Positions 1-64,000 of a DNA stretch of 64,000 bases are shown piece after piece. Below the pieces are notes generated by a model that worked only from the letters and a program-made list of their open reading frames with translations, was not told the origin of the DNA and made no database searches. This DNA is from Paenibacillus sp. Soil522 (GTDB lineage: Bacteria > Bacillota > Bacilli > Paenibacillales > Paenibacillaceae). The position numbers and the translations under genes were made by a program. The stretch is from positions 124,001-188,000 of the forward strand of contig NZ_LMRV01000066.1 of the NCBI RefSeq assembly GCF_001428245.1, read 5' to 3'. Within the stretch, counting starts at the first letter, position 1; each line of letters opens with the position of its first letter.

Positions 1-651
1 TCGCTATCCGCCGCGGATTGGAAAGAAGCTGCTACCATATTCGGAGAAGAACTATGCGCGACAGCAGCAAGGCAGCTGGAGGTCGAAATCTTAATCGGTA
101 TCGGCCAGACTCGCACAGGCGTTGAAGGATTGCGAAAATCTTATTTTGAAGCGGTATTCGCTTCCAACTACTTCGAGCAATACGGGAAGGTGTGCCATTT
201 CGACGAACTAAAGCAAGGGACCGGCCATTCCGTGTACAATCAGGAGAAGCAGCCTGCGATTACGGAAGCCATTCCCGAAGCTTACGTCCTCTCAGCCATG
301 CAGCGTATCCGTGAACAGCGCGAGCAGCAAACCCAAACGGTTCTGGACCGCGCGAAAAATTACATTCAGGGGCGATATACGGAGGACCTCTCACTCGAAG
401 AAGTTGCGGACTCAGTACACCTTAATCCCCACTATTTCAGCAAAATATTTAAGCAGCAGGTTGGTACGACATTTATTGATTATGTTACATCCCTCCGGAT
501 CGATAAGGCGAAAGCTTTGATGGCGACGGGACAGCTAAGCTTGAAGGAAGTTTGCTTCGAGGTCGGTTATAATGATCCGAACTACTTTAGCCGCGTCTTC
601 AAGAAAGTGACCGGGGTTACTCCCTCCGATTACCGGGGTCAAACGAAATAA
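1..651 (+). CDS. AraC-type response regulator, C-terminal part (5' end outside window)
   Basis: The frame is open from base 1, so the gene begins upstream of the window. The visible part has two sections. The first carries a GIGQTRTGVEGLRKSYFEA-like stretch, seen just before the DNA-binding domain in YesN-type regulators. The second is a C-terminal AraC double helix-turn-helix (SLEEVADSVHLNPHYFSKIF, then a second helix ending in NYFSRVFKKVTG and TPSDYR). Family knowledge says such proteins are phosphorylated by YesM-like kinases and activate sugar-uptake genes. The partner kinase is not visible. The following sugar symporter gene could be a target, but a terminator separates the two. The class is clear; the target is unknown. 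Confidence 0.85.
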   Translation, partial: SLSAADWKEAATIFGEELCATAARQLEVEILIGIGQTRTGVEGLRKSYFEAVFASNYFEQYGKVCHFDELKQGTGHSVYNQEKQPAITEAIPEAYVLSAMQRIREQREQQTQTVLDRAKNYIQGRYTEDLSLEEVADSVHLNPHYFSKIFKQQVGTTFIDYVTSLRIDKAKALMATGQLSLKEVCFEVGYNDPNYFSRVFKKVTGVTPSDYRGQTK

Positions 652-665
652 GCAATAATTGTAAG

Positions 666-694
666 GTCCATGTCGCTTTGACATGGACTTTTTT
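666..694 (+). terminator. Rho-independent terminator after AraC-type regulator
   Basis: A 9-bp stem GTCCATGTC/GACATGGAC with a 5-nt loop is followed by TTTTTT. It lies 15 bases after the stop codon of the regulator. Confidence 0.9.
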
Positions 695-792
695 GTGATC
701 AAATGGACAACATAATGCTAATCTCCCCTAATTGTAACACTCTGCGCCAATAGTCCGAAATTAATGCGGGAACAACTCTGATTAATGAAGGT

Positions 793-829
793 GTTTGCGC
801 GCGAACCCGCTCGTTTTGCGTGATATAAT
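793..829 (+). promoter_or_regulatory. Candidate promoter/operator of sugar symporter gene
   Basis: A TATAAT -10 box lies at 824-829, about 45 bases before the start codon. Upstream, 793-806 (GTTTGCGCGCGAAC) is a near-perfect inverted repeat with one mismatch and could be an operator. No good -35 box is seen at the usual spacing, so an activator may be needed. This is inferred from sequence only. Confidence 0.4.
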
Positions 830-874
830 GAAAATCACTTTAATACAGGATGGGATTAGAGAGGAGAAGCGCAA

Positions 875-2296
875 ATGGGAATACCCTACAAAAATGAACA
901 AGTAAGCATGAAATTTGTGACGCTTGTTTCCATCGTATCCGCTCTTGGCGGATTATTATTCGGCTTCGATACAGCGGTTGTATCGGGTGCTGTCGGCTTT
1001 ATGGAGGATCGGTTCGACTTATCTAAGCTGCAGGTAGGATGGGCCGTTTCAAGCTTAATCATCGGCTGTATTGTTGGAGCTGCCATGTCAGGTATTTTGG
1101 GAGATCGCTTCGGACGCAAAAAAGTATTAATTACGGCAGCCATTTTGTTTATTATTAGCTCGATTGGCACTGCCATACCTGAAAGCTTTTCCGGATTTAT
1201 TATTGCCCGTATTATTGGAGGAATCGGAATCGGCATAACATCCACGCTATGTCCGCTCTACAATGCCGAGATTGCTCCCGCGAAATACCGCGGCAGGCTT
1301 GTTGCACTCAACCAGCTCGCAATCGTTAGCGGAATCTTTCTTACGTACTTCGTTAATTTGTGGATTTCCGGCTCGGGCGATGAAGCTTGGGGCGTAGCCT
1401 CCGCTTGGCGCTGGATGTTTGGCGTTGGCGCTGTTCCCGGCTTGCTGTTCTTAATCCTTCTCTTCTTCGTTCCTGAGAGCCCTAGATGGCTAATCAAGCA
1501 AGGAAGAGCAGCGGAATCTCTGCCCATTTTATTGAAAATTCATGGCGAGGAGCTTGCCAAAAAAGAAGTCGTCGACATTAAGCAATCCTTCGAGGAAGAA
1601 AGCGGTTCTATCCGTCAGCTTTTCAATCCCGGTCTTCGAATAGCTTTGCTCGTTGGTGTCGGATTGGCTGTTCTTCAGCAGGTTACTGGCATTAATGCTG
1701 TCATGTATTATGCCCCTGAAATATTCAAAGCAACGGGTTCCGGCACGAATTCTTCACTTATTCAGACCATATTGGTTGGCTTCATCAACTTCGTGTTCAC
1801 TATTGTGGCCTTGTGGCTCATTGATAAAGTAGGACGTAAAGTGCTGCTCCTCGTTGGTTCGGCTTCGATGGCCATATGCCTGCTGGTCATCGGCTTCGCT
1901 TTCCATACCGGACATGCCGCCGGTCCGCTTGTGCTTGTCTTTATTTTACTCTATGTCGCTTCTTTTGCGATATCGCTTGGTCCGGTCGTATGGGTCATCA
2001 TATCTGAAATATTCCCGAACCGTATCCGCGGAAAAGCGACGGCGATTGCCGCTATGATGCTTTGGGCAGCGGATTATCTGGTTTCGCAAACATTTCCGCC
2101 ATTGCTTAGCTCCGCAGGTCCTGCATCTACGTTTTGGATTTATGGCAGCATGGCCTTGATCGCCCTTGTGTTCACCTGGCGCGTTGTTCCGGAAACAAAG
2201 GGTAAATCGCTAGAAGAAATTGAATCTTTATGGTCTTCTAAAAATGAGGATTCAGCTTCCGTTGTCCCCAAACTTGACGCTATGAAACAGCACTAG
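875..2296 (+). CDS. Sugar porter family MFS transporter (sugar:H+ symporter)
   Basis: This 473-residue, twelve-helix membrane protein has the sugar porter (TC 2.A.1.1) signatures in order. They are GFDTAVVSGA in helix 1, DRFGRKK in loop 2-3, PESPRWL after helix 6, QQVTGINAVMYYAP in helix 7, GPVVWVIISEIFPNRIRGKA in helix 10 and PETKGKSLEEIE after helix 12. The length is normal for XylE/AraE-type proteins. The start is supported by GAGAGGAGA eight bases upstream. It should import a pentose or hexose with protons. Substrate cannot be read from the sequence. It is monocistronic or followed by the small gene at 2349. Confidence 0.92.
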   Translation: MGIPYKNEQVSMKFVTLVSIVSALGGLLFGFDTAVVSGAVGFMEDRFDLSKLQVGWAVSSLIIGCIVGAAMSGILGDRFGRKKVLITAAILFIISSIGTAIPESFSGFIIARIIGGIGIGITSTLCPLYNAEIAPAKYRGRLVALNQLAIVSGIFLTYFVNLWISGSGDEAWGVASAWRWMFGVGAVPGLLFLILLFFVPESPRWLIKQGRAAESLPILLKIHGEELAKKEVVDIKQSFEEESGSIRQLFNPGLRIALLVGVGLAVLQQVTGINAVMYYAPEIFKATGSGTNSSLIQTILVGFINFVFTIVALWLIDKVGRKVLLLVGSASMAICLLVIGFAFHTGHAAGPLVLVFILLYVASFAISLGPVVWVIISEIFPNRIRGKATAIAAMMLWAADYLVSQTFPPLLSSAGPASTFWIYGSMALIALVFTWRVVPETKGKSLEEIESLWSSKNEDSASVVPKLDAMKQH

Positions 2297-2348
2297 CTCC
2301 AAGGTATAATAGGTTTATACAAATAACCTATGCCTAGGAGATAATCAA

Positions 2349-2558
2349 ATGGAATTCCGGTTAGATTTAATTGAAAACAAGATCGAATTTTTTGAAGCTT
2401 ACGATTTGAAAACGCTGGAGCAAAAGATCAACCAGCAAATCGAAAATAATAAAGGTTTGCTGCTAGAGGTGTTCCACGTCAGTCATCATGCCGTATTTAA
2501 TCCCAAAATTGAAAAAATGCTTTATAGCGCGGTTGTTCACTTTAAAGCAAAGAGATAG
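2349..2558 (+). CDS. DUF2536 family (YrzA-like) small protein
   Basis: The product is 69 residues, soluble and charged (MEFRLDLIENKIEFFEAY... ending HFKAKR). Length and the pattern of an N-terminal strand, a central KTLEQKINQQIENNKGLLLEV helix and a His-rich HVSHHAVF turn match the DUF2536 family found in Bacillus and Paenibacillus. Function is unknown. AGGAG lies just upstream of the ATG, and a terminator follows directly. It begins 52 bases after the sugar transporter and may be co-transcribed with it. Confidence 0.75.
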   Translation: MEFRLDLIENKIEFFEAYDLKTLEQKINQQIENNKGLLLEVFHVSHHAVFNPKIEKMLYSAVVHFKAKR

Positions 2559-2574
2559 CCTGCTCCGCAATAAA

Positions 2575-2604
2575 AACCTCCTGACATAAGTCGGGAGGTT
2601 TTTT
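2575..2604. terminator. Bidirectional terminator between convergent genes
   Basis: An 11-bp stem AACCTCCTGAC/GTCGGGAGGTT (one G-U pair) with loop ATAA has T runs on both sides when read from either strand. It serves the DUF2536 gene and the convergent amidase gene. Confidence 0.9.
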
Positions 2605-2613
2605 ACTAGGCTC

Positions 2614-4083
2614 CTAAATGAAACTTTTTAATGAAGGCGGCCGCCGGACCCTGCTGTGCTGCTCATAGGAATAAGCCAGCTTAATGAGCATTGGCTCTTC
2701 ATACGCTCTCGCGGCGAATGTGACGCCAAACGGCACACCTTTAGCGGTATAGCCTGCTGGAACGACAATGGATGGATAACCTGCACGGGAAGTAATTCTT
2801 GCTCCAAAATCAGCTGGAAATAGCAGCGCATCCAGCTGATGCTCTTCCATGGTGGCATCGATTCCTTCGTCCTTGCACAATTTGAGATCGGCGGCGCGAT
2901 TGCGAAGGTACGGGATCTCGGTATGCGTGCCCGAAGTCGTTGTTTCGGCAAGCAGCAGCGTTGATTGTCCGTACTTTAGCGTTTCGATCGGATGCTCGTT
3001 ATTAAAGGCGATGATATCCGTAAGCGTACGAATTTTGGCGCCGGAAGGCAGCTTGGCTAAGTAAGCGTTCAGCGAGGATTTAAACTCATTGAGCACAACC
3101 GAAGAATATACGATTTGCCGTGCGGTCCGAACATCTGCCGGGTCTACGATAACCGCGCCATGCTTTCTCATCAGTTCCACTGCCCCGTTAAATATCGCGA
3201 GCTGTTCATCCGTCAATTCCTCAAAGAAATAGTCTCTCGGAATGCCGATCCGCGCTCCCTCCAGTCCCTTCGGATCGAGAAATACGCTGTAATCCTTTTG
3301 CTTTCGCCAATACCCCGCACCCATAGCCGCATCACTAGAATCATGAGCCGCAATAGCGTTCAATACGAGAGTCGCATCCGTTACCGTTCTTGCCATCGGG
3401 CCTGCCGTGTCCTGGCTGTTCGAGAGCGGCAAAATGCCCGATCGGCTCACAAGCCCGACAGTCGGCTTAATTCCAACGGTCGAGCTCAGGTTGCCCGGGT
3501 TCAATATCGAGCCCGATGTTTCTGTACCGATTGAAACCATGCAAAAATTACACGCCACAGCCACTCCCGAGCCTGCACTCGACCCGCCTGTCGGCGTTGA
3601 AATGTTGTAAGGATTGAGAACTTGTCCGCCGCGGGAACTATATCCGGACGGCATGCCTTCTGTCATGAAGTTGGCAAACTCCGTCATATTCGCTTTTCCT
3701 AAAATAACGGCTCCCGCTTCCCGGAGCTTCTTCACGATAAAAGCATCTTCTCCCGCGTAGGAGTTAGCAAGCGCTAGCGAACCAGCGCTGGTAGGCATAT
3801 GATCGCCCGTATTAATATTATCCTTGAGCAGGATCGGAATGCCATGCAGCGGACCTCTTGGACCTTGAACAGCTCGCTCGCTGTCTAAAGCAGCGGCCAT
3901 AAATAATGCATCGGGATTAAGCGCAAGCACCGAATTGATCGTCAGGCCGTCCTTGTCATGATTTGCGATTCGGTCAAAATAGAACAGCACAAGCTCATGA
4001 GACGTGAGCCCGCCTGATTCCAATGCTGCTTGAATGGACGAGATTGTTGCTTCTACGATTTCCATGCCCATATAACCCCTCAT
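2614..4083 (-). CDS. Amidase signature family protein
   Basis: The 489-residue amidase-signature enzyme shows the catalytic triad. The Lys is in [10 protein letters not shown], the cis-Ser in the [11 protein letters not shown] glycine-serine motif, and the nucleophile Ser in [13 protein letters not shown]. Such enzymes hydrolyse carboxamides, and some are peptide or aryl amidases. The substrate is unknown. No GatB or GatC partner is nearby, so GatA is unlikely. The longest frame starts at 4083. ATGs at 4071 and 4065 fit better because an AGGGG lies inside the first codons, so the real start may be six residues later. Confidence 0.88.
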
Positions 4084-4220
4084 ATGACCCGAATGTATGC
4101 TATAGCTGTATGAGCCTAGTATATACTATTTAATGGTAAAGGGCATCAACACCCTCCGTATCGTTCCTATTAATGTTACTTGCATGCTGCAGTACAATAT
4201 TTTCAATTTTTATATATAAG

Positions 4221-4266
4221 TTTATACGCATATAACACTTTACTTATATAATCAGTTATGTATAAT
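4221..4266 (+). promoter_or_regulatory. Candidate ars promoter/operator region
   Basis: Two TATAAT boxes (4247-4252, 4261-4266) lie 60-80 bases before arsR. TTTACT at 4239-4244 is 16 bases upstream of the second box. The dyad TTATACGCATATAA (4222-4235) is a perfect 5+5 inverted repeat and could be the ArsR operator. This is inferred, with no match to a proven site. Confidence 0.4.
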
Positions 4267-4327
4267 TGTTAACGGAAGGTGTGATCCTAGTTGCATCCAA
4301 ATGAACAATTTATGAAAGGGCGATTGC

Positions 4328-4651
4328 ATGAGTCAACCGATACCGATAGAAGATCTGGCCGAGACAATAAAGCTGTTGTCTGACAAAACTCGCTTAACCA
4401 TTCTTGCTCTCCTTAAGGAGAAAGAAATGTGCGTATGCGATATTGTAGCCATTCTTGAAACGACACAGCCCAATGTAAGCCAGCATTTGAGAAAATTAAA
4501 AGTCGGCGGTCTCGTAAATGAGACTAGACGCGCACAATGGATTTATTATTCACTAAATGTTGATGATAAACCGTATCTTCATGGCATCGTGGAAGTACTC
4601 CCTTCTATGAAAGAACAGTTAAACAAATGGAGTCCTGGATGCTGCAATTAA
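4328..4651 (+). CDS. arsR: ArsR-family arsenic-responsive repressor
   Basis: A 107-residue winged-helix protein carries the MCVCDIVAIL metal-sensing helix, with two Cys one residue apart as in arsenite-sensing ArsR. The recognition helix is TTQPNVSQHLRKLK and the wing region ETRRAQWIYYSLN. Two more Cys end the protein (PGCCN). As(III) binding releases the repressor from the ars promoter. It is the first gene of an arsR-arsB-arsC-arsI-phosphatase operon, and GAAAGGG lies before the ATG. An arsenic role is strongly backed by the neighbours. Confidence 0.93.
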   Translation: MSQPIPIEDLAETIKLLSDKTRLTILALLKEKEMCVCDIVAILETTQPNVSQHLRKLKVGGLVNETRRAQWIYYSLNVDDKPYLHGIVEVLPSMKEQLNKWSPGCCN

Positions 4652-4660
4652 TATTTTCGA

Positions 4661-4732
4661 TTACGAAGTTAGTTTTGCTACCACAAAACTTAAGCTCATG
4701 CTTACGAAGTTAGTTTTGCTACCACAAAACTT
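4661..4732 (+). repeat. Tandem 31-bp direct repeat with hairpins between arsR and arsB
   Basis: The 31-bp unit at 4661-4691 (starting TTACGAAGTTAGTTTTGC) is repeated exactly at 4702-4732, giving a 41-bp period. Each unit folds as AGTTTTG/CAAAACT with a 6-base loop. The second copy ends just before the AAGGAGG of arsB, so it could affect translation or mRNA stability. Confidence 0.9.
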
Positions 4733-4744
4733 TAAGGAGGAATT

Positions 4745-6037
4745 ATGTTAGTCGTCGCATCCCTTATTTTTATTATCACATTGATATTTGTCATCTGGCA
4801 GCCTAAAGGCTTGAACATCGGCTACTCGGCTGCCGGCGGCGCGATACTGGCTCTTCTGTTTGGCGTTGTTGATTTCAATGACGTGTGGGACGTAACCGGA
4901 ATCGTCTGGAACGCAACATTAGCTTTTGTCGCTGTCATTCTTATCTCTCTTATTCTGGATGAGATCGGATTCTTCGAATGGTCTGCTCTCCATATGGCAC
5001 GCTTTGCCAAAGGAAACGGATACCTGATGTTTTCCTATGTTGTACTACTTGGAGCAGCGGTAGCCGCTTTTTTTGCCAATGATGGCGCTGCACTCATTCT
5101 CACTCCCATTGTTCTTGCGATGGTCAGAGCCTTAAAATTCGATGACCGTATGATCCTTCCATTTATTATGGCAAGCGGGTTCATCTCGGATACGGCTTCC
5201 TTACCGCTCGTTGTAAGCAATTTGGTCAATATTGTTTCATCCGATTTCTTTGGTATTGGATTCGCCGAGTATGCGAGCCGGATGATTATGCCAAACTTCT
5301 TTGCGGTTGGTGCGAGCCTCCTTGTTTTGTTCCTGTTTTTCAGAAGGAGTATTCCGCAGCAGTATGACCTCAATCAACTGAAGCAGCCTCGAGAAGCGAT
5401 AAAAGATATGCGTTTGTTTAAGTTATCTTGGGTTGTTTTAGCGGTACTATTGGCAGCTTATCTGTTTAGTGAATTCGCGAATATACCAGTCTCCATTATC
5501 GCAGGCATAGCTGCTATCGTCTTCATTATCGCAGCACGCAGAAGCGCGGCCATCCATACAGGCGCTGTCATTAAAGGAGCACCGTGGTCCGTTGTGGTGT
5601 TTTCCATCGGGATGTATGTCGTCGTATACGGTCTTCGGAACGTTGGCCTTACCGATCAGCTAGGCACCGTGTTCCAATGGACAGCGGATCAAGGATTATT
5701 TATAGCAACGGTCGGAGCAGGTTTCATTGCCGCCATCCTCTCTTCGCTTATGAATAACATGCCTACCGTTATGATTGACGCCTTGGCCATTCAAGGCACA
5801 AGTACAGAAGGTGTACTTCGAGAGGCGCTTATTTACGCAAATGTCATCGGTTCCGATTTAGGCCCTAAAATTACGCCGATCGGATCTCTGGCGACTTTAC
5901 TTTGGCTGCATGTGCTGTCCAAAAAAGGCGTGAAAATTACGTGGGGCTATTATTTTAAAATCGGAATTGTGCTGACGCTGCCTGTTCTGTTTATTACGCT
6001 TGTTGGACTTTACCTGTGGTTAAGCATAATACATTAA
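4745..6037 (+). CDS. arsB: Arsenite efflux membrane protein ArsB
   Basis: A 430-residue polytopic membrane protein of the ArsB/NhaD ion transporter superfamily has about twelve hydrophobic helices. Features include [37 protein letters not shown] and a late [15 protein letters not shown] segment with [20 protein letters not shown]. These are the conserved half-helix regions of ArsB. It exports As(III) or Sb(III), driven by membrane potential, since no ArsA ATPase is present. A strong AAGGAGG precedes the ATG, and the length is typical. Confidence 0.95.
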
Positions 6038-6062
6038 ACGAATTTCAAAGGAGACAAACAAA

Positions 6063-6485
6063 ATGGAAAAGAAACTGGTTTACTTCTTATGTACGGGTAA
6101 CTCTTGCCGGAGTCAAATGGCGGATGGCTTTCTGAATGCTCTCGGCAGTGAACAGTATGAAGTAAAAAGCGCCGGGCTGGAAGCCCATGGCTTGAATCCG
6201 AGAGCGGTTCAAGTGATGAAAGAAGCAGGCGTCGATATTAGCCAAAACTCTTCGAATGTCATTGATCCTGAAATTTTAAATCGTGCTCATTTTGTCATAA
6301 CCCTTTGCGGCCATGCCGACGAGCACTGCCCTGTCATCTCCAATCCGAATGTTGTGAAATGGCATTGGGGCTTCGAAGATCCGGCAAAAGCGACAGGCAA
6401 CGAGGACGAAATTATGGTTCAGTTCCGCAACGTTCGCGATTCTATTAAGGCGCGTATCGAGAAGTTTGTGAAAGAAGGACAATAA
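6063..6485 (+). CDS. arsC: Arsenate reductase, thioredoxin-coupled type
   Basis: A 140-residue protein with the low-molecular-weight phosphatase fold. The P-loop is CTGNSCRS (nucleophile Cys10), and the resolving pair is in [14 protein letters not shown] (Cys about 82 and 89). This three-Cys pattern marks the Bacillus/S. aureus thioredoxin-dependent ArsC, which reduces As(V) to As(III) for export by ArsB. AAAGGAGA lies upstream. It is the third gene of the ars operon and ends one base before the next start codon. Confidence 0.95.
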
Positions 6486-6486
6486 T

Positions 6487-6963
6487 ATGGCGGGCATCAA
6501 AAGAATGCATGTTGCAGTCAACTGCTCTGATTTGGAAAAGTCACTGGCCTTCTATCGCCAATTTTTCGGAATAGAACCTACGAAAGTAAAGGAAAATTAC
6601 GCTAAGTTCGAATTAGATAATCCGGCACTTCACTTTTCATTAAACGTACGCCCCTTTGATAAAAACGGTGTACTTAATCATCTCGGATTCCAAGTGGATA
6701 ATACGGAAGATGTTCTGGCTATGGGGGAACGTTTAAGACAGGCAGATCTTCTGCTGATCGATGAAATGAATACAACTTGCTGCTATGCTGTCCAAGATAA
6801 AGTATGGGTTTATGATCCGGACGGTAACGCATGGGAGATTTTCTGCACCAAAGAAGATTCGGAGTTTGAATCGGCTGGCGACCAGCGTGATCTTTCGTTA
6901 TGCTGTGCTCCTCCTTCCGCACCTGTGCAAGTGGAGTTTACATCGTTCAGAAAATCAAAGTAA
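6487..6963 (+). CDS. arsI: ArsI/CadI family C-As lyase (VOC metalloenzyme)
   Basis: A 158-residue vicinal-oxygen-chelate protein. Its N-terminal RMHVAVNCSDLEKSLAFYR carries a metal-ligand His, NHLGFQV the second His, NTTCCYAVQDKVWVYDPDGNAWEIF the paired Cys that bind organic arsenic, and WEIF the metal-ligand Glu. These match ArsI, an Fe(II)-dependent dioxygenase that cleaves the C-As bond of trivalent methyl- or aryl-arsenicals. The gene starts one base after the arsC stop, so translation is coupled. The C-terminal tail has another CC pair. ArsI is more likely than a cadmium-only CadI because of the operon. Confidence 0.88.
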   Translation: MAGIKRMHVAVNCSDLEKSLAFYRQFFGIEPTKVKENYAKFELDNPALHFSLNVRPFDKNGVLNHLGFQVDNTEDVLAMGERLRQADLLLIDEMNTTCCYAVQDKVWVYDPDGNAWEIFCTKEDSEFESAGDQRDLSLCCAPPSAPVQVEFTSFRKSK

Positions 6964-6991
6964 GCTTATGATACAAAAGGAGAATGATCTA

Positions 6992-7435
6992 ATGAGCAAA
7001 AATTATCATGCCCTAATACCAGGTTATGTGTTTATGGGCGGGGCCAATGACGTACAGTCCATAGTCGATAACGAAGGCGTTAAAGTTGTTGTCGATCTGC
7101 GTGAAGAGGCAGAGCAATGCGCTGCAGTTGGCGAAGGGTTGAAATGGATCAAAGTGCCCTTGGGAGACGAAGCGAGCGAACCACAAGAACAGCTGCTGCA
7201 AACGGCAATTGAAGCCGTAACAGCTGCCTATAAAAATGGTGAAAAGGTAGCTTTTCACTGCGGTGGCGGTAAAGGCCGTACAGGAACAGTCGCTTACGGA
7301 ACACTCCTCGAGCTGGGCCTAGCCGGGACCATTGAAGATGCTGAGCAGCAAGCCCAAAGGATTCGTTCCATCTTGAACATTAAGCCCGCGCAGCGAAAAT
7401 CATTGGAAGACTTATATAATAGTAACAACTCATAA
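6992..7435 (+). CDS. Dual-specificity/PTP-like Cys phosphatase in ars operon
   Basis: A 147-residue protein with the Cys phosphatase signature HCGGGKGRTG (H-C-X5-R-T). An upstream VVVDLREEAEQ strand-loop supplies a candidate general-acid region. The frame is open further 5' inside arsI, but AAAAGGAGA eight bases before the ATG at 6992 marks the true start. It is the last gene of the operon before the terminator. The active-site chemistry resembles that of arsenate reductases, so it could act on phosphate or arsenate esters or have a regulatory role. This is inference; the substrate is unknown. Confidence 0.8.
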   Translation: MSKNYHALIPGYVFMGGANDVQSIVDNEGVKVVVDLREEAEQCAAVGEGLKWIKVPLGDEASEPQEQLLQTAIEAVTAAYKNGEKVAFHCGGGKGRTGTVAYGTLLELGLAGTIEDAEQQAQRIRSILNIKPAQRKSLEDLYNSNNS

Positions 7436-7441
7436 CGAATC

Positions 7442-7475
7442 AACCCCATTTGCTTTCGAGTAAATGGGGTTTTTT
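7442..7475 (+). terminator. ars operon terminator
   Basis: The stem AACCCCATTT/AAATGGGGTT with a 10-nt loop is followed by a T run. It lies 7 bases after the phosphatase stop. Confidence 0.92.
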
Positions 7476-7553
7476 AGATTGCTATACATTTGGATGAATA
7501 ATCATAAATGCTATAATAACCTTAATCAGGATTTCAAATGAGGATGGTGTACT

Positions 7554-8504
7554 GTGCTTCGAACAATTGCTGTAACCAATGACTTGAAAGTGATCACTGA
7601 TATTTCCATACCCGAACATACTGATTCAAACATAAAATGGTTTTGGGTTGATTTCACTACTCCAACAGATGAAGAAATAAAATTATTGGAAACCCATTTC
7701 CGCTTTCACCCCTTAGCTATTGAAGATTGTCTCCACTTGTTACAGCGCCCAAAATTAGACCATTATGAAGATAATAACTTTTTTGTCCTGCACGCCATTA
7801 ATCAAAAAACGTTGCAAGCTGAAGAAATTGATTTATTTATAGGCAGAAACTTCGTGGTTTCATTCCATTTGCTCAAAAGCAGAGAAGTCGATGACGCCTG
7901 GAGCCGCTTAATTGAACAAAAAAATTTATCGGAAAAAGGTCATATTTATGCTGCTTACACCATCATGGACAAATTGGTTGACAACTATTTTCCGTCTTTG
8001 TATCAAATAGAAGATCAATTAAATGAAATAGAAAGCAATGTTAATAACGAAAGCATTGAAAAATTAATGGAGGCCGTTTTCGATATCCGCTCTAATTTGA
8101 TCAAACTCCGAAAAACCGTTTTACCTATGAGGGACCTTCTTTACCGAGTACTTAATTCAGAAAAAATTGATGGAGTTAAAGAGCAATTGGTTTACTTTAC
8201 CGATATTTACGACCATTTGCTTAAGCTTTCCGAAATGATTGAATCTAATCGAGAAATGACGGCAGATATGAGGGACAGCTACATTTCAATAAATTCAAAC
8301 CGAATGAATACTATTATGAAGACACTAACCGTTATGACATCCATTTTTATTCCCTTAACCTTTATTGCGAGCATTTATGGAATGAATTTCGAGTACATGC
8401 CGGAACTTACTTGGCGTTGGGGTTATTTTGGGGTATTAGGGGTTTTGTTAGTAGTCGGGTCTATCATGTTATTTGGGTTATGGTGTAAGGGTTGGTTTAG
8501 ATAA
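7554..8504 (+). CDS. corA: CorA family Mg2+/divalent cation channel
   Basis: A 316-residue protein with a long soluble N-terminal half, a coiled-coil stalk (about 180-240) and two C-terminal helices. Helix 1 ends in the diagnostic GMN motif (ASIYGMNFEYMPEL), and helix 2 is WGYFGVLGVLLVVGSIMLF. It forms a pentameric Mg2+ (or Co2+/Ni2+) uptake channel. GTG is the likely start, with GAGGATGG upstream. The next gene, a metal efflux ATPase, starts 30 bases later, suggesting a metal-homeostasis transcription unit. Confidence 0.92.
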   Translation: MLRTIAVTNDLKVITDISIPEHTDSNIKWFWVDFTTPTDEEIKLLETHFRFHPLAIEDCLHLLQRPKLDHYEDNNFFVLHAINQKTLQAEEIDLFIGRNFVVSFHLLKSREVDDAWSRLIEQKNLSEKGHIYAAYTIMDKLVDNYFPSLYQIEDQLNEIESNVNNESIEKLMEAVFDIRSNLIKLRKTVLPMRDLLYRVLNSEKIDGVKEQLVYFTDIYDHLLKLSEMIESNREMTADMRDSYISINSNRMNTIMKTLTVMTSIFIPLTFIASIYGMNFEYMPELTWRWGYFGVLGVLLVVGSIMLFGLWCKGWFR

Positions 8505-8534
8505 ATAAGAATGCAAAGTCGAGGTGCAGAATAC

Positions 8535-10790
8535 ATGAGCGATGAGGTCGATAAACCAAAATTTAAAAAAACGCTAACCTTAGTTAAAGCTGCTTCAGAC
8601 AAGGCTTGTCAAGATGGCTGCTGCGAGACACCAAACACTAGGCTTCCTGGAGACGTTGAACAATCGGGTCATTCGCTGGAACCCCTTGAGAAGAAAGCGA
8701 ATTTTCTTACCTACCACATTGAGGGTATGGATTGCAGTTCTTGTGCCAAGACCATTGAAAACCATTTAAATACGGTTCCCTCTGTCAAAAGTGTAACTGT
8801 CAATTTTTCTACGGGAAAGGCAAAAATTGAACATGGAAACAGCGCGGAAGAAATAATAAAAGAAGTTCAAAATGCAGGTTATAAAGCGAGGTTGGTCTCA
8901 AATAAAACAGCAAACATCGTTCAAAGGCCATCTAAATCAGGAGCCAATCTTCTTGTGCTATCAGGAGCGTTATTATTGCTTGGTTTTCTCGGTTCCTTCA
9001 GCGATGTATCCTCGTTCATGATAAACATGCTTTATTTAGCATCGATTGTTATCGGCGGTTATAAACCAGCCAAAAGCACATTTTATGCGATCAAAAGCCG
9101 TTCATTGGATATGAATGTGCTAATGACAGCTGCTGTCATCGGAGCAGCTGCTATTGGTCAATGGCTGGAGGGCGCTACGGTCGTTTGGTTATTTGCGCTA
9201 GGCAACGTTCTGCAAACCAGATCCATCGAGAAAACACGGAATTCAATACGAAACTTAATCGATCTTGCTCCGCCAGATGCTTGGGTCAAAATCGGAGACG
9301 ATATAATCAGAAAATCCGTAGAAGAGATCTCTGTCGGACAAATCATGATTGTAAAACCTGGAGACAAAATCCCGCTTGACGGAGAAGTGATCAATGGCGA
9401 ATCAACTGTCAACCAGGCTCCCATCACTGGGGAGTCAATTCCTGTTGATAAGATCGTTGGTGATCAAGTATTCGCAGGAACGATCAACGAACACGGGTTG
9501 CTTGACATAAAGGTTACCAAGCTAGTCGAAGATACCACCATTGCAAAAATCATTCACTTGGTTGAAGAAGCCCAAGAGCAAAAAGCACCCACGCAGGCAT
9601 TTGTCGATAAATTCGCCCGCTTGTATACACCTATTGTGTTTGTGCTCGCTCTTGTGGTTATGATCCTCCCTCCTCTTATTCATTTCGGGGATTGGGGAGA
9701 ATGGTTTTACAAAGGCTTGGAACTCCTTGTAGTGGCATGTCCCTGCGCGCTCGTCATCTCCACGCCCGTTGCTATTGTTTCTGCTATCGGAAACGCGGCC
9801 AAAAATGGTGTTCTAATTAAAGGCGGTGCTTTTTTAGAGGTCGCAGGCAAGATTTCTGCCGTAGCGTTTGATAAAACCGGCACCCTTACCGAAGGGAAAC
9901 CTAAGGTAACGGGGGTCATATCTCTTGGAAATTTGGAGCATGACGTTTTATCAATCGCGCGAACATTGGAAGAGTATTCTACTCATCCCATCGCGAAAGC
10001 CATAGTCGACCACGCATGTGACAAAGCGGTCCCCCTTTTAAAGGGCGAACAATTTCGGAACATTGTCGGTAAAGGTATCCATGCAGTGATCGGCGTAACC
10101 GAATATTTTGCTGGAAACCTGAGATTGTTTCAAGATCTAAAAACACCTCTTGATCAGGCAGAATCGCTTATAACCTCTTTGCAGCAAGAAGGAAATACGC
10201 TTGTCCTAGTTGGAACTAAAGAGAAGCTGATCGGAATAATCACGGTTGCAGACACGGTTCGTGAGAGCGCAGTAAATGCCCTCAAGCATTTAAAACAAGC
10301 AGGAATCAACGATATTGTCATGCTCACAGGCGATAATGAAGGAACAGCCAAAAAAGTAGCCGCCCAAACGGGGATCACCCGATATTTCGCAGAGCTGCTG
10401 CCCGAAGATAAGGTCAAAGCCATTCGAAAGCTTCAAAATGAAGGTAACATCGTTGCGATGGTTGGCGATGGCATTAATGACGCCCCCGCTCTAGCAACGG
10501 CTGATCTTGGCATTGCTATGGGCGGAGCAGGAACAGACACTGCAATGGAAACAGCCGATGTTGTTTTGATGGCCGACAGCTTGGAGAAGCTGCCGCATAC
10601 CGTAAAGTTAAGCCGTAAAGCTCTGAGGATCATCAAACAGAACATTTGGTTTTCAATTGTTGTGAAACTTGCTGCTCTGATTCTTATCTTTCCCGACATT
10701 CTTACCTTATGGATCGCAGTTCTGAGTGATACGGGCGCCGCTTTACTTGTTATTCTGAACAGTATGAGATTATTAAAAATCAAAAGGTAA
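8535..10790 (+). CDS. cadA: Heavy-metal P1B-type ATPase (CadA/ZntA, Cd/Zn/Pb efflux)
   Basis: About 751 residues from the ATG at 8535, which has GAGGTG nine bases upstream. An in-frame ATG at 8511 has a poorer site. In order: a short Cys tail (KACQDGCCE), an HMA domain with GMDCSSCAKTIE, transmembrane helices, the TGES actuator (APITGESIPVD), the CPC membrane motif (VACPCALVIS), phosphorylation site DKTGTLTEG, the HP region (STHPIAKAI), and GDGINDAPALA. The last helix reads LSDTGAALLVILNSMRLL. CPC plus that last helix fits the Zn/Cd/Pb exporters rather than copper ATPases. No CadC-type regulator is adjacent. Confidence 0.92.
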   Translation: MSDEVDKPKFKKTLTLVKAASDKACQDGCCETPNTRLPGDVEQSGHSLEPLEKKANFLTYHIEGMDCSSCAKTIENHLNTVPSVKSVTVNFSTGKAKIEHGNSAEEIIKEVQNAGYKARLVSNKTANIVQRPSKSGANLLVLSGALLLLGFLGSFSDVSSFMINMLYLASIVIGGYKPAKSTFYAIKSRSLDMNVLMTAAVIGAAAIGQWLEGATVVWLFALGNVLQTRSIEKTRNSIRNLIDLAPPDAWVKIGDDIIRKSVEEISVGQIMIVKPGDKIPLDGEVINGESTVNQAPITGESIPVDKIVGDQVFAGTINEHGLLDIKVTKLVEDTTIAKIIHLVEEAQEQKAPTQAFVDKFARLYTPIVFVLALVVMILPPLIHFGDWGEWFYKGLELLVVACPCALVISTPVAIVSAIGNAAKNGVLIKGGAFLEVAGKISAVAFDKTGTLTEGKPKVTGVISLGNLEHDVLSIARTLEEYSTHPIAKAIVDHACDKAVPLLKGEQFRNIVGKGIHAVIGVTEYFAGNLRLFQDLKTPLDQAESLITSLQQEGNTLVLVGTKEKLIGIITVADTVRESAVNALKHLKQAGINDIVMLTGDNEGTAKKVAAQTGITRYFAELLPEDKVKAIRKLQNEGNIVAMVGDGINDAPALATADLGIAMGGAGTDTAMETADVVLMADSLEKLPHTVKLSRKALRIIKQNIWFSIVVKLAALILIFPDILTLWIAVLSDTGAALLVILNSMRLLKIKR

Positions 10791-10862
10791 GCGGAATGCT
10801 AAGCGACAGCGATATATTTATTCATTTCGATCAGCCCTTTTCATCTATGCTTAGGAAGTAGC

Positions 10863-10890
10863 AAAGGGGGTCACTATAGTGACCCCCTTT
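10863..10890. terminator. Perfect 28-nt palindrome, bidirectional terminator
   Basis: AAAGGGGGTCAC/GTGACCCCCTTT around TATA is perfectly symmetric. It sits between the convergent cadA and tatC genes. Confidence 0.88.
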
Positions 10891-10904
10891 CATGCTGATT
10901 AAAC

Positions 10905-11642
10905 TTAAGCATTCGCATTAAGCTCATTTTGCATTTTAAGTTGATTGCGGTATACGAATTTCGAAATCGTAATGCTAATTTCATATAGCAAGAAAAGCGG
11001 AACGATTACAATTACATCTGACAGTATATCCGGGGGGGTGATTGTGACCGCAACAATAACAAGAATAAAGTAAGCCAGTTTGCGTGCCTTTGCTAGTCGG
11101 TGCGGGTTCAAAATCCCGAGTTTCGTAAGGAACATAACAACCGCCGGCATTTCAAACAATAGGCCAAACGGGACTGTCATATGGATCATGAATGTAAAAT
11201 ATTTTTCGGCTGTATACATAGCGGCAAAATCATTAGCTGCCATTTCATTCATAAAATGAAGAACCATTGGGAACAAAATGAAATAACCAAAAAATATTCC
11301 AAGTAAAAACAAAAAAGTGATGCTTGGTATAAAAAGCAAAGTAGCTCGTTGAGCTTGCTCCGGCACTGCGGGTTGAACAAACTTCCATGTTTGATAAGCA
11401 GCCACAGGAAGTGTTACCGCAATGGCAACCACACCTGCAATCATGAAATATACCCACATGACATCAGATGGACCAAGTATGACCAGCTTTTGGTCCATAT
11501 CTCTTACAAGCCACTGGTAAATATCACGTACGTAGATGAATGCCGCTACCATGGATACCAAAAAAGCGATGAGGGTACGTATGATACGGGCTCTCATTTC
11601 TTCCAAATGTCCAAGTAAATTCTGTTCGTTTTGATTTTTCAT
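10905..11642 (-). CDS. tatC: Twin-arginine translocase subunit TatC
   Basis: A 245-residue six-helix protein starting MKNQNEQNLLGHLEEMRARI, with the conserved HLEEMRxR signal-peptide-binding segment. Later it has FGLLFEMPAVVMFLTKLG and RKLAYFILVIVAVTITPPDILSD, both TatC hallmarks. It recognises twin-arginine signal peptides and, with TatA, exports folded proteins. tatA ends one base upstream, and a PhoX-family gene precedes tatA. This is a dedicated export arrangement comparable to phoD-tatAd-tatCd of B. subtilis. Confidence 0.95.
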   Translation of the reverse strand: MKNQNEQNLLGHLEEMRARIIRTLIAFLVSMVAAFIYVRDIYQWLVRDMDQKLVILGPSDVMWVYFMIAGVVAIAVTLPVAAYQTWKFVQPAVPEQAQRATLLFIPSITFLFLLGIFFGYFILFPMVLHFMNEMAANDFAAMYTAEKYFTFMIHMTVPFGLLFEMPAVVMFLTKLGILNPHRLAKARKLAYFILVIVAVTITPPDILSDVIVIVPLFLLYEISITISKFVYRNQLKMQNELNANA

Positions 11643-11643
11643 A

Positions 11644-11859
11644 TTACTTATTTAGAAGGACGCTTTCCTGTCCCGTCTCAGGTTCTTTCTTCTTCTCCTC
11701 GTCCTCGCCATTTACAAGACCGCGTGTAGCGCCTTTAAATTCACTTAAAGTACGTCCAAAAGCTCTACCGAGTTCCGGCAGCTTAGACGGTCCGAAAATA
11801 ATCAGGGCAATGATAAGAATCAAAACTAAACCGCCAATTCCAATGTTATTAAAAGGCAT
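11644..11859 (-). CDS. tatA: Sec-independent translocase protein TatA
   Basis: The 71-residue protein has one N-terminal helix ([30 protein letters not shown]), the FGP-x-KLPELG hinge and an amphipathic helix, then an acidic tail. This is the TatA/E layout. It multimerises to form the export pore with TatC. AGGAGATGAC precedes the ATG. It lies 74 bases after the PhoX gene and directly before tatC. Confidence 0.95.
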
Positions 11860-11886
11860 AATCAGTCATCTCCTAGAGGATAGTAT

Positions 11887-11913
11887 TCAGCCACGGAGAT
11901 AATTCGTGGCTGA
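11887..11913 (-). other. Intercistronic hairpin between PhoX gene and tatA
   Basis: A perfect 9-bp stem TCAGCCACG/CGTGGCTGA with a 9-nt loop and no following T run. It is more likely an mRNA stability or processing hairpin than a full terminator, which could set different levels for the PhoX and Tat proteins. Confidence 0.6.
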
Positions 11914-11933
11914 TCATAAAGAATAAGTTCTAA

Positions 11934-13607
11934 TTAGCCCAGTTTAAATCCACTGATCGCAACTACGCCGCAGCGTGCTATCTTATCGCCAAAACGATGT
12001 GGCCAAGTGCTTGTCGGGTTGTTCAGATCTGTTGTCATTTCGCCAGGATGCTGTACGGAAAGGAAAAGCGTCTGTTCATCCGGCGTGAAAAATGGGCCTG
12101 TCAGCTCGGCATCAACCGGTCCGGACGCGAATTGCAGCGCAGTACCTTTACCGGCACCGCTAGTCGGGATTACAAACAGGCCGTTATTCATGAAGGACTT
12201 GTAAACGCCTTTATTATGGCTGCTTGTCGAAATATCTGTAACTACCCAGAGATTACCATTTGAATCAAATGCCAAGTTATCAGGGGAACTGAATCCGGAT
12301 TGTCTGCCGCCGGCAGCAAAAATCTCAAAATCGAATTCGACCGATCCTAAATCATTGCCGGCTTCGAAGATGCGGGTGATATGACCATGGATATTGCCAT
12401 GTATATCGTTGTTCGTATGACAGATGAAGACCGTGTTATCAAACGGAGAAATTTCAATATCCTCCGGACGGTCAGTCGGTGTGCCTCCTACGAGCAGGGC
12501 TGCTTCATGGCAGAAAGTTACGACATCGGCTTGTGATTGGAACTTTTTAAGAAGATCTTCTTTTGTTCCGGAAATTCCATAAGGGTTTTTGTACTTTTCA
12601 TTGGATAGTACCTTTTTTACTCCTTCGATCGTAACAGGAAGCCATTTACCCGATTTCAGGTTTGCAACATACAGCGTTCCTTCTTCAAGCAACGCAGAGT
12701 TGGAACGGCCTTTTAATTTATCGTATCTGCCTTTACTTACGAATTTATATACGCAAGCGTCTTTCTTGTCATCGCCCATATATACGACAACGCGGCCGTC
12801 TGCAGCTATACCCATAGCGGTATTCTCATGATTAAATCGACCAAGAGCAGTATGCTTTTTAAGGTAAGACTGATCAAAAGGATCAACTTCAACTACCCAG
12901 CCGTAATGCGTATCAGGCAATTTGGCGGTAGCTGCAGTATCAGCGTAGTTCTCTTCGCATGAGAGAACCGTGTTCCACAACGTTACGCCCCCGGAACAAT
13001 TCGCAAACGTTCCAATTGCAGTCGTTGCGTTGCCAAGTGCAGTGGACCCTTTTGCCGGACCTGTAAAATCAAATTTTGTCATTCCATTAATCCGGCGCGC
13101 ATATTTAGAAGATGTATCCATTTTCCAAGCCCCGTCCTCGTCACGGTATACCTCAATGACGGACATTCCCTGATAGTAGAGATCTTTTTGAATCTGGTCA
13201 GCTGTCATTTTACCGTCAACAACTGTGCCCAGAGAGAAGATGTTTGTATATTCGTGATTGGTTACAAGCAGTCCGTGCGTATTTGAACCTTTGATCGGAA
13301 AGTAAGCGTTATAGTCGGCCCCTTGACCGAACTTTTCACCCGCTTTGTTAATAACGTCGTCAAAAGCCGCGACTACATCATATTTGAAGTTTTTCGGAAG
13401 AACCAGCTTATCTTCTTTAGAAGGTTGAATCGGATCGAAGTACCCGCTAACTTTGTTTGTTTTGAAACCAAACAGGTGGTCAGCTGTTGATGACATTGCG
13501 GAAGCTTTTCCATCCAAAGCGCCTAATCCTGCGGATGCTGCTGCTAAAGCTGCTGCCCCGGTTCCAAGAAAAGACAGAAACGTTTTACGATCCATGTTCT
13601 TATTCAA
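11934..13607 (-). CDS. PhoX/DUF839 family secreted phosphatase-like protein
   Basis: About 557 residues. The frame extends to 13646, but GGGGAG eight bases before the TTG at 13607 fixes the start. The N-terminus is MNKNMDRKTFLSFLGTGAA, a Tat-like signal with Arg-Lys in place of Arg-Arg before TFLSF. The mature part has PhoX/DUF839 features: HGLLVTNHEYTN, CSGGVTLWNTVLSCEENY, RFNHENTAMGIAADGRVVVYMGDD, EDIEISPFDNTVFICHTNN and SPDNLAFDSNGNLWVVTD. It is probably a beta-propeller with Ca/Fe centres that hydrolyses phosphate esters outside the cell. The adjacent tatA-tatC supports Tat export. Enzyme activity is inferred from family. Confidence 0.85.
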   Translation of the reverse strand: MNKNMDRKTFLSFLGTGAAALAAASAGLGALDGKASAMSSTADHLFGFKTNKVSGYFDPIQPSKEDKLVLPKNFKYDVVAAFDDVINKAGEKFGQGADYNAYFPIKGSNTHGLLVTNHEYTNIFSLGTVVDGKMTADQIQKDLYYQGMSVIEVYRDEDGAWKMDTSSKYARRINGMTKFDFTGPAKGSTALGNATTAIGTFANCSGGVTLWNTVLSCEENYADTAATAKLPDTHYGWVVEVDPFDQSYLKKHTALGRFNHENTAMGIAADGRVVVYMGDDKKDACVYKFVSKGRYDKLKGRSNSALLEEGTLYVANLKSGKWLPVTIEGVKKVLSNEKYKNPYGISGTKEDLLKKFQSQADVVTFCHEAALLVGGTPTDRPEDIEISPFDNTVFICHTNNDIHGNIHGHITRIFEAGNDLGSVEFDFEIFAAGGRQSGFSSPDNLAFDSNGNLWVVTDISTSSHNKGVYKSFMNNGLFVIPTSGAGKGTALQFASGPVDAELTGPFFTPDEQTLFLSVQHPGEMTTDLNNPTSTWPHRFGDKIARCGVVAISGFKLG

Positions 13608-13768
13608 AGTGTCCACTCCCCGATATGAAATTGCCTTCGAGGACAAGCATAATCGAAGAGTGTAAACACCATGTCAGCCCGATATTTAGTTACTGTAAAT
13701 CCATTAAATTACAATATAATAGTCATACCTATACACATCCAGCCATTAGGCAAGACCTAACCGGGCGG

Positions 13769-14512
13769 TCAGGTAACGGCTTCCGTTCCAAAAGCTTTAG
13801 GGCCGCGCGGCTGATCGCCCTTGTCGTCCGGCTCCAGCGTAATGCCGATACGGTCGTAGTTTAGTTCGCCAGATTCGATCGCCATTGTGAGCAGACCAAT
13901 TCCTTTCTCGTCAACGCGGAACGTGCCGGCGCTAGTTCGGTTGCCATCGCGGAGAAGCCAGACCTGATAGGCTTGCTCATCCTTGGTTGGCTTCGCTCCG
14001 AACACATAGACTACGAATTGATTGCCTTGTCCGGTGTCAACAATACATGCGACACCATACGCACGCTCCTTCTCACTCGATTCCGCCTTTAGCATGTTAA
14101 TTTGAACAATCCGGGAAGCCGGCGCGAATAAGGCATTTTCGATGGATGGTGGACTCGTTTCACGGTTGTCGATCAAGGGGTTATGCCAGAGCGAACCGCT
14201 GAAAAAAATGAGCGCTGCCGCTGCCACAGCTATAATAGGCTTCCTCCAGTTGGTTTTAGGGGAGGTTGAGGGACGTCTTGGCGCCGCTTTGGCAGCGGAC
14301 ATAATCTGCTCTTTCAAATCCTGCGGAGGTTCAATTCTTTCTATATCCAAGGGAAGCGCCTCCCATACGGTTTGCAATGCGGCTAGCTCCTCTCTGCAGG
14401 ATTTACAATGAGTCAAATGACGCTCGAATGCCTCTCTTTCCTCCTCGGTACAAGCACCGGAAAGATAGTCAAGCACGATTCCGCATTCACTGCCGAATGT
14501 ATCGTCACTCAT
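13769..14512 (-). CDS. Anti-sigma factor, zinc-finger N-terminus and RskA-like C-terminus
   Basis: About 247 residues from the ATG at 14512, with AAAGGGGG upstream. That ATG follows the sigma gene's stop after one base. The N-terminal zinc anti-sigma motif is HLTHCKSCREEL (H-X3-C-X2-C). One transmembrane segment (PIIAVAAAALIFFSGSLW) comes next. The outer domain has YQVWLLRDGNRTSAGTF and GIGLLTM stretches typical of the anti-sigma-K RskA family. It should hold the upstream ECF sigma factor at the membrane until a surface signal frees it. The signal is unknown; the nearby cupredoxin genes hint at a redox or copper stress. Confidence 0.88.
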   Translation of the reverse strand: MSDDTFGSECGIVLDYLSGACTEEEREAFERHLTHCKSCREELAALQTVWEALPLDIERIEPPQDLKEQIMSAAKAAPRRPSTSPKTNWRKPIIAVAAAALIFFSGSLWHNPLIDNRETSPPSIENALFAPASRIVQINMLKAESSEKERAYGVACIVDTGQGNQFVVYVFGAKPTKDEQAYQVWLLRDGNRTSAGTFRVDEKGIGLLTMAIESGELNYDRIGITLEPDDKGDQPRGPKAFGTEAVT

Positions 14513-14513
14513 T

Positions 14514-15083
14514 TTATAGATCCCCCTTTGCCGCAAGATGCCTTCGTAATATTTTCAAAGTTTGATGGAGCCTGTTCTTGACCGTTCCGAGTGGCTGATC
14601 ATATAGCTGTGCCAGCTCGCTGAGGCTATAGCCCTGCCAATAAAAATGCTCTAGCAGCGTTTTCTGCGGATGAGATAAATGCATGCACGCCTGCTGAATT
14701 TCTTCTCTTAGAGAATAACGAACGGCATGTTCCTCGGGTGAGAGTGCGGTTTGATCAGGCAATTCATTAAATCGTTCCTCCGTTATTTGTATAAGGCCGG
14801 AAGCATTTCTTCTTTGTTTTCGAATATGGTCCGTCGTAATATTGCGAGTTAAGGTAAGCAGCCAGCTTGTAAAACGCCCCTTCTCCGGGTTATACTCCGC
14901 TTCCGTTGTCCACAGACGCATGAAGACAGCCTGCGCAATATCTCTCGCGGCAGCCTCATCCCGGACGGCCTTCATGGCAAAAGAATAAATCAAAGCGCCA
15001 TACCGGTCATAAAGAACGGATAGCGCTTGATGTTTGCCGCTTCTAATGAGCTGCATGAGTTCATAATCGGTTAGATTAAGCAT
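14514..15083 (-). CDS. ECF-type RNA polymerase sigma factor
   Basis: A 189-residue protein with region 2 (LYDRYGALIYSFAMKAVRD, DIAQAVFMRLWT, GRFTSWLLTLTRNITTDHIRK) and region 4 (HPQKTLLEHFYWQGYSLSELAQLYDQPLGTVKNRLHQTLKILRRHL). It resembles the SigK/RpoE-like group that pairs with RskA anti-sigma factors. GTGGAGG lies eight bases before the ATG. Translation is nearly coupled to the anti-sigma gene. It probably controls its own cluster, including the cupredoxin genes upstream. Confidence 0.92.
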   Translation of the reverse strand: MLNLTDYELMQLIRSGKHQALSVLYDRYGALIYSFAMKAVRDEAAARDIAQAVFMRLWTTEAEYNPEKGRFTSWLLTLTRNITTDHIRKQRRNASGLIQITEERFNELPDQTALSPEEHAVRYSLREEIQQACMHLSHPQKTLLEHFYWQGYSLSELAQLYDQPLGTVKNRLHQTLKILRRHLAAKGDL

Positions 15084-15127
15084 TGAATAGCGCCTCCACG
15101 ACAGGCTTTTTATCTATCTTATCAGAA

Positions 15128-15157
15128 GAAGGAGCAGCCGTGAACAGCTGCTCCTTC
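15128..15157. terminator. Hairpin between cupredoxin lipoprotein and sigma gene
   Basis: A perfect 11-bp stem GAAGGAGCAGC/GCTGCTCCTTC with an 8-nt loop. On the minus strand it is followed only by a T-rich stretch (TTCTTCTGAT), so it is probably a leaky terminator. The sigma/anti-sigma pair likely has its own promoter as well. Confidence 0.6.
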
Positions 15158-15175
15158 GCTCATAAATACGATGAC

Positions 15176-15832
15176 TTATTTCTCCTTCACGACGATTGTC
15201 CCTTTCATGCCGGGATGAGGAGCGCAATAGTAGCTGAACTCTCCCGCCTTAGAGAAGGTAATCTTATTGCTGTCATTTTGAGCCAGAATGCCGGTGTCAA
15301 AGTCTTCATTATCTGCAGTTGCTGTATGCCCTACCTCATCCTTATTGATAAAGGTAACGGTATCGCCTTCATTTATTTCGAGCTTGTCCGGTGAGAACGC
15401 GAAATTCGAGATCTCAACCGTGTGAACGGTCACCGCTTCAGTCGGCTGATCCTTGTCTTTACCTCCGCCCTGCTCCTCCGTCTTTGCCGGCGCTTTGGAA
15501 GGCTTGGGAGTTGGGATAGATTTAGGCAGCGGCGAATTAGTCGGTGACTTGGTTTCTACCGTTTTCTCCGTCGCAGCAGGCTTCTGCGTTATTTTCGGCT
15601 TATCTGTCTCCCGGGACTTCTCAGTCTCAACCGGCTCGTCCGAAGGGGCGACAACGGACGCGGGACTAGCAGAGGGAGAGCTGGAAGGATTGACAGCCTC
15701 AGAGCTAGCGGGTGAAGCGGCCATATCCATTGTGTTCGCAGGCGGCTCGTTTGCTGAAGCACCGCAGGCCGATAACAATAAGAGAAGCAGGGCAAGAAAC
15801 GGCCATCCATAAATGCGGGATATTTTTCTCAT
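15176..15832 (-). CDS. Plastocyanin-like cupredoxin lipoprotein
   Basis: A 218-residue lipoprotein with signal and lipobox LLLLLSAC. A Pro/Thr/Ser/Glu-rich linker (about 25-130) would span the wall. The C-terminal cupredoxin (about 135-218) has type-1 copper ligands His (EVGHTATAD) and Cys-His-Met (YYCAPHPGM). It should carry single electrons at the outer membrane face or bind copper. It lies ten bases after the COG4315/cupredoxin gene, in the same direction, so both are likely made together. Confidence 0.88.
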   Translation of the reverse strand: MRKISRIYGWPFLALLLLLLSACGASANEPPANTMDMAASPASSEAVNPSSSPSASPASVVAPSDEPVETEKSRETDKPKITQKPAATEKTVETKSPTNSPLPKSIPTPKPSKAPAKTEEQGGGKDKDQPTEAVTVHTVEISNFAFSPDKLEINEGDTVTFINKDEVGHTATADNEDFDTGILAQNDSNKITFSKAGEFSYYCAPHPGMKGTIVVKEK

Positions 15833-15842
15833 GTCAGCACGC

Positions 15843-17432
15843 TCACTTTACGATGATTTGCCCGGTCATAAACGACATATGGGGCTCGCAGTAAAAATTA
15901 ACAGTACCTGGTTTGTCCAAGGTTATCGTGTACGATTCGCCTTTGGCCAGCAACGGCGTCGAGAATGAACCGTCCACGGCTACCGCATTATGCTTCATAT
16001 CGTCGTAGTTTGTGAAAGTGATTTTGGAGCCTGCTTCCACAGTGAGCGGTTCCTTGCCGAATGAAAATTGTTTGATATCAATGCTATACGTCTTAACGGT
16101 GACAGTTGAAGCTGTCGTTCCATTGAATTTCACCGGATCAACGGTAAACCAGACATCGTTGACGCCCTGTCCTTTCAAATCTCCATGCTCCTTGTCCTGG
16201 ATAAAATAATAGAGCGGAAACCCTTTAAAAGCAGCTTGCTTACTTCCATCCGAGCGAGTTATCGTTCCTATATCACTTCCTTTTAACGTAGACGGGACGC
16301 TGGTGCCCGATAAGGAATAGGCTGGCCAATTAACTAAACAATTGCCTTCGCAAACGCTCGATTGGGACGGGTCCTTGTCAAAATAATAAAGCGCACGGCC
16401 GTAGTCATCGGTCAAGTAGCTGCCTGCTGACTTCGAGGTACCGAGCATGACCGCATAATCCGACTTCGCGGCAAACCATACGCCTCCCACTCCTTCTCCG
16501 GCAATATCCCCGGACGCGGTATCCTTTACAAAATAATAGAGAGGCCAATTTTTGTAGGTTAGCTGCTTCGTACCGTCGGTGCGGGTAATAACAGCGAAGT
16601 CATCCTTACTAAGTGATGCAGGTATTTGTAGATGCTCATCATAATAGACCGGCCAGTTCTTCAAGCAATCCGCCTGGCAGGCGTTCACATTTTCCGCATC
16701 TTTCGTGAAGAAATAGAGTGTACGGCCGTTTTTATCAGTGAAATATGTCCCCAGCTTGTCGTTTTTGCCAAGCTCGATTCGCTCGCCCTGCGGCAGCGAA
16801 GACCCGGCAGCGATTACGCCGCTGGCTTGCAGGGAATCGAAGAACACCTTGCCGCCTTTCATCTCGGCCGATAATGCTTCGATGAGCGCCGTTGCCAAGC
16901 TGGCATTAAGTAAAGCTCCGGTGCCGGCAATCCGGTTCAAGCCATGGGAGGCAGCGAATGCTTCTGTTCCTTGGTATGTAAAGTCTGATCCGGATTGATA
17001 GCCAAGGTTCTCCAAGATTACCTTGTAAAACTGCTTGGAGCTGATTGCCGCGCTTGGTTCAAAAAGATTATTGCCCGAGCCCTGCCAGCCTAATTCCGGT
17101 TTATTCTTCAAATAGGCAAGAATGGACTGGTTCGGTTTACTAACCTTTGCAGCATCTGAGAAATTGGATTTGCCGGTGTAAGACTGTGCTTCCTTTAGTT
17201 TTCCGTTAAGACGGAGCGAGATGATTGCAGCTTGCATTCGAGTCGATGCTTTGTTCAAATAGGCAGCATTCATGCCATTGCCGTCACCAATAAGCAGGCC
17301 AAGCTCAAACGCCGTATCGGCATCGGAATTGATGGCGGCTGTGGCGGCTGCCGACGCAGTGCCGAGCGGAGCAGCCACGAGTGTCGTGCACATCGCAGTA
17401 ATCAACAACATTTTCTTCAAACTTGTTAGCAT
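15843..17432 (-). CDS. Secreted SLH-like/COG4315-repeat/cupredoxin fusion protein
   Basis: About 529 residues from the ATG at 17432, which has AAGGAGGG eight bases upstream. After a signal peptide ending near SAAA come SLH-like segments (about 35-175; AFELGLLIGDGNGM, TRMQAAIISLRL). Next are two COG4315 modules (about 215-430) with four Yx(F/W/Y)xxD motifs: LYFFTKD, LYYFVKD, LYYFDKD and LYYFIQD. Each module has a paired-Cys loop (VNACQADCLKNWP, SSVCEGNCLVNWP). A cupredoxin ends the protein (KHNAVAV and FYCEPHMSFM copper ligands). Electron transfer on the cell surface is a plausible role; no function is proven for COG4315. Confidence 0.85.
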   Translation of the reverse strand: MLTSLKKMLLITAMCTTLVAAPLGTASAAATAAINSDADTAFELGLLIGDGNGMNAAYLNKASTRMQAAIISLRLNGKLKEAQSYTGKSNFSDAAKVSKPNQSILAYLKNKPELGWQGSGNNLFEPSAAISSKQFYKVILENLGYQSGSDFTYQGTEAFAASHGLNRIAGTGALLNASLATALIEALSAEMKGGKVFFDSLQASGVIAAGSSLPQGERIELGKNDKLGTYFTDKNGRTLYFFTKDAENVNACQADCLKNWPVYYDEHLQIPASLSKDDFAVITRTDGTKQLTYKNWPLYYFVKDTASGDIAGEGVGGVWFAAKSDYAVMLGTSKSAGSYLTDDYGRALYYFDKDPSQSSVCEGNCLVNWPAYSLSGTSVPSTLKGSDIGTITRSDGSKQAAFKGFPLYYFIQDKEHGDLKGQGVNDVWFTVDPVKFNGTTASTVTVKTYSIDIKQFSFGKEPLTVEAGSKITFTNYDDMKHNAVAVDGSFSTPLLAKGESYTITLDKPGTVNFYCEPHMSFMTGQIIVK

Positions 17433-17630
17433 CAATTAACCCTCCTTAAGTTCTGTTCACTAGAGATAACGCTCCGGAGGACAAAATGGTTTGATCTGTA
17501 AAGCAAAAAGCAGCCCATTACCTTGAAGAGAAATAGACTGCTATCTTAAACAACATATGAAACTATTCGATATCGTCGTCCGAATTTGAATCAAATTGAT
17601 CCGCTTGATTATGCTTGCGGCCGAGTAGAC

Positions 17631-17885
17631 CTAATTGCCTCCGCTTTTGCCTCCGCTGCGATTGCCGCCTGTACGGCTGCCTCCGCTTTTACCTCCGCTG
17701 CGATTGCCGCCTGTACGGCTGCCTCCGCTTTTGCCTCCGCTGCGATTGCCGCCTGTACGGCTGCCTCCGCTTTTACCTCCGCTGCGATTGCCGCCTGAGC
17801 GTTTGCCTCCGCTTTTACCTCCGCTGCGATTGCCGCCTGAGCGTTTGCCTGAAGATTTTTTTTCCTTATCTTTTTCCTTAGACAT
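17631..17885 (-). CDS. Low-complexity SGGK/SGGN repeat protein
   Basis: 84 residues: a charged start (MSKEKDKEKKSSGKRSGG) and then tandem 14-residue units such as GGNRSGGKSGGSRT. The DNA is a 42-bp tandem repeat, so other frames are also open. The minus frame is preferred because AAAGGAGG lies seven bases before its ATG. It is highly basic and Gly/Ser-rich, without Cys or hydrophobic residues. Nucleic-acid or polyanion binding is a guess. Function is unknown. Confidence 0.65.
   Translation of the reverse strand: MSKEKDKEKKSSGKRSGGNRSGGKSGGKRSGGNRSGGKSGGSRTGGNRSGGKSGGSRTGGNRSGGKSGGSRTGGNRSGGKSGGN
17636..17850. repeat. 42-bp tandem repeat array (about 5 units)
   Basis: Repeated unit on the plus strand starts CCTCCGCTTTTACCTCCGCT and ends TGTACGGCTG. 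The last units carry a GAGCGTTTG variant. The period is 42 bases (14 codons), so copy-number changes keep the frame. Confidence 0.9.
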
Positions 17886-17992
17886 TGCTTTACCTCCTTT
17901 TAGAAGCTACTTACAACATATGAATGAACGCTATGATTCGCAACTAGACATCCGATGATTTTATAGAATATTAGATTCATGCGTTGTTTTCA

Positions 17993-18033
17993 GAAAAAAA
18001 CGACAAACCCGAACGTTCCAGGCTGTCGTTTTT
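17993..18033. terminator. Hairpin with A/T flanks, likely bidirectional terminator
   Basis: AAAAACGACA pairs with TGTCGTTTTT around an 18-nt loop. T runs are present in both directions. It lies between the repeat gene and the small membrane protein gene. Confidence 0.7.
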
Positions 18034-18146
18034 GGATTTCAGAAGTTTGTCGATTCCAACCAAACTAGGCGAATGTTACCCTATTGAATTAAGAATGACC
18101 GCATAACAGTCGAAAGAAAATTGTGGCAGTTGACTTGGCTTTCATA

Positions 18147-18359
18147 TTAAGATATTGCTTCCGACATGTTAACAAGATCATAGATCATTGATCCGTACCA
18201 GCAGACTATGACCAAGCATATAGTAAGTACGGATAACGTAAGTATCCCTTTTAACATCTCAGCAGATTGCTTAAATTTTATCCCCTCGTGGAGCCAAATT
18301 ACACTTATCCAAATTGTATAGACGAATAAGATAAATATTAAAATCATTCCTAGTACCAA
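18147..18359 (-). CDS. Small two-helix membrane protein, unknown function
   Basis: A 70-residue protein with two hydrophobic helices (LIFILFVYTIWISVIWL and ILTLSVLTICLVIVCWY) separated by a short charged loop (HEGIKFKQSAEMLKG). TTG at 18359 with AGAGGA ten bases upstream is the likely start. I do not recognise a family. It is the gene just downstream (in transcription order) of the frameshifted lipoprotein, 40 bases away. Confidence 0.5.
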   Translation of the reverse strand: MVLGMILIFILFVYTIWISVIWLHEGIKFKQSAEMLKGILTLSVLTICLVIVCWYGSMIYDLVNMSEAIS

Positions 18360-18400
18360 CTGCGCTTCATCCTCTCATGTACCTCTATTGTGAATTTTCC

Positions 18401-19381
18401 TTATGTTGGGCTACCCGAAACGATTGAATGCTTTTTGCAGTTTTTCTCCATACTTGGTTTCTGTGAGCTTAGGGGTTTGCATTTTCGAATCGACATCGCT
18501 GTAGTGATTTTTTGATGTTCAGTAATGCTGATTCCTTCCGAAGCAAGAACCTCATCTAGTGTGACTCTAATAATTTCATTCGCGCTGCTGGTTTGCGCAG
18601 GGTATGACTGTTCAATGATGGACATATCTTCATATTTCACGCTGACCTTATCGCCAAGCACAATTGAATCATACTGTAATTTGTCCTTCACCGCGATCCA
18701 AATGGCGTTAGGCTGAGATTCCTTCAAGATTTGTCCTATTGTCTTTTCACCGAGATCTTGCGCTTTTAAGTAACGAACCATCAAAATCTTTTGGCCTTCT
18801 TTCGCTATCACAAAACCTTCTTTATAGTTCCAACCATTATTCGAACCGCCGTTTTTCAGCCATTCAAACAACTCGGAAGATGCGAGTCGTGTCTTAATAC
18901 TGTCTTTTGTTAAAACAACCTCGCCATCCACTGGACTGCACGATTTCGTAGTATTCCCGTTTTCCTGGTTTGATACAACGCAGTTGACCGCAGGTTCTAT
19001 AATCACCTTAGATTCACCGAGACGCTCGATTTGAATTACATCAGGATATCCATGTTTACCAAACTCAGTCGGACCTTCCGCGAGGGTTGCCGCGTTGACC
19101 CACGATACAATATTAGTAATGATCTCTTTTCCTGAACTGCTCTCGTTTGTATATAGCGGTGTTTTCGGCTTGCGGTCAACCAAGGTTCCTACAATTTGGA
19201 CAGATTCAACTTCTCCTAGTTTTAATATTGCCGCAGTTCCAGGTTTTGATATGACTATTGGTTTGGCCAATGGCTCTTCAGTGGATTTCGGCATCGTTAA
19301 AGCACACCCGCCAAGAAGCAATAGCGCAACCATACCTAAAAGCGACAATTTGTAAGAGTTCTTTTTATGTGTCGTGATCAT
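18401..19381 (-). CDS. Lipoprotein of unknown function, frameshifted near the C-terminus
   Basis: About 326 residues from the ATG at 19381, which has AAGAGGAGA upstream. The longer frame to 19462 overlaps the next gene and lacks a site. Lipobox is LLLGGCA. The middle has VWIAVKDKL-like and EIIRVTLDEVLASEGISI segments with no family I can name. The tail after EHQK is unnatural (basic, Cys-rich). Reading through the T6 run at 18508-18513 as seven bases gives NHYSDVDSKMQTPKLTETKY and a stop at 18411. This is most likely a one-base deletion or sequencing error. Confidence 0.6.
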   Translation of the reverse strand: MITTHKKNSYKLSLLGMVALLLLGGCALTMPKSTEEPLAKPIVISKPGTAAILKLGEVESVQIVGTLVDRKPKTPLYTNESSSGKEIITNIVSWVNAATLAEGPTEFGKHGYPDVIQIERLGESKVIIEPAVNCVVSNQENGNTTKSCSPVDGEVVLTKDSIKTRLASSELFEWLKNGGSNNGWNYKEGFVIAKEGQKILMVRYLKAQDLGEKTIGQILKESQPNAIWIAVKDKLQYDSIVLGDKVSVKYEDMSIIEQSYPAQTSSANEIIRVTLDEVLASEGISITEHQKITTAMSIRKCKPLSSQKPSMEKNCKKHSIVSGSPT

Positions 19382-19454
19382 GATAAGTCTCCTCTTTAGC
19401 TGGTTCTTGTTGTTCAATAAGTCTTCATCCGTACAACTCTCAATAAATAGGACC

Positions 19455-20036
19455 CTACTCATTTACTTTGAAATCAATTTGAGTCTTTATATTAAAATCT
19501 TCTTTATCATTACTGTCTTCATTGGATTGAACATAAAAATCAACATAACCATCAACAACATAATAACCAGCAGGAAACCCATTCTCCCAAAAACTTTTTA
19601 TAAAATCGACATATTCTTTTTTATCTTGTTCGCCGTATCCACCGCTTTTCTCATATTCTTCCCGAAGAGGTTGCCCTCTTTTGAGAGTTGTGCTTAATAA
19701 CGGTTCGTTCATGCCATAATTAATTTCATAATCCCGTGTTTTCTCCACTATCGGAAAATAGAAGGGCGATGCAGCATGATAAATAATGACAGTTTCCTTG
19801 TCGCCTATATATTCTAATTCAGCATAAATCTTTACTGAATAACCCTTTTGATACTCCTCCTTCTCGGTAACAAGACGGTATACAAAATCGTCTTCAGTTA
19901 TCTCCGCTCGCGGTATGTTTAACACATCATAATCGTCCGAGTTAGAACTAATATTGTCAACATTACCTTGTGATCCACAACCTCCCAATAAAAATGTTAT
20001 CATTATAAGACTTAGTAATAATTTGGATACCCTCAT
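19455..20036 (-). CDS. Lipoprotein of unknown function
   Basis: About 193 residues from the ATG at 20036 (GAGAGGTGA upstream). The signal ends in lipobox LLGGCGS. The body begins after an acidic linker and contains DFVYRLVTEKEEYQKGYSVKIYAELEYIG, which resembles the strand pattern of immunoglobulin-like or BsuPI inhibitor folds. The end is also beta-rich (YYVVDGYVDFYV). It is probably anchored outside the cell. It lies between two other lipoprotein genes on the same strand, which suggests one operon. Confidence 0.65.
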   Translation of the reverse strand: MRVSKLLLSLIMITFLLGGCGSQGNVDNISSNSDDYDVLNIPRAEITEDDFVYRLVTEKEEYQKGYSVKIYAELEYIGDKETVIIYHAASPFYFPIVEKTRDYEINYGMNEPLLSTTLKRGQPLREEYEKSGGYGEQDKKEYVDFIKSFWENGFPAGYYVVDGYVDFYVQSNEDSNDKEDFNIKTQIDFKVNE

Positions 20037-20125
20037 AAAAATCACCTCTCACAATATGACGTATCAAACCATTAGAATCATCGGCGGCGCCTTCTAATGG
20101 ATATAACCAGCATACTTCTTTAATA

Positions 20126-20560
20126 TTATTTCGTGAGAGACAGCAGCTCCGCGACAGCCAAGTCAACTCTCTCATCTTTAAAGGATTCATCTAGATAAAA
20201 AATTAACACATTCGCTATTTGATATATGGTGTGCGGTATCACATCCGCTGCTGCCGTCTTATTCTCGAAGTCCTTTATACCCTTTCTAACCTCTTTGCTG
20301 GAGGTGTAGACATAAATGCTGATTATCTGATTTTCATCAATTACAAAGCGTCTAGGTGTGACATCATTATAAGCTCTTGAAAATACGCTATCTGGATGCA
20401 AGCCTGGTTCTTCTGACATTGAAACCCCATGATTTTCAAATGAATCTTTAATTTGAGCTAACGTAATTGTTTTCTCTTTGTTCATACACCCTGCAATAAT
20501 GAAACAGATAGCTAAAATGATAATCATCATTCTTCTGATTACAATCCCCCCCCCGTCCAT
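20126..20560 (-). CDS. Small lipoprotein of unknown function
   Basis: Up to 144 residues with hydrophobic signal MMIIILAICFIIAGC and lipobox IIAGC. The mature part has SFENHGVSMSEEPGLHPDSVF and a FVIDENQIISIYVYTSSKEVRKGI core. The start is uncertain. The ATG at 20560 reads through a run of nine G codon bases, while the ATG about ten codons later lacks a clear ribosome site. It is probably transcribed with the following lipoprotein genes. Confidence 0.55.
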   Translation of the reverse strand: MDGGGIVIRRMMIIILAICFIIAGCMNKEKTITLAQIKDSFENHGVSMSEEPGLHPDSVFSRAYNDVTPRRFVIDENQIISIYVYTSSKEVRKGIKDFENKTAAADVIPHTIYQIANVLIFYLDESFKDERVDLAVAELLSLTK

Positions 20561-20638
20561 ACAGTTATGACGTTTGGAGTTGGAATTAAGTTGCCCGTTC
20601 TACCGATCGCGGGTATGTCAGGAATGCTGCCCGTTGCG

Positions 20639-20670
20639 CAAAAAAAAAGCCCCGGCATAGCGGCCGGGAC
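20639..20670 (-). terminator. Terminator of the agarase-like gene
   Basis: On the minus strand a CCCGGC/GCCGGG stem with a short loop is followed by GC and a long T run. It lies about 30 bases after the stop codon. Confidence 0.88.
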
Positions 20671-20696
20671 AGTCGTTTGTTTCGCATTTCGTTTGA

Positions 20697-23171
20697 TTAC
20701 GGTTTGATTTCAAAATAATCGATGGTGCCGATCTCCTGACCCTCATCACCTTCATATGTAAAGTATAGGTTTTGCATACCGACGGTTGGCGCGATCGGAA
20801 CTTTGGAAGTGATCCAGTTCTGCCATCCGCCGGTAGAAGTGATGTTAAACGTGCCTATAATGGTACCCGCGGGACTTCCCAACCGTATCCTCATCGTGCC
20901 TGAATCGTCGGAGGCGACCCTGAAAGCGATGCTTTTCATCCCCGTCAGATTGATGCCGCTGTAAGCGGCCCAGTCGCCGGACTGCAACGAACCGATTTTC
21001 TGCCTTGCCCCGGTACCCGGTAAAATCTCGGTCGCAATCCCCATTTGCGAACTGTATTTCTCCGCTTCTTTCCTGACCGGACTCGGAACTTTCGAGGAAG
21101 CCCCTCCGTTAAGGTGGTTATTTTCCAAACCGGCGTGTACCGTCTTCATGATGTTGACCATATCCGCATACGGCTGATCCTGCTGATTGACCAGGCCGAT
21201 GTTATAGCTCTCGCCATCCGGACGCCCGGTAACGGGCTGATCGTAATACGAAAACCAGCCTGAGCCGACAAATAACGGATGCGCGGCCTGGCTTTCCACA
21301 AAATCTCGGTAAGCCATTCCTCTTTCCGCTATGCTTGTTGTCATCGTAGCCGCATTGACATAGGAAAGCCCACGTTCGGATGAACCGAATGAATGTTCCA
21401 GATTCAACAAGGGCTTTCCGTATGCTTCGTATCTGGAAATCCAACTCGCATCCCTTGTATAACTATCCACGGAAAAGGCATCTACAAACTCCATAGCCGC
21501 CTGATCCCAATCCAAGCTGGTTCGCCAAGTAGGAACGATAGACGTGCCCAGGAACAGATGGTTCGGATCGTATTTTTTGATAATGTCCCTGATCATGGAA
21601 TAATAAGTTCTGGACGCCAGCCTGATATACTCCGATACATCGACCGTAGGAACTTTGGTGATATCGATCGGGGTATCTTTCAAAGCGTCAAACGATGCAG
21701 CATTCGTTCCCAGAAACCGATTGACCGCGGCGAGGTTGCCATTATATCTTGGCGCAAGAAAATCCACGAATGCGCTTTTTGCCGGAGAGGCCGAAGAATA
21801 CGTCAGCACCTTTGTTACGATATCGGCATTCCAACCCGCTTCATTATCGTAGGTATAGCCGATCAACCACTTGCTGTATCTCGCATTTTGAAGCTGTTTC
21901 TTCAGCGCTTTCTCGATGGTGGGCGCGCTCTGCGGGTCATAAACGTCGTACGTCCATTGTATCCTCCTCAAATTCCAAGGGTCTTGCAGGACTTGAATGT
22001 ACGGAAACGCTATGTTTCTCGGTTTTGTCCACTTGCTGAAGGTATTAAAGCCCCAATCGATCAAACGATTCTTGGTGATATCCTCCCATTTCGACTCATA
22101 GCCGGTTCCATATTTTTTCATGACATTAGCGATGACGAAGTTGACATATTCACCGTTCGCATCTTTGGTGTAAGCGGGAGCGTAAGCAGTCCGATCGGGC
22201 AATTCCTCAAAAATCTGCTTCGGGGTGCCGTCCGCTTTCAGGATCGGCGTCTTATATCCGTACTCCCACAAACTTGCGGCATCGATCCCTTTCATAATAA
22301 AGGGATATCCAGCTGGCGTTATAAACCACCATTTGCCGTTAATGTTTTGAAGCCTGAAGTACCCGGTACTTGTTTGCTTTCCTCCGCTTTTAATGCCTCC
22401 ATATTGATCATATTTTGTTGAATCCAGCGAAACATTCACCAATGCTTTGGCCTCATCCGCATATTCCTGCTGCAACTGCCAGTCAGATGTAACTTTTCCC
22501 GGCCAGGTTTCACTCATCCATTGACCGAATTTGTCCGCCAGCAGGGCTTCCTTCTTCAGTTCGGCTTTCAATTCAGCGGTAAGAGCGGGTCCTGGATTCT
22601 GCCCTTCCACGCCCGTACCTCTATAAATTTCAACTTCCGTCAGGGGAATATGTTGATAAGGCTGAGTACGTCTTATGTTTAGTATAATTATCCTGGCCGA
22701 CTTGTTTGACATCGGGACGGTTACCGAGTAGTTCAAATCGGCTCCCGTTCTTACGTGTCTGTCGGTAATGTAATAACCCTTTGCCGACTCGGGACGATAC
22801 ATTATGGTAATGTCTTTAAATCCCCAATATTTGTTGGGTGAATTCAGCACCACGCGGATCTGGTCCAATGGGTAGTCCTTCAACAGATCAATAACCACAT
22901 TAACAGTCGCGGGAGATGTCGCGCTCCCCTTCCAGCCAGCGTAAGCCGGGGCTCCGTCGAACAACACGCCATTTGTCACGGATACAACCCCGGTCGCCTT
23001 CCAGTCGGGGGAGTTCCCACCGTTAGGAGCAGGACTATAGATATAATTCCCTTTTTTTAGCAGAGTGCCTTCCCCTTCAACATTACCGATCGGGACAAAA
23101 ACCGATGTAACGACAAATATCAACAAGAAAGTCAAAACACCGTTTCGATTAAACCTAAAGCTTTTCTTCAT
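20697..23171 (-). CDS. Secreted agarase-like glycoside hydrolase with C-terminal CBM6-like module
   Basis: About 824 residues from the ATG at 23171, with AGGAGG nine bases upstream. It has a signal peptide, an N-terminal discoidin-like sandwich (about 40-190), then a TIM-barrel catalytic domain. The barrel starts with YFRLQNINGKWWFITPAGYPFIMKGID, as in agarase/GH50-like clan GH-A proteins. A candidate acid/base Glu lies in YTYDNEAGWN, and a candidate nucleophile in LLNLEHSFGSSERG. The last 130 residues (EAEKYSSQMGI, GDWAAYSGINLTGM) look like CBM6. It probably cuts beta-linked galactan-type polymers. Exact GH family is uncertain. Confidence 0.7.
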   Translation of the reverse strand: MKKSFRFNRNGVLTFLLIFVVTSVFVPIGNVEGEGTLLKKGNYIYSPAPNGGNSPDWKATGVVSVTNGVLFDGAPAYAGWKGSATSPATVNVVIDLLKDYPLDQIRVVLNSPNKYWGFKDITIMYRPESAKGYYITDRHVRTGADLNYSVTVPMSNKSARIIILNIRRTQPYQHIPLTEVEIYRGTGVEGQNPGPALTAELKAELKKEALLADKFGQWMSETWPGKVTSDWQLQQEYADEAKALVNVSLDSTKYDQYGGIKSGGKQTSTGYFRLQNINGKWWFITPAGYPFIMKGIDAASLWEYGYKTPILKADGTPKQIFEELPDRTAYAPAYTKDANGEYVNFVIANVMKKYGTGYESKWEDITKNRLIDWGFNTFSKWTKPRNIAFPYIQVLQDPWNLRRIQWTYDVYDPQSAPTIEKALKKQLQNARYSKWLIGYTYDNEAGWNADIVTKVLTYSSASPAKSAFVDFLAPRYNGNLAAVNRFLGTNAASFDALKDTPIDITKVPTVDVSEYIRLASRTYYSMIRDIIKKYDPNHLFLGTSIVPTWRTSLDWDQAAMEFVDAFSVDSYTRDASWISRYEAYGKPLLNLEHSFGSSERGLSYVNAATMTTSIAERGMAYRDFVESQAAHPLFVGSGWFSYYDQPVTGRPDGESYNIGLVNQQDQPYADMVNIMKTVHAGLENNHLNGGASSKVPSPVRKEAEKYSSQMGIATEILPGTGARQKIGSLQSGDWAAYSGINLTGMKSIAFRVASDDSGTMRIRLGSPAGTIIGTFNITSTGGWQNWITSKVPIAPTVGMQNLYFTYEGDEGQEIGTIDYFEIKP

Positions 23172-23195
23172 ACCATCTATCCTCCTCTTAGTCAT

Positions 23196-23640
23196 CTATC
23201 GTCATCTCGAACGGTTATTATTAGTGTTATTTTTATATTTTTTAACGTGTAATACCGGAAGAATTACGAATGAGAAATCTGCACCACGCACTCTCCGTAC
23301 CGGTCTTGAGATACAGGAAAAAAGACCCAATGGAACAGGATCGTTTTTTTCTGGTCGCTTGGGGCTTGACGCGGAACATACACTTTAATGTCAGGACACA
23401 AACAAAGTAGCCCGACAACTGACAGAAATTCGAAATAAATTTCCCATGGACAAATCGAAACCATTGATAAGTTACATAATATACATGATTTTACATATTT
23501 TAGATAAAGCATTCGTGAGGGTAGCTTATGTTTCTTCCAAATAAGAAAAACGCCTGACGGCGTCCTTTGAGTTCGAGTATAGAGTTCATGCGAGTGTGTG
23601 GTGTCATAGTCATTGCGTATTAATTTGCCCACGTACATAG
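23196..23640. other. Noncoding stretch upstream of the agarase-like gene
   Basis: The frames here are low-complexity and give no recognisable protein. A small ACGCC/GGCGT hairpin near 23546-23567, followed on the minus strand by a T-rich tract, may be a weak terminator. The promoter of the agarase-like gene must lie here; no clear boxes were found. Confidence 0.4.
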
Positions 23641-23675
23641 AAAAATGCTTACCATTCCCAATGGTAAGCATTTTT
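23641..23675. terminator. Perfect hairpin, bidirectional terminator-like
   Basis: AAAAATGCTTACCATT pairs perfectly with AATGGTAAGCATTTTT around CCC. T and A runs flank both sides. It ends the MFS gene fragment. Confidence 0.8.
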
Positions 23676-23815
23676 ATAGGCATAGACATATTAGAGATTG
23701 CAAACATAAGAATAGCGGTTAATAAAATGACTTTACGATTAATGCCGGAAGCGAGAAAAGTCAGAAATGGGCCTAAAAGGGCAACGATGAACGCAGGTCT
23801 CAGTCTCCATTTTGA
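23676..23815 (-). pseudogene. MFS transporter fragment
   Basis: The minus strand reads KWRLRPAFIVALLGPFLTFL and then ASGINRKVILLTAILMFAIS. This matches a transmembrane helix, the loop 2-3 (D)RxGRK-like turn and the next helix of a drug-exporter-type MFS protein. There is no start or rest of the gene. It is a decayed remnant about 45 codons long, cut off at the hairpin. Confidence 0.55.
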
Positions 23816-23889
23816 TTAAAGAGTATTAAAGATTGGGAGCTCTTTATTATTTATATCACCAAGCAGCGGTAAACGAGATAGCATGTAAA

Positions 23890-24400
23890 ATAGGAGTCCC
23901 AAGGAAAATGCTCAGTGATGCCCAGCCCGACTATATCATATGATTTGGCTACATCTTGTAAAACACGAATAATAGTTTCCATGCTTAATCCTTGAGGAGT
24001 GATTTTGGTATACTCCCCTTATGTTCCAGGATAAGCAACCAGGAGGGAACGGAATTCCTTCATATCCAGTACATCCAGATCAAAATGAATAATAATTTTG
24101 GATGGTTTTCTCGCCGCTAACCATTGGAGCACCTTAGAACTGTCTTGTTTTATTTCATCCGGGCCTACAATATCCAGCTTCATATTTTTCATCGGATTTG
24201 AGTTAAGGGGCTCCATCATATCATTCAATCCTACATAGAGTACTTGTTCAGGCTTAAAAAGGCATGGAACCTCTGCAACATCACTGATTTTTTGGATTGG
24301 GTAGGGGCCTTTATTAAAAAGAAGTTCGAGAATCATAAAATTTTCAGTACTTATCCCGTGTCTCTCTATATCTTTTGACACTTGATCAATAATCGTTTTA
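23890..24400 (-). pseudogene. MarR fragment fused to decayed arginase-family gene
   Basis: The first 40 residues (DIERHGISTENFMILELLFN, KGPYPIQKISDV) are the N-terminal helices of a MarR regulator. Without a break the frame continues as arginase/agmatinase family (PSKIIIHFDLDVLDMKEFRS, with metal-binding Asp pattern). It meets a TAA stop at 24019 but goes on in the same frame as GEYTKITPQGLSMETIIRVL and VGLGITEHFPWD. Neither half is complete. This is a deletion fusion of two genes plus a nonsense mutation. Confidence 0.7.
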
Positions 24401-24404
24401 CTGG

Positions 24405-24562
24405 CCTTTTACCAGACACGAAAAAGCCGTAAATCAATCTGGTTTTGTTTTCGAACCAGATTTGAAAAACTTCCGTCGGTTCTTTTATTGCTTCTGCATG
24501 GAATACACCGGAGCCCGTTTGCATGAGTTGGGCCCCTCCTTCACCAACAACACTTTCAGTAT
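24405..24562 (-). pseudogene. Pirin-family gene fragment
   Basis: VVGEGGAQLMQTGSGVFHAEA followed by PTEVFQIWFENK is the central strand of pirin/bicupin proteins (usual GG-Q-M-T-AGSG-x-H-E motif). About 50 codons remain. The upstream end stops where the repeated noncoding element at 24565 begins, so that element appears to have truncated the gene. Confidence 0.6.
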
Positions 24563-24564
24563 TA

Positions 24565-24739
24565 CTGTGTGGTGTCAGAATTACTGAGAAAACGGCGGCG
24601 AAAAACATTGATTTATCAAGTGTATAGTTTTCATAATTAGTGTGAAAGACTTCTGCTAAATTAACTCGAGAAAGGACTGATTTTCATAATTGATGAGAAT
24701 ATCCGCAAAGTGCAGAATGTATATTTATGCATGAATTGT
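24565..24739. repeat. Long diverged repeat, copy A
   Basis: About 175 bases alignable over their full length with 56021-56200. Shared blocks include GTGTGGTGTCA, CTGAGAAAAC, TTGATTTATCAAG, TTTTCATAATTAGTG and TTTTCATAATTGATGAGAAT. The last two are internal near-repeats. No coding frame. Confidence 0.8.
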
Positions 24740-25065
24740 CAAAATAGCTGCATCGGGGCGGGAAACATCAAAAAAAGTGCTTACCTTTGACTTATCAGAA
24801 AGCCAATGGCAAGCACCATTATTATCAGATATGGATTTCATGGCTCAGATCAATTGTATTAATCAAACTAGCTTCAGCGACTCTGTTTAAATTGTCTATA
24901 CGACGAGCATGGATTAATAGAAAGACAATCTACAATTCCTTAATACCACGAATCACTTTCATAACTATCTCCTGGCTTAAATCCATCGACATATATGAGA
25001 CGTTTGTTCGAAGCGATGGAGAAATTGACGGAACTCGAGAAAAATAAGGCCAATAAATTCGCCAA
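24740..25065. other. Region of short gene scraps, no intact gene
   Basis: Nothing intact. 24990-25040 on the plus strand reads RRLFEAMEKLTELEKN, resembling part of the response regulator gene at 53322-54335. 25045-25065 resembles the 3' part of the GH43 gene near 43005. Both are too short to be sure. Confidence 0.35.
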
Positions 25066-25069
25066 GTTG

Positions 25070-25340
25070 ACTCCTCAACCAAGATTCAGGTTCAGCTTGA
25101 TGATGGCATCGGCCACCATTCGTGCGACAGCCTCCGCACCTTGCTCATTCAAATGCGTATTGTCTTCTATCCTTCCGGGTAATTCGGATGCTCGCCCGGG
25201 CGCAGCCAGGTCAGCCACTCTCTCGATTTGGCGTCTCCCATTTCCTTGAATACTACGGCGCTACGGCGCTGCTCCTACTGGAGACCATCTGCCAGCCCAT
25301 GACTATTTTCTTCTTCCTGGTGAACAATCTGTCGCCGGTA
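25070..25340 (-). pseudogene. Remnant of a CE12-type (RGAE) esterase gene
   Basis: Bases 25077-25270 match the 3' part of the intact esterase gene at 41279-41480 almost base for base. They encode the FKEMGDAKSREWLTWLRPGE segment and the DNTHLNEQGAEAV His motif. The match stops at about 25270, and no start or Ser motif remains. A paralogue has lost its 5' two-thirds. Confidence 0.75.
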
Positions 25341-25522
25341 TCGTAAACCTGACCTTACGTATGCCCGCCCCAACAGCTGTAATACTCTATATTTGGGCCA
25401 TCGGGTTGTATTAAAGAGTTCATACTCGTCTCTATCACCTTTCACCATTTCGGGATATTCGCCAACAAGGACCGGAATGCCCCTCTGGAGATTCCGGTCC
25501 TTGCTGGTTTCATTCCGCATAC

Positions 25523-28500
25523 TTATTGTTTCTCAAATACCCAGACCGTGCTAGAATCCGTAGATCCTGTGTTCCATTTTGCTTCATTCACCGTAGTTGC
25601 GTACAAATATTCTCTGTCGGTCACTTTATTATTTACACGGAAACTATAAAATTCGCCTGAGATCGGTTCAATGCTCCATAACGCATCGTCATATATGCCA
25701 CCACCCGTGCTCCAGATCACGATGTTGTCGGGTTCGGTATTCAGATAATCGCGTCCTGTTACTACATTCTTGATGGTCCAATAGCCGGATGAATGTTTGG
25801 TAACGATCCACTTCTGATCGTCATAATTCGTACCTGCAGCAAGGATGACCCCGCCATTCGCATCGCTATCGAGGTACTTCCCGGAATCCTTATTTTTGAT
25901 TTTGTAAGTTGCTCCGCTTACAATGCCGACGGGCATCACCTGGATAGACGAAATCGTATTGTCGTTGCCACTCATACTTGGAGTGTCCGATGTATACGTC
26001 CAGGATGTGCCGCTGAATCCGTCATCACTGTATGCGACGACCTTATAATCAGCAGGAACGTGGATTGATGAGATGCTGTTATCGGCGATTCCTGCCGCCT
26101 GCATTTGAGAAAGCGTGTAGTTACCCACGTCCAGCGTTACGGCATTCCCGCCGTAGTTAGCGTCCGAATGGAACGTTGGTCCATCAGCCGTACCGAAAAC
26201 CTTGAATTCGTAGAAACTGGCCGTCGCATCGCTTGGCAAGCCGAATTCACTTCCGGCACTATATGTGCCGAGGACGGTAATCTTGACATAACGGGCGGTA
26301 CTTTTAAAGTAATCAGCCTGAACCTGGCTCGTGTTCGAATTATTATGTTTGGATATTTTTTGGCTCCAGTTCGTATTATCTTGTGAGGTTTCAATCCTAT
26401 AATTATAAGCTGTTCCACTCTTCTCCCACATCACCTGGGTATCGGTGATGTTCATGACTCTGCCAAGATCCACTACCCACCAATGACCGGGCTCTCCGTC
26501 AGCCGCATCCCAACGGGTCGTTGTGAGACCATCGTTCCCATAGGAAGCCGGATTGCTCGGCAACGCACTGTCCGAACTCACCGTCTTACCTAACGCCAAA
26601 TTGTCCGGGTCTCCAAAGACTTTGAGATCGTAGAAACTGGCCTTGTCTCCACTTGGCAACCCGGTGACGGTTATCCTGACATAGCGGGCATTATCCGTAA
26701 TGTAATCGGTTTGAACCTGTTCCGTACTTGTATTATTGGTCTTGTCAACTTTTAAGGTCCAATTGGTATTGTCCTTTGATGTTTTCAATCTTATACTGGT
26801 AAGCGACACCGCTCTTATCAAAGCTCACCTGGGTTCCATAATTAATATTCTTGATTTTGCCAAGGTCCACTTTCACCCAATGACCAGCAGCTTCATCAGC
26901 AGCAATCCAACGGGTTATAGAGTTACCGTCGACTGCTCTAGAAACTGGAATTCCTGTAAGTGTACTATCCGAACTAACGGCCTTGTTCTCAGCCAGATTC
27001 GCTGTTTCTCCAAGCACCTTAAAATCGTAGAAGCTGGCCCAAGCGCCGCTTGGCAGTCCGGTCACGGTAATTCTGACATACCGGGCAGTATCATAAAAGA
27101 CATCGTTCTGGATTTGGTTCGTGCTGGTGTTATTGGTCTTGTCAACCTTTAAGGTCCAATTCACGTTGTCATTTGATGTTTCAATCTTGTATTTATAGGC
27201 TTTGCCGCTCTGTTCCCACATCACCTGGTTTCCACCGGTTATGTTCTTGCTTGAGCCCAGGTCCACCGTCCACCAATGACCGGCATTTCTATCAACTGCA
27301 CACCAACGGGTCGATATGCTACCGTCGTTACCGCTCGAAACCGGATTATTTGATTGCGAGCTAGACGCACTGGCGGTCCTGTTCAACGCCAGATTGACTG
27401 GAGCAGGTGAAGGAAATTGCGGCACCACTTCGGGTACAGGATCTCCGGAAGCAATGAAGTTAAGGTTATTGACATAACTGTTAGTAGTAACATCTGCATT
27501 CGTAATGGCAGACCCGTTAAGTGTTACATTTTCAAATGTTATATTTTGAATTCTGCGGTTGGAATCATAGCCTTCCAACAAAGCATTACCACTCCCAGTA
27601 TAGGAGAAATTCTTGAAATGAACATTGTTAATTCCACGCCCTAAGCCATAATCCCAACTCTTAACGTACATAAATAACATGCTGTTTCCTACGTGATCAT
27701 CGACCCGAATGTCTTCGAATTTAACATTCTGGACCAGATTGCCATCAGCGGAAATGAATTGGATCCGGTGTGCATCATTGTGTAACCAGATGTCCAGATT
27801 AGAGAAATTAAGATTTTCTATGGTATGACCGCCGCCGGGCGCCCATGGAAAACCATGCGTACCAATATTGATTGGACGAGCAAGATCGGGCTGAAGAATA
27901 GAGTTCGTTACCGTGACATTCTGGGTATCTCCATACCAGACTTTGCCGGCATTTGCGCGCGCACCGTATATCGCGATCGAATCATCATGAGTACGGAAAT
28001 ACACGTCATTGATGGTAATATTTTTACCGCCAAATACATCTATCCCATCCCCATACTTATTATTGCTAAAGGCTTTAAAGTTATTGATTACAACATTGGT
28101 GGCATTTCCGAGATTAATACCGTAACCGCCATTATCCAGATTACCGTAATTATTAACGATGATCCCATCAATCGTGATTTGGTTCGTATAGTGAGCGGAT
28201 ATTCCTATTTTATCAGGACGATCAAGTACACCACGGCCTATAACTTTGGCATCGGTGGCAGTATCCATAACAATCCCGCCCTGGACGACCGCTCCACCAG
28301 CGATGTAAAGCGTCTTGCCGCTTGGCACGGTATAGTCCTGTTGGTAAAGTCCCGGTCCAAGATAGATGACATCAGGGTCGGTAGGACTCGGAGGATTGAC
28401 TTCCAATGGATTGGCAAAGATCATTAAATTGCGATTTACATTTCCGTTTACCTCGACGGAAAGCTTCATGGGGCCAGATATAGAAAACGTCATCGTATTA

Positions 28501-28610
28501 CCGCTGATTCGCAGGGGTAATAATAGTGTTTAATCCCCGGATTTTAGCCGATGTTATAGAACCGGGGTTATAGGTCACCGACAAAGCTGTGCCATTGGAC
28601 GACATACAAT
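25523..28610 (-). pseudogene. Frameshifted GH28-like beta-helix protein with F5/8C, crystallin and ricin-B modules
   Basis: The 5' frame (28493 to 26745) encodes a GH28-like right-handed beta-helix with YGDGIDVFGGKNI, FRTHDDSIAIYGAR and a GTHGFPWAPGGGH motif, then two F5/8 type C domains. The frame breaks at 26782-26785 (four T where three restore the frame). It continues from 26821 with a third F5/8C domain, a beta/gamma-crystallin domain (ANYGGNAVTLDVGNYTL, ISSIHVPADYKVVAYSDDGF) and a C-terminal ricin-B lectin. Upstream, 28500-28610 continues in another frame (SNGTALSVTYNPGSITSAKI), so a second break exists. Originally a secreted pectin-type glycosidase, now probably dead. Confidence 0.75.
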
Positions 28611-28664
28611 GCTGTCCCTTTTGCCATTCTCACCATAACGTAATCAAAGGCATACGAACTTCTT

Positions 28665-28730
28665 GCGCATGTTGTCCAAATCCGTCTGACTCATTGCAGT
28701 GCCAGGGTGGTGAATAGCTCCCGTTACCGT
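28665..28730 (-). pseudogene. 66-bp scrap of the alginate-lyase-family gene 5' end
   Basis: This segment matches 33521-33586 at high identity, coding for the HPGIAMSQTDLDNMR region of the large lyase. It is joined directly to unrelated sequence in front of the GH28-like pseudogene. Confidence 0.75.
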
Positions 28731-28890
28731 GCAGGCTACCAGTTTAACCTCATCACATGAAGCAATTGACTACAAGTTCCTCCCTTCAATTAAATACGAT
28801 GTTTACCTTCTCACGCACTCTCAAATCTTGGTAACTCTTTAACTTTTCTCACGATTATACTTTTACATGGGAATTACCTCCTCAAAAACC

Positions 28891-28928
28891 CAAGCCGGCA
28901 CTGACGTCTTGCTGCCTGTGCCGGCTTG
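28891..28928 (-). terminator. Terminator of decayed gene
   Basis: The stem CAAGCCGGCA/TGCCGGCTTG is followed on the minus strand by GGTTTTTG. It lies downstream of the fragment at 28930-29200. Confidence 0.75.
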
Positions 28929-28929
28929 G

Positions 28930-29200
28930 AATGAATACCTTTTTACTAATTAGTTTTGATTGTTTCTTTGCGATACCCATGTTATCGATCCAGATATAAT
29001 TCCCATTGATCCATTCATCCGTGAAGCGTTTGACCAGGGCCTACATGGACGCTATGCCGCTTTAGCTTGCCACATCCCTCTACTCTCAAACGGTAAACTA
29101 ATTCATCCAATCTGATTGTGAAATAACCTTGTGCTGTGGGAGCTGAATAATATAAAGTCACCTTCCCTTCGGCGGCATCCTCATAGGTAACAAGTTACTC
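28930..29200 (-). pseudogene. Unidentified secreted-enzyme fragment
   Basis: The minus strand reads EDAAEGKVTLYYSAPTAQGY and FTIRLDELVYRLRVEGCGKL in one frame. It then continues as KRFTDEWINGNYIWIDNMGI in another. The protein-like composition is clear and there is at least one frameshift. I do not recognise the family. A carbohydrate-active enzyme is likely from context only. Confidence 0.45.
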
Positions 29201-29280
29201 ATTTTGAATAACCCGTTCAAAAATAATTTCATAGTAGACCAACCGTTTTTTTCAATGACAAGATTTTTGCAAGGATCAAG

Positions 29281-32200
29281 TTAATTTACCTTAACATCAT
29301 CGACGTAGATACTGCCGGTATTGGAGTCTGCTGCATAGAATTCTACTTTGGCAATATTCATTACCGGGTTGCGAAGCTGAGCATTGGACAATTTGAGTGT
29401 ACCGTTTACGTACATATCGTACGTATCCGTGTTCGTATCGATGACAAGCTTGAGATTGTACCAAGTCCCGGAAGTAAAGCTTTGAACAGTAGCCCAGGTC
29501 CCTCCAACGTTGCTCTTGATAGAACCTTTTTCGAAGGCGACGGTTGCTGCCATAGTACCGGCATTATCATAGATATAAGGCAAGCAGAACCAAGGGGTCG
29601 AGGCATCGCTTCTTACTTTGGCCTCGACAGTAACTGCTCCGCTCAACTGGGAAAAGCTTCTTGCCATTGAAGTGCGAGTTGCAGCCTGACTCGTACGATT
29701 AATATGGGCGCTTTTATCCGATGCCGATGGGACTTCCTTTACGGTAACCGTTCCGTTATCATTCAATAAAGTCCATCCGGACGGAGCACTGCCTGTAGAC
29801 TGTACGTTAAATGATTCGGTAAAACTGCTCGCAAGTTTATACTCCAAATAATCGATTCTCGCAGCTTCCCAATTCTGAAACGATCCGGTTAATGTAATGA
29901 TATCTCCAGAATTGAGCACAACCTGCTCCGTGGTTCGCAGGGCGAGGTTAGAGCTTTCGAACCCTGCACTTCCTAAATCCTGATTTGCAATCCAACTGTC
30001 CTTCACCACTCCGTTCACGGATAGACTATAGCTCGAAGCTCCGTCATTCTCATCGTAATAAGCTGTACTTAGATCATAGACACCTGAAGGTTCAGTAAAC
30101 GTAAATTGGGCAGTTCCAGTTGTGTTCGTGTTCACTTTGACATGCTTGCCGCCCGATGCAATAGAATTGGTTTCCACCGTGTAATTAGTGAGACTCATAT
30201 TTTCCGCTTCTATTCTTTCCGTTATCCAATTGTTCATGGCCGCCTGAATTTCTTCCGCGTTCAATACGTTATTATAAATGCGGAAATCGTCAATCTTGCC
30301 GCTAAACAACGGATCTGCTGCATTGTTGCTCTTGCCGATATAGTTGTTTTTCGGCTTAAAGTCGTTCGGTTTGATCGTCATGCTGTTATTCTCAGCCTTT
30401 AGTTCGCCGTTCACGTACAGCTTCGCCATGCCGCTTCCCAGCGTTACCGCCACATGCGCCCATTGACCTGCGGGAAGCTGCGACGTTTCCACAACTTGCT
30501 CGCTGCTGCCGTTTTTGATCTTGAAACGCAGCATATTATCACTCGATCTCGGCGTCAAGAGCAAGTATTGGCTCGTACTATTCCCGAAGTCGAAAATGCG
30601 CTGCCATGCATTCCCCCCGTTCCAGTTCACCCAAGTTGCCACTGTTATGGAATCGAGAGTGGACAAAGCAGCCGAGGAAGACACGTAATCGGCAGGAAGG
30701 GTAATATAGTCGTTCGTCCCGTCAAGCTCCACCGCGCCGCCGTATATACCTGCTGTCCCGGCTGCTCCGCCATTAATAGTCCCGTTATTCCCATATCCTG
30801 ATGCGTCTGCGGCTGTAGTCCCGCTTGTTTGGTCGAATTTAAACCAGGATATTAGGTTAGCGTTAAGCATACTGTCGGTTGTTGCCGAAGCAATTGCCGA
30901 CATACTCGATTCTCCTCTCGCATTTACTGCCGTTACTTTGTAATAGTAGGTTGTATTCGCCTTTAATCCCAGGCTGGCAAATGTCGTTCCTGTGATAAGT
31001 TCACTATTTGCCTTTGTATAAATGGCGTTGGCTGCCAAAGAATCAGCGATGTATACATGATAGCCCGCAGTTCCCGTTACAGCCGACCAGCTTAAGTTAA
31101 TAGAACTATGGTCCGCTGTTGCTGCCGTTACTCCAGATGGCGCTGTCGTCACGGTTACCAATGATTCTCCGTTCATCACACTAGCAACTTCGGATGAACT
31201 TATCGCGCGGTTGTAGATTCTGAAATCATCCACTCGTCCATCGAGATACGGTTCGGAGTGTTGGGACCGGCCGATCCAATTCTGAGTAGTGGCGCCCATA
31301 TCGGACGGTTTAATGGTCATCGAGGTATTGCTTCCCACTGCACCGCCGTCAACGTAGAGAGTGCCGGTTGAACCATTTAACGTGACAGCCACATGATGCC
31401 AGCCTCCGGTTGTCAGTGCCGACGTCCCATCAATGTTTTGTGTAGTCGAACCATTGTTCCTGATCCCAAAGCGGATTTTACCAGTTGATCCATTTTGTGG
31501 TGTGAGGAACATATAGGTAGAAGTTCCGGAACCGAAATCAAAAATCCGCATCCAGTTACTCACGGTATCCAGATTAACCCAAGCCGCGACCGTAACCGTG
31601 TCAGCGCCGGAGACAACACCGGCAGGCAGAGCCATATAGTCGTCTGTTCCGTCAAGATCCACTGCGTTGCCGCTTTGACCTGCCGTCCAGGCTGCACCGC
31701 CATTTATCGTCCCATTATTGCCATTTCCCGATGAGTCTGCGGCTGTAGCTCCGCTTGTTTCGTCCATTTTATACCTGGCAATTAATTGGGTATCGATGAT
31801 TACTTTTACTGTTGCATTGTAAGTTTGTCCGTTATATGTGGCGGTAATCGTAGCTGTACCTACACCTGCCCCGGTCACCAAACCTGCCGAATCGACTGTA
31901 GCCACGGCCGGGTCGGATGAAGTAAAGCTCGCTTGGCTTGTAAAATCTTGGCTGCTTCGATCTGCTTTAATGACCCTTAGTACAGATTGATGCGTATGAT
32001 TGACATAAAGCTCATAATGGTTTACATCGAAAGCCGGAACGCCGGTTCCTCCGGTTGTTGCCGATACAATGCCCGACGTCGATCCTCCCGATACGCCGAC
32101 CTTATAATAGTAGATCGTATTTGGCGTTAACCCCGTGCCGCTGTAAGAGGTGCCTGTAATTGGCGCACTGTTCAGCTTGGTGTACGTTCCGTTTTCTTCT

Positions 32201-33783
32201 GTGGATCGGTAGATATTATAGCCAAGCGCTCCCGATACAGCCGTCCAGCTTAAGTTGATCGTATCCGAACCGGCCATTGTCGCGGACAAGCCCGTTATGT
32301 CGCCCAAGATAATCCGGTTGCTCAAGCCGACTGTCTTGGCCGCATCGGGCGTGTACAGCAACATGAAAAGCGGATAATCCTTCAACGCAACCTCAGGCAT
32401 TCTCGTTTCGTAGGCATAGGCCAGGTATTTGTACTTTTCCTGGGTCATATCCCGCCCTTCGATATATTTATAATAGTTGTACAACACACTTAAGTAAGGA
32501 TCGATTCTGCCCCTGCCCGGCCATGGGTTGATCTTATCAAAATATTGAATACTACTGTTTTCGTTTGCCCATGCAGGCGTCCATAACACATCGTAACCCA
32601 GATGATACTTGAGCAGATAAGTGGTTCCTTCCAGCAGCCGGTCTTCCAGGAAGTTGAACACATTCTTCGCATTGAGAGCCGTAGACCTCGCTCCGGTGTC
32701 CGGGTCAACCGTCGTGCTTTGGGCATAGATGGTCTGCGCCAATGTAGACAGTCCGGCAACATCGGCGTAGGAATGCCCCACATCGCGCCCCATTTCGATG
32801 GCCTGCACATGGTGGTCCGCCGGATCCAATTCTTCTCCCGTTCGCTCATTTTTCGTCATCAACCGCATCTGATGCATAATGGAACCGTTTCTTCCCCCTT
32901 GATCGCCTGCAGCATTTACAGTCGTGGCTTCTACAGCCTCATCGTAAAGCTGCAGATTATTGGTGAAGATAGCTCTTCCCATCGTTCCCATAACCCCGAA
33001 CTGATGCTGATTCATAAACATTCCATGAGTGTCATAAGTAACGGTAACGATGTCCATGAGATGGGTAAGATTCGCTGTATCTGCATCCGTCCATTTCTCA
33101 CTCGCCGTAGGCGTATCGGAATAGCGCAGGATTTCCGCCGCTGCCGAGAGAGAATAACTCATTATAGCAAGACGGAAGTTCGTATGGGTAACGACATCCT
33201 CTGCGGCAGAATAACTCCTGATGATTTTCATGGCATTTTTGCGATACGTTTCATCGCCGGTAATATACCACATAACTGCCTGCATGAAAGCGGTTTCAGA
33301 ATCGGTATTGGCACGCGTTCCTACATATTCGCTGGGATTATCGTAATATTTAGGATTTTCTGGGTCGGTATAAATATCGTTAAACCCCCAAGGCCCTTGT
33401 ATGTGCTTGAAGATATAAGTATTTTCATATAAGACTCTTGGCGTTTTACTGGATTGGGAGTCGGCGGCAAAGCCATTAAACGCCGTATTCCAAGGCTCAT
33501 CCCCCGCTCTTACGTGATCGCGCATGTTGTCCAAATCCGTCTGACTCATTGCAATGCCGGGATGGTTAATGGTTCCCGTTACCGTGTTCCCGGAGGAATC
33601 GGTATAGGACAAATTTGCAGACGTACTGACTACCTGCGGCTTATAAGAAGTAATCAGCGGCGAGATCGCCGCATTCGCTGTTTCCATGCTTCCTAAACCG
33701 TAAAAGGTTGTGATTGCCAACATAATACTTAGAATACTGAAAAGAATTCTTTGACCGCGTTCTATTTTCTTAAAGAGTTCCAA
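29281..33783 (-). CDS. Giant secreted alginate-lyase-family protein with Fn3, Big2, LamG and CBM-like modules
   Basis: About 1500 residues. TTG at 33783 has AAGGAGG eight bases upstream, a better start than the ATG at 33810. Order: signal peptide; alpha/alpha-toroid alginate-lyase-superfamily domain (about 60-400; MWYITGDETYRKNAMKIIRS, active-site-like MFMNQHQFG); Fn3 (about 490-575); Big2 Ig-like (about 590-655); LamG; Fn3; LamG (about 985-1190); CBM35-like (about 1190-1320); final LamG-like module. Such lyases split uronate-containing polysaccharides by beta-elimination. The exact polymer is unknown; the neighbours suggest pectin-type. A cre-like site lies 135 bases upstream. Confidence 0.8.
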   Translation of the reverse strand: MELFKKIERGQRILFSILSIMLAITTFYGLGSMETANAAISPLITSYKPQVVSTSANLSYTDSSGNTVTGTINHPGIAMSQTDLDNMRDHVRAGDEPWNTAFNGFAADSQSSKTPRVLYENTYIFKHIQGPWGFNDIYTDPENPKYYDNPSEYVGTRANTDSETAFMQAVMWYITGDETYRKNAMKIIRSYSAAEDVVTHTNFRLAIMSYSLSAAAEILRYSDTPTASEKWTDADTANLTHLMDIVTVTYDTHGMFMNQHQFGVMGTMGRAIFTNNLQLYDEAVEATTVNAAGDQGGRNGSIMHQMRLMTKNERTGEELDPADHHVQAIEMGRDVGHSYADVAGLSTLAQTIYAQSTTVDPDTGARSTALNAKNVFNFLEDRLLEGTTYLLKYHLGYDVLWTPAWANENSSIQYFDKINPWPGRGRIDPYLSVLYNYYKYIEGRDMTQEKYKYLAYAYETRMPEVALKDYPLFMLLYTPDAAKTVGLSNRIILGDITGLSATMAGSDTINLSWTAVSGALGYNIYRSTEENGTYTKLNSAPITGTSYSGTGLTPNTIYYYKVGVSGGSTSGIVSATTGGTGVPAFDVNHYELYVNHTHQSVLRVIKADRSSQDFTSQASFTSSDPAVATVDSAGLVTGAGVGTATITATYNGQTYNATVKVIIDTQLIARYKMDETSGATAADSSGNGNNGTINGGAAWTAGQSGNAVDLDGTDDYMALPAGVVSGADTVTVAAWVNLDTVSNWMRIFDFGSGTSTYMFLTPQNGSTGKIRFGIRNNGSTTQNIDGTSALTTGGWHHVAVTLNGSTGTLYVDGGAVGSNTSMTIKPSDMGATTQNWIGRSQHSEPYLDGRVDDFRIYNRAISSSEVASVMNGESLVTVTTAPSGVTAATADHSSINLSWSAVTGTAGYHVYIADSLAANAIYTKANSELITGTTFASLGLKANTTYYYKVTAVNARGESSMSAIASATTDSMLNANLISWFKFDQTSGTTAADASGYGNNGTINGGAAGTAGIYGGAVELDGTNDYITLPADYVSSSAALSTLDSITVATWVNWNGGNAWQRIFDFGNSTSQYLLLTPRSSDNMLRFKIKNGSSEQVVETSQLPAGQWAHVAVTLGSGMAKLYVNGELKAENNSMTIKPNDFKPKNNYIGKSNNAADPLFSGKIDDFRIYNNVLNAEEIQAAMNNWITERIEAENMSLTNYTVETNSIASGGKHVKVNTNTTGTAQFTFTEPSGVYDLSTAYYDENDGASSYSLSVNGVVKDSWIANQDLGSAGFESSNLALRTTEQVVLNSGDIITLTGSFQNWEAARIDYLEYKLASSFTESFNVQSTGSAPSGWTLLNDNGTVTVKEVPSASDKSAHINRTSQAATRTSMARSFSQLSGAVTVEAKVRSDASTPWFCLPYIYDNAGTMAATVAFEKGSIKSNVGGTWATVQSFTSGTWYNLKLVIDTNTDTYDMYVNGTLKLSNAQLRNPVMNIAKVEFYAADSNTGSIYVDDVKVN

Positions 33784-33917
33784 TTCGGCTTCCTCCTTAT
33801 TATTGAACATTCATTGCTTTTTACGCTGCAGCTATAACGGCGTTTACCTTAGCTGCCAAAACGTCTGATTATTTTCGCTTGCATCACCTCCTTTGGTGTC
33901 CGCAAATGCCGGTAATT

Positions 33918-33932
33918 TTGTAAACGCTTCCA
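33918..33932 (-). promoter_or_regulatory. Candidate catabolite-responsive element (cre)
   Basis: TTGTAAACGCTTCCA fits the Bacillus cre consensus WTGNAANCGNWNNCW at every position. It lies about 135 bases upstream of the 1500-residue lyase gene. CcpA repression by preferred sugars is inferred. Confidence 0.6.
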
Positions 33933-33940
33933 ACGTTTAG

Positions 33941-33981
33941 TTGAATGAAAGCCGACAAGATCTTCGCCGGCTTTCATTCAA
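33941..33981. other. Long hairpin between the two giant lyase genes
   Basis: TTGAATGAAAGCCG pairs perfectly with CGGCTTTCATTCAA around a 13-nt loop. No T run follows on the minus strand. It lies 18 bases after the upstream lyase stop, so it may be a processing or weak termination site. Confidence 0.6.
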
Positions 33982-33998
33982 GTTGTTATATTTTTTGG

Positions 33999-36900
33999 TT
34001 ATATTACGATTTGAGCCCAGCGGATCAGGATATCCGCTTGTTCCTGCGTGAAGTATTTCCCTGTTTGATCTGTGACCTGCGCGATATAGTCGGCTATCAT
34101 ACTCTTAGCTGCATCTATTTTTCCATTGCCGGCCGCAGCTTTCGCCTGATCCAGTTTTTGATTATACGAAATCGCAACTGTTTCCCACGCTTTGTAGCCC
34201 GTCTCCTGCAGGAAAGAATTTGTCACGGTTTTCAAGCTGTCGAACGTTACCGTCACCCTAAACGTATGGGTGGCCGTCGTTTGATGACCCGCCATGTCCT
34301 CTGCAGTGACCTCTGCCGTATTCTCTCCGGATTCCAGCATATACGCCTTCACCTGAAGCAGAGGCTGATCGCACGGCTTACCATATACGCTTGAAGTCAC
34401 ATCCGACGCGCTGCACGTAATCATCACCGTCTGATCGACTGTGTACGATGTCTCGCCCGTTATTTGCACCACAGGTGCTGTAAGGTCGATGTGGAGCTCT
34501 AGTGACTCCGTCTCTCCAGTGTCGACGGAACGGCGGTACAGCAGCTGATGTGTTCCCTCTTCGCTCAAGACTACAGGCGCACTGTAGGCCGTCCACGTAA
34601 TTCCGCCGTCCTGACTGTATTCCGCGATTGGCTCAGGTGACAGTGTTACTGTGACCGGGGAAGTATACCAGCCGTTCTTACCGCTTGGTTCCACAGGATC
34701 CAGGGATGCGGTTATGTCCTTCCACTGCAGCCCTTCAAGTGCCGCAATCAGCCCTTCGGATGCCGCATCGATCTCTTCCTGCGTTGTGTCTGCAAGGGCA
34801 TAAACCGATTCTGCATGGGATACGTCCGCCTGAAGCACTTGTACGCTTTCCTCTTGGTACAGCTCGGTGTCGATTGCCGCGGCTTCTTCCAGAAGCAGCG
34901 TGAGCAAGCTATTATCAAACCATGTTGATGTTTTATTATAGATCACTTTGATCTCGTCAGCGCTCAAGACAGAGTTCTCAATGCGGAACTCGTCAATTTT
35001 GCCGTTAAACAACGGATCTGCTGAATTGTTGCTCTTGCCGATATAGTTGTTTCTTGGCTTGAAGTCGCTTGGTTTGATCGTCAGGTTATTACTTTCAGCC
35101 TTTAGTTCGCCGTTCACGTACAGCTTCGCCGTACCGCTTCCCAGCGTTACCGCCACATGCGCCCAGTCGCCTACCGGAAGCTGCTGCGTCTCCAATTCCA
35201 ACTCACTGCTTCCGTTTTTGATCTTGAAACGCAACTTCTTATCATCCCTCGAGCTTGGTGTCAGTAACAAGTATTGACTCGTGCTGTTTCCAAAGTCGAA
35301 GATTCTCTGCCACATATTTCCACCACCCCAGTTCACCCAGGCAGTAATCGTGATGGCTTCCGCAGCGGACAAAGGATGAGCCTGAGGAAGCGTGACATAG
35401 CTGTTCGTGCCGTTCAGTTCGATGGCTTGCCCGATCTTTCCGGCCGAATAGGCAGGCGATCCGATGACGGTGCCGCCGTTTGACCCGAACGTATTGTTCG
35501 CATCCCCTTCAAACGAATAAAGCGATATTGTATAAGGAACAAGCAAATTCTTGGCCTGATCGAACTCGGCCGCAAGCCCGCTCGTATCTGCACCCGGTTC
35601 GCTCATGGCCGCTTTGATCCGCGCCACTTCCTTCATATACAGGTAGTAGCTGCCTTTGGTATAGCCGTCCGGCGCCAGCACGTTGGAATCAAAGTACTCT
35701 GCATTATAAACCAGATCGCCATGGAATCTCACTTCGGACATATTTCCGAACCAGTTATTCCCATTGGTAATGCGGATATACCGGTAAGGGGTATTGTCGC
35801 TAATCGACAAGAACTGCCAATCCCGCGTGGAGACCGCTCCTGTGGAGAGGGTCTTCCATGTCGCATTGTCGTTGGAGCCCTGAATGACCGTTCCGCCAAT
35901 TCTGGTGTAGTACCCGTCTTGCCTTGCCAGCAGCTCCACATAAGACAATTGAGCATAACCGCCTTGACCGAAGTCAAATTGAACCCATGCTCCGGCGCCG
36001 CTTCCGTTCAAGCGGTAATCGGTCACCGTACCCGGATTGTTATCGAACAATCTGTTCGCCACTGCGATCGCGTCTGCCGGCGATCTGCCGTAGGAATCGG
36101 TCACTTCAGTAATTGACGTCACATCGCTGATCACGTCCGATTCATCCACCAGTATCAAGCGAGACCCGTCGGTTACGAACAACGTTTCCGGGGCATCAAT
36201 ACCTTCCATCGTCTGATAATTGAGTTTAAATAACACCGTGCCGGGCGCCGTACCCGGTACCATGACCGCTTCGGCCGTCCAATTCAGGCCATCCTCCGAA
36301 TGAACGGTCGCGGGTACACCCTGAAGCGTAACCTTCACATTCTGAATGGCTTCCGTCGATTGGAAGGATAATTTCGCTGTGTCTCCCAGGACAATCCGCC
36401 CTCCGAAGGCCTGATCCGAACCGATGGAGACCGATGAGATCTTGTTGATGACCTCGTGACGCTTCCCGAAGATCCGGAACTCGGACAATTCAGGCCAAGG
36501 AGCGTCGTACGGCTTATTAATCATTTGGATTTTCAGAAAACGGAATTGCTCATTCTGGAGTTCCGGCGACACCGTCAACGTGTGCAGGTCTGCTGACACG
36601 GGGGTCACCTCCGGCGTCAACCGGGTCCAGATTTCTTTGTCATTGGACCCGTACATGGCTATACCGCCGCCGCGTTCAGGAAAACCGGCCCGTGCCTGAA
36701 TCTGGAACTTGCTGGCCGAAACCCGGAAATTGGGTCCCATGTCCATATGAACGCCCAGATTAATCGCTGTATTACCGGACGTACTCGTTTCACTGTCCAG
36801 AAATCTCTTCGGGTTAAAGCCGGAAGATAAGAACATATTCAAATAATTAATGCTGCCGTCGGTGTGCAACGGCGTGGTTAACTGAAGTCCTTGCACGGCG

Positions 36901-39116
36901 TCATACAGAGCCGCCAGCTTCTGATAGAACTCGGCATCCGTTGCGGTGTCAATGACGCTCATGGTGTCGTCGTTTGTTAGTTTATACGTATCGTGCGTTG
37001 CCCAGATATAATCCGTATTGGTGTCATAGGGCGCATTGACGGCATCCACCGCCGACTGCCGATCATTGGCGACGGTCACCGTGACATCTCTCGTGGATAC
37101 CGTCGTGCCGTCGGAAGCTTCCACGCCGAAGGCATACGTTCCGGCTTGCGTCGGTTTCCAGGCAAATGCGCCGGTGCTTGTATCGAACACAGCGCCTTCG
37201 GGCGCACCCGCAATCCGATAGGTCACAACATCGGACAGGCCTGCGTCCGTTGCCGAGAAATCATAATGGAGTGTCGCCTCGGACCCAACATAGGCAAACA
37301 GGTTCAAAGCGGTATTTCCTTCATTAAACACCGGTGGCGTCAGTTCATTGGCCGCGTTGACATTGATATGGTCGATATCGACCGTCGTTCCGTTGCCTAT
37401 AATCGTGAAATAATTCATGGTCCGGAGCTCACTGTCTTTCGGGAGATTATAATATACATATCTCCATTGCCCCTGGGTATCCGGCAACGTGATCGTTTCG
37501 CCGAAGGCTTCAAGCTTCGCCGCACCGTTCGTCCGAATCTTGTATCCGAGCACTCTCGTACCGCTGTTGGATTGAACCAAAGCGATTTTGCTGCCGGATT
37601 CCGCGGCCTTGATGCGGACGAAGGAAACATCGCCCTCTTGCATGGCGGTCGAGTTGCCGTCCAAGTTGGTGAACCGAACCTCGATCTCCTTCCAATTCGG
37701 GTTCGGGTCAACCTTCGGGAGATTTGTCGCTCCCTCGGCCTCGGCTTCCTTGGGGATGTACAACCAATATTCCCCTCCGGAATCCCGTGATGCCCAATGG
37801 TAATCCGTCCTCTTTTTGAACATCTCGGCGAAGTACGGAGCAACCTGCTCTATATCCAAGCCTTGCTCATATTTATAGTAATAGTACAGATCATAGGCAT
37901 TACCGCCGATTCTTCCCTGATATGCGGTATTCAATACCTGGTAAATGACCGGACTGCCATCCTCACGCATACGCGCCTCTGTCGGGATCCAAGGCGTATC
38001 ATAGCCGTTCATATACCGGGCAAAATGATCGGTACCCGCCAGAATGCGCTTGTCGAGAAAATCGTATGTGGTAACTGCGTTCTCCGCAGTGGAAACCGTG
38101 CCGTCTACCGGATCCACCTTGGTTCCCTGGGCCTGCAACAGACGCGACACAATGGCGACATTGATGACGTCGCCGGTGCTGTGAGCCTGATCCCTGCCCA
38201 TCTCCGTAATCTGTACCTGCGGGTTATCCACCTTCTCGCCTGTCGCCGCATTCGTATCGACCAACCGGAACAGTCTCTTGATGGAACCGTTCACGTGCTG
38301 ATCCACAGCCGTCTTGTTCACCGTGAACCACTCGACTGCCTCGTGATACCGCTCGACATTGCCGGTGAAGATATATCCGGAAATGGCTCCGATCAGCGGA
38401 TAAAGATGCTGGTTCATGAAGCGGTGATTCGTATGATTGAAGGTATCGGTGACCGGAACGATCACATTATTCGTGAGATTGGCCGTATCCTGATCTGTCC
38501 ATTCCAGTTCCGGCGTCTGAGTACTGGTATACCTCATGATCTCCGCGGCGGTAACCATACGGTAGAGAGGAACTCCCGTGTGAATGTGCGAATCGACAAA
38601 ATACGCGTAATCCACAGGGTTCTTCTGCTCCCATTTCCGGATAATATACATCGTATTGGCCCGATAAACCTCATCGCCCGTTATCACATACATAAGAGCC
38701 TGCGTATACGCTGTTAAGCCATCCCATATGAATCTTTCGTTATAGTTCTGGCTGCAAAAACAGCCTTCGGAAAATCTGGACGAGACCGTTCGGGTCGCAA
38801 GCGGTTTTCCCCATGGGTCAACCGACGCGACCAACTGGTCGAAATAGGTTTTCCAAGGCTCCTTCTGTGCCCGTACCTGCGTTTGCAAATTCTCGAGTAA
38901 TTCCTTGGTTAGTCCGACACCCGGATGCTTGAAACCGTTTGCATCAATGGTCTCGTAAATCGTCGGCAAATAATCCGTTATAACCGATTCCGAGCCTGTT
39001 TCGGCTGATACAGTTCCCGCCGATCCGGGCAACAATGCGACGATCATGCTGACGATAACGAGTAGCGGCAGAAACTTTTGCAATACTTTACTAGATCTTT
39101 TGTTACGAACCTTCAT
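33999..39116 (-). CDS. Giant secreted alginate-lyase-family protein with discoidin, LamG and FIMAH domains
   Basis: About 1705 residues from the ATG at 39116 (GGGGGAG upstream). Signal peptide, then an alpha/alpha-toroid lyase-like domain (about 55-420; YVITGDEVYRANTMYIIRKW, TNHRFMNQHLYPLIG). Next are a binding module, a cadherin-like Ig domain (about 610-705), a discoidin-type domain (about 770-880), an F5/8C domain (about 1040-1150) and LamG (about 1200-1390). Ig-like parts follow, ending in a FIMAH domain (AAKSMIADYIAQVTDQTGKY, QADILIRWAQIVI). It shares the lyase fold with the next gene downstream. It probably works on the same polymer. Confidence 0.8.
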   Translation of the reverse strand: MKVRNKRSSKVLQKFLPLLVIVSMIVALLPGSAGTVSAETGSESVITDYLPTIYETIDANGFKHPGVGLTKELLENLQTQVRAQKEPWKTYFDQLVASVDPWGKPLATRTVSSRFSEGCFCSQNYNERFIWDGLTAYTQALMYVITGDEVYRANTMYIIRKWEQKNPVDYAYFVDSHIHTGVPLYRMVTAAEIMRYTSTQTPELEWTDQDTANLTNNVIVPVTDTFNHTNHRFMNQHLYPLIGAISGYIFTGNVERYHEAVEWFTVNKTAVDQHVNGSIKRLFRLVDTNAATGEKVDNPQVQITEMGRDQAHSTGDVINVAIVSRLLQAQGTKVDPVDGTVSTAENAVTTYDFLDKRILAGTDHFARYMNGYDTPWIPTEARMREDGSPVIYQVLNTAYQGRIGGNAYDLYYYYKYEQGLDIEQVAPYFAEMFKKRTDYHWASRDSGGEYWLYIPKEAEAEGATNLPKVDPNPNWKEIEVRFTNLDGNSTAMQEGDVSFVRIKAAESGSKIALVQSNSGTRVLGYKIRTNGAAKLEAFGETITLPDTQGQWRYVYYNLPKDSELRTMNYFTIIGNGTTVDIDHINVNAANELTPPVFNEGNTALNLFAYVGSEATLHYDFSATDAGLSDVVTYRIAGAPEGAVFDTSTGAFAWKPTQAGTYAFGVEASDGTTVSTRDVTVTVANDRQSAVDAVNAPYDTNTDYIWATHDTYKLTNDDTMSVIDTATDAEFYQKLAALYDAVQGLQLTTPLHTDGSINYLNMFLSSGFNPKRFLDSETSTSGNTAINLGVHMDMGPNFRVSASKFQIQARAGFPERGGGIAMYGSNDKEIWTRLTPEVTPVSADLHTLTVSPELQNEQFRFLKIQMINKPYDAPWPELSEFRIFGKRHEVINKISSVSIGSDQAFGGRIVLGDTAKLSFQSTEAIQNVKVTLQGVPATVHSEDGLNWTAEAVMVPGTAPGTVLFKLNYQTMEGIDAPETLFVTDGSRLILVDESDVISDVTSITEVTDSYGRSPADAIAVANRLFDNNPGTVTDYRLNGSGAGAWVQFDFGQGGYAQLSYVELLARQDGYYTRIGGTVIQGSNDNATWKTLSTGAVSTRDWQFLSISDNTPYRYIRITNGNNWFGNMSEVRFHGDLVYNAEYFDSNVLAPDGYTKGSYYLYMKEVARIKAAMSEPGADTSGLAAEFDQAKNLLVPYTISLYSFEGDANNTFGSNGGTVIGSPAYSAGKIGQAIELNGTNSYVTLPQAHPLSAAEAITITAWVNWGGGNMWQRIFDFGNSTSQYLLLTPSSRDDKKLRFKIKNGSSELELETQQLPVGDWAHVAVTLGSGTAKLYVNGELKAESNNLTIKPSDFKPRNNYIGKSNNSADPLFNGKIDEFRIENSVLSADEIKVIYNKTSTWFDNSLLTLLLEEAAAIDTELYQEESVQVLQADVSHAESVYALADTTQEEIDAASEGLIAALEGLQWKDITASLDPVEPSGKNGWYTSPVTVTLSPEPIAEYSQDGGITWTAYSAPVVLSEEGTHQLLYRRSVDTGETESLELHIDLTAPVVQITGETSYTVDQTVMITCSASDVTSSVYGKPCDQPLLQVKAYMLESGENTAEVTAEDMAGHQTTATHTFRVTVTFDSLKTVTNSFLQETGYKAWETVAISYNQKLDQAKAAAGNGKIDAAKSMIADYIAQVTDQTGKYFTQEQADILIRWAQIVI

Positions 39117-39155
39117 GTTGCACTCCCCCATTCCAATGATTTCATCCGACTTGCA

Positions 39156-40580
39156 TTAGGTGAACTTGACATCATACGCATAATCTTCAATCCGAATATT
39201 TCCGGACTCCGGACTGAGAATGTGCTTATCATTGATTCGCAAATTTCGGAACATCACCCCCTTAACGATTCTGGATTCATCGAAACCCGCGATACGCGAC
39301 GGATTATCGCAAGTTCCGTTGAACGCGATATTGTCGAAATGAATATTTTCCACCCGGAAACCGGGGCTTGGATTATATTTGGGATTAAATAGTACGCGGA
39401 TGTCGATCAGCTGTCCGAGCTCGAATTGTTCTACCCGGATATTCCGGTAAGTCACATTCCTGACCGTATTGTTGTCCCCGCAGTTAATCGAAAAACAACC
39501 CCAATAGTAAGGCTGCGGCTCATGGTGCTCGAGCACATCGATATTTTCAAAAAGAATGTTTTCGACAACGTCCCCTTTATCGTGATTGCCGTGCCCGCCG
39601 ACATTCATCGGATGAGCCACGTCCGCCCATAAGACAGAATTGCGGACAGCGATATGCCGGGTGTCACCCTGATAATTCCAGCGGCTGCCGTAAACCGCGA
39701 TGCAATCGTCGGACGTTCGCATGAAAACATCGTCAACGTCCACATGGCTGCTTGCCATCATATCGATGCCGTCCGACCATCCTCGGGTGCTGAAGGATTT
39801 GATGTTGCGGATCGTGATATGCTCGGATTTCCCGATCATAACGGTATAATGGGGCGGATCAATGACAATGATTCCTTCGACGGCAATATGCTCGGAGAAC
39901 AGGATCTCAACGGCGCGATAATACGTTGTCTTCTCAAAGTCGGACATATAGACGATCCCGCGGCCCCGGATCGTCACATCCCGTACATGATCGCAGATGA
40001 ATGCCCCATAGACGACCGATCCTCCGGCGACATAGACCGTTACACCGGAAGGCAAGCGAAATTGTGGCTTTTCCAGAACATGTATGCCAGCATCGAAATA
40101 AATGACCGATACTTCCGGCGTGATCAAACGCTGAAGATCTTCCGTCTGATGTTTGCCCGGCGCAACGACGATTATGCCCGGATCTCCAGGTTTCGGTGCG
40201 TCTTCCTCCACTGGATTGCCAAAAATATGCAAATTTTGGAATCGGTCTCCGTTCACTTCGAACGACAATTTACGGGGCCCGTCCATTGTGAACGTCACGC
40301 GGTTTCCGCCCACGACGCCGTCCATCCCCGCAGATGCGGGGCGGATCGCTACGTCATGAATCTCTCCTTCATTCTTGATCACTTCAACTTCAACCGCGCC
40401 GGCGCAATCGAAATAGACCATGGAGGCGTTCCGCACATCATGCATATCCACCTTCACGTTATAGCTGAACAGCTGCCGCCATTCGCCTTGTCCCTGCCGG
40501 ACGCGCACCGTATAATCGGAATTTCCAATCGCTCCCTCGGGCTCTGGATATGTGATTAATCGATTTGATACGTATGTCAA
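39156..40580 (-). CDS. GH28-like glycosidase (polygalacturonase family), no signal peptide
   Basis: A 474-residue beta-helix protein. GH28-like catalytic motifs are WSDGIDMMASSHVDVDDVF, RTSDDCIAVYGSRW and NVGGHGN, with Asp residues in the usual three positions. The N-terminal 110 residues form a beta sandwich similar to the decayed paralogue at 25523-28610. No signal peptide, so it probably acts inside the cell on imported oligouronides. TTG at 40580 with AAAGGA ten bases upstream is the likely start. It lies 39 bases after the giant lyase gene in genome order and is transcribed toward it. Confidence 0.82.
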   Translation of the reverse strand: MTYVSNRLITYPEPEGAIGNSDYTVRVRQGQGEWRQLFSYNVKVDMHDVRNASMVYFDCAGAVEVEVIKNEGEIHDVAIRPASAGMDGVVGGNRVTFTMDGPRKLSFEVNGDRFQNLHIFGNPVEEDAPKPGDPGIIVVAPGKHQTEDLQRLITPEVSVIYFDAGIHVLEKPQFRLPSGVTVYVAGGSVVYGAFICDHVRDVTIRGRGIVYMSDFEKTTYYRAVEILFSEHIAVEGIIVIDPPHYTVMIGKSEHITIRNIKSFSTRGWSDGIDMMASSHVDVDDVFMRTSDDCIAVYGSRWNYQGDTRHIAVRNSVLWADVAHPMNVGGHGNHDKGDVVENILFENIDVLEHHEPQPYYWGCFSINCGDNNTVRNVTYRNIRVEQFELGQLIDIRVLFNPKYNPSPGFRVENIHFDNIAFNGTCDNPSRIAGFDESRIVKGVMFRNLRINDKHILSPESGNIRIEDYAYDVKFT

Positions 40581-40635
40581 GATCGTCTCGTCCTTTCCTC
40601 AAAATCTAATTTTGGCTGATGTGCTCTGCGTACAC

Positions 40636-41190
40636 CTAATTGACTTCGTCTGTCAAGGCTTGACCGCCTGATTTCAGCCATTGCGCCTTGAATATGTCAA
40701 AATCGGAATCCTTATTCTCTTCGCCGATGACCGCTTTGATCAGATAAGTGTCCTGCATCGTCTGAAGATTCGGCCAATATTGCGTTTTGGCTTTCAGAAC
40801 GGCCGTTTGCAGAACGTCTCTCAGCGGGATGTAACCTCGGTTGATTTTCTCCTCTAATTCCAACGCGTCTTGCTTGGTGCTGTATTTGGCGGTAAGATCC
40901 TTGTTTATCCAGGCGAGCGCCCGTTTTCTTCGTGTGAGCTTCCGTACCGGTCCGCGCGACGGCCTTGCCGTCTACCATATCGTAGTTAACGCCCTCTACA
41001 CCCTGGGTGGTCAACAGCCAGCCTTCTGGATCGGTAGACACCCACTCGAGAATTTGCTCGATCTTCTGCCGCTTCTTGTCGTCCTCCTCCATTTGAACAC
41101 CCAACATGAGGGGGGCTTGGCGAGAACCGGAAGAGAAAGCGTACGGTTTGCCGCGAAATCGCTTTCATTTACGCATATAAACTAGTAGAC
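40636..41190 (-). pseudogene. Truncated, frameshifted ABC solute-binding protein gene
   Basis: The minus strand encodes SDFAANRTLSLPVLAKPPLM, LGVQMEEDDKKRQKIEQILE, WVSTDPEGWLLTTQGVEGVN, then breaks frame near 40925-40935. It continues as ALAWINKDLTAKYSTKQDAL and ends TYLIKAVIGEENKDSDFDIF. This is the C-terminal lobe of a LipO/YtcQ-type oligosaccharide-binding lipoprotein. The N-terminal half is missing. A second transporter has been lost here. Confidence 0.75.
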
Positions 41191-41278
41191 TGTTCCATAA
41201 ATATCGATATAATCGACCTGCTAGACACGGCCTCTTCGCGTGAAAAGGAATTCTTTCAGTTCTAATAAGCCAAAGGAA

Positions 41279-41953
41279 TCAACCGATTTTCAAGTTCAGC
41301 TTGCCGATGGCATCGGCCGCCATTTGCGCGATAGCCTCCGCACCTTGTTCATTAAAATGTGTATTGTCTTCGATCCCCTCCGGGTATTTCGGATATTCGC
41401 CCGGGCGCAACCACGTCAGCCACTCTCTCGATTTGGCGTCTCCCATTTCCTTGAATGCGACGGCACTTCGGCCGCATAAATCGATGAAAGGCACATTTTC
41501 CTGAAGGGCCAATGCTTCCATCGACCGAGGATAATCGCCGTGCGTGTTGATCAATAATCCGTCAATGTCAAAATGTCTGCGGCAGAGAGGCGAAATGAGT
41601 ACGGGATGAGCCCCCTTCGCTCTCGCTCCGTCTATATATTGCCGCAAATATTGATGGTATGTGCTCCACGGACTTGTATGTCTTTCGGCATCTTCCTTGC
41701 TGTCATTGTGACCGAATTGAACGAACAAGTAATCGCCCGGCTTGATCATTTGTAAAATTTCGTCGAGCCTTCCTTCCTCAATGAAGCTCTTGGAGCTTCT
41801 CCCGCACACCGCCTTATTCACCACGCGAACGGAATCCGGGATAAATAAATGGATCTTGTTCCCCCAACCTTGCATGGGGTACGATTCAGGCGGATAGTCC
41901 GCCATTGTCGAATCGCCAGCCAAGTAAATCGTTTGTGTTCCCAAAACAACCAC
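41279..41953 (-). CDS. Rhamnogalacturonan acetylesterase-like SGNH hydrolase (CE12 type)
   Basis: A 224-residue protein with the SGNH blocks: Ser in YLAGDSTMADY, Gly in CGRSSKSF, Asn in QFGHNDSKED and the Asp-His pair in IEDNTHFNEQGA. This arrangement is typical of CE12 rhamnogalacturonan acetylesterases. It removes acetyl groups from pectin fragments. No signal peptide, so it is probably cytoplasmic. Likely start is GTG at 41953. A partial copy lies at 25070-25340. Confidence 0.85.
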   Translation of the reverse strand: MVVLGTQTIYLAGDSTMADYPPESYPMQGWGNKIHLFIPDSVRVVNKAVCGRSSKSFIEEGRLDEILQMIKPGDYLFVQFGHNDSKEDAERHTSPWSTYHQYLRQYIDGARAKGAHPVLISPLCRRHFDIDGLLINTHGDYPRSMEALALQENVPFIDLCGRSAVAFKEMGDAKSREWLTWLRPGEYPKYPEGIEDNTHFNEQGAEAIAQMAADAIGKLNLKIG

Positions 41954-42154
41954 TATCTTTTCATTCCTTTCTCTCTTTGATGCATGAAAGAGGCTGCGTC
42001 TTTAACTCCAAACCCAAGCTTCCAAAAAAAGCGCCGGGCTGGACCTGATTGGATTAGCAATTTCCGATATAACTATGTGTTGCTAGACACTTCACTTTGT
42101 TAGAGGTAATTTCCGCAGGCGCCATACTTTGCTCTTGAAATCCCTGCGGATTAA

Positions 42155-42640
42155 TTAGACCGGTACACGTAATCCGACTGACATTAACTCGTCTCCGCCA
42201 AATACTTGGCCGCTTTCGAGCAGTTCATAGTCCGCATTCGCTTCCAATCCCAGCAATCGGACCGAACGGAAGCCGCAGTTAGGCTGAGCCAGCACGTGGA
42301 AATAAGATACAATCGCTTCCGAACGGTCTTCCGATACGATCATCCATGCAGCATCGTTGCCCTCGAATGGACTCAGCATGCGATCTCCCCTCTGCACAAG
42401 CGGGTACGATAAAGTTTGTGATAGATTCTGGACATGCCGCCCAATCCCTCACCGGAGTAGACCATTACCGCTTCCGGCGTTTGAAAAGCTTCGCCCGGCT
42501 CCAGCTGCCAGGAAAAGTAAAACGGATTAATCCCCATCGTGACGCGAGCCGTATCATATTGATCGACTTCCACGTCTGCCAAGAAGTTTCCGCTGTATAC
42601 GAGATTGAATCCGTATATGAAATACTTCAAAACGATCCGG
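42155..42640 (-). pseudogene. GH36 alpha-galactosidase remnant lacking the catalytic core
   Basis: The upstream part (42630-42400) encodes NFLADVEVDQYDTARVTMGI, PFYFSWQLEPGEAFQTPEAV and MSRIYHKLYRTRL, the N-terminal sandwich of GH36. The downstream part encodes GDRMLSPFEGNDAAWMIVSE and DYELLESGQVFGGDELM, the GH36 C-terminal region. The whole TIM barrel with its Asp catalytic residues is gone, and the joint shifts frame. The N-terminus is missing as well. A dead gene. Confidence 0.75.
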
Positions 42641-42765
42641 GGCCATCTCTATTGATTTCGTTATATCTGTCATGATAGGGGATCATCCTTTACTGTATAT
42701 GGTTTGATCGCAGCATAAATTGACGGAAATAATTTATCCAGAGATAACCTCGAATCACCTATTTT

Positions 42766-42915
42766 TTGGGCATTTTTTTCAACTGCAGGCGGATTTCTAC
42801 TTTGGGATGCGGCGCTGAGGCAAAACCCGTGCCAATCATCATCACCACATTATCCTCAGCGCCGCCAGAAAGATCATACATAAATTCCGTCACTAGGGCA
42901 TCATACTCAGCTTTG
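42766..42915 (-). pseudogene. C-terminal scrap of an unidentified enzyme
   Basis: An open frame of about 50 codons reads EYDALVTEFMYDLSGGAEDN, VVMMIGTGFASAPHPKVEIR and ends KKMPKK. The composition is protein-like but there is no start. Its first 30 bases (42879-42908) recur exactly at 54486-54515. Confidence 0.5.
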
Positions 42916-42930
42916 CGACTAGCCTACTAA

Positions 42931-44355
42931 TCACTCTTCAATCCTGCGGTATCGAAATCTCGAAAATTCAGCCGCCCCGTTACCTGCCGCATAAATGCCT
43001 AGACGAAGGCCAATAAACTCGCCAAACGTATTATGGTGATAACCCGAGACTTCCAATGATGAAGGATGCCGATTCCATTCTATGCCATCGGTACTGTAAA
43101 ATATCGATACTGTATGATGGTCGTTCCTAAGCTTCAAATAAAGCCTGCAGCCCAGGCCTCGTACAGAATAGCCTTTGATACCTCGCCGCAGTCGATAAAT
43201 CTCATGCTCCGTAAAGCTGATCCCCGCATAACAGCGGTCGTTATAAAAGAGCACAAGTCCAGCTTCAGCTTCAGGCCCGACCTTAATCTCAACTTCAGCT
43301 TCATAGGCCCGATCGGGTGGAATGACGACGAGCGGTCCTGAATCCGCTGGTGAATCCCCTTTGGCCTTCAGCTTCAAGACGCCCCCGCCTGCTTCATAAC
43401 GTTCAGGATCCAGTTCCTTGTAAAATCGCCACTGCCAACCGAGTGCATCACCTTGGAAATCGTCAGATAGCTCCGGAGAATTCCCTTGCACCGGCTTCAT
43501 CTCTCTGTCCGGAACCTGCGATACGATCGGCCAGCCGTCTTCTGTCCACTCGATAGGGTCCAGCAAGGTTTGTCTTCCAAGCGTGTAATAATCCTTTTCA
43601 TAGGCATGATAGACGAAATACCATTTTCCATCAGGTGTATCGATGAGCGTACCGTGCCCCTTGGACCACCAGCGTTCTTCCTTCGACCAAGTATGCACAA
43701 GAGGATTATAGGGAGAGTTCTCCCAAGGCCCTAAAGGATTTTTGCTCCTGGCTGAAACCGCCATATGGGTCGTCGCAGGACCAGCCGTTCCGCCTTGTGC
43801 GCAAATCAAATAATAATACTCGCCTAGAACAAGCAGTTTTGGGGATTCGAGAGCCATCCCCTCCACAACCCAATCCTCAGGGATTGGCCACCCTTCATAA
43901 ACCGTTTGTAATTCGCCGGTAGCGGAAAGGCCGTTCGGGGCTAAGGAAACAGCCCTTCCGTAGTTTACGTACAGGTACCGTTGCCCATCCGGCGCTAGCA
44001 GGTGCCCCGGGTCTATCCCATCTACTTTCAGATCAATTGGATCAGACCAGGGACCTTCCGCTTTCTCTGCATAGATTACATAATTCGTTCCGTTAGCCGG
44101 AAAATAAATATAAAAGAGTCCGTTCACATAGACCATATCCGGTGCCCAAACGTCTCCGACATAAGTCCGGAGAGCGTGGCAAAGGGGGACCCAGTCTGTC
44201 AGATTGCGGGAATACCATAAGAGAAGCCCTGGAGCATACATGAAAGACGAGTGTGTCATATAATAATCTTGACCTACCCGGACTATGGAAGGATCGGGAT
44301 AATCGCCCCTTAGAATATCGATCGGATAGGTTGCGTTTAATATCGAATTTGACAT
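42931..44355 (-). CDS. GH43 family glycosidase (arabinofuranosidase/xylosidase type)
   Basis: A 474-residue protein with a five-bladed beta-propeller. Catalytic candidates are Asp in RGDYPDPSIVR, Asp in VDGIDPGHLLAPDG and Glu in GMALESPKLLV. A C-terminal beta-sandwich (about 300-474; DDFQGDALGWQWRFYKELDP) is the GH43 accessory domain. No signal peptide is seen, so it probably trims imported arabinose- or xylose-containing oligosaccharides. It lies downstream of GH115 in the same direction. Confidence 0.85.
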   Translation of the reverse strand: MSNSILNATYPIDILRGDYPDPSIVRVGQDYYMTHSSFMYAPGLLLWYSRNLTDWVPLCHALRTYVGDVWAPDMVYVNGLFYIYFPANGTNYVIYAEKAEGPWSDPIDLKVDGIDPGHLLAPDGQRYLYVNYGRAVSLAPNGLSATGELQTVYEGWPIPEDWVVEGMALESPKLLVLGEYYYLICAQGGTAGPATTHMAVSARSKNPLGPWENSPYNPLVHTWSKEERWWSKGHGTLIDTPDGKWYFVYHAYEKDYYTLGRQTLLDPIEWTEDGWPIVSQVPDREMKPVQGNSPELSDDFQGDALGWQWRFYKELDPERYEAGGGVLKLKAKGDSPADSGPLVVIPPDRAYEAEVEIKVGPEAEAGLVLFYNDRCYAGISFTEHEIYRLRRGIKGYSVRGLGCRLYLKLRNDHHTVSIFYSTDGIEWNRHPSSLEVSGYHHNTFGEFIGLRLGIYAAGNGAAEFSRFRYRRIEE

Positions 44356-44445
44356 GGTCCCTTCTTACACTCCTCAAAGAGGGAATTTTCCTTATTTCCA
44401 AGCCTATCGCGGAAATCCTCTCGACGTTATATTTTGCAATGACGC

Positions 44446-46527
44446 TCAGACGCCGAACTTGTCCGCCAGCATATAGGCCAGTTCATCGTCCGAAAGAGGA
44501 TTGCGGTGCGTGTTCTCCAAATAAATATGTTTCTCCGTTTCCGGCATCAGAAACTGCTTGTACCACGCGAAGAAATCGGGGCTGTCGCCGTGCATTCGCA
44601 GCCAGCGGCGAAGCGTGTCCATATTTTTAACCGTGCTATCGATATTCGTCAGCCAGTCCGCACGGAAGAAATGAGCCCACTTCCCATGCTCGGCTTCTTG
44701 CAGCGCGATCCGGCCCTTCTCATAGCTCCACATCGCCTGCGAAGCATAAACAAACGCCAGCGGATAGTTGTCTTCCCGGTAAGCGGAGTATGATTTGCCC
44801 AATGCCTCAAACCCCTCGCAGCCGGACAAATGCAGCTCTACGTGCATCAGCAAATGATCCTTCAGCCGAAGCCGATCCGCTTCCGCCAGGTCCGGAAGCA
44901 GCCGTTCGATCCGCTCCTTCAGCTCGCGCCACCCCTGGACGGCATCAGCGCACATCCGGCGTAAGCACTCGACTTGCTCCGGAAAATCGACGCCTCCCGT
45001 CACCCAAAACAAGCGGCGATCCGGATGTTCCGATCTTCCCTGCAGCCAGTGTCCGACGATTTGACGGGCCGGATGGTGATAGAACTCGTCCCCCGCCCGG
45101 TCGTCTTCGTTCGGGCCATACGGAATCGTCCGACGTGCATAGTCGCGAAACATCTCGGCGATTTCCGGAGAACCTGAAGGGAACATCCGGCGGACGAACG
45201 ACCCAAGATGCTCTTCCGTATCCGCCTCCCCCCGCGTCCACAGCTCCCGTATCAAGTCCAGCGTATAGACGTGCGGCCGGATGTTGCCGCTATTCACGAG
45301 CACGTAATCCTTCGCGCGAGCCCGAAATGATTTCATTACCTCATCTCTGATCAACTCCGCTGAAGCCGGAAATAACGACAAATGATTGGAGGCCTGAAGA
45401 TCGTGAAACGTCACGTGATAATAGATTCCGTGCCTGCCTTCGTCTTGCGGTTCGGGCAAAGCCGGCACCCGCAGGTTTTGGTTGCCATGGCGGCGGGACA
45501 CCATCTTGCCGTATCCGTTGTCCGCCCAAACCTTGATAATATCTTCCGGAAGAGAAATATGGCCAGCTTTGTACAATTCGGAGATCTCCCCGTACAACGC
45601 GACGCAGCAGTTCGGATCAGCCACCTTGCTGCGAACCATATCGTATTGTTTGCGCACGACGCGGCTGATCATCTCGCCGCGCTTCTCCGGCGTATCGAAC
45701 GAAGGATCGTTCACCCAGAACGGGCTATCGCCCTGGCCGCGGAACGACAGCACCCAAACGATGCTGCGGTCCTTCTGCTTCTCGATCGCTTCTTCCCACA
45801 ATGTCTCGAACAGCTCCGGGTTCTCTTGATAGCTCGCTTTCCTTCCTTCATAGGCTCTCAGAAACATCTCGGCGCCCAGCGGCTCTGCATGGTGGTGAGT
45901 AATCCATAATCCCATCTCTGCGGCCACATCGGCATGCACGCCGTGCCTCGGCAGGTCGGTGCCTGGAATGACCATATTCCCTCCGCAGCGCAGAAGCGCT
46001 TCAAAGACCGGCTGCCATACCTCGCGGGTCGGCGGGTACTCTTCCTTCCAGCCGATCAGGCACACCTCGTCGTTGACGAACCAGCCGCGGAACCGGACGA
46101 ACGGTTCCGGCGAATCGTAATCGCCCTCCGGAAGCTCGACGCGGCTTCGCCGCTCGGGAGGAAGGTCCGCCCAGAACCAGAACGGATCGACGCCGAGGTG
46201 CTTTCCGCTGTATTCGAGCATGCCGTAGACCAGACCAAGATCGTCGCCCGCAGCAATATGAAGCTCCGTTTTGCCGCCGTACTTGACGAAGCGGAAGCAA
46301 AACGCCTCCGGCCTGTCCGGGCACCGGTCTTCGGGCTTCGCATATCGGATGACCACGTCGGCCGGCTCATCCTCCGCTGAGATGAGCCTTGGAACAGCAC
46401 CAAGAACCTGTTCATGGTCCCGCTGCACCATTTCCCAAGCATGGCGGACAGGTGAAGCTGGATTCTTCGGAATGCGGTAAGTCGTATTGCGGTCAATGAT
46501 AAGCGCCAACTTAAATTTCCTCCCCAT
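44446..46527 (-). CDS. GH115 family alpha-glucuronidase
   Basis: A 693-residue protein with GH115 landmarks: IAAGDDLGLVYGMLEYSGKH, LGVDPFWFWADLPPERR, FRGWFVNDEVCLIGW, NMVIPGTDLPRHGVHADVAA and WITHHHAEPLGAEMF. GH115 enzymes remove 4-O-methyl-glucuronate or glucuronate side groups from xylan; some act on arabinogalactan. No signal peptide. The coding sequence is clearly more GC-rich than its neighbours, with third positions mostly G or C, suggesting separate acquisition. Confidence 0.88.
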   Translation of the reverse strand: MGRKFKLALIIDRNTTYRIPKNPASPVRHAWEMVQRDHEQVLGAVPRLISAEDEPADVVIRYAKPEDRCPDRPEAFCFRFVKYGGKTELHIAAGDDLGLVYGMLEYSGKHLGVDPFWFWADLPPERRSRVELPEGDYDSPEPFVRFRGWFVNDEVCLIGWKEEYPPTREVWQPVFEALLRCGGNMVIPGTDLPRHGVHADVAAEMGLWITHHHAEPLGAEMFLRAYEGRKASYQENPELFETLWEEAIEKQKDRSIVWVLSFRGQGDSPFWVNDPSFDTPEKRGEMISRVVRKQYDMVRSKVADPNCCVALYGEISELYKAGHISLPEDIIKVWADNGYGKMVSRRHGNQNLRVPALPEPQDEGRHGIYYHVTFHDLQASNHLSLFPASAELIRDEVMKSFRARAKDYVLVNSGNIRPHVYTLDLIRELWTRGEADTEEHLGSFVRRMFPSGSPEIAEMFRDYARRTIPYGPNEDDRAGDEFYHHPARQIVGHWLQGRSEHPDRRLFWVTGGVDFPEQVECLRRMCADAVQGWRELKERIERLLPDLAEADRLRLKDHLLMHVELHLSGCEGFEALGKSYSAYREDNYPLAFVYASQAMWSYEKGRIALQEAEHGKWAHFFRADWLTNIDSTVKNMDTLRRWLRMHGDSPDFFAWYKQFLMPETEKHIYLENTHRNPLSDDELAYMLADKFGV

Positions 46528-46536
46528 ACATGAAGC

Positions 46537-46600
46537 CGTCAGCCCTTCAACGAACCGAGCAGCATACCGTTATTGAAAAGCTTCTGAAAACCGTACTGAC
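46537..46600 (-). pseudogene. C-terminal scrap of a sugar ABC permease
   Basis: The minus strand reads CQYGFQKLFNNGMLLGSLKG then stop. That is the conserved end of MalG-type permeases, equivalent to QKYFNKGMFIGSLKG of the intact gene at 47943. Only about 20 codons remain between GH115 and GH43. Confidence 0.75.
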
Positions 46601-46608
46601 ACAACCAT

Positions 46609-47880
46609 TCAAGTGCAGACTTTAACACTTTCAAGTGTTACGAAGTAATCATTACTGCCGAATTGCGTGCCGTCTTTTTTATACCAGACCCCATTTTCGC
46701 CCATTACTCCGACTTTCAGCGTATAACTTCCATGTGAAAGTTTCGGTGAAACGTATTTCATATTGGAATCCGGTACCAAACTGTAAAAATCAATAATTGC
46801 GCGATGAATAAATTCGCCTGTGTCATCATAGATGGAAAACTCCGCATAGCCGCCATGACAATCACTTAGACCGTAAACAATAATTTGTGATCCTTCAAAG
46901 GCATAACATACTGAATCTCCTCGTTGATTTGAACGAAATGGCAAAGGTTTATCCTTTCCTTCAAGAAAAACCTGGGAAATCGAATCACTCGCCCATACCG
47001 GCCAATACTCAGGAATGGAACATGTATCTTCTTTAACTACTGTGATGGGCAACCAAACCTGTGTGGCACTTGAAGCTTGACGAGGAAATGACCAACGATC
47101 CCCCATATAGATCGGTATTGTTTTCCCATCTGCTTCTAATGAAAAGACAAAGGAACACTGAGAGTTATAGGTTAAACTGCCTTTCGGACAAAATAACCCT
47201 TGTTCTTTCCAAGGTCCATGTAAGTTGTTCGAAACGAAATAATAGTTGTCATTTCTTTCCCAACTCGTTTTATTGGAGAACATCATAAAATAGTTGTCCC
47301 CGCGGCGGAACATTGCCGGTGATTCACCGCCAGGCGCAATATTTTCCGCAACCTTTTCCACTGCGGTCAGATAGTCATCGCTTAACCGATAAATGTCGCC
47401 CTCGTGAAGCAATAAATAAGCTGTTCCATTCTCGTCAACGAAGGTACCCATATCCCACATTCTAATGGGCTTCCCTTCGAACAGCAGCGGTCCTTGAAAT
47501 GTGAATGTACCATCTATCGAATCGCATGTTGCAAGACCTATGCACGGATCCGTGTATTTCAAATTATCCGTGTGCATCAACATGACAAAGGTGCCGGTTT
47601 TATGATTCTTTAATACCTTTACCCGTTCTCCAATTCGATCAGGTCCAAGAAGCCCTTGTTCCTGCGGCGGCAATGCCAAGCCTTCAAAATGCCAATCCGA
47701 CAGGTTATAAGAGGAATAACACGAAAAACCCACAAACTTATTAACATTGTTCGTTTTGTATTCTCCAAAAAGATAGTATTTATCTCCTTCCTTTAACACA
47801 CAAGCACCGTGTGCATTGACCGTCTCCCCATTTTGATCAAACCACGGTACCCCGTTGAAAATATAAGCTTTATTCATCAT
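46609..47880 (-). CDS. GH43 family protein (galactan/arabinan-type subfamily)
   Basis: About 423 residues from the ATG at 47880, with GAGGAT eight bases upstream; the frame to 47919 lacks a site. The propeller starts NAHGACVLKEGDKYYLFGEY and includes WDMGTFVDENGTAYLLLHEG and GGESPAMFRRGDNYFMMFSN. This resembles the GH43 subfamilies that include exo-beta-1,3-galactanases. The last 90 residues form a beta-sandwich. No signal peptide. It is 62 bases downstream of the ABC permease gene and probably belongs to that operon. Confidence 0.8.
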   Translation of the reverse strand: MMNKAYIFNGVPWFDQNGETVNAHGACVLKEGDKYYLFGEYKTNNVNKFVGFSCYSSYNLSDWHFEGLALPPQEQGLLGPDRIGERVKVLKNHKTGTFVMLMHTDNLKYTDPCIGLATCDSIDGTFTFQGPLLFEGKPIRMWDMGTFVDENGTAYLLLHEGDIYRLSDDYLTAVEKVAENIAPGGESPAMFRRGDNYFMMFSNKTSWERNDNYYFVSNNLHGPWKEQGLFCPKGSLTYNSQCSFVFSLEADGKTIPIYMGDRWSFPRQASSATQVWLPITVVKEDTCSIPEYWPVWASDSISQVFLEGKDKPLPFRSNQRGDSVCYAFEGSQIIVYGLSDCHGGYAEFSIYDDTGEFIHRAIIDFYSLVPDSNMKYVSPKLSHGSYTLKVGVMGENGVWYKKDGTQFGSNDYFVTLESVKVCT

Positions 47881-47942
47881 GATTTTATCCTCATCCCTGC
47901 TCAATTCTCGTATAGACATTACGAGTAAATCCGAATGACGGT

Positions 47943-48809
47943 TTATCCCTTAAGCGATCCGATGAACATGCCTTTATTGAAATACTTCTGCAGGAACGGA
48001 TAAATGACCAGCAATGGCAATGCCGTAATCAGGATCGCCGCCATACGTGCCGCCGGGGTGTACGTAAATAGCATATCGGCGAGTTGACCGATTTTTTCAT
48101 CCTCAAGGATTAACATCTGTCTTAAAAATACTTGCAGCGGCCACTTCGAACTGTCGTTCAAATAGATCACAGCCGAAAAATAGGTATTCCAGTTTCCCAC
48201 AATACCAAACAAGGTAAACGTGGCAATCACAGGCTTAGACAAAGGGAGGATGAGGGTTGCAAACAATCTCCACTCCCCGCATCCGTCGATCCTTGCAGAT
48301 TCCTTAAGTTCATAAGGAAGCGATATGAAGAAGCCGCGTATGACGATTACGCTAAACGCACTTACGGCTCCCGGCAACCAAAGCGCCCAATAAGTATCGA
48401 CAAGTTTAAGCTCGGATACGACCAGGTAAGTTGGGATGAGACCGCCGGAGAATAGCATCGTAAACAGAATCAAAAAATTAATCACCGATCGACCTTTGAG
48501 CCAGCGTTCCGACAATCCATATGCCAGCAAAGAAGTCAACGTCATACTGATGATGGTTCCGAAGAAGGTAATGATGACTGAGCTCTTGAACGCGCTGACG
48601 AAACTGGGGTTGTACAGCAAATATTGATAGGCTTCGAGCGTCCAGGAGCTTGGGAGGAGGAAGAAGCCTCGCGTGTAATAGTCCCCCTCCGGCGCAAACG
48701 AAGTTGACACGACATAGAACAATGGAAACAGGATCAACAGCGTGAAGACGATCAAGAAGGCGTATACTAAGACCGTATAAACCTGGTCGCCCTTCGACAT
48801 TAGTTTCAT
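47943..48809 (-). CDS. Carbohydrate ABC transporter permease, MalG/LplC type
   Basis: A 288-residue six-helix protein. The EAA loop contacting the ATPase is ELKESARIDGCGEWRLFATLILP, and the protein ends FLQKYFNKGMFIGSLKG, typical of LplC/YtcP-type permeases. It is the second membrane subunit of the oligosaccharide importer. No ATPase is in the window, so a shared MsmX-like ATPase elsewhere is expected. It starts two bases after the preceding permease stop. Confidence 0.93.
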   Translation of the reverse strand: MKLMSKGDQVYTVLVYAFLIVFTLLILFPLFYVVSTSFAPEGDYYTRGFFLLPSSWTLEAYQYLLYNPSFVSAFKSSVIITFFGTIISMTLTSLLAYGLSERWLKGRSVINFLILFTMLFSGGLIPTYLVVSELKLVDTYWALWLPGAVSAFSVIVIRGFFISLPYELKESARIDGCGEWRLFATLILPLSKPVIATFTLFGIVGNWNTYFSAVIYLNDSSKWPLQVFLRQMLILEDEKIGQLADMLFTYTPAARMAAILITALPLLVIYPFLQKYFNKGMFIGSLKG

Positions 48810-48811
48810 TA

Positions 48812-49771
48812 TTAGTAGACTCCCTCCTCTCCGAACCGCTTGGCGATCTTATTGGCTGCGACAATCATCACGAGTCCAACGACGGATTTAAATAATCCGA
48901 CCGCGGTCGAGTAGCTAAAGTCACCCTGCACGAGACCTATGCGGTACACAAACGTTTCGAATACGTCCGACACTTGGAGGTTCAACGGATTTTGCAGTAA
49001 GAATATATGCTCGAAGCCAACATCGATAAAATTACCGAGCCGCAAAATAAACATAATCACAATGACTGTTTTGAGCGACGGCAAAGTAATATGCCACATC
49101 TGACGCAGCCTGCTGGCGCCGTCCACCTTCGCGGCCTCATACAATGCCGGATCGATCGAGGCAATCGCCGCCAAATAGATAATCGCGCCCCAACCGGCCC
49201 CTTGCCAAATATTATGGAATAACCAAATGGAGCGGAAACTCCCCGCATTTGAGAAAAAATTAATACTTTCAAACCCTAAAGCATTGAGGATCTCGTTCAC
49301 TCCGCCATCCTGTGTACGGAGAAACAACATCGTGATCCCGACGATAACGACCCAGGATAAAAAATGCGGCGCATATAATATCGTTTGAATCGAGTTCTTA
49401 AAATGTTTGCTGCTCACTTCATTGAGAAAAAGCGCAACCATGATTGTAAACGGGAATGCGATGAACGTATCCAGCATATTCAGGAACAATGTGTTTTTTA
49501 ACAAAAGCAAGAAGTCGTGTTCCGAAAAGAGGCGGACGAAATTTTCGAGCCCGATCCACTCGCTCTTCCAGACGCCTCGGAACGGCGAATAGTTCTTAAA
49601 TGCGATGAACACACCGAACATCGGCACGTATTTAAAAACGAGGAAAACCAACAACCCCGGGAAGATCATCAAATAAAACGGGAAAGCGCGCTTCAGATAA
49701 TCCTTTCTTTTATTCGCTAAAGGTATCCTTTCGGATCCAACAGACTCCGCAAGTCTAGCGGATTGATTCAT
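48812..49771 (-). CDS. Carbohydrate ABC transporter permease, MalF/LplB type
   Basis: About 319 residues from the ATG at 49771; the frame to 49807 lacks a good site. Six helices, with the LplB/YtcQ-system start FPFYLMIFPGLLVFLVFKYV and PMFGVFIAFKNYSPFRGVW, and the EAA loop EAAKVDGASRLRQMWHITLP. It pairs with the next permease and the upstream binding protein. A truncated copy of its sequence lies at 54636-54857. Confidence 0.93.
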   Translation of the reverse strand: MNQSARLAESVGSERIPLANKRKDYLKRAFPFYLMIFPGLLVFLVFKYVPMFGVFIAFKNYSPFRGVWKSEWIGLENFVRLFSEHDFLLLLKNTLFLNMLDTFIAFPFTIMVALFLNEVSSKHFKNSIQTILYAPHFLSWVVIVGITMLFLRTQDGGVNEILNALGFESINFFSNAGSFRSIWLFHNIWQGAGWGAIIYLAAIASIDPALYEAAKVDGASRLRQMWHITLPSLKTVIVIMFILRLGNFIDVGFEHIFLLQNPLNLQVSDVFETFVYRIGLVQGDFSYSTAVGLFKSVVGLVMIVAANKIAKRFGEEGVY

Positions 49772-49872
49772 GATCTCCAAGCTCCCTTCTACTGTGTCGC
49801 AACACAAGCGCCAAGATTAGAACAGGCCGCAAGTAAGGATGCGGCCTGTTAAAACCAACCTCGTGAGAGACG

Positions 49873-51411
49873 TTATTTCTTGGCTGCTTCGTTGATTTCT
49901 TTTATAATTTGCTCACCGCCGCCTGCAAGCCAGTCCTTGGAAGCCTGTTCGATATATTCGACTGGCTTGTCGCCAACAATAATCTGTGTAACCGCTTGTT
50001 CGAACTTGGTGTCCAAAGCAGCCCATTTATCCTTATACGCTTCCGAGTAGAATGTGAATCCAAACGCTGGATCCTCCCAGATATATTTCTTTGCGATTTC
50101 CTCATAGGCATTATGACGGTCGATATCTTCCTGTTCCGACCAGAGGTAGACAATGAAATCAGTGCCAGGGCGTTTAAACAGGTTGCTGTTCAAATAGCGC
50201 GGATGGTTGTTTTCCCACTGCTCAGTAACTTGATAGGTGCCGTCGGCATTCTTCGTGTAGTCGATGCCTTCAATGCCATTCTTCATGATCGAACTGCCTT
50301 CATCGGTGACCCACCAATCGAAAATTTGCAAAATCCGATCGATCTTCTCATCATCCGCCTTCGCGTTAATGACCACCTTTAGCGTGCCCGTCTTTTCGGC
50401 AGTGTTTCCTCGGACACCCGTCGGTCCGACAGGCGGAGCCATTGGCACGAGCTCCGGATTCAGGCCCGGGTTGGCCTTCTTTATATCCTCTTGGAGGATA
50501 TGGTAGGCGTTATGATAGTGGAACAGCCCTAACTTGTTGCCTTTCTTCATTTCATCAACTTCATTCCCTTTGCGAATCACAAAGTCTTGGTCCAGTACTT
50601 TTTCGTCGTAAGCCTTCTTCATGAAGGCAAGAAAAGCCTTATACTCTTCTACTTGCGTATGACGCGGGATCAGCTTTCCGTCTTTCTCCATCCAATCACT
50701 TGCAATGCCGAACGCATTCCGGACCTGCGGGGTCGGAACCATGCCGATCGTGTCACCGTTAACGCCGTTTTGGTCGGGGTCCTGCGTCGCAAACGCCTTA
50801 GCGATTTCATAGAAATTGTCGACCGTAAACTCATCTTCAGTGGGAAGCGGTATGCCAAGGTTATCCAACCAATCCTTGCGAATTTGTACCGTGTCCCGCG
50901 CTATCCAGGAGATACTCGGTATCCCGTATAGCTTCCCTTCCGGATTCAGCAGCTTCATCGCTTCGCTATCGAGCGGGAATACCTTATTCAGATTCGGGTA
51001 TTTCGCCCATACTCCGCTCAAATCTGCGAATGCGCCTTCGGATGACCAATTCAGAAATTCGGCTTCGGAGGATCTGTAAATGTCCGGAAGATCGCCGGAG
51101 GCTGCCATAACCTTAAACTTTTCATTATATTCTGGTCCGTTAATGAGCTGCAGCTTGATGTCGACATTGAATTTCTCGTTCAAATACTTGATGGTCGCAT
51201 GATCATCCGTCCATTTCCCGCCGCTCCAATACTGTGTAGCGATCGTAATCGGAATCTTCTTTTCATTTTTTACCGGTTCCGACGCTGGGGCTTCCCCCGT
51301 GTTTGTCGACGTGTTTTCCTTCGCTGCATTTCCGCCGCTGTTGCCGGCCGAACAACCGACAACCAGGCTGAGAGACAGTAACAACAATGTAACCACTTTC
51401 AAAAACTTCAT
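49873..51411 (-). CDS. Extracellular solute-binding lipoprotein (LipO/YtcQ type)
   Basis: A 512-residue lipoprotein with signal MKFLKVVTLLLLSLSLVVGC and a Ser/Asn/Glu linker. Family 1 binding-protein features include TIKYLNEKFNVDIKL, DIYRSSEAEFLNWSSEG, IRKDWLDNLGIPLPTEDEF and AFGIASDWM. It captures oligosaccharides for the two downstream permeases. It lies just downstream of the sensor kinase and response regulator genes, the usual Paenibacillus sugar-operon order. Confidence 0.93.
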   Translation of the reverse strand: MKFLKVVTLLLLSLSLVVGCSAGNSGGNAAKENTSTNTGEAPASEPVKNEKKIPITIATQYWSGGKWTDDHATIKYLNEKFNVDIKLQLINGPEYNEKFKVMAASGDLPDIYRSSEAEFLNWSSEGAFADLSGVWAKYPNLNKVFPLDSEAMKLLNPEGKLYGIPSISWIARDTVQIRKDWLDNLGIPLPTEDEFTVDNFYEIAKAFATQDPDQNGVNGDTIGMVPTPQVRNAFGIASDWMEKDGKLIPRHTQVEEYKAFLAFMKKAYDEKVLDQDFVIRKGNEVDEMKKGNKLGLFHYHNAYHILQEDIKKANPGLNPELVPMAPPVGPTGVRGNTAEKTGTLKVVINAKADDEKIDRILQIFDWWVTDEGSSIMKNGIEGIDYTKNADGTYQVTEQWENNHPRYLNSNLFKRPGTDFIVYLWSEQEDIDRHNAYEEIAKKYIWEDPAFGFTFYSEAYKDKWAALDTKFEQAVTQIIVGDKPVEYIEQASKDWLAGGGEQIIKEINEAAKK

Positions 51412-51489
51412 TGTAACACTCCCCTTATGGTTTGTTTTGTTTACATTGTTAATTATAGATCCTTCTCATACCTCTAAAATTGTACAATC

Positions 51490-53325
51490 TCACGAAATGT
51501 TATCCTTTCTTACGAACGGAATCCTTACCGAAATGACGGTCCCCTGATTCGGGAAGGAATGGATATTGACTCCGTAGTCTTTGCCGTAATAAAGCACCAA
51601 CCGATTGTGCACGTTCGTAAGCCCGAGTGAGTCATACGCTTTCACTCCATGATTAGGCTGTTCGGTGATCATCATCAGCCGTTCTTTCAAGTTTTGCAGA
51701 ATCATGGCATCGATTCCGGATCCATTGTCAGCAATCTCAATAATCAAGTCATTTCCTTCCGGATACGCGCTGACCATCACAGCGGCCTTCCCATTACGGG
51801 GCTCAACCGCATATTTCACGGCATTCTCGACGATCGGCTGTATAGAAAGCTTGATGATGCGCGCGTGCAAATATTTATCGTCCACATAAACCTTGCTTTG
51901 GAAATGCCGGGTAAAACGAATGTGGATAATCTCGAGGTATCGCTTCAGCTGATCCAATTCCTCTGCAAGACTAATCTCCGACTGCTCCAGCTTTGCCGTA
52001 AACCTGTAAAACGAAGCCAAGTTTTCCGCCATCTTTTCAATCTTGGGGACCCCCTCCAGATAGGCGATACTTTTGATGATATCGAGTGTGTTGTACAAGA
52101 GGTGCGGGTTGATTTGATTTTGCAGCGCGTGAATCGTCGCTTCTTTCTGAAGCAGCTGCGTCTGGACTTCTTTAAGCTCCATTTTGTATACCGTATTTAC
52201 CAGCTCACTCAGCCGTCCGGCCATACGATTGAAGCTTAAACTAAGCAACTGGATCTCGTCGCTCCCCTGAGTGACGGGCGCTCGTACAGTTAAATCGCCG
52301 GTCTGCAGCTTTTCCATCGCTCTTTTCAGCTCAATCATCGGCCTTGTAATACGATTTGCAGCGAACGGTACCGAAATCATAATGAGCAGAATGAGCAAAC
52401 CCATCACGACGACAGCGGATATCTGCGCGATTTGCAGACCAGTGGCCATCTCCCCCAGAGGCACCAACGCAATCGTCTTCCAACCGGTCAGTTCGGAAAT
52501 GCTGTAGGAAACAAGATACTGATTGCCCTGCCATGTCTGAAGAGAGTTTGGCTTGTCCAACGCAAGCCATGAAAGCTCGGTTTCCTTGATTGGGGAAGCA
52601 AGCTTGTCCTCGCCGGGGTGGTATACGATTCTTCCGTCCGGGGATACCATAAGGATGTATCCGGTATCGCCTATCCGCATATTTCCAATTATGTTCTTGA
52701 TTTCGGTCAATCTCATATGCAATACAAGCCGACCCGATAGGGTTGTGTCCTTCACGTCAAAGATTGGAATGGCAACAGCAACGAGCGGAATGGTTCGTCG
52801 GTCCTCGTAGAACGTCGGGAATATTTCCAGTTTTGTATTCAGTGGCCGCCCGTACCACGGAAGTCTTGCCAGCCCGGTATCCGTAGAAGAACCCGATGCC
52901 TGCAAAACTCTCCGATCCTGCGACATGAGATAGATGTTCTCGATCTCGGGATAATTAAACGCAATGTACTTGTTGAGAATTTCTCTAATCATGTAACGAT
53001 TCTCCAGACTCATCGTCGAATCGCCCCTGAGCCAATCCTGAATCAAGCTCGAATTCTCCTGCCGCAGTATGCTTGAATATTGCAGTACTCCAGCGTTCAT
53101 GGCGTATGTGGATCTTGCAATCTGTTGAATATATATTTCCAACTGATGATTCAGACTTACCGTCGTGGTATCGGCGATATTGTAAAAATCCTGCTGCGTC
53201 GCCCGGCTGTAGTAGAAGTTAGAGATGTAGTTCATGGACAATACAGCGATCAATGCGATACTGATAAAGCTGGCGACAATTTTCTGCTTTAAGGACAAAC
53301 GTTGGAACAGCTGCTTCATATTCAT
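51490..53325 (-). CDS. YesM-like sensor histidine kinase
   Basis: A 611-residue protein. N-terminal helix, an extracellular double-Cache-type sensor (about 35-290), second helix (about 300-320), HAMP (ELKRAMEKLQTGDLTVRAPV), the His_kinase block with phosphorylated His in NQINPHLLYNTLDIIKSIAY, and an ATPase domain (VENAVKYAVEPRNG, EIADNGSGID). It senses a sugar or binding-protein state and phosphorylates the adjacent response regulator. Its start overlaps the regulator stop by four bases, so the two are translationally coupled. Its last 100 bases are duplicated at 54950-55053. Confidence 0.95.
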   Translation of the reverse strand: MNMKQLFQRLSLKQKIVASFISIALIAVLSMNYISNFYYSRATQQDFYNIADTTTVSLNHQLEIYIQQIARSTYAMNAGVLQYSSILRQENSSLIQDWLRGDSTMSLENRYMIREILNKYIAFNYPEIENIYLMSQDRRVLQASGSSTDTGLARLPWYGRPLNTKLEIFPTFYEDRRTIPLVAVAIPIFDVKDTTLSGRLVLHMRLTEIKNIIGNMRIGDTGYILMVSPDGRIVYHPGEDKLASPIKETELSWLALDKPNSLQTWQGNQYLVSYSISELTGWKTIALVPLGEMATGLQIAQISAVVVMGLLILLIMISVPFAANRITRPMIELKRAMEKLQTGDLTVRAPVTQGSDEIQLLSLSFNRMAGRLSELVNTVYKMELKEVQTQLLQKEATIHALQNQINPHLLYNTLDIIKSIAYLEGVPKIEKMAENLASFYRFTAKLEQSEISLAEELDQLKRYLEIIHIRFTRHFQSKVYVDDKYLHARIIKLSIQPIVENAVKYAVEPRNGKAAVMVSAYPEGNDLIIEIADNGSGIDAMILQNLKERLMMITEQPNHGVKAYDSLGLTNVHNRLVLYYGKDYGVNIHSFPNQGTVISVRIPFVRKDNIS

Positions 53326-54335
53326 CCCCCCATACTCTTTCGATATTCATTCGGGGACATCCCCGTCACATTTTTAAACACCCGTATAAAATATTGCTGG
53401 GTTGAAAAGCCGACCTTCTCGGCAATCAAGTAAATTTTATCGTCAGAGCTCCGAAGCAATTCCTTCGCCTTCTCAACCCGTACCTGGTTAATATAAGCAA
53501 TGAGTGACTCTCCGGTATACCTCTTAAACAGCGAACCGAAATGGGAGATGCTTACATTCGTATACTCCGCCATTTGTGTCAGTGTAAGATCGTCCTGGTA
53601 ATGGGCATGAATGAAATCGCATGCCGATTTAATGATGTGTTTGAATTCCTTTTTATTGCGTTCCGGGTGAAGAAACCAGGATTCCGCCAATTTGCCCAGA
53701 TGCTGTCGAATTTCCGGATCTGGAACCCCGCTAAAGTGGGACATCAAGGAATGCTCCGCTTCGATGCTGGTCAACAAGGAGCTGATCTTTGACTCCACAA
53801 TCCGAAGCAAGCTCAAGTAAGCGCCGTAGTTCACATGTTTGATCGTTCGGATATTGTCAACAAGCTGATACAGGCATTTCATGCCCCCTGCCGGGTCAAT
53901 ATCGTTGATCGTATCGAAAAACGTTTGGATTTTAATCAAGTAATGGTTCATTTTCTCGATTTCCGTCAATTTCCCCATCACTTCGAACAGAGCGTCCTGA
54001 AGTTCTTCCCGTTTTACAGGCTTAAGCAGATATTTATTGACGCCGTAACTGATTGCTTTTTGCGCATATTGAAAATTTTCATATCCGCTGATGATAATGA
54101 CCGCCATTGGAATCTTATTCTCCGAAATGTTCCGAACCAGTTCCAATCCGTCCATCTCCGGCATCATAATATCCGTGATCAATACAGTCGGCCACAATTG
54201 CTGAATCATGTGCCAAGCTTCCATGCCGTTCGTAGCGTCGCCCACGACTTTAATATCATGGCCGAAATCCACTACCATCTCTACAATGGCCGCTCTGATC
54301 CAAGGCTCGTCTTCTGCTACCAATACCTTAAGCAT
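53322..54335 (-). CDS. YesN-like response regulator with AraC DNA-binding domain
   Basis: A 337-residue protein. REC domain (1-120) with phosphoacceptor Asp in LITDIMMPEMDGLEL and Lys in YLLKPVKREEL. C-terminal double AraC HTH (LTLTQMAEYTNVSISHFGSL, YLIAEKVGFSTQQYFIRVFK). The linker (about 130-235) is shorter than in many YesN proteins, lacking the GGDEF-like part seen in the gene at base 1. It probably activates the binding-protein/permease operon in response to YesM. Confidence 0.94.
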   Translation of the reverse strand: MLKVLVAEDEPWIRAAIVEMVVDFGHDIKVVGDATNGMEAWHMIQQLWPTVLITDIMMPEMDGLELVRNISENKIPMAVIIISGYENFQYAQKAISYGVNKYLLKPVKREELQDALFEVMGKLTEIEKMNHYLIKIQTFFDTINDIDPAGGMKCLYQLVDNIRTIKHVNYGAYLSLLRIVESKISSLLTSIEAEHSLMSHFSGVPDPEIRQHLGKLAESWFLHPERNKKEFKHIIKSACDFIHAHYQDDLTLTQMAEYTNVSISHFGSLFKRYTGESLIAYINQVRVEKAKELLRSSDDKIYLIAEKVGFSTQQYFIRVFKNVTGMSPNEYRKSMGG

Positions 54336-54485
54336 TTTGAACCTCCCGCATCATTCGGCATAATTTCTAAAAAGTATAGCCAAACATCTGTCACAGTATT
54401 TATTTTCGTTTTGTGGTAGGTTTTACAAAAAAAGACCCTTGCGACAGGAATCTACAAGAAAATGGGCAATAAACACCTATTCTCT

Positions 54486-54515
54486 CATAAATTCCGTCAC
54501 TAGGGCATCATACTC
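54486..54515. repeat. 30-bp exact repeat of 42879-42908
   Basis: Starts CATAAATTCCGTCACTAGGG and ends in ATACTC. Identical in the two positions and in the same orientation. It is followed at 54520 by the 15-mer GTTGACTCCTCAACC, also found at 25066. Confidence 0.9.
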
Positions 54516-54539
54516 CAGAGTTGACTCCTCAACCCAACA

Positions 54540-54635
54540 ATAGCGCATCCGATCAATATTTCAGACTCAAACCATTATTCAATTATATTGAACAAAACTT
54601 TGACAAGCCGCTCACTCTGGAGGCTATGACTGATG
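54540..54635 (+). pseudogene. AraC-family DNA-binding domain scrap
   Basis: The plus strand reads SDQYFRLKPLFNYIEQNFDK then PLTLEAMTDV, the start of an AraC HTH domain. It is cut at about 54635, where sequence of the opposite strand (permease) begins. Confidence 0.65.
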
Positions 54636-54870
54636 TTAGGACCGCCAAATAGATACTTGCGGCCATACCCTAAAGCATTGAGAAGCTCGTTCACACCGCC
54701 ATCCTGCGCACGCAACAACACCGTGATCCCTGCGATAGCGACCCAGGATAAAAAATATGGTGTTTTTAAAATATTTGATTCTCACTTCATTGAGAAAAAG
54801 CGCAAGCAGGATTGGAAAATGGAAACCGATGAACGTATCCAGCAGGTTCAGGTACAATGTGTTTTTCCAA
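54636..54870 (-). pseudogene. Scrap of LplB-type permease gene
   Basis: Matches part of the intact permease gene around 49260-49520: LNLLDTFIGFHFPILLALFL, NEVRIKYFKN, then an internal deletion and AQDGGVNELL in a different frame. It is a diverged paralogue with indels. Confidence 0.8.
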
Positions 54871-54944
54871 ATAATATAAAGAAGTCGTTTTTCGAAATTT
54901 TTTTCAACTACGAGCTTATTTTACATCCTTTTCAAGCCTCATAA

Positions 54945-55053
54945 ATTGTACTATCTCACGAAATGTTATCCATTCTTATGAACGGGATCCTCACCGATAC
55001 GACCGTCCCCTGATTAGGGAAGGAATGGATATCGATTCCGTAGTCTTTGCCGG
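54945..55053 (-). pseudogene. 3' end scrap of histidine kinase gene, cut by IS6 element
   Basis: Bases 54945-55053 match 51473-51578 closely, including the stop codon region of the YesM gene. The match ends exactly at GTAGTCTTTGCCG, and the next base is the first of the IS6-type element. Confidence 0.85.
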
Positions 55054-55797
55054 GTTTTGGTGCAACTATTGAAACTAAAAAAAGATAGCTGTCTTATAAC
55101 AATTTTTTGATTAATTCAACTGCAGAGAGGACAGACGAATGATTACATTCGACCTGTCCTTTCTTATCATGTGCATAACTTCGATTCCCGCGATAGTTTT
55201 TTCGGCAGTTTTGAAAGACTTGAATCCCAACATTGGTTTTATGATTTTCTTTATGAATCGATGATCTTGTTCAATAATATTGTTGAGATATTTCTGTTGT
55301 CGAAGTAACGTTTCTTGATTCATAACTTTCTCATCCTTCAATTGCTGGACTGCGGCATGGTACGCTGGGTTTTTATCGACAGTGATCACGCGTGGCGATT
55401 GATTGTGTGGTGAAGTCAACATCTTCTTGAAAAATCGTTTGGCCGCAGGTGCATCTTGATTTTCAGACAACATGAAATCGTAGGTCTCATCCGTCCGAAA
55501 TGAATCATTAGTCGGCTTTAAATAGGGACGAATTCGCTTATCTAGTTCCGGCCCAAACTGATGAACCCATCGCATGATCGTTGTATGAGCGATATGTAAG
55601 CCCCGTTCTTCCATCATTTCTACTAAATCACGATAACTTAGACTATACTTCAAATACCATCTTCCCGTTAGCAAGATAACTTCCGATTCATACTGCTTCC
55701 ACTTAAATAAATCTAATCCCGTTTCCAAAGTAAATGTCCCACTCTCATGGCTTAATTTCAATGATATTATTATGAATTAGAGCATTGCACCACAACC
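55054..55797 (-). mobile_element. IS6-family insertion sequence, internally deleted
   Basis: The 744-bp element has terminal inverted repeats. The left end GGTTTTGGTGCAA (55054 on) and the right end GGTTGTGGTGCAA (complement of 55785-55797) differ at one of 13 positions. The flanks CTTTGCCG and AAGCAAGT are not target-site duplicates. This suggests that rearrangement took place after insertion. Confidence 0.85.
55111..55761 (-). pseudogene. tnp: IS6-family transposase with in-frame deletion
   Basis: 216 residues. Helix-turn-helix (YRDLVEMMEERGLHIAHTTI), first catalytic Asp in RTDETY, second in ITVDKNPAYHAA, Glu in NIIEQDHRFIKK, and the usual C-terminal MLGFKSFKTAEKTIAGIE. After RTDETY the sequence jumps straight to DFMLSENQDAPAAKRF, missing about 22 residues (the lysine-rich and LYRAVD strands) present in IS6/IS240 transposases. 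The frame is kept. The DDE core is present but the fold is probably broken. Confidence 0.75.
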
Positions 55798-55842
55798 AAG
55801 CAAGTTACTAGTTCTCTATTTATGTACAGTATCATCTAAATA

Positions 55843-55900
55843 AATAACAAAAGAAGCCCTGAGGTGCATTTTATGCATTGATCAGGCTTCTTTTGTTATT
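55843..55900. other. Long perfect-stem hairpin next to IS6 element
   Basis: AATAACAAAAGAAGCC pairs over 16 bases with GGCTTCTTTTGTTATT. Further pairing (TGCAT/ATGCA) occurs inside. It probably acts as a bidirectional terminator. Confidence 0.75.
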
Positions 55901-56020
55901 TTTTATTATTCAACTTTCAGGAATGCATGCTAATGCATAATTATTCATTTCTCAGAAATTCCGAAAATCCAGTCTCAACAACTTTGGAAATATTCTCAAT
56001 AATTATGACGCCACACAGTG

Positions 56021-56200
56021 TATGTGTGGTGTCATATTTTCTGAGAAAACAGCAGTGAAAAAGATTGATTTATCAAGGGTGGTTTTCATAATTAGTGAGA
56101 AACGCACATCTCCAGATAGCTCAGGTTAGCACTGATTTTCATAATTGATGAGAATATCCGCAATGTACATAATGCATATTTATACATGAAATGTATATTG
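56021..56200. repeat. Long diverged repeat, copy B
   Basis: Partner of 24565-24739 in the same orientation. Shared blocks include GTGTGGTGTCA, CTGAGAAAAC, TTGATTTATCAAG, TTTTCATAATTAGTGAGAAA and TTTTCATAATTGATGAGAAT. Confidence 0.8.
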
Positions 56201-56959
56201 ACTAATCGGAGGCCACAAACATAAGCCCTTGGAGGTATTCATCCGGTCATCGTGTCCACCTGGTTGATTGGCTCATTCATCAGCCTATTGCGTGGGCAGT
56301 TATCTCCTGTATGTATTTTTGAGCATCATCAAAAATAATTATTTTCATTTGATTTTCCATGACTGATATATTGCACCATTTCCTTGAGTTTGGATTCGGA
56401 GAGATTCTTAAGAAATGGAACATCTGCAGCATCTAAGTTTGCTTGAAAAATGTTTTTAATAATGCCTGTAGGTGGTGTATTTAAATAGATTGTTGAAACT
56501 TACGAACTAATCGTGTTTTTCCAGACATAGATTATCCATTTATAAACATAAATGACAAGGTTTCTTGAAGTGAAAATTCCTTGATTATCACTTTATTTCC
56601 TCCTAACCTCATATTAATTCAAGTCTTACCTATTATTTAATTGTTTATACCTAGAGGTAGATTCACTTTTGAATTTTCCAATAAGAAAGGTTCCATTTTC
56701 AGTCGCTCTACACACCATAATTAGAATATGTTACTTGGTTATGTCACTTAATCCAGCCGCTTCGGTAAGCTTATGCTTCTAATTTATCGCGGCAAACCTA
56801 TGCTTCCAAAACAAAAAAAATCCATAAACATCAAGGAATGCGCCAAAAGACGGACGGACGCTTCGCCTCATGGCCTCGACCAGCAGAAAGCAAGCATCGA
56901 AGACACTGTGTGCACGGATGCTTATTCTGTTCGCACCGCCCTTGCGATGCTTTGCATGC

Positions 56960-57003
56960 AAAAAAAAGTGTGGTCAGGATCCGAAGATCCCAACCACGCT
57001 TTG
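56960..57003 (-). terminator. Terminator of SLH-anchored esterase gene
   Basis: On the minus strand the stem AAAGCGTGGTTGGGATC/GATCCTGACCACACTTT has a TTCG tetraloop and then a T run. Confidence 0.92.
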
Positions 57004-57012
57004 AAAGTAGAC

Positions 57013-59121
57013 CTATTTCAGAGAAGACACATCATTTTCTAAATTGACCTGATGATCGAGCACCCACATAAAATATAATGCTTTGGCTGCTTTCTCTCGG
57101 GTGACTAACACTTTCGGTTCCAACTCTGTTCCGTTAACCATTTTGCCTCTTGCAATGCCTTTCTCGGATCGGATGAGCCCCAGTTCATAGGCATCCTTTA
57201 TTTTAGAAACCAAATGGGTTGCGATATCCGCCGTATCCGTCAGCTGCTGCCAGGAAACGAGAGGATAGTACATCGCCCCTCTGGCTCCCGAATCCAGATT
57301 CGGATCATACCCCGGATCACCAGGTACCACCGATGTGCCGTTATAATCCGTCATGTATTTCGGCTTGCTGATGAACTTCGCATGATACGCATCAACCAGA
57401 ATGGCGCCCATCATTTCTCGGGAGAGCTCCCCATCCGGGTATCCATCGAAAATGGTTTTCTTCAAATCCATGAGCTCAGAAAGGCTTCGAATAAATTCAT
57501 CAACGGTCATCGCCGCAACGGGATGAAAGTTTCCATGATGGTCCTTGTTCATCACACCCAGCTGAAGCAATTTCTCAATCTGATTGCGGTAATAAGCCCC
57601 ATCAGCGGTTATGATGTCATTAGCCATTTCAGGGAAAATCTTCGACCAATCCCCTGTTAAGGCTGCCTGCTTCACATTCCCTTTCAGGTACGACACGATC
57701 GACGCGGCAGTAGGATCGCCGGCAAGTTCCTTCTTCATGAGCTCGGTAACAATGATTCGTGTGAATTGTTTGGCCAGCGCTTCTTTATAGTGAGTCCCGT
57801 CAATCTTCTTCGATGGGTGTCCGTTGGCGTAGCTTCCGTCGTTCGTCTTACCAGGGGTTTCCCCCGCTTCAATGGACATGAAGACGGCTGTCGTCGCTTC
57901 CACACCGATTTCGTTATAATATTTCAAACTCTCGGAGTTAAGATCGATAAGCGTAATTCCTTTTTCCTCAGCAATCCGTTTCAGAATATCAGGGAACTTT
58001 CGGGTTTTAAAAGAGTTGATGTAGACATAACCCGGACTTGCATCCCCTTTCACTCTAGACATCGGCGTTACTAGTACCGGTATCATGCCCCTAGCCTGGA
58101 TGGCCGGCAGATAGACCTCTTTTATTAAGGTTTCATACATGGCTTCCGTCGACCCTCTGCCATAACGCCTGTATTCATCGGTACTTTCGTCATTATGTCC
58201 GAACTGAATAAACACATAATCACCGATGCTTCCGGTCATTAAAATATCGTTTAGCCGGCCCTCCGTATACGCATTTTTAAACGAGCGTCCACCCATGGAG
58301 TAGTTAATCACATTCACCTTGTTCAGATGAAACATAGAGTCAATGATCTGGCCCCAGCCGCTCATTGGCGCTTCGTCGAAGGTGTAGGATTTAACGGTTG
58401 AATCTCCGAGTATATACATAGTCGGCAGCGTTTCATCTGCTCGCATCCCCGGGGCAATAGGCTGCAAAACAATTTCCTCAATACCGACCGGGGTATTGAT
58501 TTTATTCGGCTCAATTTCAATGTCCAGATAGTTGCGGCCGTTCGCATACGTATAGGTCCACTCTTTGCCTTTTGCCGATATAGTATATTTCATAGGTACC
58601 AGCTTAGCCGCATCCCAATACCCGGCTTTCAACAAGCGGCTGGTCTGCATTCCCGAGACAGATACGGTTGTGTCCGCAGCATCGGATGTGGTTTTCACAT
58701 AAATACTATAGGCACCGGGAGGAGCTTGAATGCGGAAAGCCATACCGTAGTTATTATAGTTATCTTTCTCGTATTTCGGTTCGGCATAGAAGTCAGGCTC
58801 TTTGATGTAAAAGCCTGTGCCATCGGAAGTAATGAAAGCCGGATGCACTTCCCGTGGCGGTAAAGCACTGGTTTGATTCACAAAACCATAGCCCACCGAG
58901 GAGTCATACAAGGGCGCACCGTTATACACATCATACACGACAGTCCGGTATCCGGTTTTTGCCTGATTAGTAAAGTTAAACTTATAAGGGCTTTCCACTT
59001 GAACGGGGGTCCCCTCCTCTGCCAATCCGTTAATAGAGGTTTCTGCAGCAATGCTCTGAGCAGGTGTCAGAATAGCTGTAAGAAGAAGAGACGAAAGTGC
59101 CGCATTCATGAATCTTCTCAC
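57013..59121 (-). CDS. Surface-anchored RGAE-like SGNH esterase with SLH domains
   Basis: A 702-residue protein. GTG at 59121 has GGAAG eight bases upstream. Signal peptide; beta-sandwich (about 40-225; YGMAFRIQAPPGAYSIYVKT); SGNH hydrolase (about 230-470) with TMYILGDSTVKSY, YSMGGRSFKNAY, FIQFGHNDESTDEY and KKIDGTHYKEAL. Three SLH-like repeats end the protein (IEKLLQLGVMNKDHHGNFHP, MTVDEFIRSLSELM, IKDAYELGLIRSEKG). It deacetylates rhamnogalacturonan or similar polymer at the cell surface. It lies 51 bases after the pectinesterase gene and is likely co-transcribed with it. Confidence 0.87.
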   Translation of the reverse strand: MRRFMNAALSSLLLTAILTPAQSIAAETSINGLAEEGTPVQVESPYKFNFTNQAKTGYRTVVYDVYNGAPLYDSSVGYGFVNQTSALPPREVHPAFITSDGTGFYIKEPDFYAEPKYEKDNYNNYGMAFRIQAPPGAYSIYVKTTSDAADTTVSVSGMQTSRLLKAGYWDAAKLVPMKYTISAKGKEWTYTYANGRNYLDIEIEPNKINTPVGIEEIVLQPIAPGMRADETLPTMYILGDSTVKSYTFDEAPMSGWGQIIDSMFHLNKVNVINYSMGGRSFKNAYTEGRLNDILMTGSIGDYVFIQFGHNDESTDEYRRYGRGSTEAMYETLIKEVYLPAIQARGMIPVLVTPMSRVKGDASPGYVYINSFKTRKFPDILKRIAEEKGITLIDLNSESLKYYNEIGVEATTAVFMSIEAGETPGKTNDGSYANGHPSKKIDGTHYKEALAKQFTRIIVTELMKKELAGDPTAASIVSYLKGNVKQAALTGDWSKIFPEMANDIITADGAYYRNQIEKLLQLGVMNKDHHGNFHPVAAMTVDEFIRSLSELMDLKKTIFDGYPDGELSREMMGAILVDAYHAKFISKPKYMTDYNGTSVVPGDPGYDPNLDSGARGAMYYPLVSWQQLTDTADIATHLVSKIKDAYELGLIRSEKGIARGKMVNGTELEPKVLVTREKAAKALYFMWVLDHQVNLENDVSSLK

Positions 59122-59172
59122 TGATTACACTTCCTTCCTGTTTGATCGGTACAAATGATCCGTGCACTCTAG

Positions 59173-62169
59173 TTAGAAGTCATTATGTTCACCCGGTACA
59201 GAAATTGGTTTTGCGAAGACTCCAGTCAACGTAGGGTCCCAGCCGTCCGTGCCGCCCAATACTCGCTGCACCGTTAAGGCGTTTGCTTCCTCTACGGTCA
59301 TCTGCTTGCTCCAAGGCACACGGGCTTTGGCATTGGCCCCAGGCCCTGTGCTTCCGAATTCTCCGTAAACCGCCGTGGATTCATTCTCCACCTTGCCCCA
59401 GTTATGCCAGCCAACAGAGTAGAAATGCGCATCCATCCACGTGTCTACGAATTTCACATTCCCGTACGGCCGCCAAGGTCTTCCCAGGTATACCGTACTG
59501 TTCGTCTTGGAGACCCCCTGCAGCTCTAGATCCCATACGTCATCCCAAACACCGGTATACGTTCCGGCCTGCCCGTATTTCTGGATGTACGGCTTGAGCG
59601 AGGTGGTTCCTCTTGTTTTCTTCGCTTGATAAAAAACATATCCGTTTTCCGCCGTCTGATCGTGTGAAGCTGCCGTCGTATAGCCGCCGAACGTGCCGAC
59701 ATGCTTCATCTCGGATCGGTCGAAATAGGCGATTCCGTTACCATAGATATAATCCACGGTCCCTTCAATATACAGGTTATGGAAGTATTGCCGCCCTCTT
59801 TCTACGTATAGCGTATCTTGAAAACCATACAGATTTATGTCACGGAACACCATCTTATCCCCTGATACAAACAAGGCTAGGGCTTGCCCTACTCCCTTCA
59901 CTCCGTTGGTATCTTTGTTCGGAAAAGCGGAATTCTGCACCGTGAAGTTTTCCATCGTACTGCCGGCTCCCCTTAGCTCGAAGGTGGCTGTCTGTAGGCC
60001 CGGGTGGTACGTCACATTCATGTCATACGTAATTACGACACCTTTGCGGCTTTCCCCGATAAAGCTAAGGTTGGGCTTGTTGGCCGGGGCAATGACCTTC
60101 TCCCGGTAAATCCCGTTGCGAATATAAATGACGGTTCGTTCCGTTTGATTCGCAGGAACTGCGTTGATCGCCTCTTGAACGGTACGATAATCCCCGCTTC
60201 CGTCCTGAGCCACAATGATTACCCGAGAGGGTGTAGCGATCAACGGCTCGGAACCGGGTCCTTCTCCAAACGGGTTGTTCGCTTTAATCACATAATAGTA
60301 GGCTGTACCGTTGCGAACATCGCTGTCGGTGAAAGCTGCCCGTTTCGTTTCTACAACCAGCGTATATGGTCCGTTGTAAGCCGTTGCCCTTTTCACGGTA
60401 TAGCCAGTAGCTTCCGAAACGAGATCCCAGCGCAACATAACCTGACCATAGGCGGCTTCAAATACACCGCCGGTTGGAGCGGATGGGGAGCCATCGGGGG
60501 CTGTATACGGAACTGCCCTTGCTTGGGAAGAGTTCATGCTTCGAGCGGAAGCGCTTTCCGCACTGACTACATAATAATAGGTCGTTCCGTCCGCAACGGT
60601 GGAATCCGAGTAGCGGGTGAGTGCCGTGGTTCCAATCGTTGTATAAGGACCTCCGGAAACGGTGCTGCGCTCAATCTTATAGACAGCTGCTCCTTCCGAG
60701 CCCGTCCATTTGATATCTACCTGGTTGCTCTTGGCAGTGGCTTTAAGCGATTCAGGCTCGTCAAGCGGTGCACTCGGATGAACCTCTAGCGGCGTGCTCT
60801 CCTCTCCCGTACCCGCTATATTTGTGCTGGACAGCGTATAATAGTATGTCTGATCTGCATTCAGGCCCGTATCGTAGTAGCTCGTTATCGTGTTCGGAAT
60901 GACCGCCAATACTACCGTGTAAGGCCCTTCCTTCGCTGTACTCCGTTTTAAAGTATAGGTGGCCGCATCCGGTACGGCATTCCAAGTGATCATGACGGCC
61001 GATTCACGAGCGGTCATAGAAATCCCCTGAGGCGGTACCGGTGCCGGCCTCTCGCCGCTTGGCGTTACGGCATATGGAGCCGAATCGGTTGTCCCGTAAG
61101 GATTCACCGCCCGAACGACATAATAATAAGTTACTCCGTTCGTCAAGCCTGCATCCCGGAACGGCTCCGAGCTGGAAGCAGCTTTTGTAAAGCCCTGCCC
61201 AACCATAATAAAGGGGCCTTCTTGGGAATCACCCCTTAGCACATCGTAGGTGACTGCATTAGGCGCGGCTGACCAAGACAGTGCAGCCTGACGGTCCCCG
61301 CCAATGCCGTACAAGCCAACGGGTGCATCCGGAGGCGCATTCAGCTTGTAAATCTGGACATTGTCAAGCACAATGTTCTCAGCGGTAGTACCTCCGGTGG
61401 AGGCGCTGAAAGACTGGATCGCAGCAAAGTCTCCGGCTCGACTGCCGAGCGTCCGGTTGTAGAAGGGTTGCTCCCTCAGTTCACCGACAAGCGTACCGTC
61501 ACTCCCATTCGTCACGTAGTAATCCACACGCAGTGTGTTCAAATTGACCACCGCTTTGAGGTGGTACCATACGGCATTGGTTAGATTGGCCGGTGTTATG
61601 TTCGTATAGATGCCGCCCGTATCCACCCATGCAATCTTGCCGCCTTTCAGGTCCACTTGGATTACCGTATCGGACGTATTCATTTGGCTGTTCACGCCAC
61701 CGGTCAGCTTTATTACATTGCGGCCTCGACTGATGTCATTGTTCGGTCCGTAGAAGTACATATCCTGCTCGACAGTCAGAATGCCATCCGATACACGGGT
61801 TTCGAGCCCTTTCGTAATGGATGTGGAACCAGAGCCGGAGCCGACGGTGCCCGAACCATTCGCTCCGTCCTCGTCCCGAATAAGCAATGCGTCGGAAGGA
61901 AATGGAATTCCGTCCTTACCTGACGAAGTAATGCTTACCGAACCGTTTGGACCGGTTACGTTAGCGGTGTAGCCTGCTATCGACTTCACCGTGGAAGTGC
62001 TGGTAACGGCCGCATCCGAAATTCCATTAAAATCATCATTAATGAAAGCCGTGTTACCTGGCGGGACTGGTAGAGCCGCTGCTGAAACCGTGGAAGGAAG
62101 GCCCATACCCGATAAAGAGGCCGCGGCCACAAGAGATGACAGTACGATCAATCCAACCTTGTTCATCAT
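59173..62169 (-). CDS. Secreted pectinesterase with LamG-like and four Fn3 domains
   Basis: About 998 residues from the ATG at 62169 (GGGAGGG upstream). Signal peptide; LamG-like/DUF1080-type sandwich (about 45-285); four fibronectin type III modules (about 290-650) with the repeated TYYYVV pattern; CE8 pectinesterase (about 655-990). The active-site set is GVGQALALF (Gln), FQDTLYVERG (Gln/Asp), GTVDYIYGNG (Asp) and YLGRPWRPYG (Arg/Trp). It removes methyl esters from homogalacturonan, opening it to lyases. A near-cre site lies upstream, with a divergent AraC regulator. Confidence 0.93.
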   Translation of the reverse strand: MMNKVGLIVLSSLVAAASLSGMGLPSTVSAAALPVPPGNTAFINDDFNGISDAAVTSTSTVKSIAGYTANVTGPNGSVSITSSGKDGIPFPSDALLIRDEDGANGSGTVGSGSGSTSITKGLETRVSDGILTVEQDMYFYGPNNDISRGRNVIKLTGGVNSQMNTSDTVIQVDLKGGKIAWVDTGGIYTNITPANLTNAVWYHLKAVVNLNTLRVDYYVTNGSDGTLVGELREQPFYNRTLGSRAGDFAAIQSFSASTGGTTAENIVLDNVQIYKLNAPPDAPVGLYGIGGDRQAALSWSAAPNAVTYDVLRGDSQEGPFIMVGQGFTKAASSSEPFRDAGLTNGVTYYYVVRAVNPYGTTDSAPYAVTPSGERPAPVPPQGISMTARESAVMITWNAVPDAATYTLKRSTAKEGPYTVVLAVIPNTITSYYDTGLNADQTYYYTLSSTNIAGTGEESTPLEVHPSAPLDEPESLKATAKSNQVDIKWTGSEGAAVYKIERSTVSGGPYTTIGTTALTRYSDSTVADGTTYYYVVSAESASARSMNSSQARAVPYTAPDGSPSAPTGGVFEAAYGQVMLRWDLVSEATGYTVKRATAYNGPYTLVVETKRAAFTDSDVRNGTAYYYVIKANNPFGEGPGSEPLIATPSRVIIVAQDGSGDYRTVQEAINAVPANQTERTVIYIRNGIYREKVIAPANKPNLSFIGESRKGVVITYDMNVTYHPGLQTATFELRGAGSTMENFTVQNSAFPNKDTNGVKGVGQALALFVSGDKMVFRDINLYGFQDTLYVERGRQYFHNLYIEGTVDYIYGNGIAYFDRSEMKHVGTFGGYTTAASHDQTAENGYVFYQAKKTRGTTSLKPYIQKYGQAGTYTGVWDDVWDLELQGVSKTNSTVYLGRPWRPYGNVKFVDTWMDAHFYSVGWHNWGKVENESTAVYGEFGSTGPGANAKARVPWSKQMTVEEANALTVQRVLGGTDGWDPTLTGVFAKPISVPGEHNDF

Positions 62170-62239
62170 GATCTTGCCCTCCCGATCGAATACATACATC
62201 TTTGTTTTCTCATGTTACAATCCCTTCTTTTATGAAATT

Positions 62240-62254
62240 TTGTAAACCCTTACA
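62240..62254 (-). promoter_or_regulatory. Near-cre site upstream of pectinesterase gene
   Basis: TGTAAACCCTTACA is close to the cre palindrome; the central CG is replaced by CC. It lies about 75 bases before the start codon. A weaker candidate than the one at 33918. Confidence 0.4.
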
Positions 62255-62405
62255 CAACCACTTTCATTATGCCGTTTCTTTCCACCGATGCAAATGATGG
62301 TTTTATTCTATTTTTTGACCTTTTGTAATGCTTTTTTTTATATTCGGAGCTTTCTTGATATAATAGAGTCAACCCAATATTCCACTTTTGAGGGAGGAAA
62401 CACCT

Positions 62406-63335
62406 TTGGCTTACAAAGTCAGCTTCCCGGATATTATGAGTACGCTGCAGCTCATCGGCTTTCATTTTCGCGTAGCGGAGCCTGGATGGGCCTATCCCGA
62501 CCATCATCATAAAATCTTTGAGCTGCTGTATTGCTACGACGGCACTGCGGTTCAATATGTCGATGGGTACTCCGTCACTTTCGGTAAGGGGGATTGGTTC
62601 ATCATTCCTCCCGGCCTGCGCCATCATGTGATGAATTCCGGTCCCGACAACTATATTTACCTTTCCATTCATTTTGACATTGATGATTTGGATTTTCGCC
62701 AATTGTTTCAAACCCAGCCAATCCAAAATTGGAACATCAGCCAATTTCCGCGTTCGGGATTACCACTCGAAAATTTGGACGAGTTTATCAAGAACAACAT
62801 CCTGGCCACGACGGCGTCAACCGGTTTTCCCCCGGATATCGAAAATATTATTCTCATTAAAGAAAGACTTCGCTTGCAGTCGGTCATTCTCATGATACTG
62901 AGTGAAATCATTGATATACAGTTTCTGAATTCGGATCCACCGCGGATACCTCGACAAGAAAACTCGTTATATGAGGTGGAAACCGCCCACCGAATCGAGC
63001 AATACATCTCGGACAACCTCTACTCACCTACTCTTTCTATTAACTTGATCGCAAAGCAGTTTTGTTTAAGTCGGATACAATGCCATAAGCTTTTTACAAA
63101 GGTATACAAGGTGTCCCCACGGCAATATATGACGAACAAAAAACTGCAGCAAGCCAAACATTTATTACTGAGTACCGATTTAAAAATCCAGATGATTTCA
63201 GAGCAGCTCGGTTTTGCATCACAGAGCCATTTCAGTCGGCAGTTCAAACGATGGACCGGCATGTCTCCGTTACAATACCGGCCCAAATCCTATACGAATG
63301 CTCTTAGTCCTGACTCAAGCACAAGTGATACATAA
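62406..63335 (+). CDS. AraC-family regulator with cupin sensor domain
   Basis: About 309 residues. TTG at 62406 has GGGAGG eight bases upstream, better than the TTG at 62388. N-terminal cupin (about 15-100; PDHHHKIFELLYCYDG, GDWFIIPPGLRHHVMN) binds a sugar. C-terminal double HTH (LSINLIAKQFCLSRIQCHKL, IQMISEQLGFASQSHFSRQF) binds DNA. It is divergent from the pectinesterase/SLH-esterase operon and probably regulates it. Confidence 0.9.
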   Translation: MAYKVSFPDIMSTLQLIGFHFRVAEPGWAYPDHHHKIFELLYCYDGTAVQYVDGYSVTFGKGDWFIIPPGLRHHVMNSGPDNYIYLSIHFDIDDLDFRQLFQTQPIQNWNISQFPRSGLPLENLDEFIKNNILATTASTGFPPDIENIILIKERLRLQSVILMILSEIIDIQFLNSDPPRIPRQENSLYEVETAHRIEQYISDNLYSPTLSINLIAKQFCLSRIQCHKLFTKVYKVSPRQYMTNKKLQQAKHLLLSTDLKIQMISEQLGFASQSHFSRQFKRWTGMSPLQYRPKSYTNALSPDSSTSDT

Positions 63336-63424
63336 AAAATAAGAGGGGGCTAGCCCTTTATGCCGCACTTAAGAGATGATTCCTGTACTGAACGAGGGCA
63401 CTGAAAAAGTTCCTAGTTCAATTA

Positions 63425-63468
63425 AGCGAGCCCTACCTCGATTTCTCGAGGTAGGGCTCGCTGTTTTT
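63425..63468. terminator. Strong hairpin between AraC gene and IS1182 transposase
   Basis: AGCGAGCCCTACCTCGA pairs perfectly over 17 bases with TCGAGGTAGGGCTCGCT, loop TTTC, followed by GTTTTT. It may belong to the 5' end of the IS element and block outside transcripts from entering the transposase gene. Confidence 0.85.
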
Positions 63469-63498
63469 ATTGTATAATAATTGTACTAATTTCAGGTG

Positions 63499-64000
63499 GT
63501 GTTCCCGATAATTTCAAACCAACAATCGCTAAGCCTCAGCCCATTTATGGCTATCTACGATATCGTTGTGCCTAAAGATAATATGCTTCGCCAAATTATT
63601 GAACTTGTAGACTTCTCTTTCGTGCTCGAAGAATTGCAGAATAAATATTGTCTCGATAACGGTCGCAATGCAGTGCCACCTATTCGTATGTTCAAATATT
63701 TATTGCTCAAATCGATTTTTGATTTATCCGATGTTGATGTCGTAGAACGCTCAAAATACGATATGTCTTTTAAATATTTTTTGGACATGGCGCCAGAAGA
63801 TCCGGTCATCAATTCAAGTTCACTAACGAAATTCCGCAAGCTCCGTCTTCAAGATATAAGTTTATTAGACATGCTCATTCAAAAGACCGTTGAGATTGCA
63901 CTGGAGAAAGAGTTAATTAAAAGTAAATCGATTATCGTAGACGCAACGCATACAAAAGCACGCTATAACCAAAAGTCATCGAAAGAAATTTTAATGGAGA
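63499..64000 (+). CDS. tnp: IS1182-family transposase, N-terminal part (runs past window end)
   Basis: From GTG at 63499 (AGGTG just upstream) the frame stays open to the last base. It reads SLSLSPFMAIYDIVVPKDNM, DVDVVERSKYDMSFKYFLDM, APEDPVINSSSLTKFRKLRL and SIIVDATHTKARYNQKS. These are the N-terminal DUF772-type domain and the first catalytic Asp (VDATHTKA) of IS1182 transposases. A TATAAT box lies near 63472. The rest of the element is outside the window, so completeness is unknown. Confidence 0.85.
   Translation, partial: MFPIISNQQSLSLSPFMAIYDIVVPKDNMLRQIIELVDFSFVLEELQNKYCLDNGRNAVPPIRMFKYLLLKSIFDLSDVDVVERSKYDMSFKYFLDMAPEDPVINSSSLTKFRKLRLQDISLLDMLIQKTVEIALEKELIKSKSIIVDATHTKARYNQKSSKEILME

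Follow-up and report, generated by a model that had tools for sequence, protein, structure and literature searches.

A conserved and probably autoregulated ECF sigma factor cassette encoding COG4315 and cupredoxin proteins in Paenibacillaceae

Known pairings of COG4315 proteins with ECF sigma factors

The closest described counterpart of the locus discussed here is the Sinorhizobium meliloti rpoE1 operon SMc01418-rpoE1-ecfR1 (ECF26), an autoregulated unit that encodes, in the same combination as the cassette presented below, a secreted PF03640/COG4315 protein, an ECF sigma factor and a membrane anti-sigma factor. According to the sections of PMC3511301 drawn on here, this operon is activated by sulfite-generating compounds; externally added sodium sulfite gave no induction in the experiments of Bastiat et al. 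(PMC3511301). The sister sigma factor RpoE4 drives genes for a sulfite oxidase and a blue copper protein (PMC3511301), its target operon being sorT-cytochrome c-azu2 (PMC3511301, PMC6180224). The promoters of both sigma factors have a −35 element of GAA(T) type, mostly GGAAT, and a CGTC-type −10 element (PMC6180224). The pairing of COG4315 proteins with sigma factors is noted as widespread in the cited parts of both papers (PMC3511301, PMC6180224).

Other ECF systems share single traits with the cassette. In Streptomyces coelicolor, the COG4315 lipoprotein SCO0930 is listed under an ECF regulon, that of SigU, in the cited part of PMC6295645. Brucella BcrS-AbcS with bcrXQP is, like the cassette, a local autoregulated ECF system making redox-defence proteins, for which a response to hypochlorite was demonstrated; it belongs to ECF16 and, as described in the passages cited, employs a methionine-rich peptide and an MsrPQ-like reductase in place of COG4315 and cupredoxin proteins (PMC8315932). 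The CorE copper-responsive sigma factors are characterized, in the cited section of PMC10141476, by a Cys-rich C-terminal extension and the lack of an anti-sigma factor. Full-text literature searches gave no recognised description of a cassette with a fused SLH/COG4315/cupredoxin protein.

Two adjacent modules in the window

The window, a stretch of 64,000 nucleotides from Paenibacillus sp. Soil522, had been described in an earlier note as harboring one candidate seven-gene module at 11644–17432. All seven genes are real, lie on the minus strand and have the content assigned to them, but they form two modules, FUS-CUP-SIG-ASF and phoX-tatA-tatC; tatA does fall within that interval, whereas tatC is located just beyond it:

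FUS, 15843..17432/17435, minus strand: signal peptide, SLH-fold domain (residues ~35–200), two COG4315 modules (~212–438) and a cupredoxin domain (~446–530)
CUP, 15176..15832, minus strand: cupredoxin lipoprotein with a lipobox and a long linker
SIG, 14514..15083, minus strand: ECF sigma factor of 189 aa
ASF, 13769..14536, minus strand: anti-sigma factor with zf-HC2 and RskA_C domains
PhoX, 11934..13607, minus strand: outside the cassette
TatA, 11644..11859, minus strand: belongs with PhoX
TatC, 10905..11642, minus strand: belongs with PhoX, outside the interval of the earlier note
Predicted ECF promoter TCAAACC-N16-CGTT, 17468..17494, minus strand: lies ~58 nt before the FUS start
Four Pho-box-like hexamers arrayed in 11-bp phase, 13661..13699, minus strand: upstream of phoX

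The true start of ASF is probably the ATG at 14512. In a genome-wide profile search, the four-gene operon held the sole PF10099 match of this genome, both PF00127 matches and all four PF03640 repeats.

The order FUS>SIG>ASF on a single strand recurs in 64 of 67 relatives, with a cupredoxin match in between in 62. Together with the promoter found in 66 of 68 loci (see below), this bears out the proposal that the sigma factor and its neighbors form a conserved unit in other Paenibacillaceae. In a second sample, which overlaps the first, 73 of 75 loci had FUS, SIG and ASF, and 48 of these showed a cupredoxin match in either FUS or CUP. The laboratory strain P. castaneae DSM 19417 is among the carriers of the cassette (locus L201). 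Beyond these core genes, no recurrent neighbor was shared by more than 12 of the 68 loci. Among 398 genomes searched, PF03640 occurred in ten others, from Bacillota outside the family (one below the cut-off); in ten PF03640 regions from nine such genomes, an ECF-like match was found in one only, ~2 kb away. Among plasmid loci, a COG4315 gene directly adjoins an ECF/anti-sigma pair in seven, which span four phyla; 17 bacterial loci were examined, and 19 plasmid loci in total.

A conserved promoter upstream of FUS

Two-block enumeration, which uses no preset motif, recovered a promoter from 60 of 68 regions upstream of FUS, vs an average of 1.7 for the most frequent word in three simple shuffles. 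When one-base variants of the −35 box are allowed, TC(A/G)AACCG-N15-CGTTA stands ahead of FUS in 66 of the 68 loci, 39 of which are non-redundant. Identity amounts to 96% in the −35 box and 92% in the −10 box vs 35% in the spacer. The shared motif that the earlier note had envisaged upstream of 17432, 15083 and 13607 thus holds for FUS (17432) but not for SIG (15083) or phoX (13607): the enumeration yielded no motif before SIG or CUP, and a window scan with one mismatch none before phoX. Among 74 named Paenibacillaceae loci, 19 lack a recognizable motif at FUS, and 14 of these 19 encode three COG4315 modules.

Of seven further related loci, six also have the promoter upstream (L162/L369, L164/L367, L368, L370, L173 and Peribacillus L348), the exception being L172. 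The motif-bearing genes of L162, L164, L348, L368 and L370 encode solute-binding-like proteins, as does the second S. meliloti target SMc02156, and both systems have few targets as far as the cited sources describe the RpoE1 system. A scan of 40 of the 67 cassette genomes with a strict pattern and one mismatch yielded 37 matches spread over 31 genomes, compared with ten for the reversed control pattern; 30 of the 37 are at FUS. The seven matches elsewhere comprise two before a solute-binding-protein/COG4315 operon, two decayed FUS promoter copies and three within reading frames. A larger regulon in the window genome was rejected: one-mismatch matches numbered 95 vs 109 for the reversed control, and three further exact matches fall within reading frames.

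By motif, the own operon is the sole clear target of the sigma factor in most genomes searched. This would fit FUS and CUP acting mainly as a sensor, in which ASF receives feedback from the wall-located target proteins, a role that Bastiat et al. suggested for SMc01418 in the cited part of PMC3511301. Such a role appears rather unlikely by this analogy: SMc01418 reaches 10% of total protein in stationary phase (PMC3511301), which exceeds the need of a sensor, and L162 represents a COG4315 operon with the same promoter and no adjoining sigma gene, so that a COG4315 protein can be a plain target. A sensor function would nonetheless be compatible with an autoregulated cassette.

The phoX-tatA-tatC neighbor

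According to the earlier note, PhoX and the Tat system would be governed by the same sigma factor and act together with the cupredoxins. In the window they do adjoin the cassette on the same strand, but none of the 67 relatives (10–16 kb inspected for each) has them at this position. Instead, phoX-tatA-tatC forms a trio at other sites in 17 of 17 close relatives, downstream of a Pho-box-like repeat, and phoX lacks the sigma motif, as described above. Joint control and action are therefore highly improbable, and membership of PhoX and Tat in the cassette is not upheld.

The Pho-box consensus consists of direct repeats of TT(A/C/T)A(C/T)A in 11-bp phase. In 15 of 18 loci, no more than 10 of 200 shuffles were as good as the repeats of this kind found there; the repeats at L294, L301 and L307 are weaker. 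PhoX itself is assigned by PF05787 (E 8.3e-108) and by alignment to the solved PhoX 3zwu (E 4.2e-70); its signal MDRKTFLS contains RK, not RR. The arrangement resembles Bacillus subtilis phoD-tatAd-tatCd, in which a secreted phosphatase gene is followed by its own tatA and tatC, with PhoD there and PhoX in the window. Hence, phoX-tatA-tatC is probably a separate operon of the phosphate-starvation type, and these phosphate-enzyme and export genes look like an unrelated chance neighbor of the cassette.

FUS and CUP as predicted redox proteins

Profile searches assign four PF03640 repeats (E 7.8e-49) and one cupredoxin to FUS. The Pfam SLH profile did not match its N-terminal domain, nor did any SLH family at E 0.01 or better. 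Yet, the SLH-like character ascribed to this region is recovered in the predicted structure as a three-repeat SLH trimer fold that covers residues 35–200 in the match to SpaA-SLH (151 residues, 3.2 Å, 18% identity) with Z 12.7, a middling score for a helical domain. As described previously, FUS contains four Yx(F/W/Y)xxD motifs (YFFTKD, YYFVKD, YYFDKD and YYFIQD), and the paired Cys residues of its COG4315 modules form two C-x3-C pairs. C-x3-C is invariant in a 51-row COG4315 alignment and also present in 15 printed plasmid COG4315 proteins. FUS and the proteins of L164 and L348 match the SCO0930 model below its cut-off; we know of no SLH or cupredoxin fusion in SCO0930.

The structure of COG4315 is confidently predicted, and no solved relative was found with Foldseek (best E 1.3 in the PDB and 0.17 among viral entries), VIA-align (best Z 2.2) or a profile search of PDB sequences (best E 0.61), although a missing structural match is no proof of a new fold. 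Cupredoxin is missing from 33 of 79 COG4315 proteins in an architecture count, 20 of the 33 having three COG4315 modules and five being stand-alone proteins outside the family. The COG4315 modules are the constant part of the fusion and the cupredoxins the optional one.

Both cupredoxins, in FUS and CUP, possess the full type-1 copper ligands (His…Cys-x2-His…Met) attributed to them. Counts of this set were completed by eye, a scripted pattern being too strict, and gave 60 of 64 FUS proteins including that of the window, the other four lacking a cupredoxin domain, and 63 of 64 CUP-assigned genes, of which the remaining one (L099) is a misassigned reading frame. A fold check, which covered the FUS cupredoxin, returned the cupredoxin fold in the predicted structure (Z 14.0, 83 residues, 1.4 Å). 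By eye, CUP has a lipobox LSAC at residues 20–23 and a linker of ~110 residues rich in Pro, Ser, Thr and Lys. Judged from sequence, FUS and CUP cupredoxins are predicted copper-type electron carriers on the cell surface.

With one cupredoxin anchored in the wall and another on the membrane, both encoded by the same operon, electrons could be relayed across the wall to or from extracellular partners. Such a chain is improbable, since many cassettes lack cupredoxin and no oxidoreductase or cytochrome chain is prominent among the recurrent neighbors in 68 loci.

Copper stress offers another explanation: excess copper would free SIG, and FUS and CUP would bind the metal at the wall, away from the membrane. 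The two complete type-1 sites would suit this role, as would the invariant C-x3-C of COG4315, a copper-binding motif in Sco and CuA. Likewise, relatives of SIG at L172 and L173 adjoin Cu_amine_oxidN1-cupredoxin proteins, and a haloarchaeal COG4315-cupredoxin fusion was found. Against it stand the optional nature of cupredoxin (missing from 33 of 79 proteins, as above, and without a match in 25 of 75 named related loci, which do have FUS, SIG and ASF) and the absence of a copper regulator, pump or chaperone among neighbors recurring in six or more of 68 loci. An adjacent P-type ATPase in the window scores higher with Zn/Cd than with Cu families, has the opposite orientation and is without a match in 67 related loci. 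With the residue pattern of ASF (see below), a copper-stress cassette seems unlikely.

Sigma and anti-sigma factor

ASF combines a zf-HC2 zinc finger (H40-x3-C44-x2-C47) with RskA_C (PF10099, E 8.6e-16). A single hydrophobic stretch at ~101–117, recognized by eye, presumably places the RskA_C part on the outer side. Mycobacterium tuberculosis SigK-RskA (ECF19) has the RskA_C anti-sigma domain and an ECF sigma factor in common with the cassette, but differs in its targets, and RskA reportedly does not rely on a zinc finger (as stated in the cited part of PMC7406223). A SigK-type redox Cys pair is absent from SIG, as no Cys column is conserved in more than half of 65 SIG sequences. SIG was also rejected as a CorE-type factor, having 189 aa, no conserved Cys and an adjoining anti-sigma gene.

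The RskA_C part of ASF contains one well-conserved Cys, one Met present in 43 of 63 sequences and no conserved His, which argues against copper sensing. This Cys164 is kept in 61 of 63 sequences; as a copper sensor paired with cupredoxin it was discarded, since in a wider set its distribution is clade-linked rather than cupredoxin-linked, and Trp replaces it in five three-module cassettes that do have cupredoxin.

In a phylogenetic tree built without L286 and S. meliloti RpoE1, the Bacillota sigma factors of the cassette and related loci form a single clade of 13 rows (support 99/83), separate from all 27 other own-genome sigma factors included; 12 of the 13 group at 100/99, with L172 outside. 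COG4315-linked sigma factors of Proteobacteria and Actinomycetota fall outside this clade in clades of their own, one of which comprises three proteobacterial factors.

Proposed mechanism

Taken together, gene content, gene order, promoter conservation, sigma lineage and predicted domain folds argue that FUS-CUP-SIG-ASF is probably a self-contained, autoregulated ECF/anti-sigma cassette whose redox proteins are placed in the Gram-positive envelope when needed. The zinc-finger domain of ASF would keep SIG at the membrane until an envelope signal acts on the outer RskA_C domain and SIG is released. SIG could then act on the TCAAACCG-N15-CGTTA promoter to start transcription upstream of FUS, and more SIG and ASF would be made by read-through. 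FUS would be exported and then anchored in the wall by its SLH trimer, while CUP would be lipid-held on the membrane and reach outward by its linker. Loaded with copper, the type-1 sites of FUS and CUP may each carry one electron.

Compared with the rpoE1 operon, the cassette joins COG4315 with an SLH-fold domain and a cupredoxin in one protein and has RskA_C in its anti-sigma factor and cupredoxins inside the operon, whereas the S. meliloti cupredoxin is under control of the sister sigma factor RpoE4, as far as the cited sources describe it. Its −35 box TCAAACC differs from the GAA(T) type of RpoE1/RpoE4, only the CGT core of the conserved motif being shared with the promoters listed in the cited part of PMC6180224, and no sulfite enzyme, sulfite oxidase included, is encoded in the operon. 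Since the sigma lineages appear to differ in promoters and tree, the likeness rests on gene content. With the COG4315-ECF pairing already in print for RpoE1, the cassette represents a known type of system in a Gram-positive version.

If the cassette works like RpoE1/RpoE4 with their COG4315 protein, ECF and anti-sigma factors, pseudoazurin and sulfite oxidase, reactive-sulfur or redox stress would be the likeliest signal. By this analogy, we tentatively propose sulfite or another sulfur/redox stress as a possible, still doubtful trigger. A role in redox or sulfur stress seems more probable than one in plain copper resistance. Molybdenum oxidoreductases (PF00174, sulfite oxidases included) occur in 63 of 68 cassette genomes, the window genome among them, vs 157 of 227 others (Fisher p 5e-5), but this excess lends no support because all 42 genomes of the window genus carry PF00174, so that it may reflect the genus alone.

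More speculatively, COG4315 might be a copper- or thiol-redox domain with a fold not yet in the PDB that carries a metal or disulfide on C-x3-C and can replace cupredoxin in wall-anchored chains. Across at least four bacterial phyla, it would have stayed linked to a dedicated ECF/anti-sigma switch with sigma factors from several lineages, the Paenibacillaceae cassette being the Gram-positive form of a widespread reactive-sulfur envelope response; this wider scenario is rather improbable at present.

Significance

Family listings still describe PF03640/COG4315 as a secreted repeat whose function is unknown; with a confident model and no solved relative found, it is well suited for structure determination. 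What looks like a chance phosphate neighbor is now set apart from a conserved redox-response unit. The cassette links COG4315 to type-1 copper proteins, one promoter sequence, one sigma lineage and a sulfite-linked precedent, and its role thereby becomes testable with a single reporter strain and a single purified domain.

Gene content and conservation of the cassette

Gene calls and profile searches place seven genes on the minus strand with the expected families, which bears out the single-direction gene content described in the earlier note:

FUS, minus strand: fusion of signal peptide, N-terminal domain, four PF03640 (Lipoprotein_15) repeats forming two COG4315 modules, and cupredoxin
CUP, minus strand: lipoprotein with a long linker and a cupredoxin
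SIG, minus strand: ECF sigma factor
ASF, 13769-14536, minus strand: anti-sigma factor (zf-HC2/RskA_C)
PhoX, TatA and TatC, minus strand: downstream of the cassette FUS-CUP-SIG-ASF, with TatC beyond the interval first described

The Yx(F/W/Y)xxD motifs, C-x3-C pairs and type-1 copper ligands likewise proved, on checking the sequence, to be as stated there. Within this genome, the sole PF10099 match, both PF00127 matches and all PF03640 repeats belong to one operon, the cassette. Just upstream of FUS, a short Gly/Ser/Arg/Lys repeat protein with GGNRSGGKSGGSRT units is encoded (17631-17885, minus strand); similar frames occur near the cassette at two related loci (L035 and L038), but on its opposite side. 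Facing the cassette on the plus strand is a metal-resistance stretch (4745-10790) encoding an ArsB pump, a low-molecular-weight phosphatase-type protein (possibly an arsenate reductase), a glyoxalase, a dual-specificity phosphatase, CorA and a heavy-metal P-type ATPase nearer to Zn/Cd than to Cu families.

Among 295 Paenibacillaceae genomes searched, 95 matched at 1e-20, i.e. the window's own, 67 compared with their surroundings and 27 left out, in which a long protein matched through its N-terminal domain alone. This SLH-like domain heads long proteins in other members of the family (L289 2974-5268, L290 2941-5178, L291 2280-4517), and the two that were scanned, from L289 and L291, are carboxylesterases. 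FUS, SIG and ASF follow in order on the same strand at 64 of the 67 related loci, with a cupredoxin match between them in 62 of those. A second, overlapping sample of named genomes (75 loci) contained all three genes in 73 cases, one of the two exceptions being a record from outside the family; a cupredoxin match, within FUS or as CUP, was present in 48 of these complete loci and absent from 25. The cassette is real, conserved and well delimited.

The adjoining phoX-tatA-tatC genes

The conserved neighbourhood postulated earlier does not extend to PhoX, TatA and TatC, which matched at none of the 67 cassette relatives within 10-16 kb around each cassette. Close PhoX relatives (79-93% identity) were found 17 times among 51 genus genomes, each with tatA and tatC immediately downstream, and no cassette genes were found within the 3.5-4.7 kb examined around them; one PhoX frame and one tatC at these loci appear frameshifted. 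Four more distant PhoX proteins (39-42%) had no Tat match. Upstream of phoX, hexamers near TT(A/C/T)A(C/T)A are spaced at a phase of 11 bp, some 104 nt ahead of the start of MDRKTFL; no more than 10 of 200 shuffles reach their score at 15 of 18 loci. As this is the layout of PhoP boxes, phoX-tatA-tatC can be read as a phosphate operon, probably adjoining the cassette here by chance. Membership of the phosphate and Tat genes in the cassette, as proposed in the earlier note, was rejected on these grounds. The PhoX signal (13595-13607) reads DRKTFLS, with Arg-Lys rather than Arg-Arg, in all 18 close loci, while two more distant PhoX proteins have SRR in the signal.

A promoter type that tracks a sigma lineage

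When two-block words were enumerated in the 250 nt preceding FUS without a preset motif, CAAAC-N17-CGTT emerged in 60 of 68 regions, where the commonest word in three simple shuffles averaged 1.7; with one-base variants of the -35 box permitted, 66 of the 68 loci carry it. Its distance to the FUS start is 59-71 nt for 29 of 39 non-redundant sites and 76-136 nt for the rest. Across these 39 sites identity is 96% in the -35 box, 92% in the -10 box and 28-35% in spacer and flanks; because the sites were picked by pattern, however, it is the enumeration that serves as the unbiased test. The motif was found neither before CUP or SIG by the same enumeration nor before phoX in a scan of the window.

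The motif is present at 55 of the 74 Paenibacillaceae loci of the second sample; 14 of the 19 others encode three COG4315 modules, and relaxed matches at these 19 were mostly no better than shuffles. The strict pattern, applied to 40 of the 67 cassette genomes, gave 37 matches in 31 genomes, 30 of them at FUS, compared with 10 for a reversed control pattern applied to these same genomes. Among the seven remaining matches, two precede solute-binding-protein/COG4315 operons, three lie within reading frames, and two are decayed FUS promoter copies (89-91% identity across 138 and 53 nt). The motif also occurs 71-82 nt upstream of six additional loci:

L162, 3355-4686: solute-binding protein (SBP_bac_11) and COG4315, without a sigma gene
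L164, 3269-5960: solute-binding protein (SBP_bac_11) and COG4315, then ECF and anti-sigma genes
L368 and L370: solute-binding protein (SBP_bac_11), COG4315 being absent from the stretch examined
L173: Cu_amine_oxidN1-cupredoxin protein beside an ECF/anti-sigma pair
L348, 3057-5689: Peribacillus plasmid operon of solute-binding protein (SBP_bac_11), COG4315, ECF and anti-sigma genes

A seventh related locus, L172, is without it. A single clade (100/99, 12 rows) unites the sigma factors of L164, L348 and L173 with those of the FUS cassettes; the sigma factor of L172 attaches outside it (99/83, 13 rows), and the 27 other own-genome sigma factors in the tree all lie apart from this Bacillota clade. 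The promoter type thus follows one sigma lineage, past the one operon and past the family.

Architecture of the fusion protein

Among 79 named loci, COG4315 proteins with a cupredoxin have two C-x3-C modules in 36 cases, three in 5 and one in 5, and those without it three in 20, two in 12 (five of which are stand-alone proteins outside the family) and one in 1. COG4315 is therefore the constant part of the fusion and the cupredoxin optional. In the AlphaFold2 model of FUS (pLDDT 91.9), residues 35-200 resemble the SpaA SLH domain (Z 12.7, 151 residues, 3.2 Å) and the C-terminus plastocyanin (Z 14.0, 83 residues, 1.4 Å). The two COG4315 modules modelled alone (pLDDT 94.7, pTM 0.90) resembled no solved structure found by Foldseek (best E 1.3) or VIA-align (best Z 2.2). 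An excerpt of an earlier modelling paper places Lipoprotein_15, with a weak score, among repeat families without known structure (PMC8078820). All 51 rows of a COG4315 alignment share C-x3-C and the Trp-Pro that follows it, and C-x3-C was seen by eye in all 15 plasmid COG4315 proteins examined. ASF has a lone Cys in its predicted outer domain (residue 164), kept in 61 of 63 relatives; in the three-COG4315 clade its place is taken by Trp or Tyr.

COG4315 and ECF sigma factors on plasmids

Searching plasmids with the COG4315 modules gave 177 matching records; 40 were taken at even steps and 19 of these examined, about one per genus. COG4315 directly adjoins an ECF/anti-sigma pair in seven (Shinella, Peribacillus, Deinococcus, Phaeobacter, Acidovorax, Clavibacter and Paenarthrobacter). 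No adjoining pair was found in Natrinema, Rhizobium, two Pseudomonas, Streptomyces, Azospirillum, Halobaculum, Burkholderia, Phyllobacterium, Ensifer, Paraburkholderia and Cupriavidus, although four of these 12 records are unannotated and were searched by tblastn with eight sigma factors only, which divergent ones could escape. On the Cupriavidus plasmid, CnrH lies more than 1 kilobase from COG4315, and the haloarchaeal Natrinema protein (L347 3932-4843) fuses COG4315 to a plastocyanin/azurin-type cupredoxin domain. The anti-sigma factors of the seven loci contain RskA_C in Deinococcus and Peribacillus, zf-HC2 only in three others, and no Pfam match at 0.001 in two. Proteobacterial COG4315-linked sigma factors form their own clade (100/99) and two from Actinomycetota another (100/96), both outside the Bacillota clade, so the COG4315-ECF pairing is common to several sigma lineages.

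Gene contexts at 15 annotated plasmid loci include katG, a peroxide regulator, a flavohaemoprotein and a multicopper oxidase (Phaeobacter), thioredoxin/CcdA (Rhizobium and Clavibacter), superoxide dismutase and chromate transport (Paraburkholderia and Cupriavidus), and a TDT transporter with LysR (P. syringae, Clavibacter and Paenarthrobacter). TDT transporters have been linked to sulfite export. Counted without a baseline, these contexts point loosely toward sulfur/redox stress. On Staphylococcus and Enterococcus plasmids (L365 and L366, both 3971-6982), an ECF/anti-sigma pair is followed by a Mur ligase family gene, with a putative sulfate exporter and a LysR regulator nearby.

Precedent and proposed function

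In the excerpted sections of Bastiat et al. (PMC3511301), RpoE1 and RpoE4 of S. meliloti become active in stationary phase and on exposure to sulfite-generating compounds, but not when sulfite is added externally. The first gene of the rpoE1 operon encodes the 'lipoprotein 15' protein SMc01418, whose homologues often lie within rpoE1-like operons of distant bacteria and for which a regulatory role was suggested; SMc02156, also targeted by RpoE1, is similar to periplasmic binding proteins, and RpoE4 targets sorT, a cytochrome c and the pseudoazurin azu2 (PMC3511301). An excerpt of a further report agrees and terms the lipoprotein-rpoE1 arrangement widely conserved in ECF26 (PMC6180224). The COG4315-sigma pairing is thus already known from the literature; full-text searches yielded no account that we recognised of an SLH-COG4315-cupredoxin fusion with its own promoter type. 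As far as these excerpts go, the solute-binding proteins that share the cassette promoter, with or without COG4315, parallel the two RpoE1 targets. The -35 element differs, and so, apparently, does the sigma lineage of SIG; SIG was for this reason not filed as ECF26.

The analysis supports the gene content, order, promoter and sigma lineage of the cassette and, by prediction, its folds. Probably, SIG is held by ASF, which has a conserved H-x3-C-x2-C, one hydrophobic stretch and an RskA_C domain presumably outside. An outside signal would free SIG, which could then use the promoter to transcribe FUS-CUP-SIG-ASF, with FUS lodged in the wall and CUP at the membrane, where the cupredoxins may be loaded with copper and transfer electrons. 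By analogy, sulfite or a related sulfur/redox stress is a tentative candidate for this signal; copper, for which the type-1 ligands might be cited, seems an unlikely one. The cassette most likely serves a redox response, as a variant of the known COG4315-sigma pairing from which the phosphate and Tat genes are set apart.
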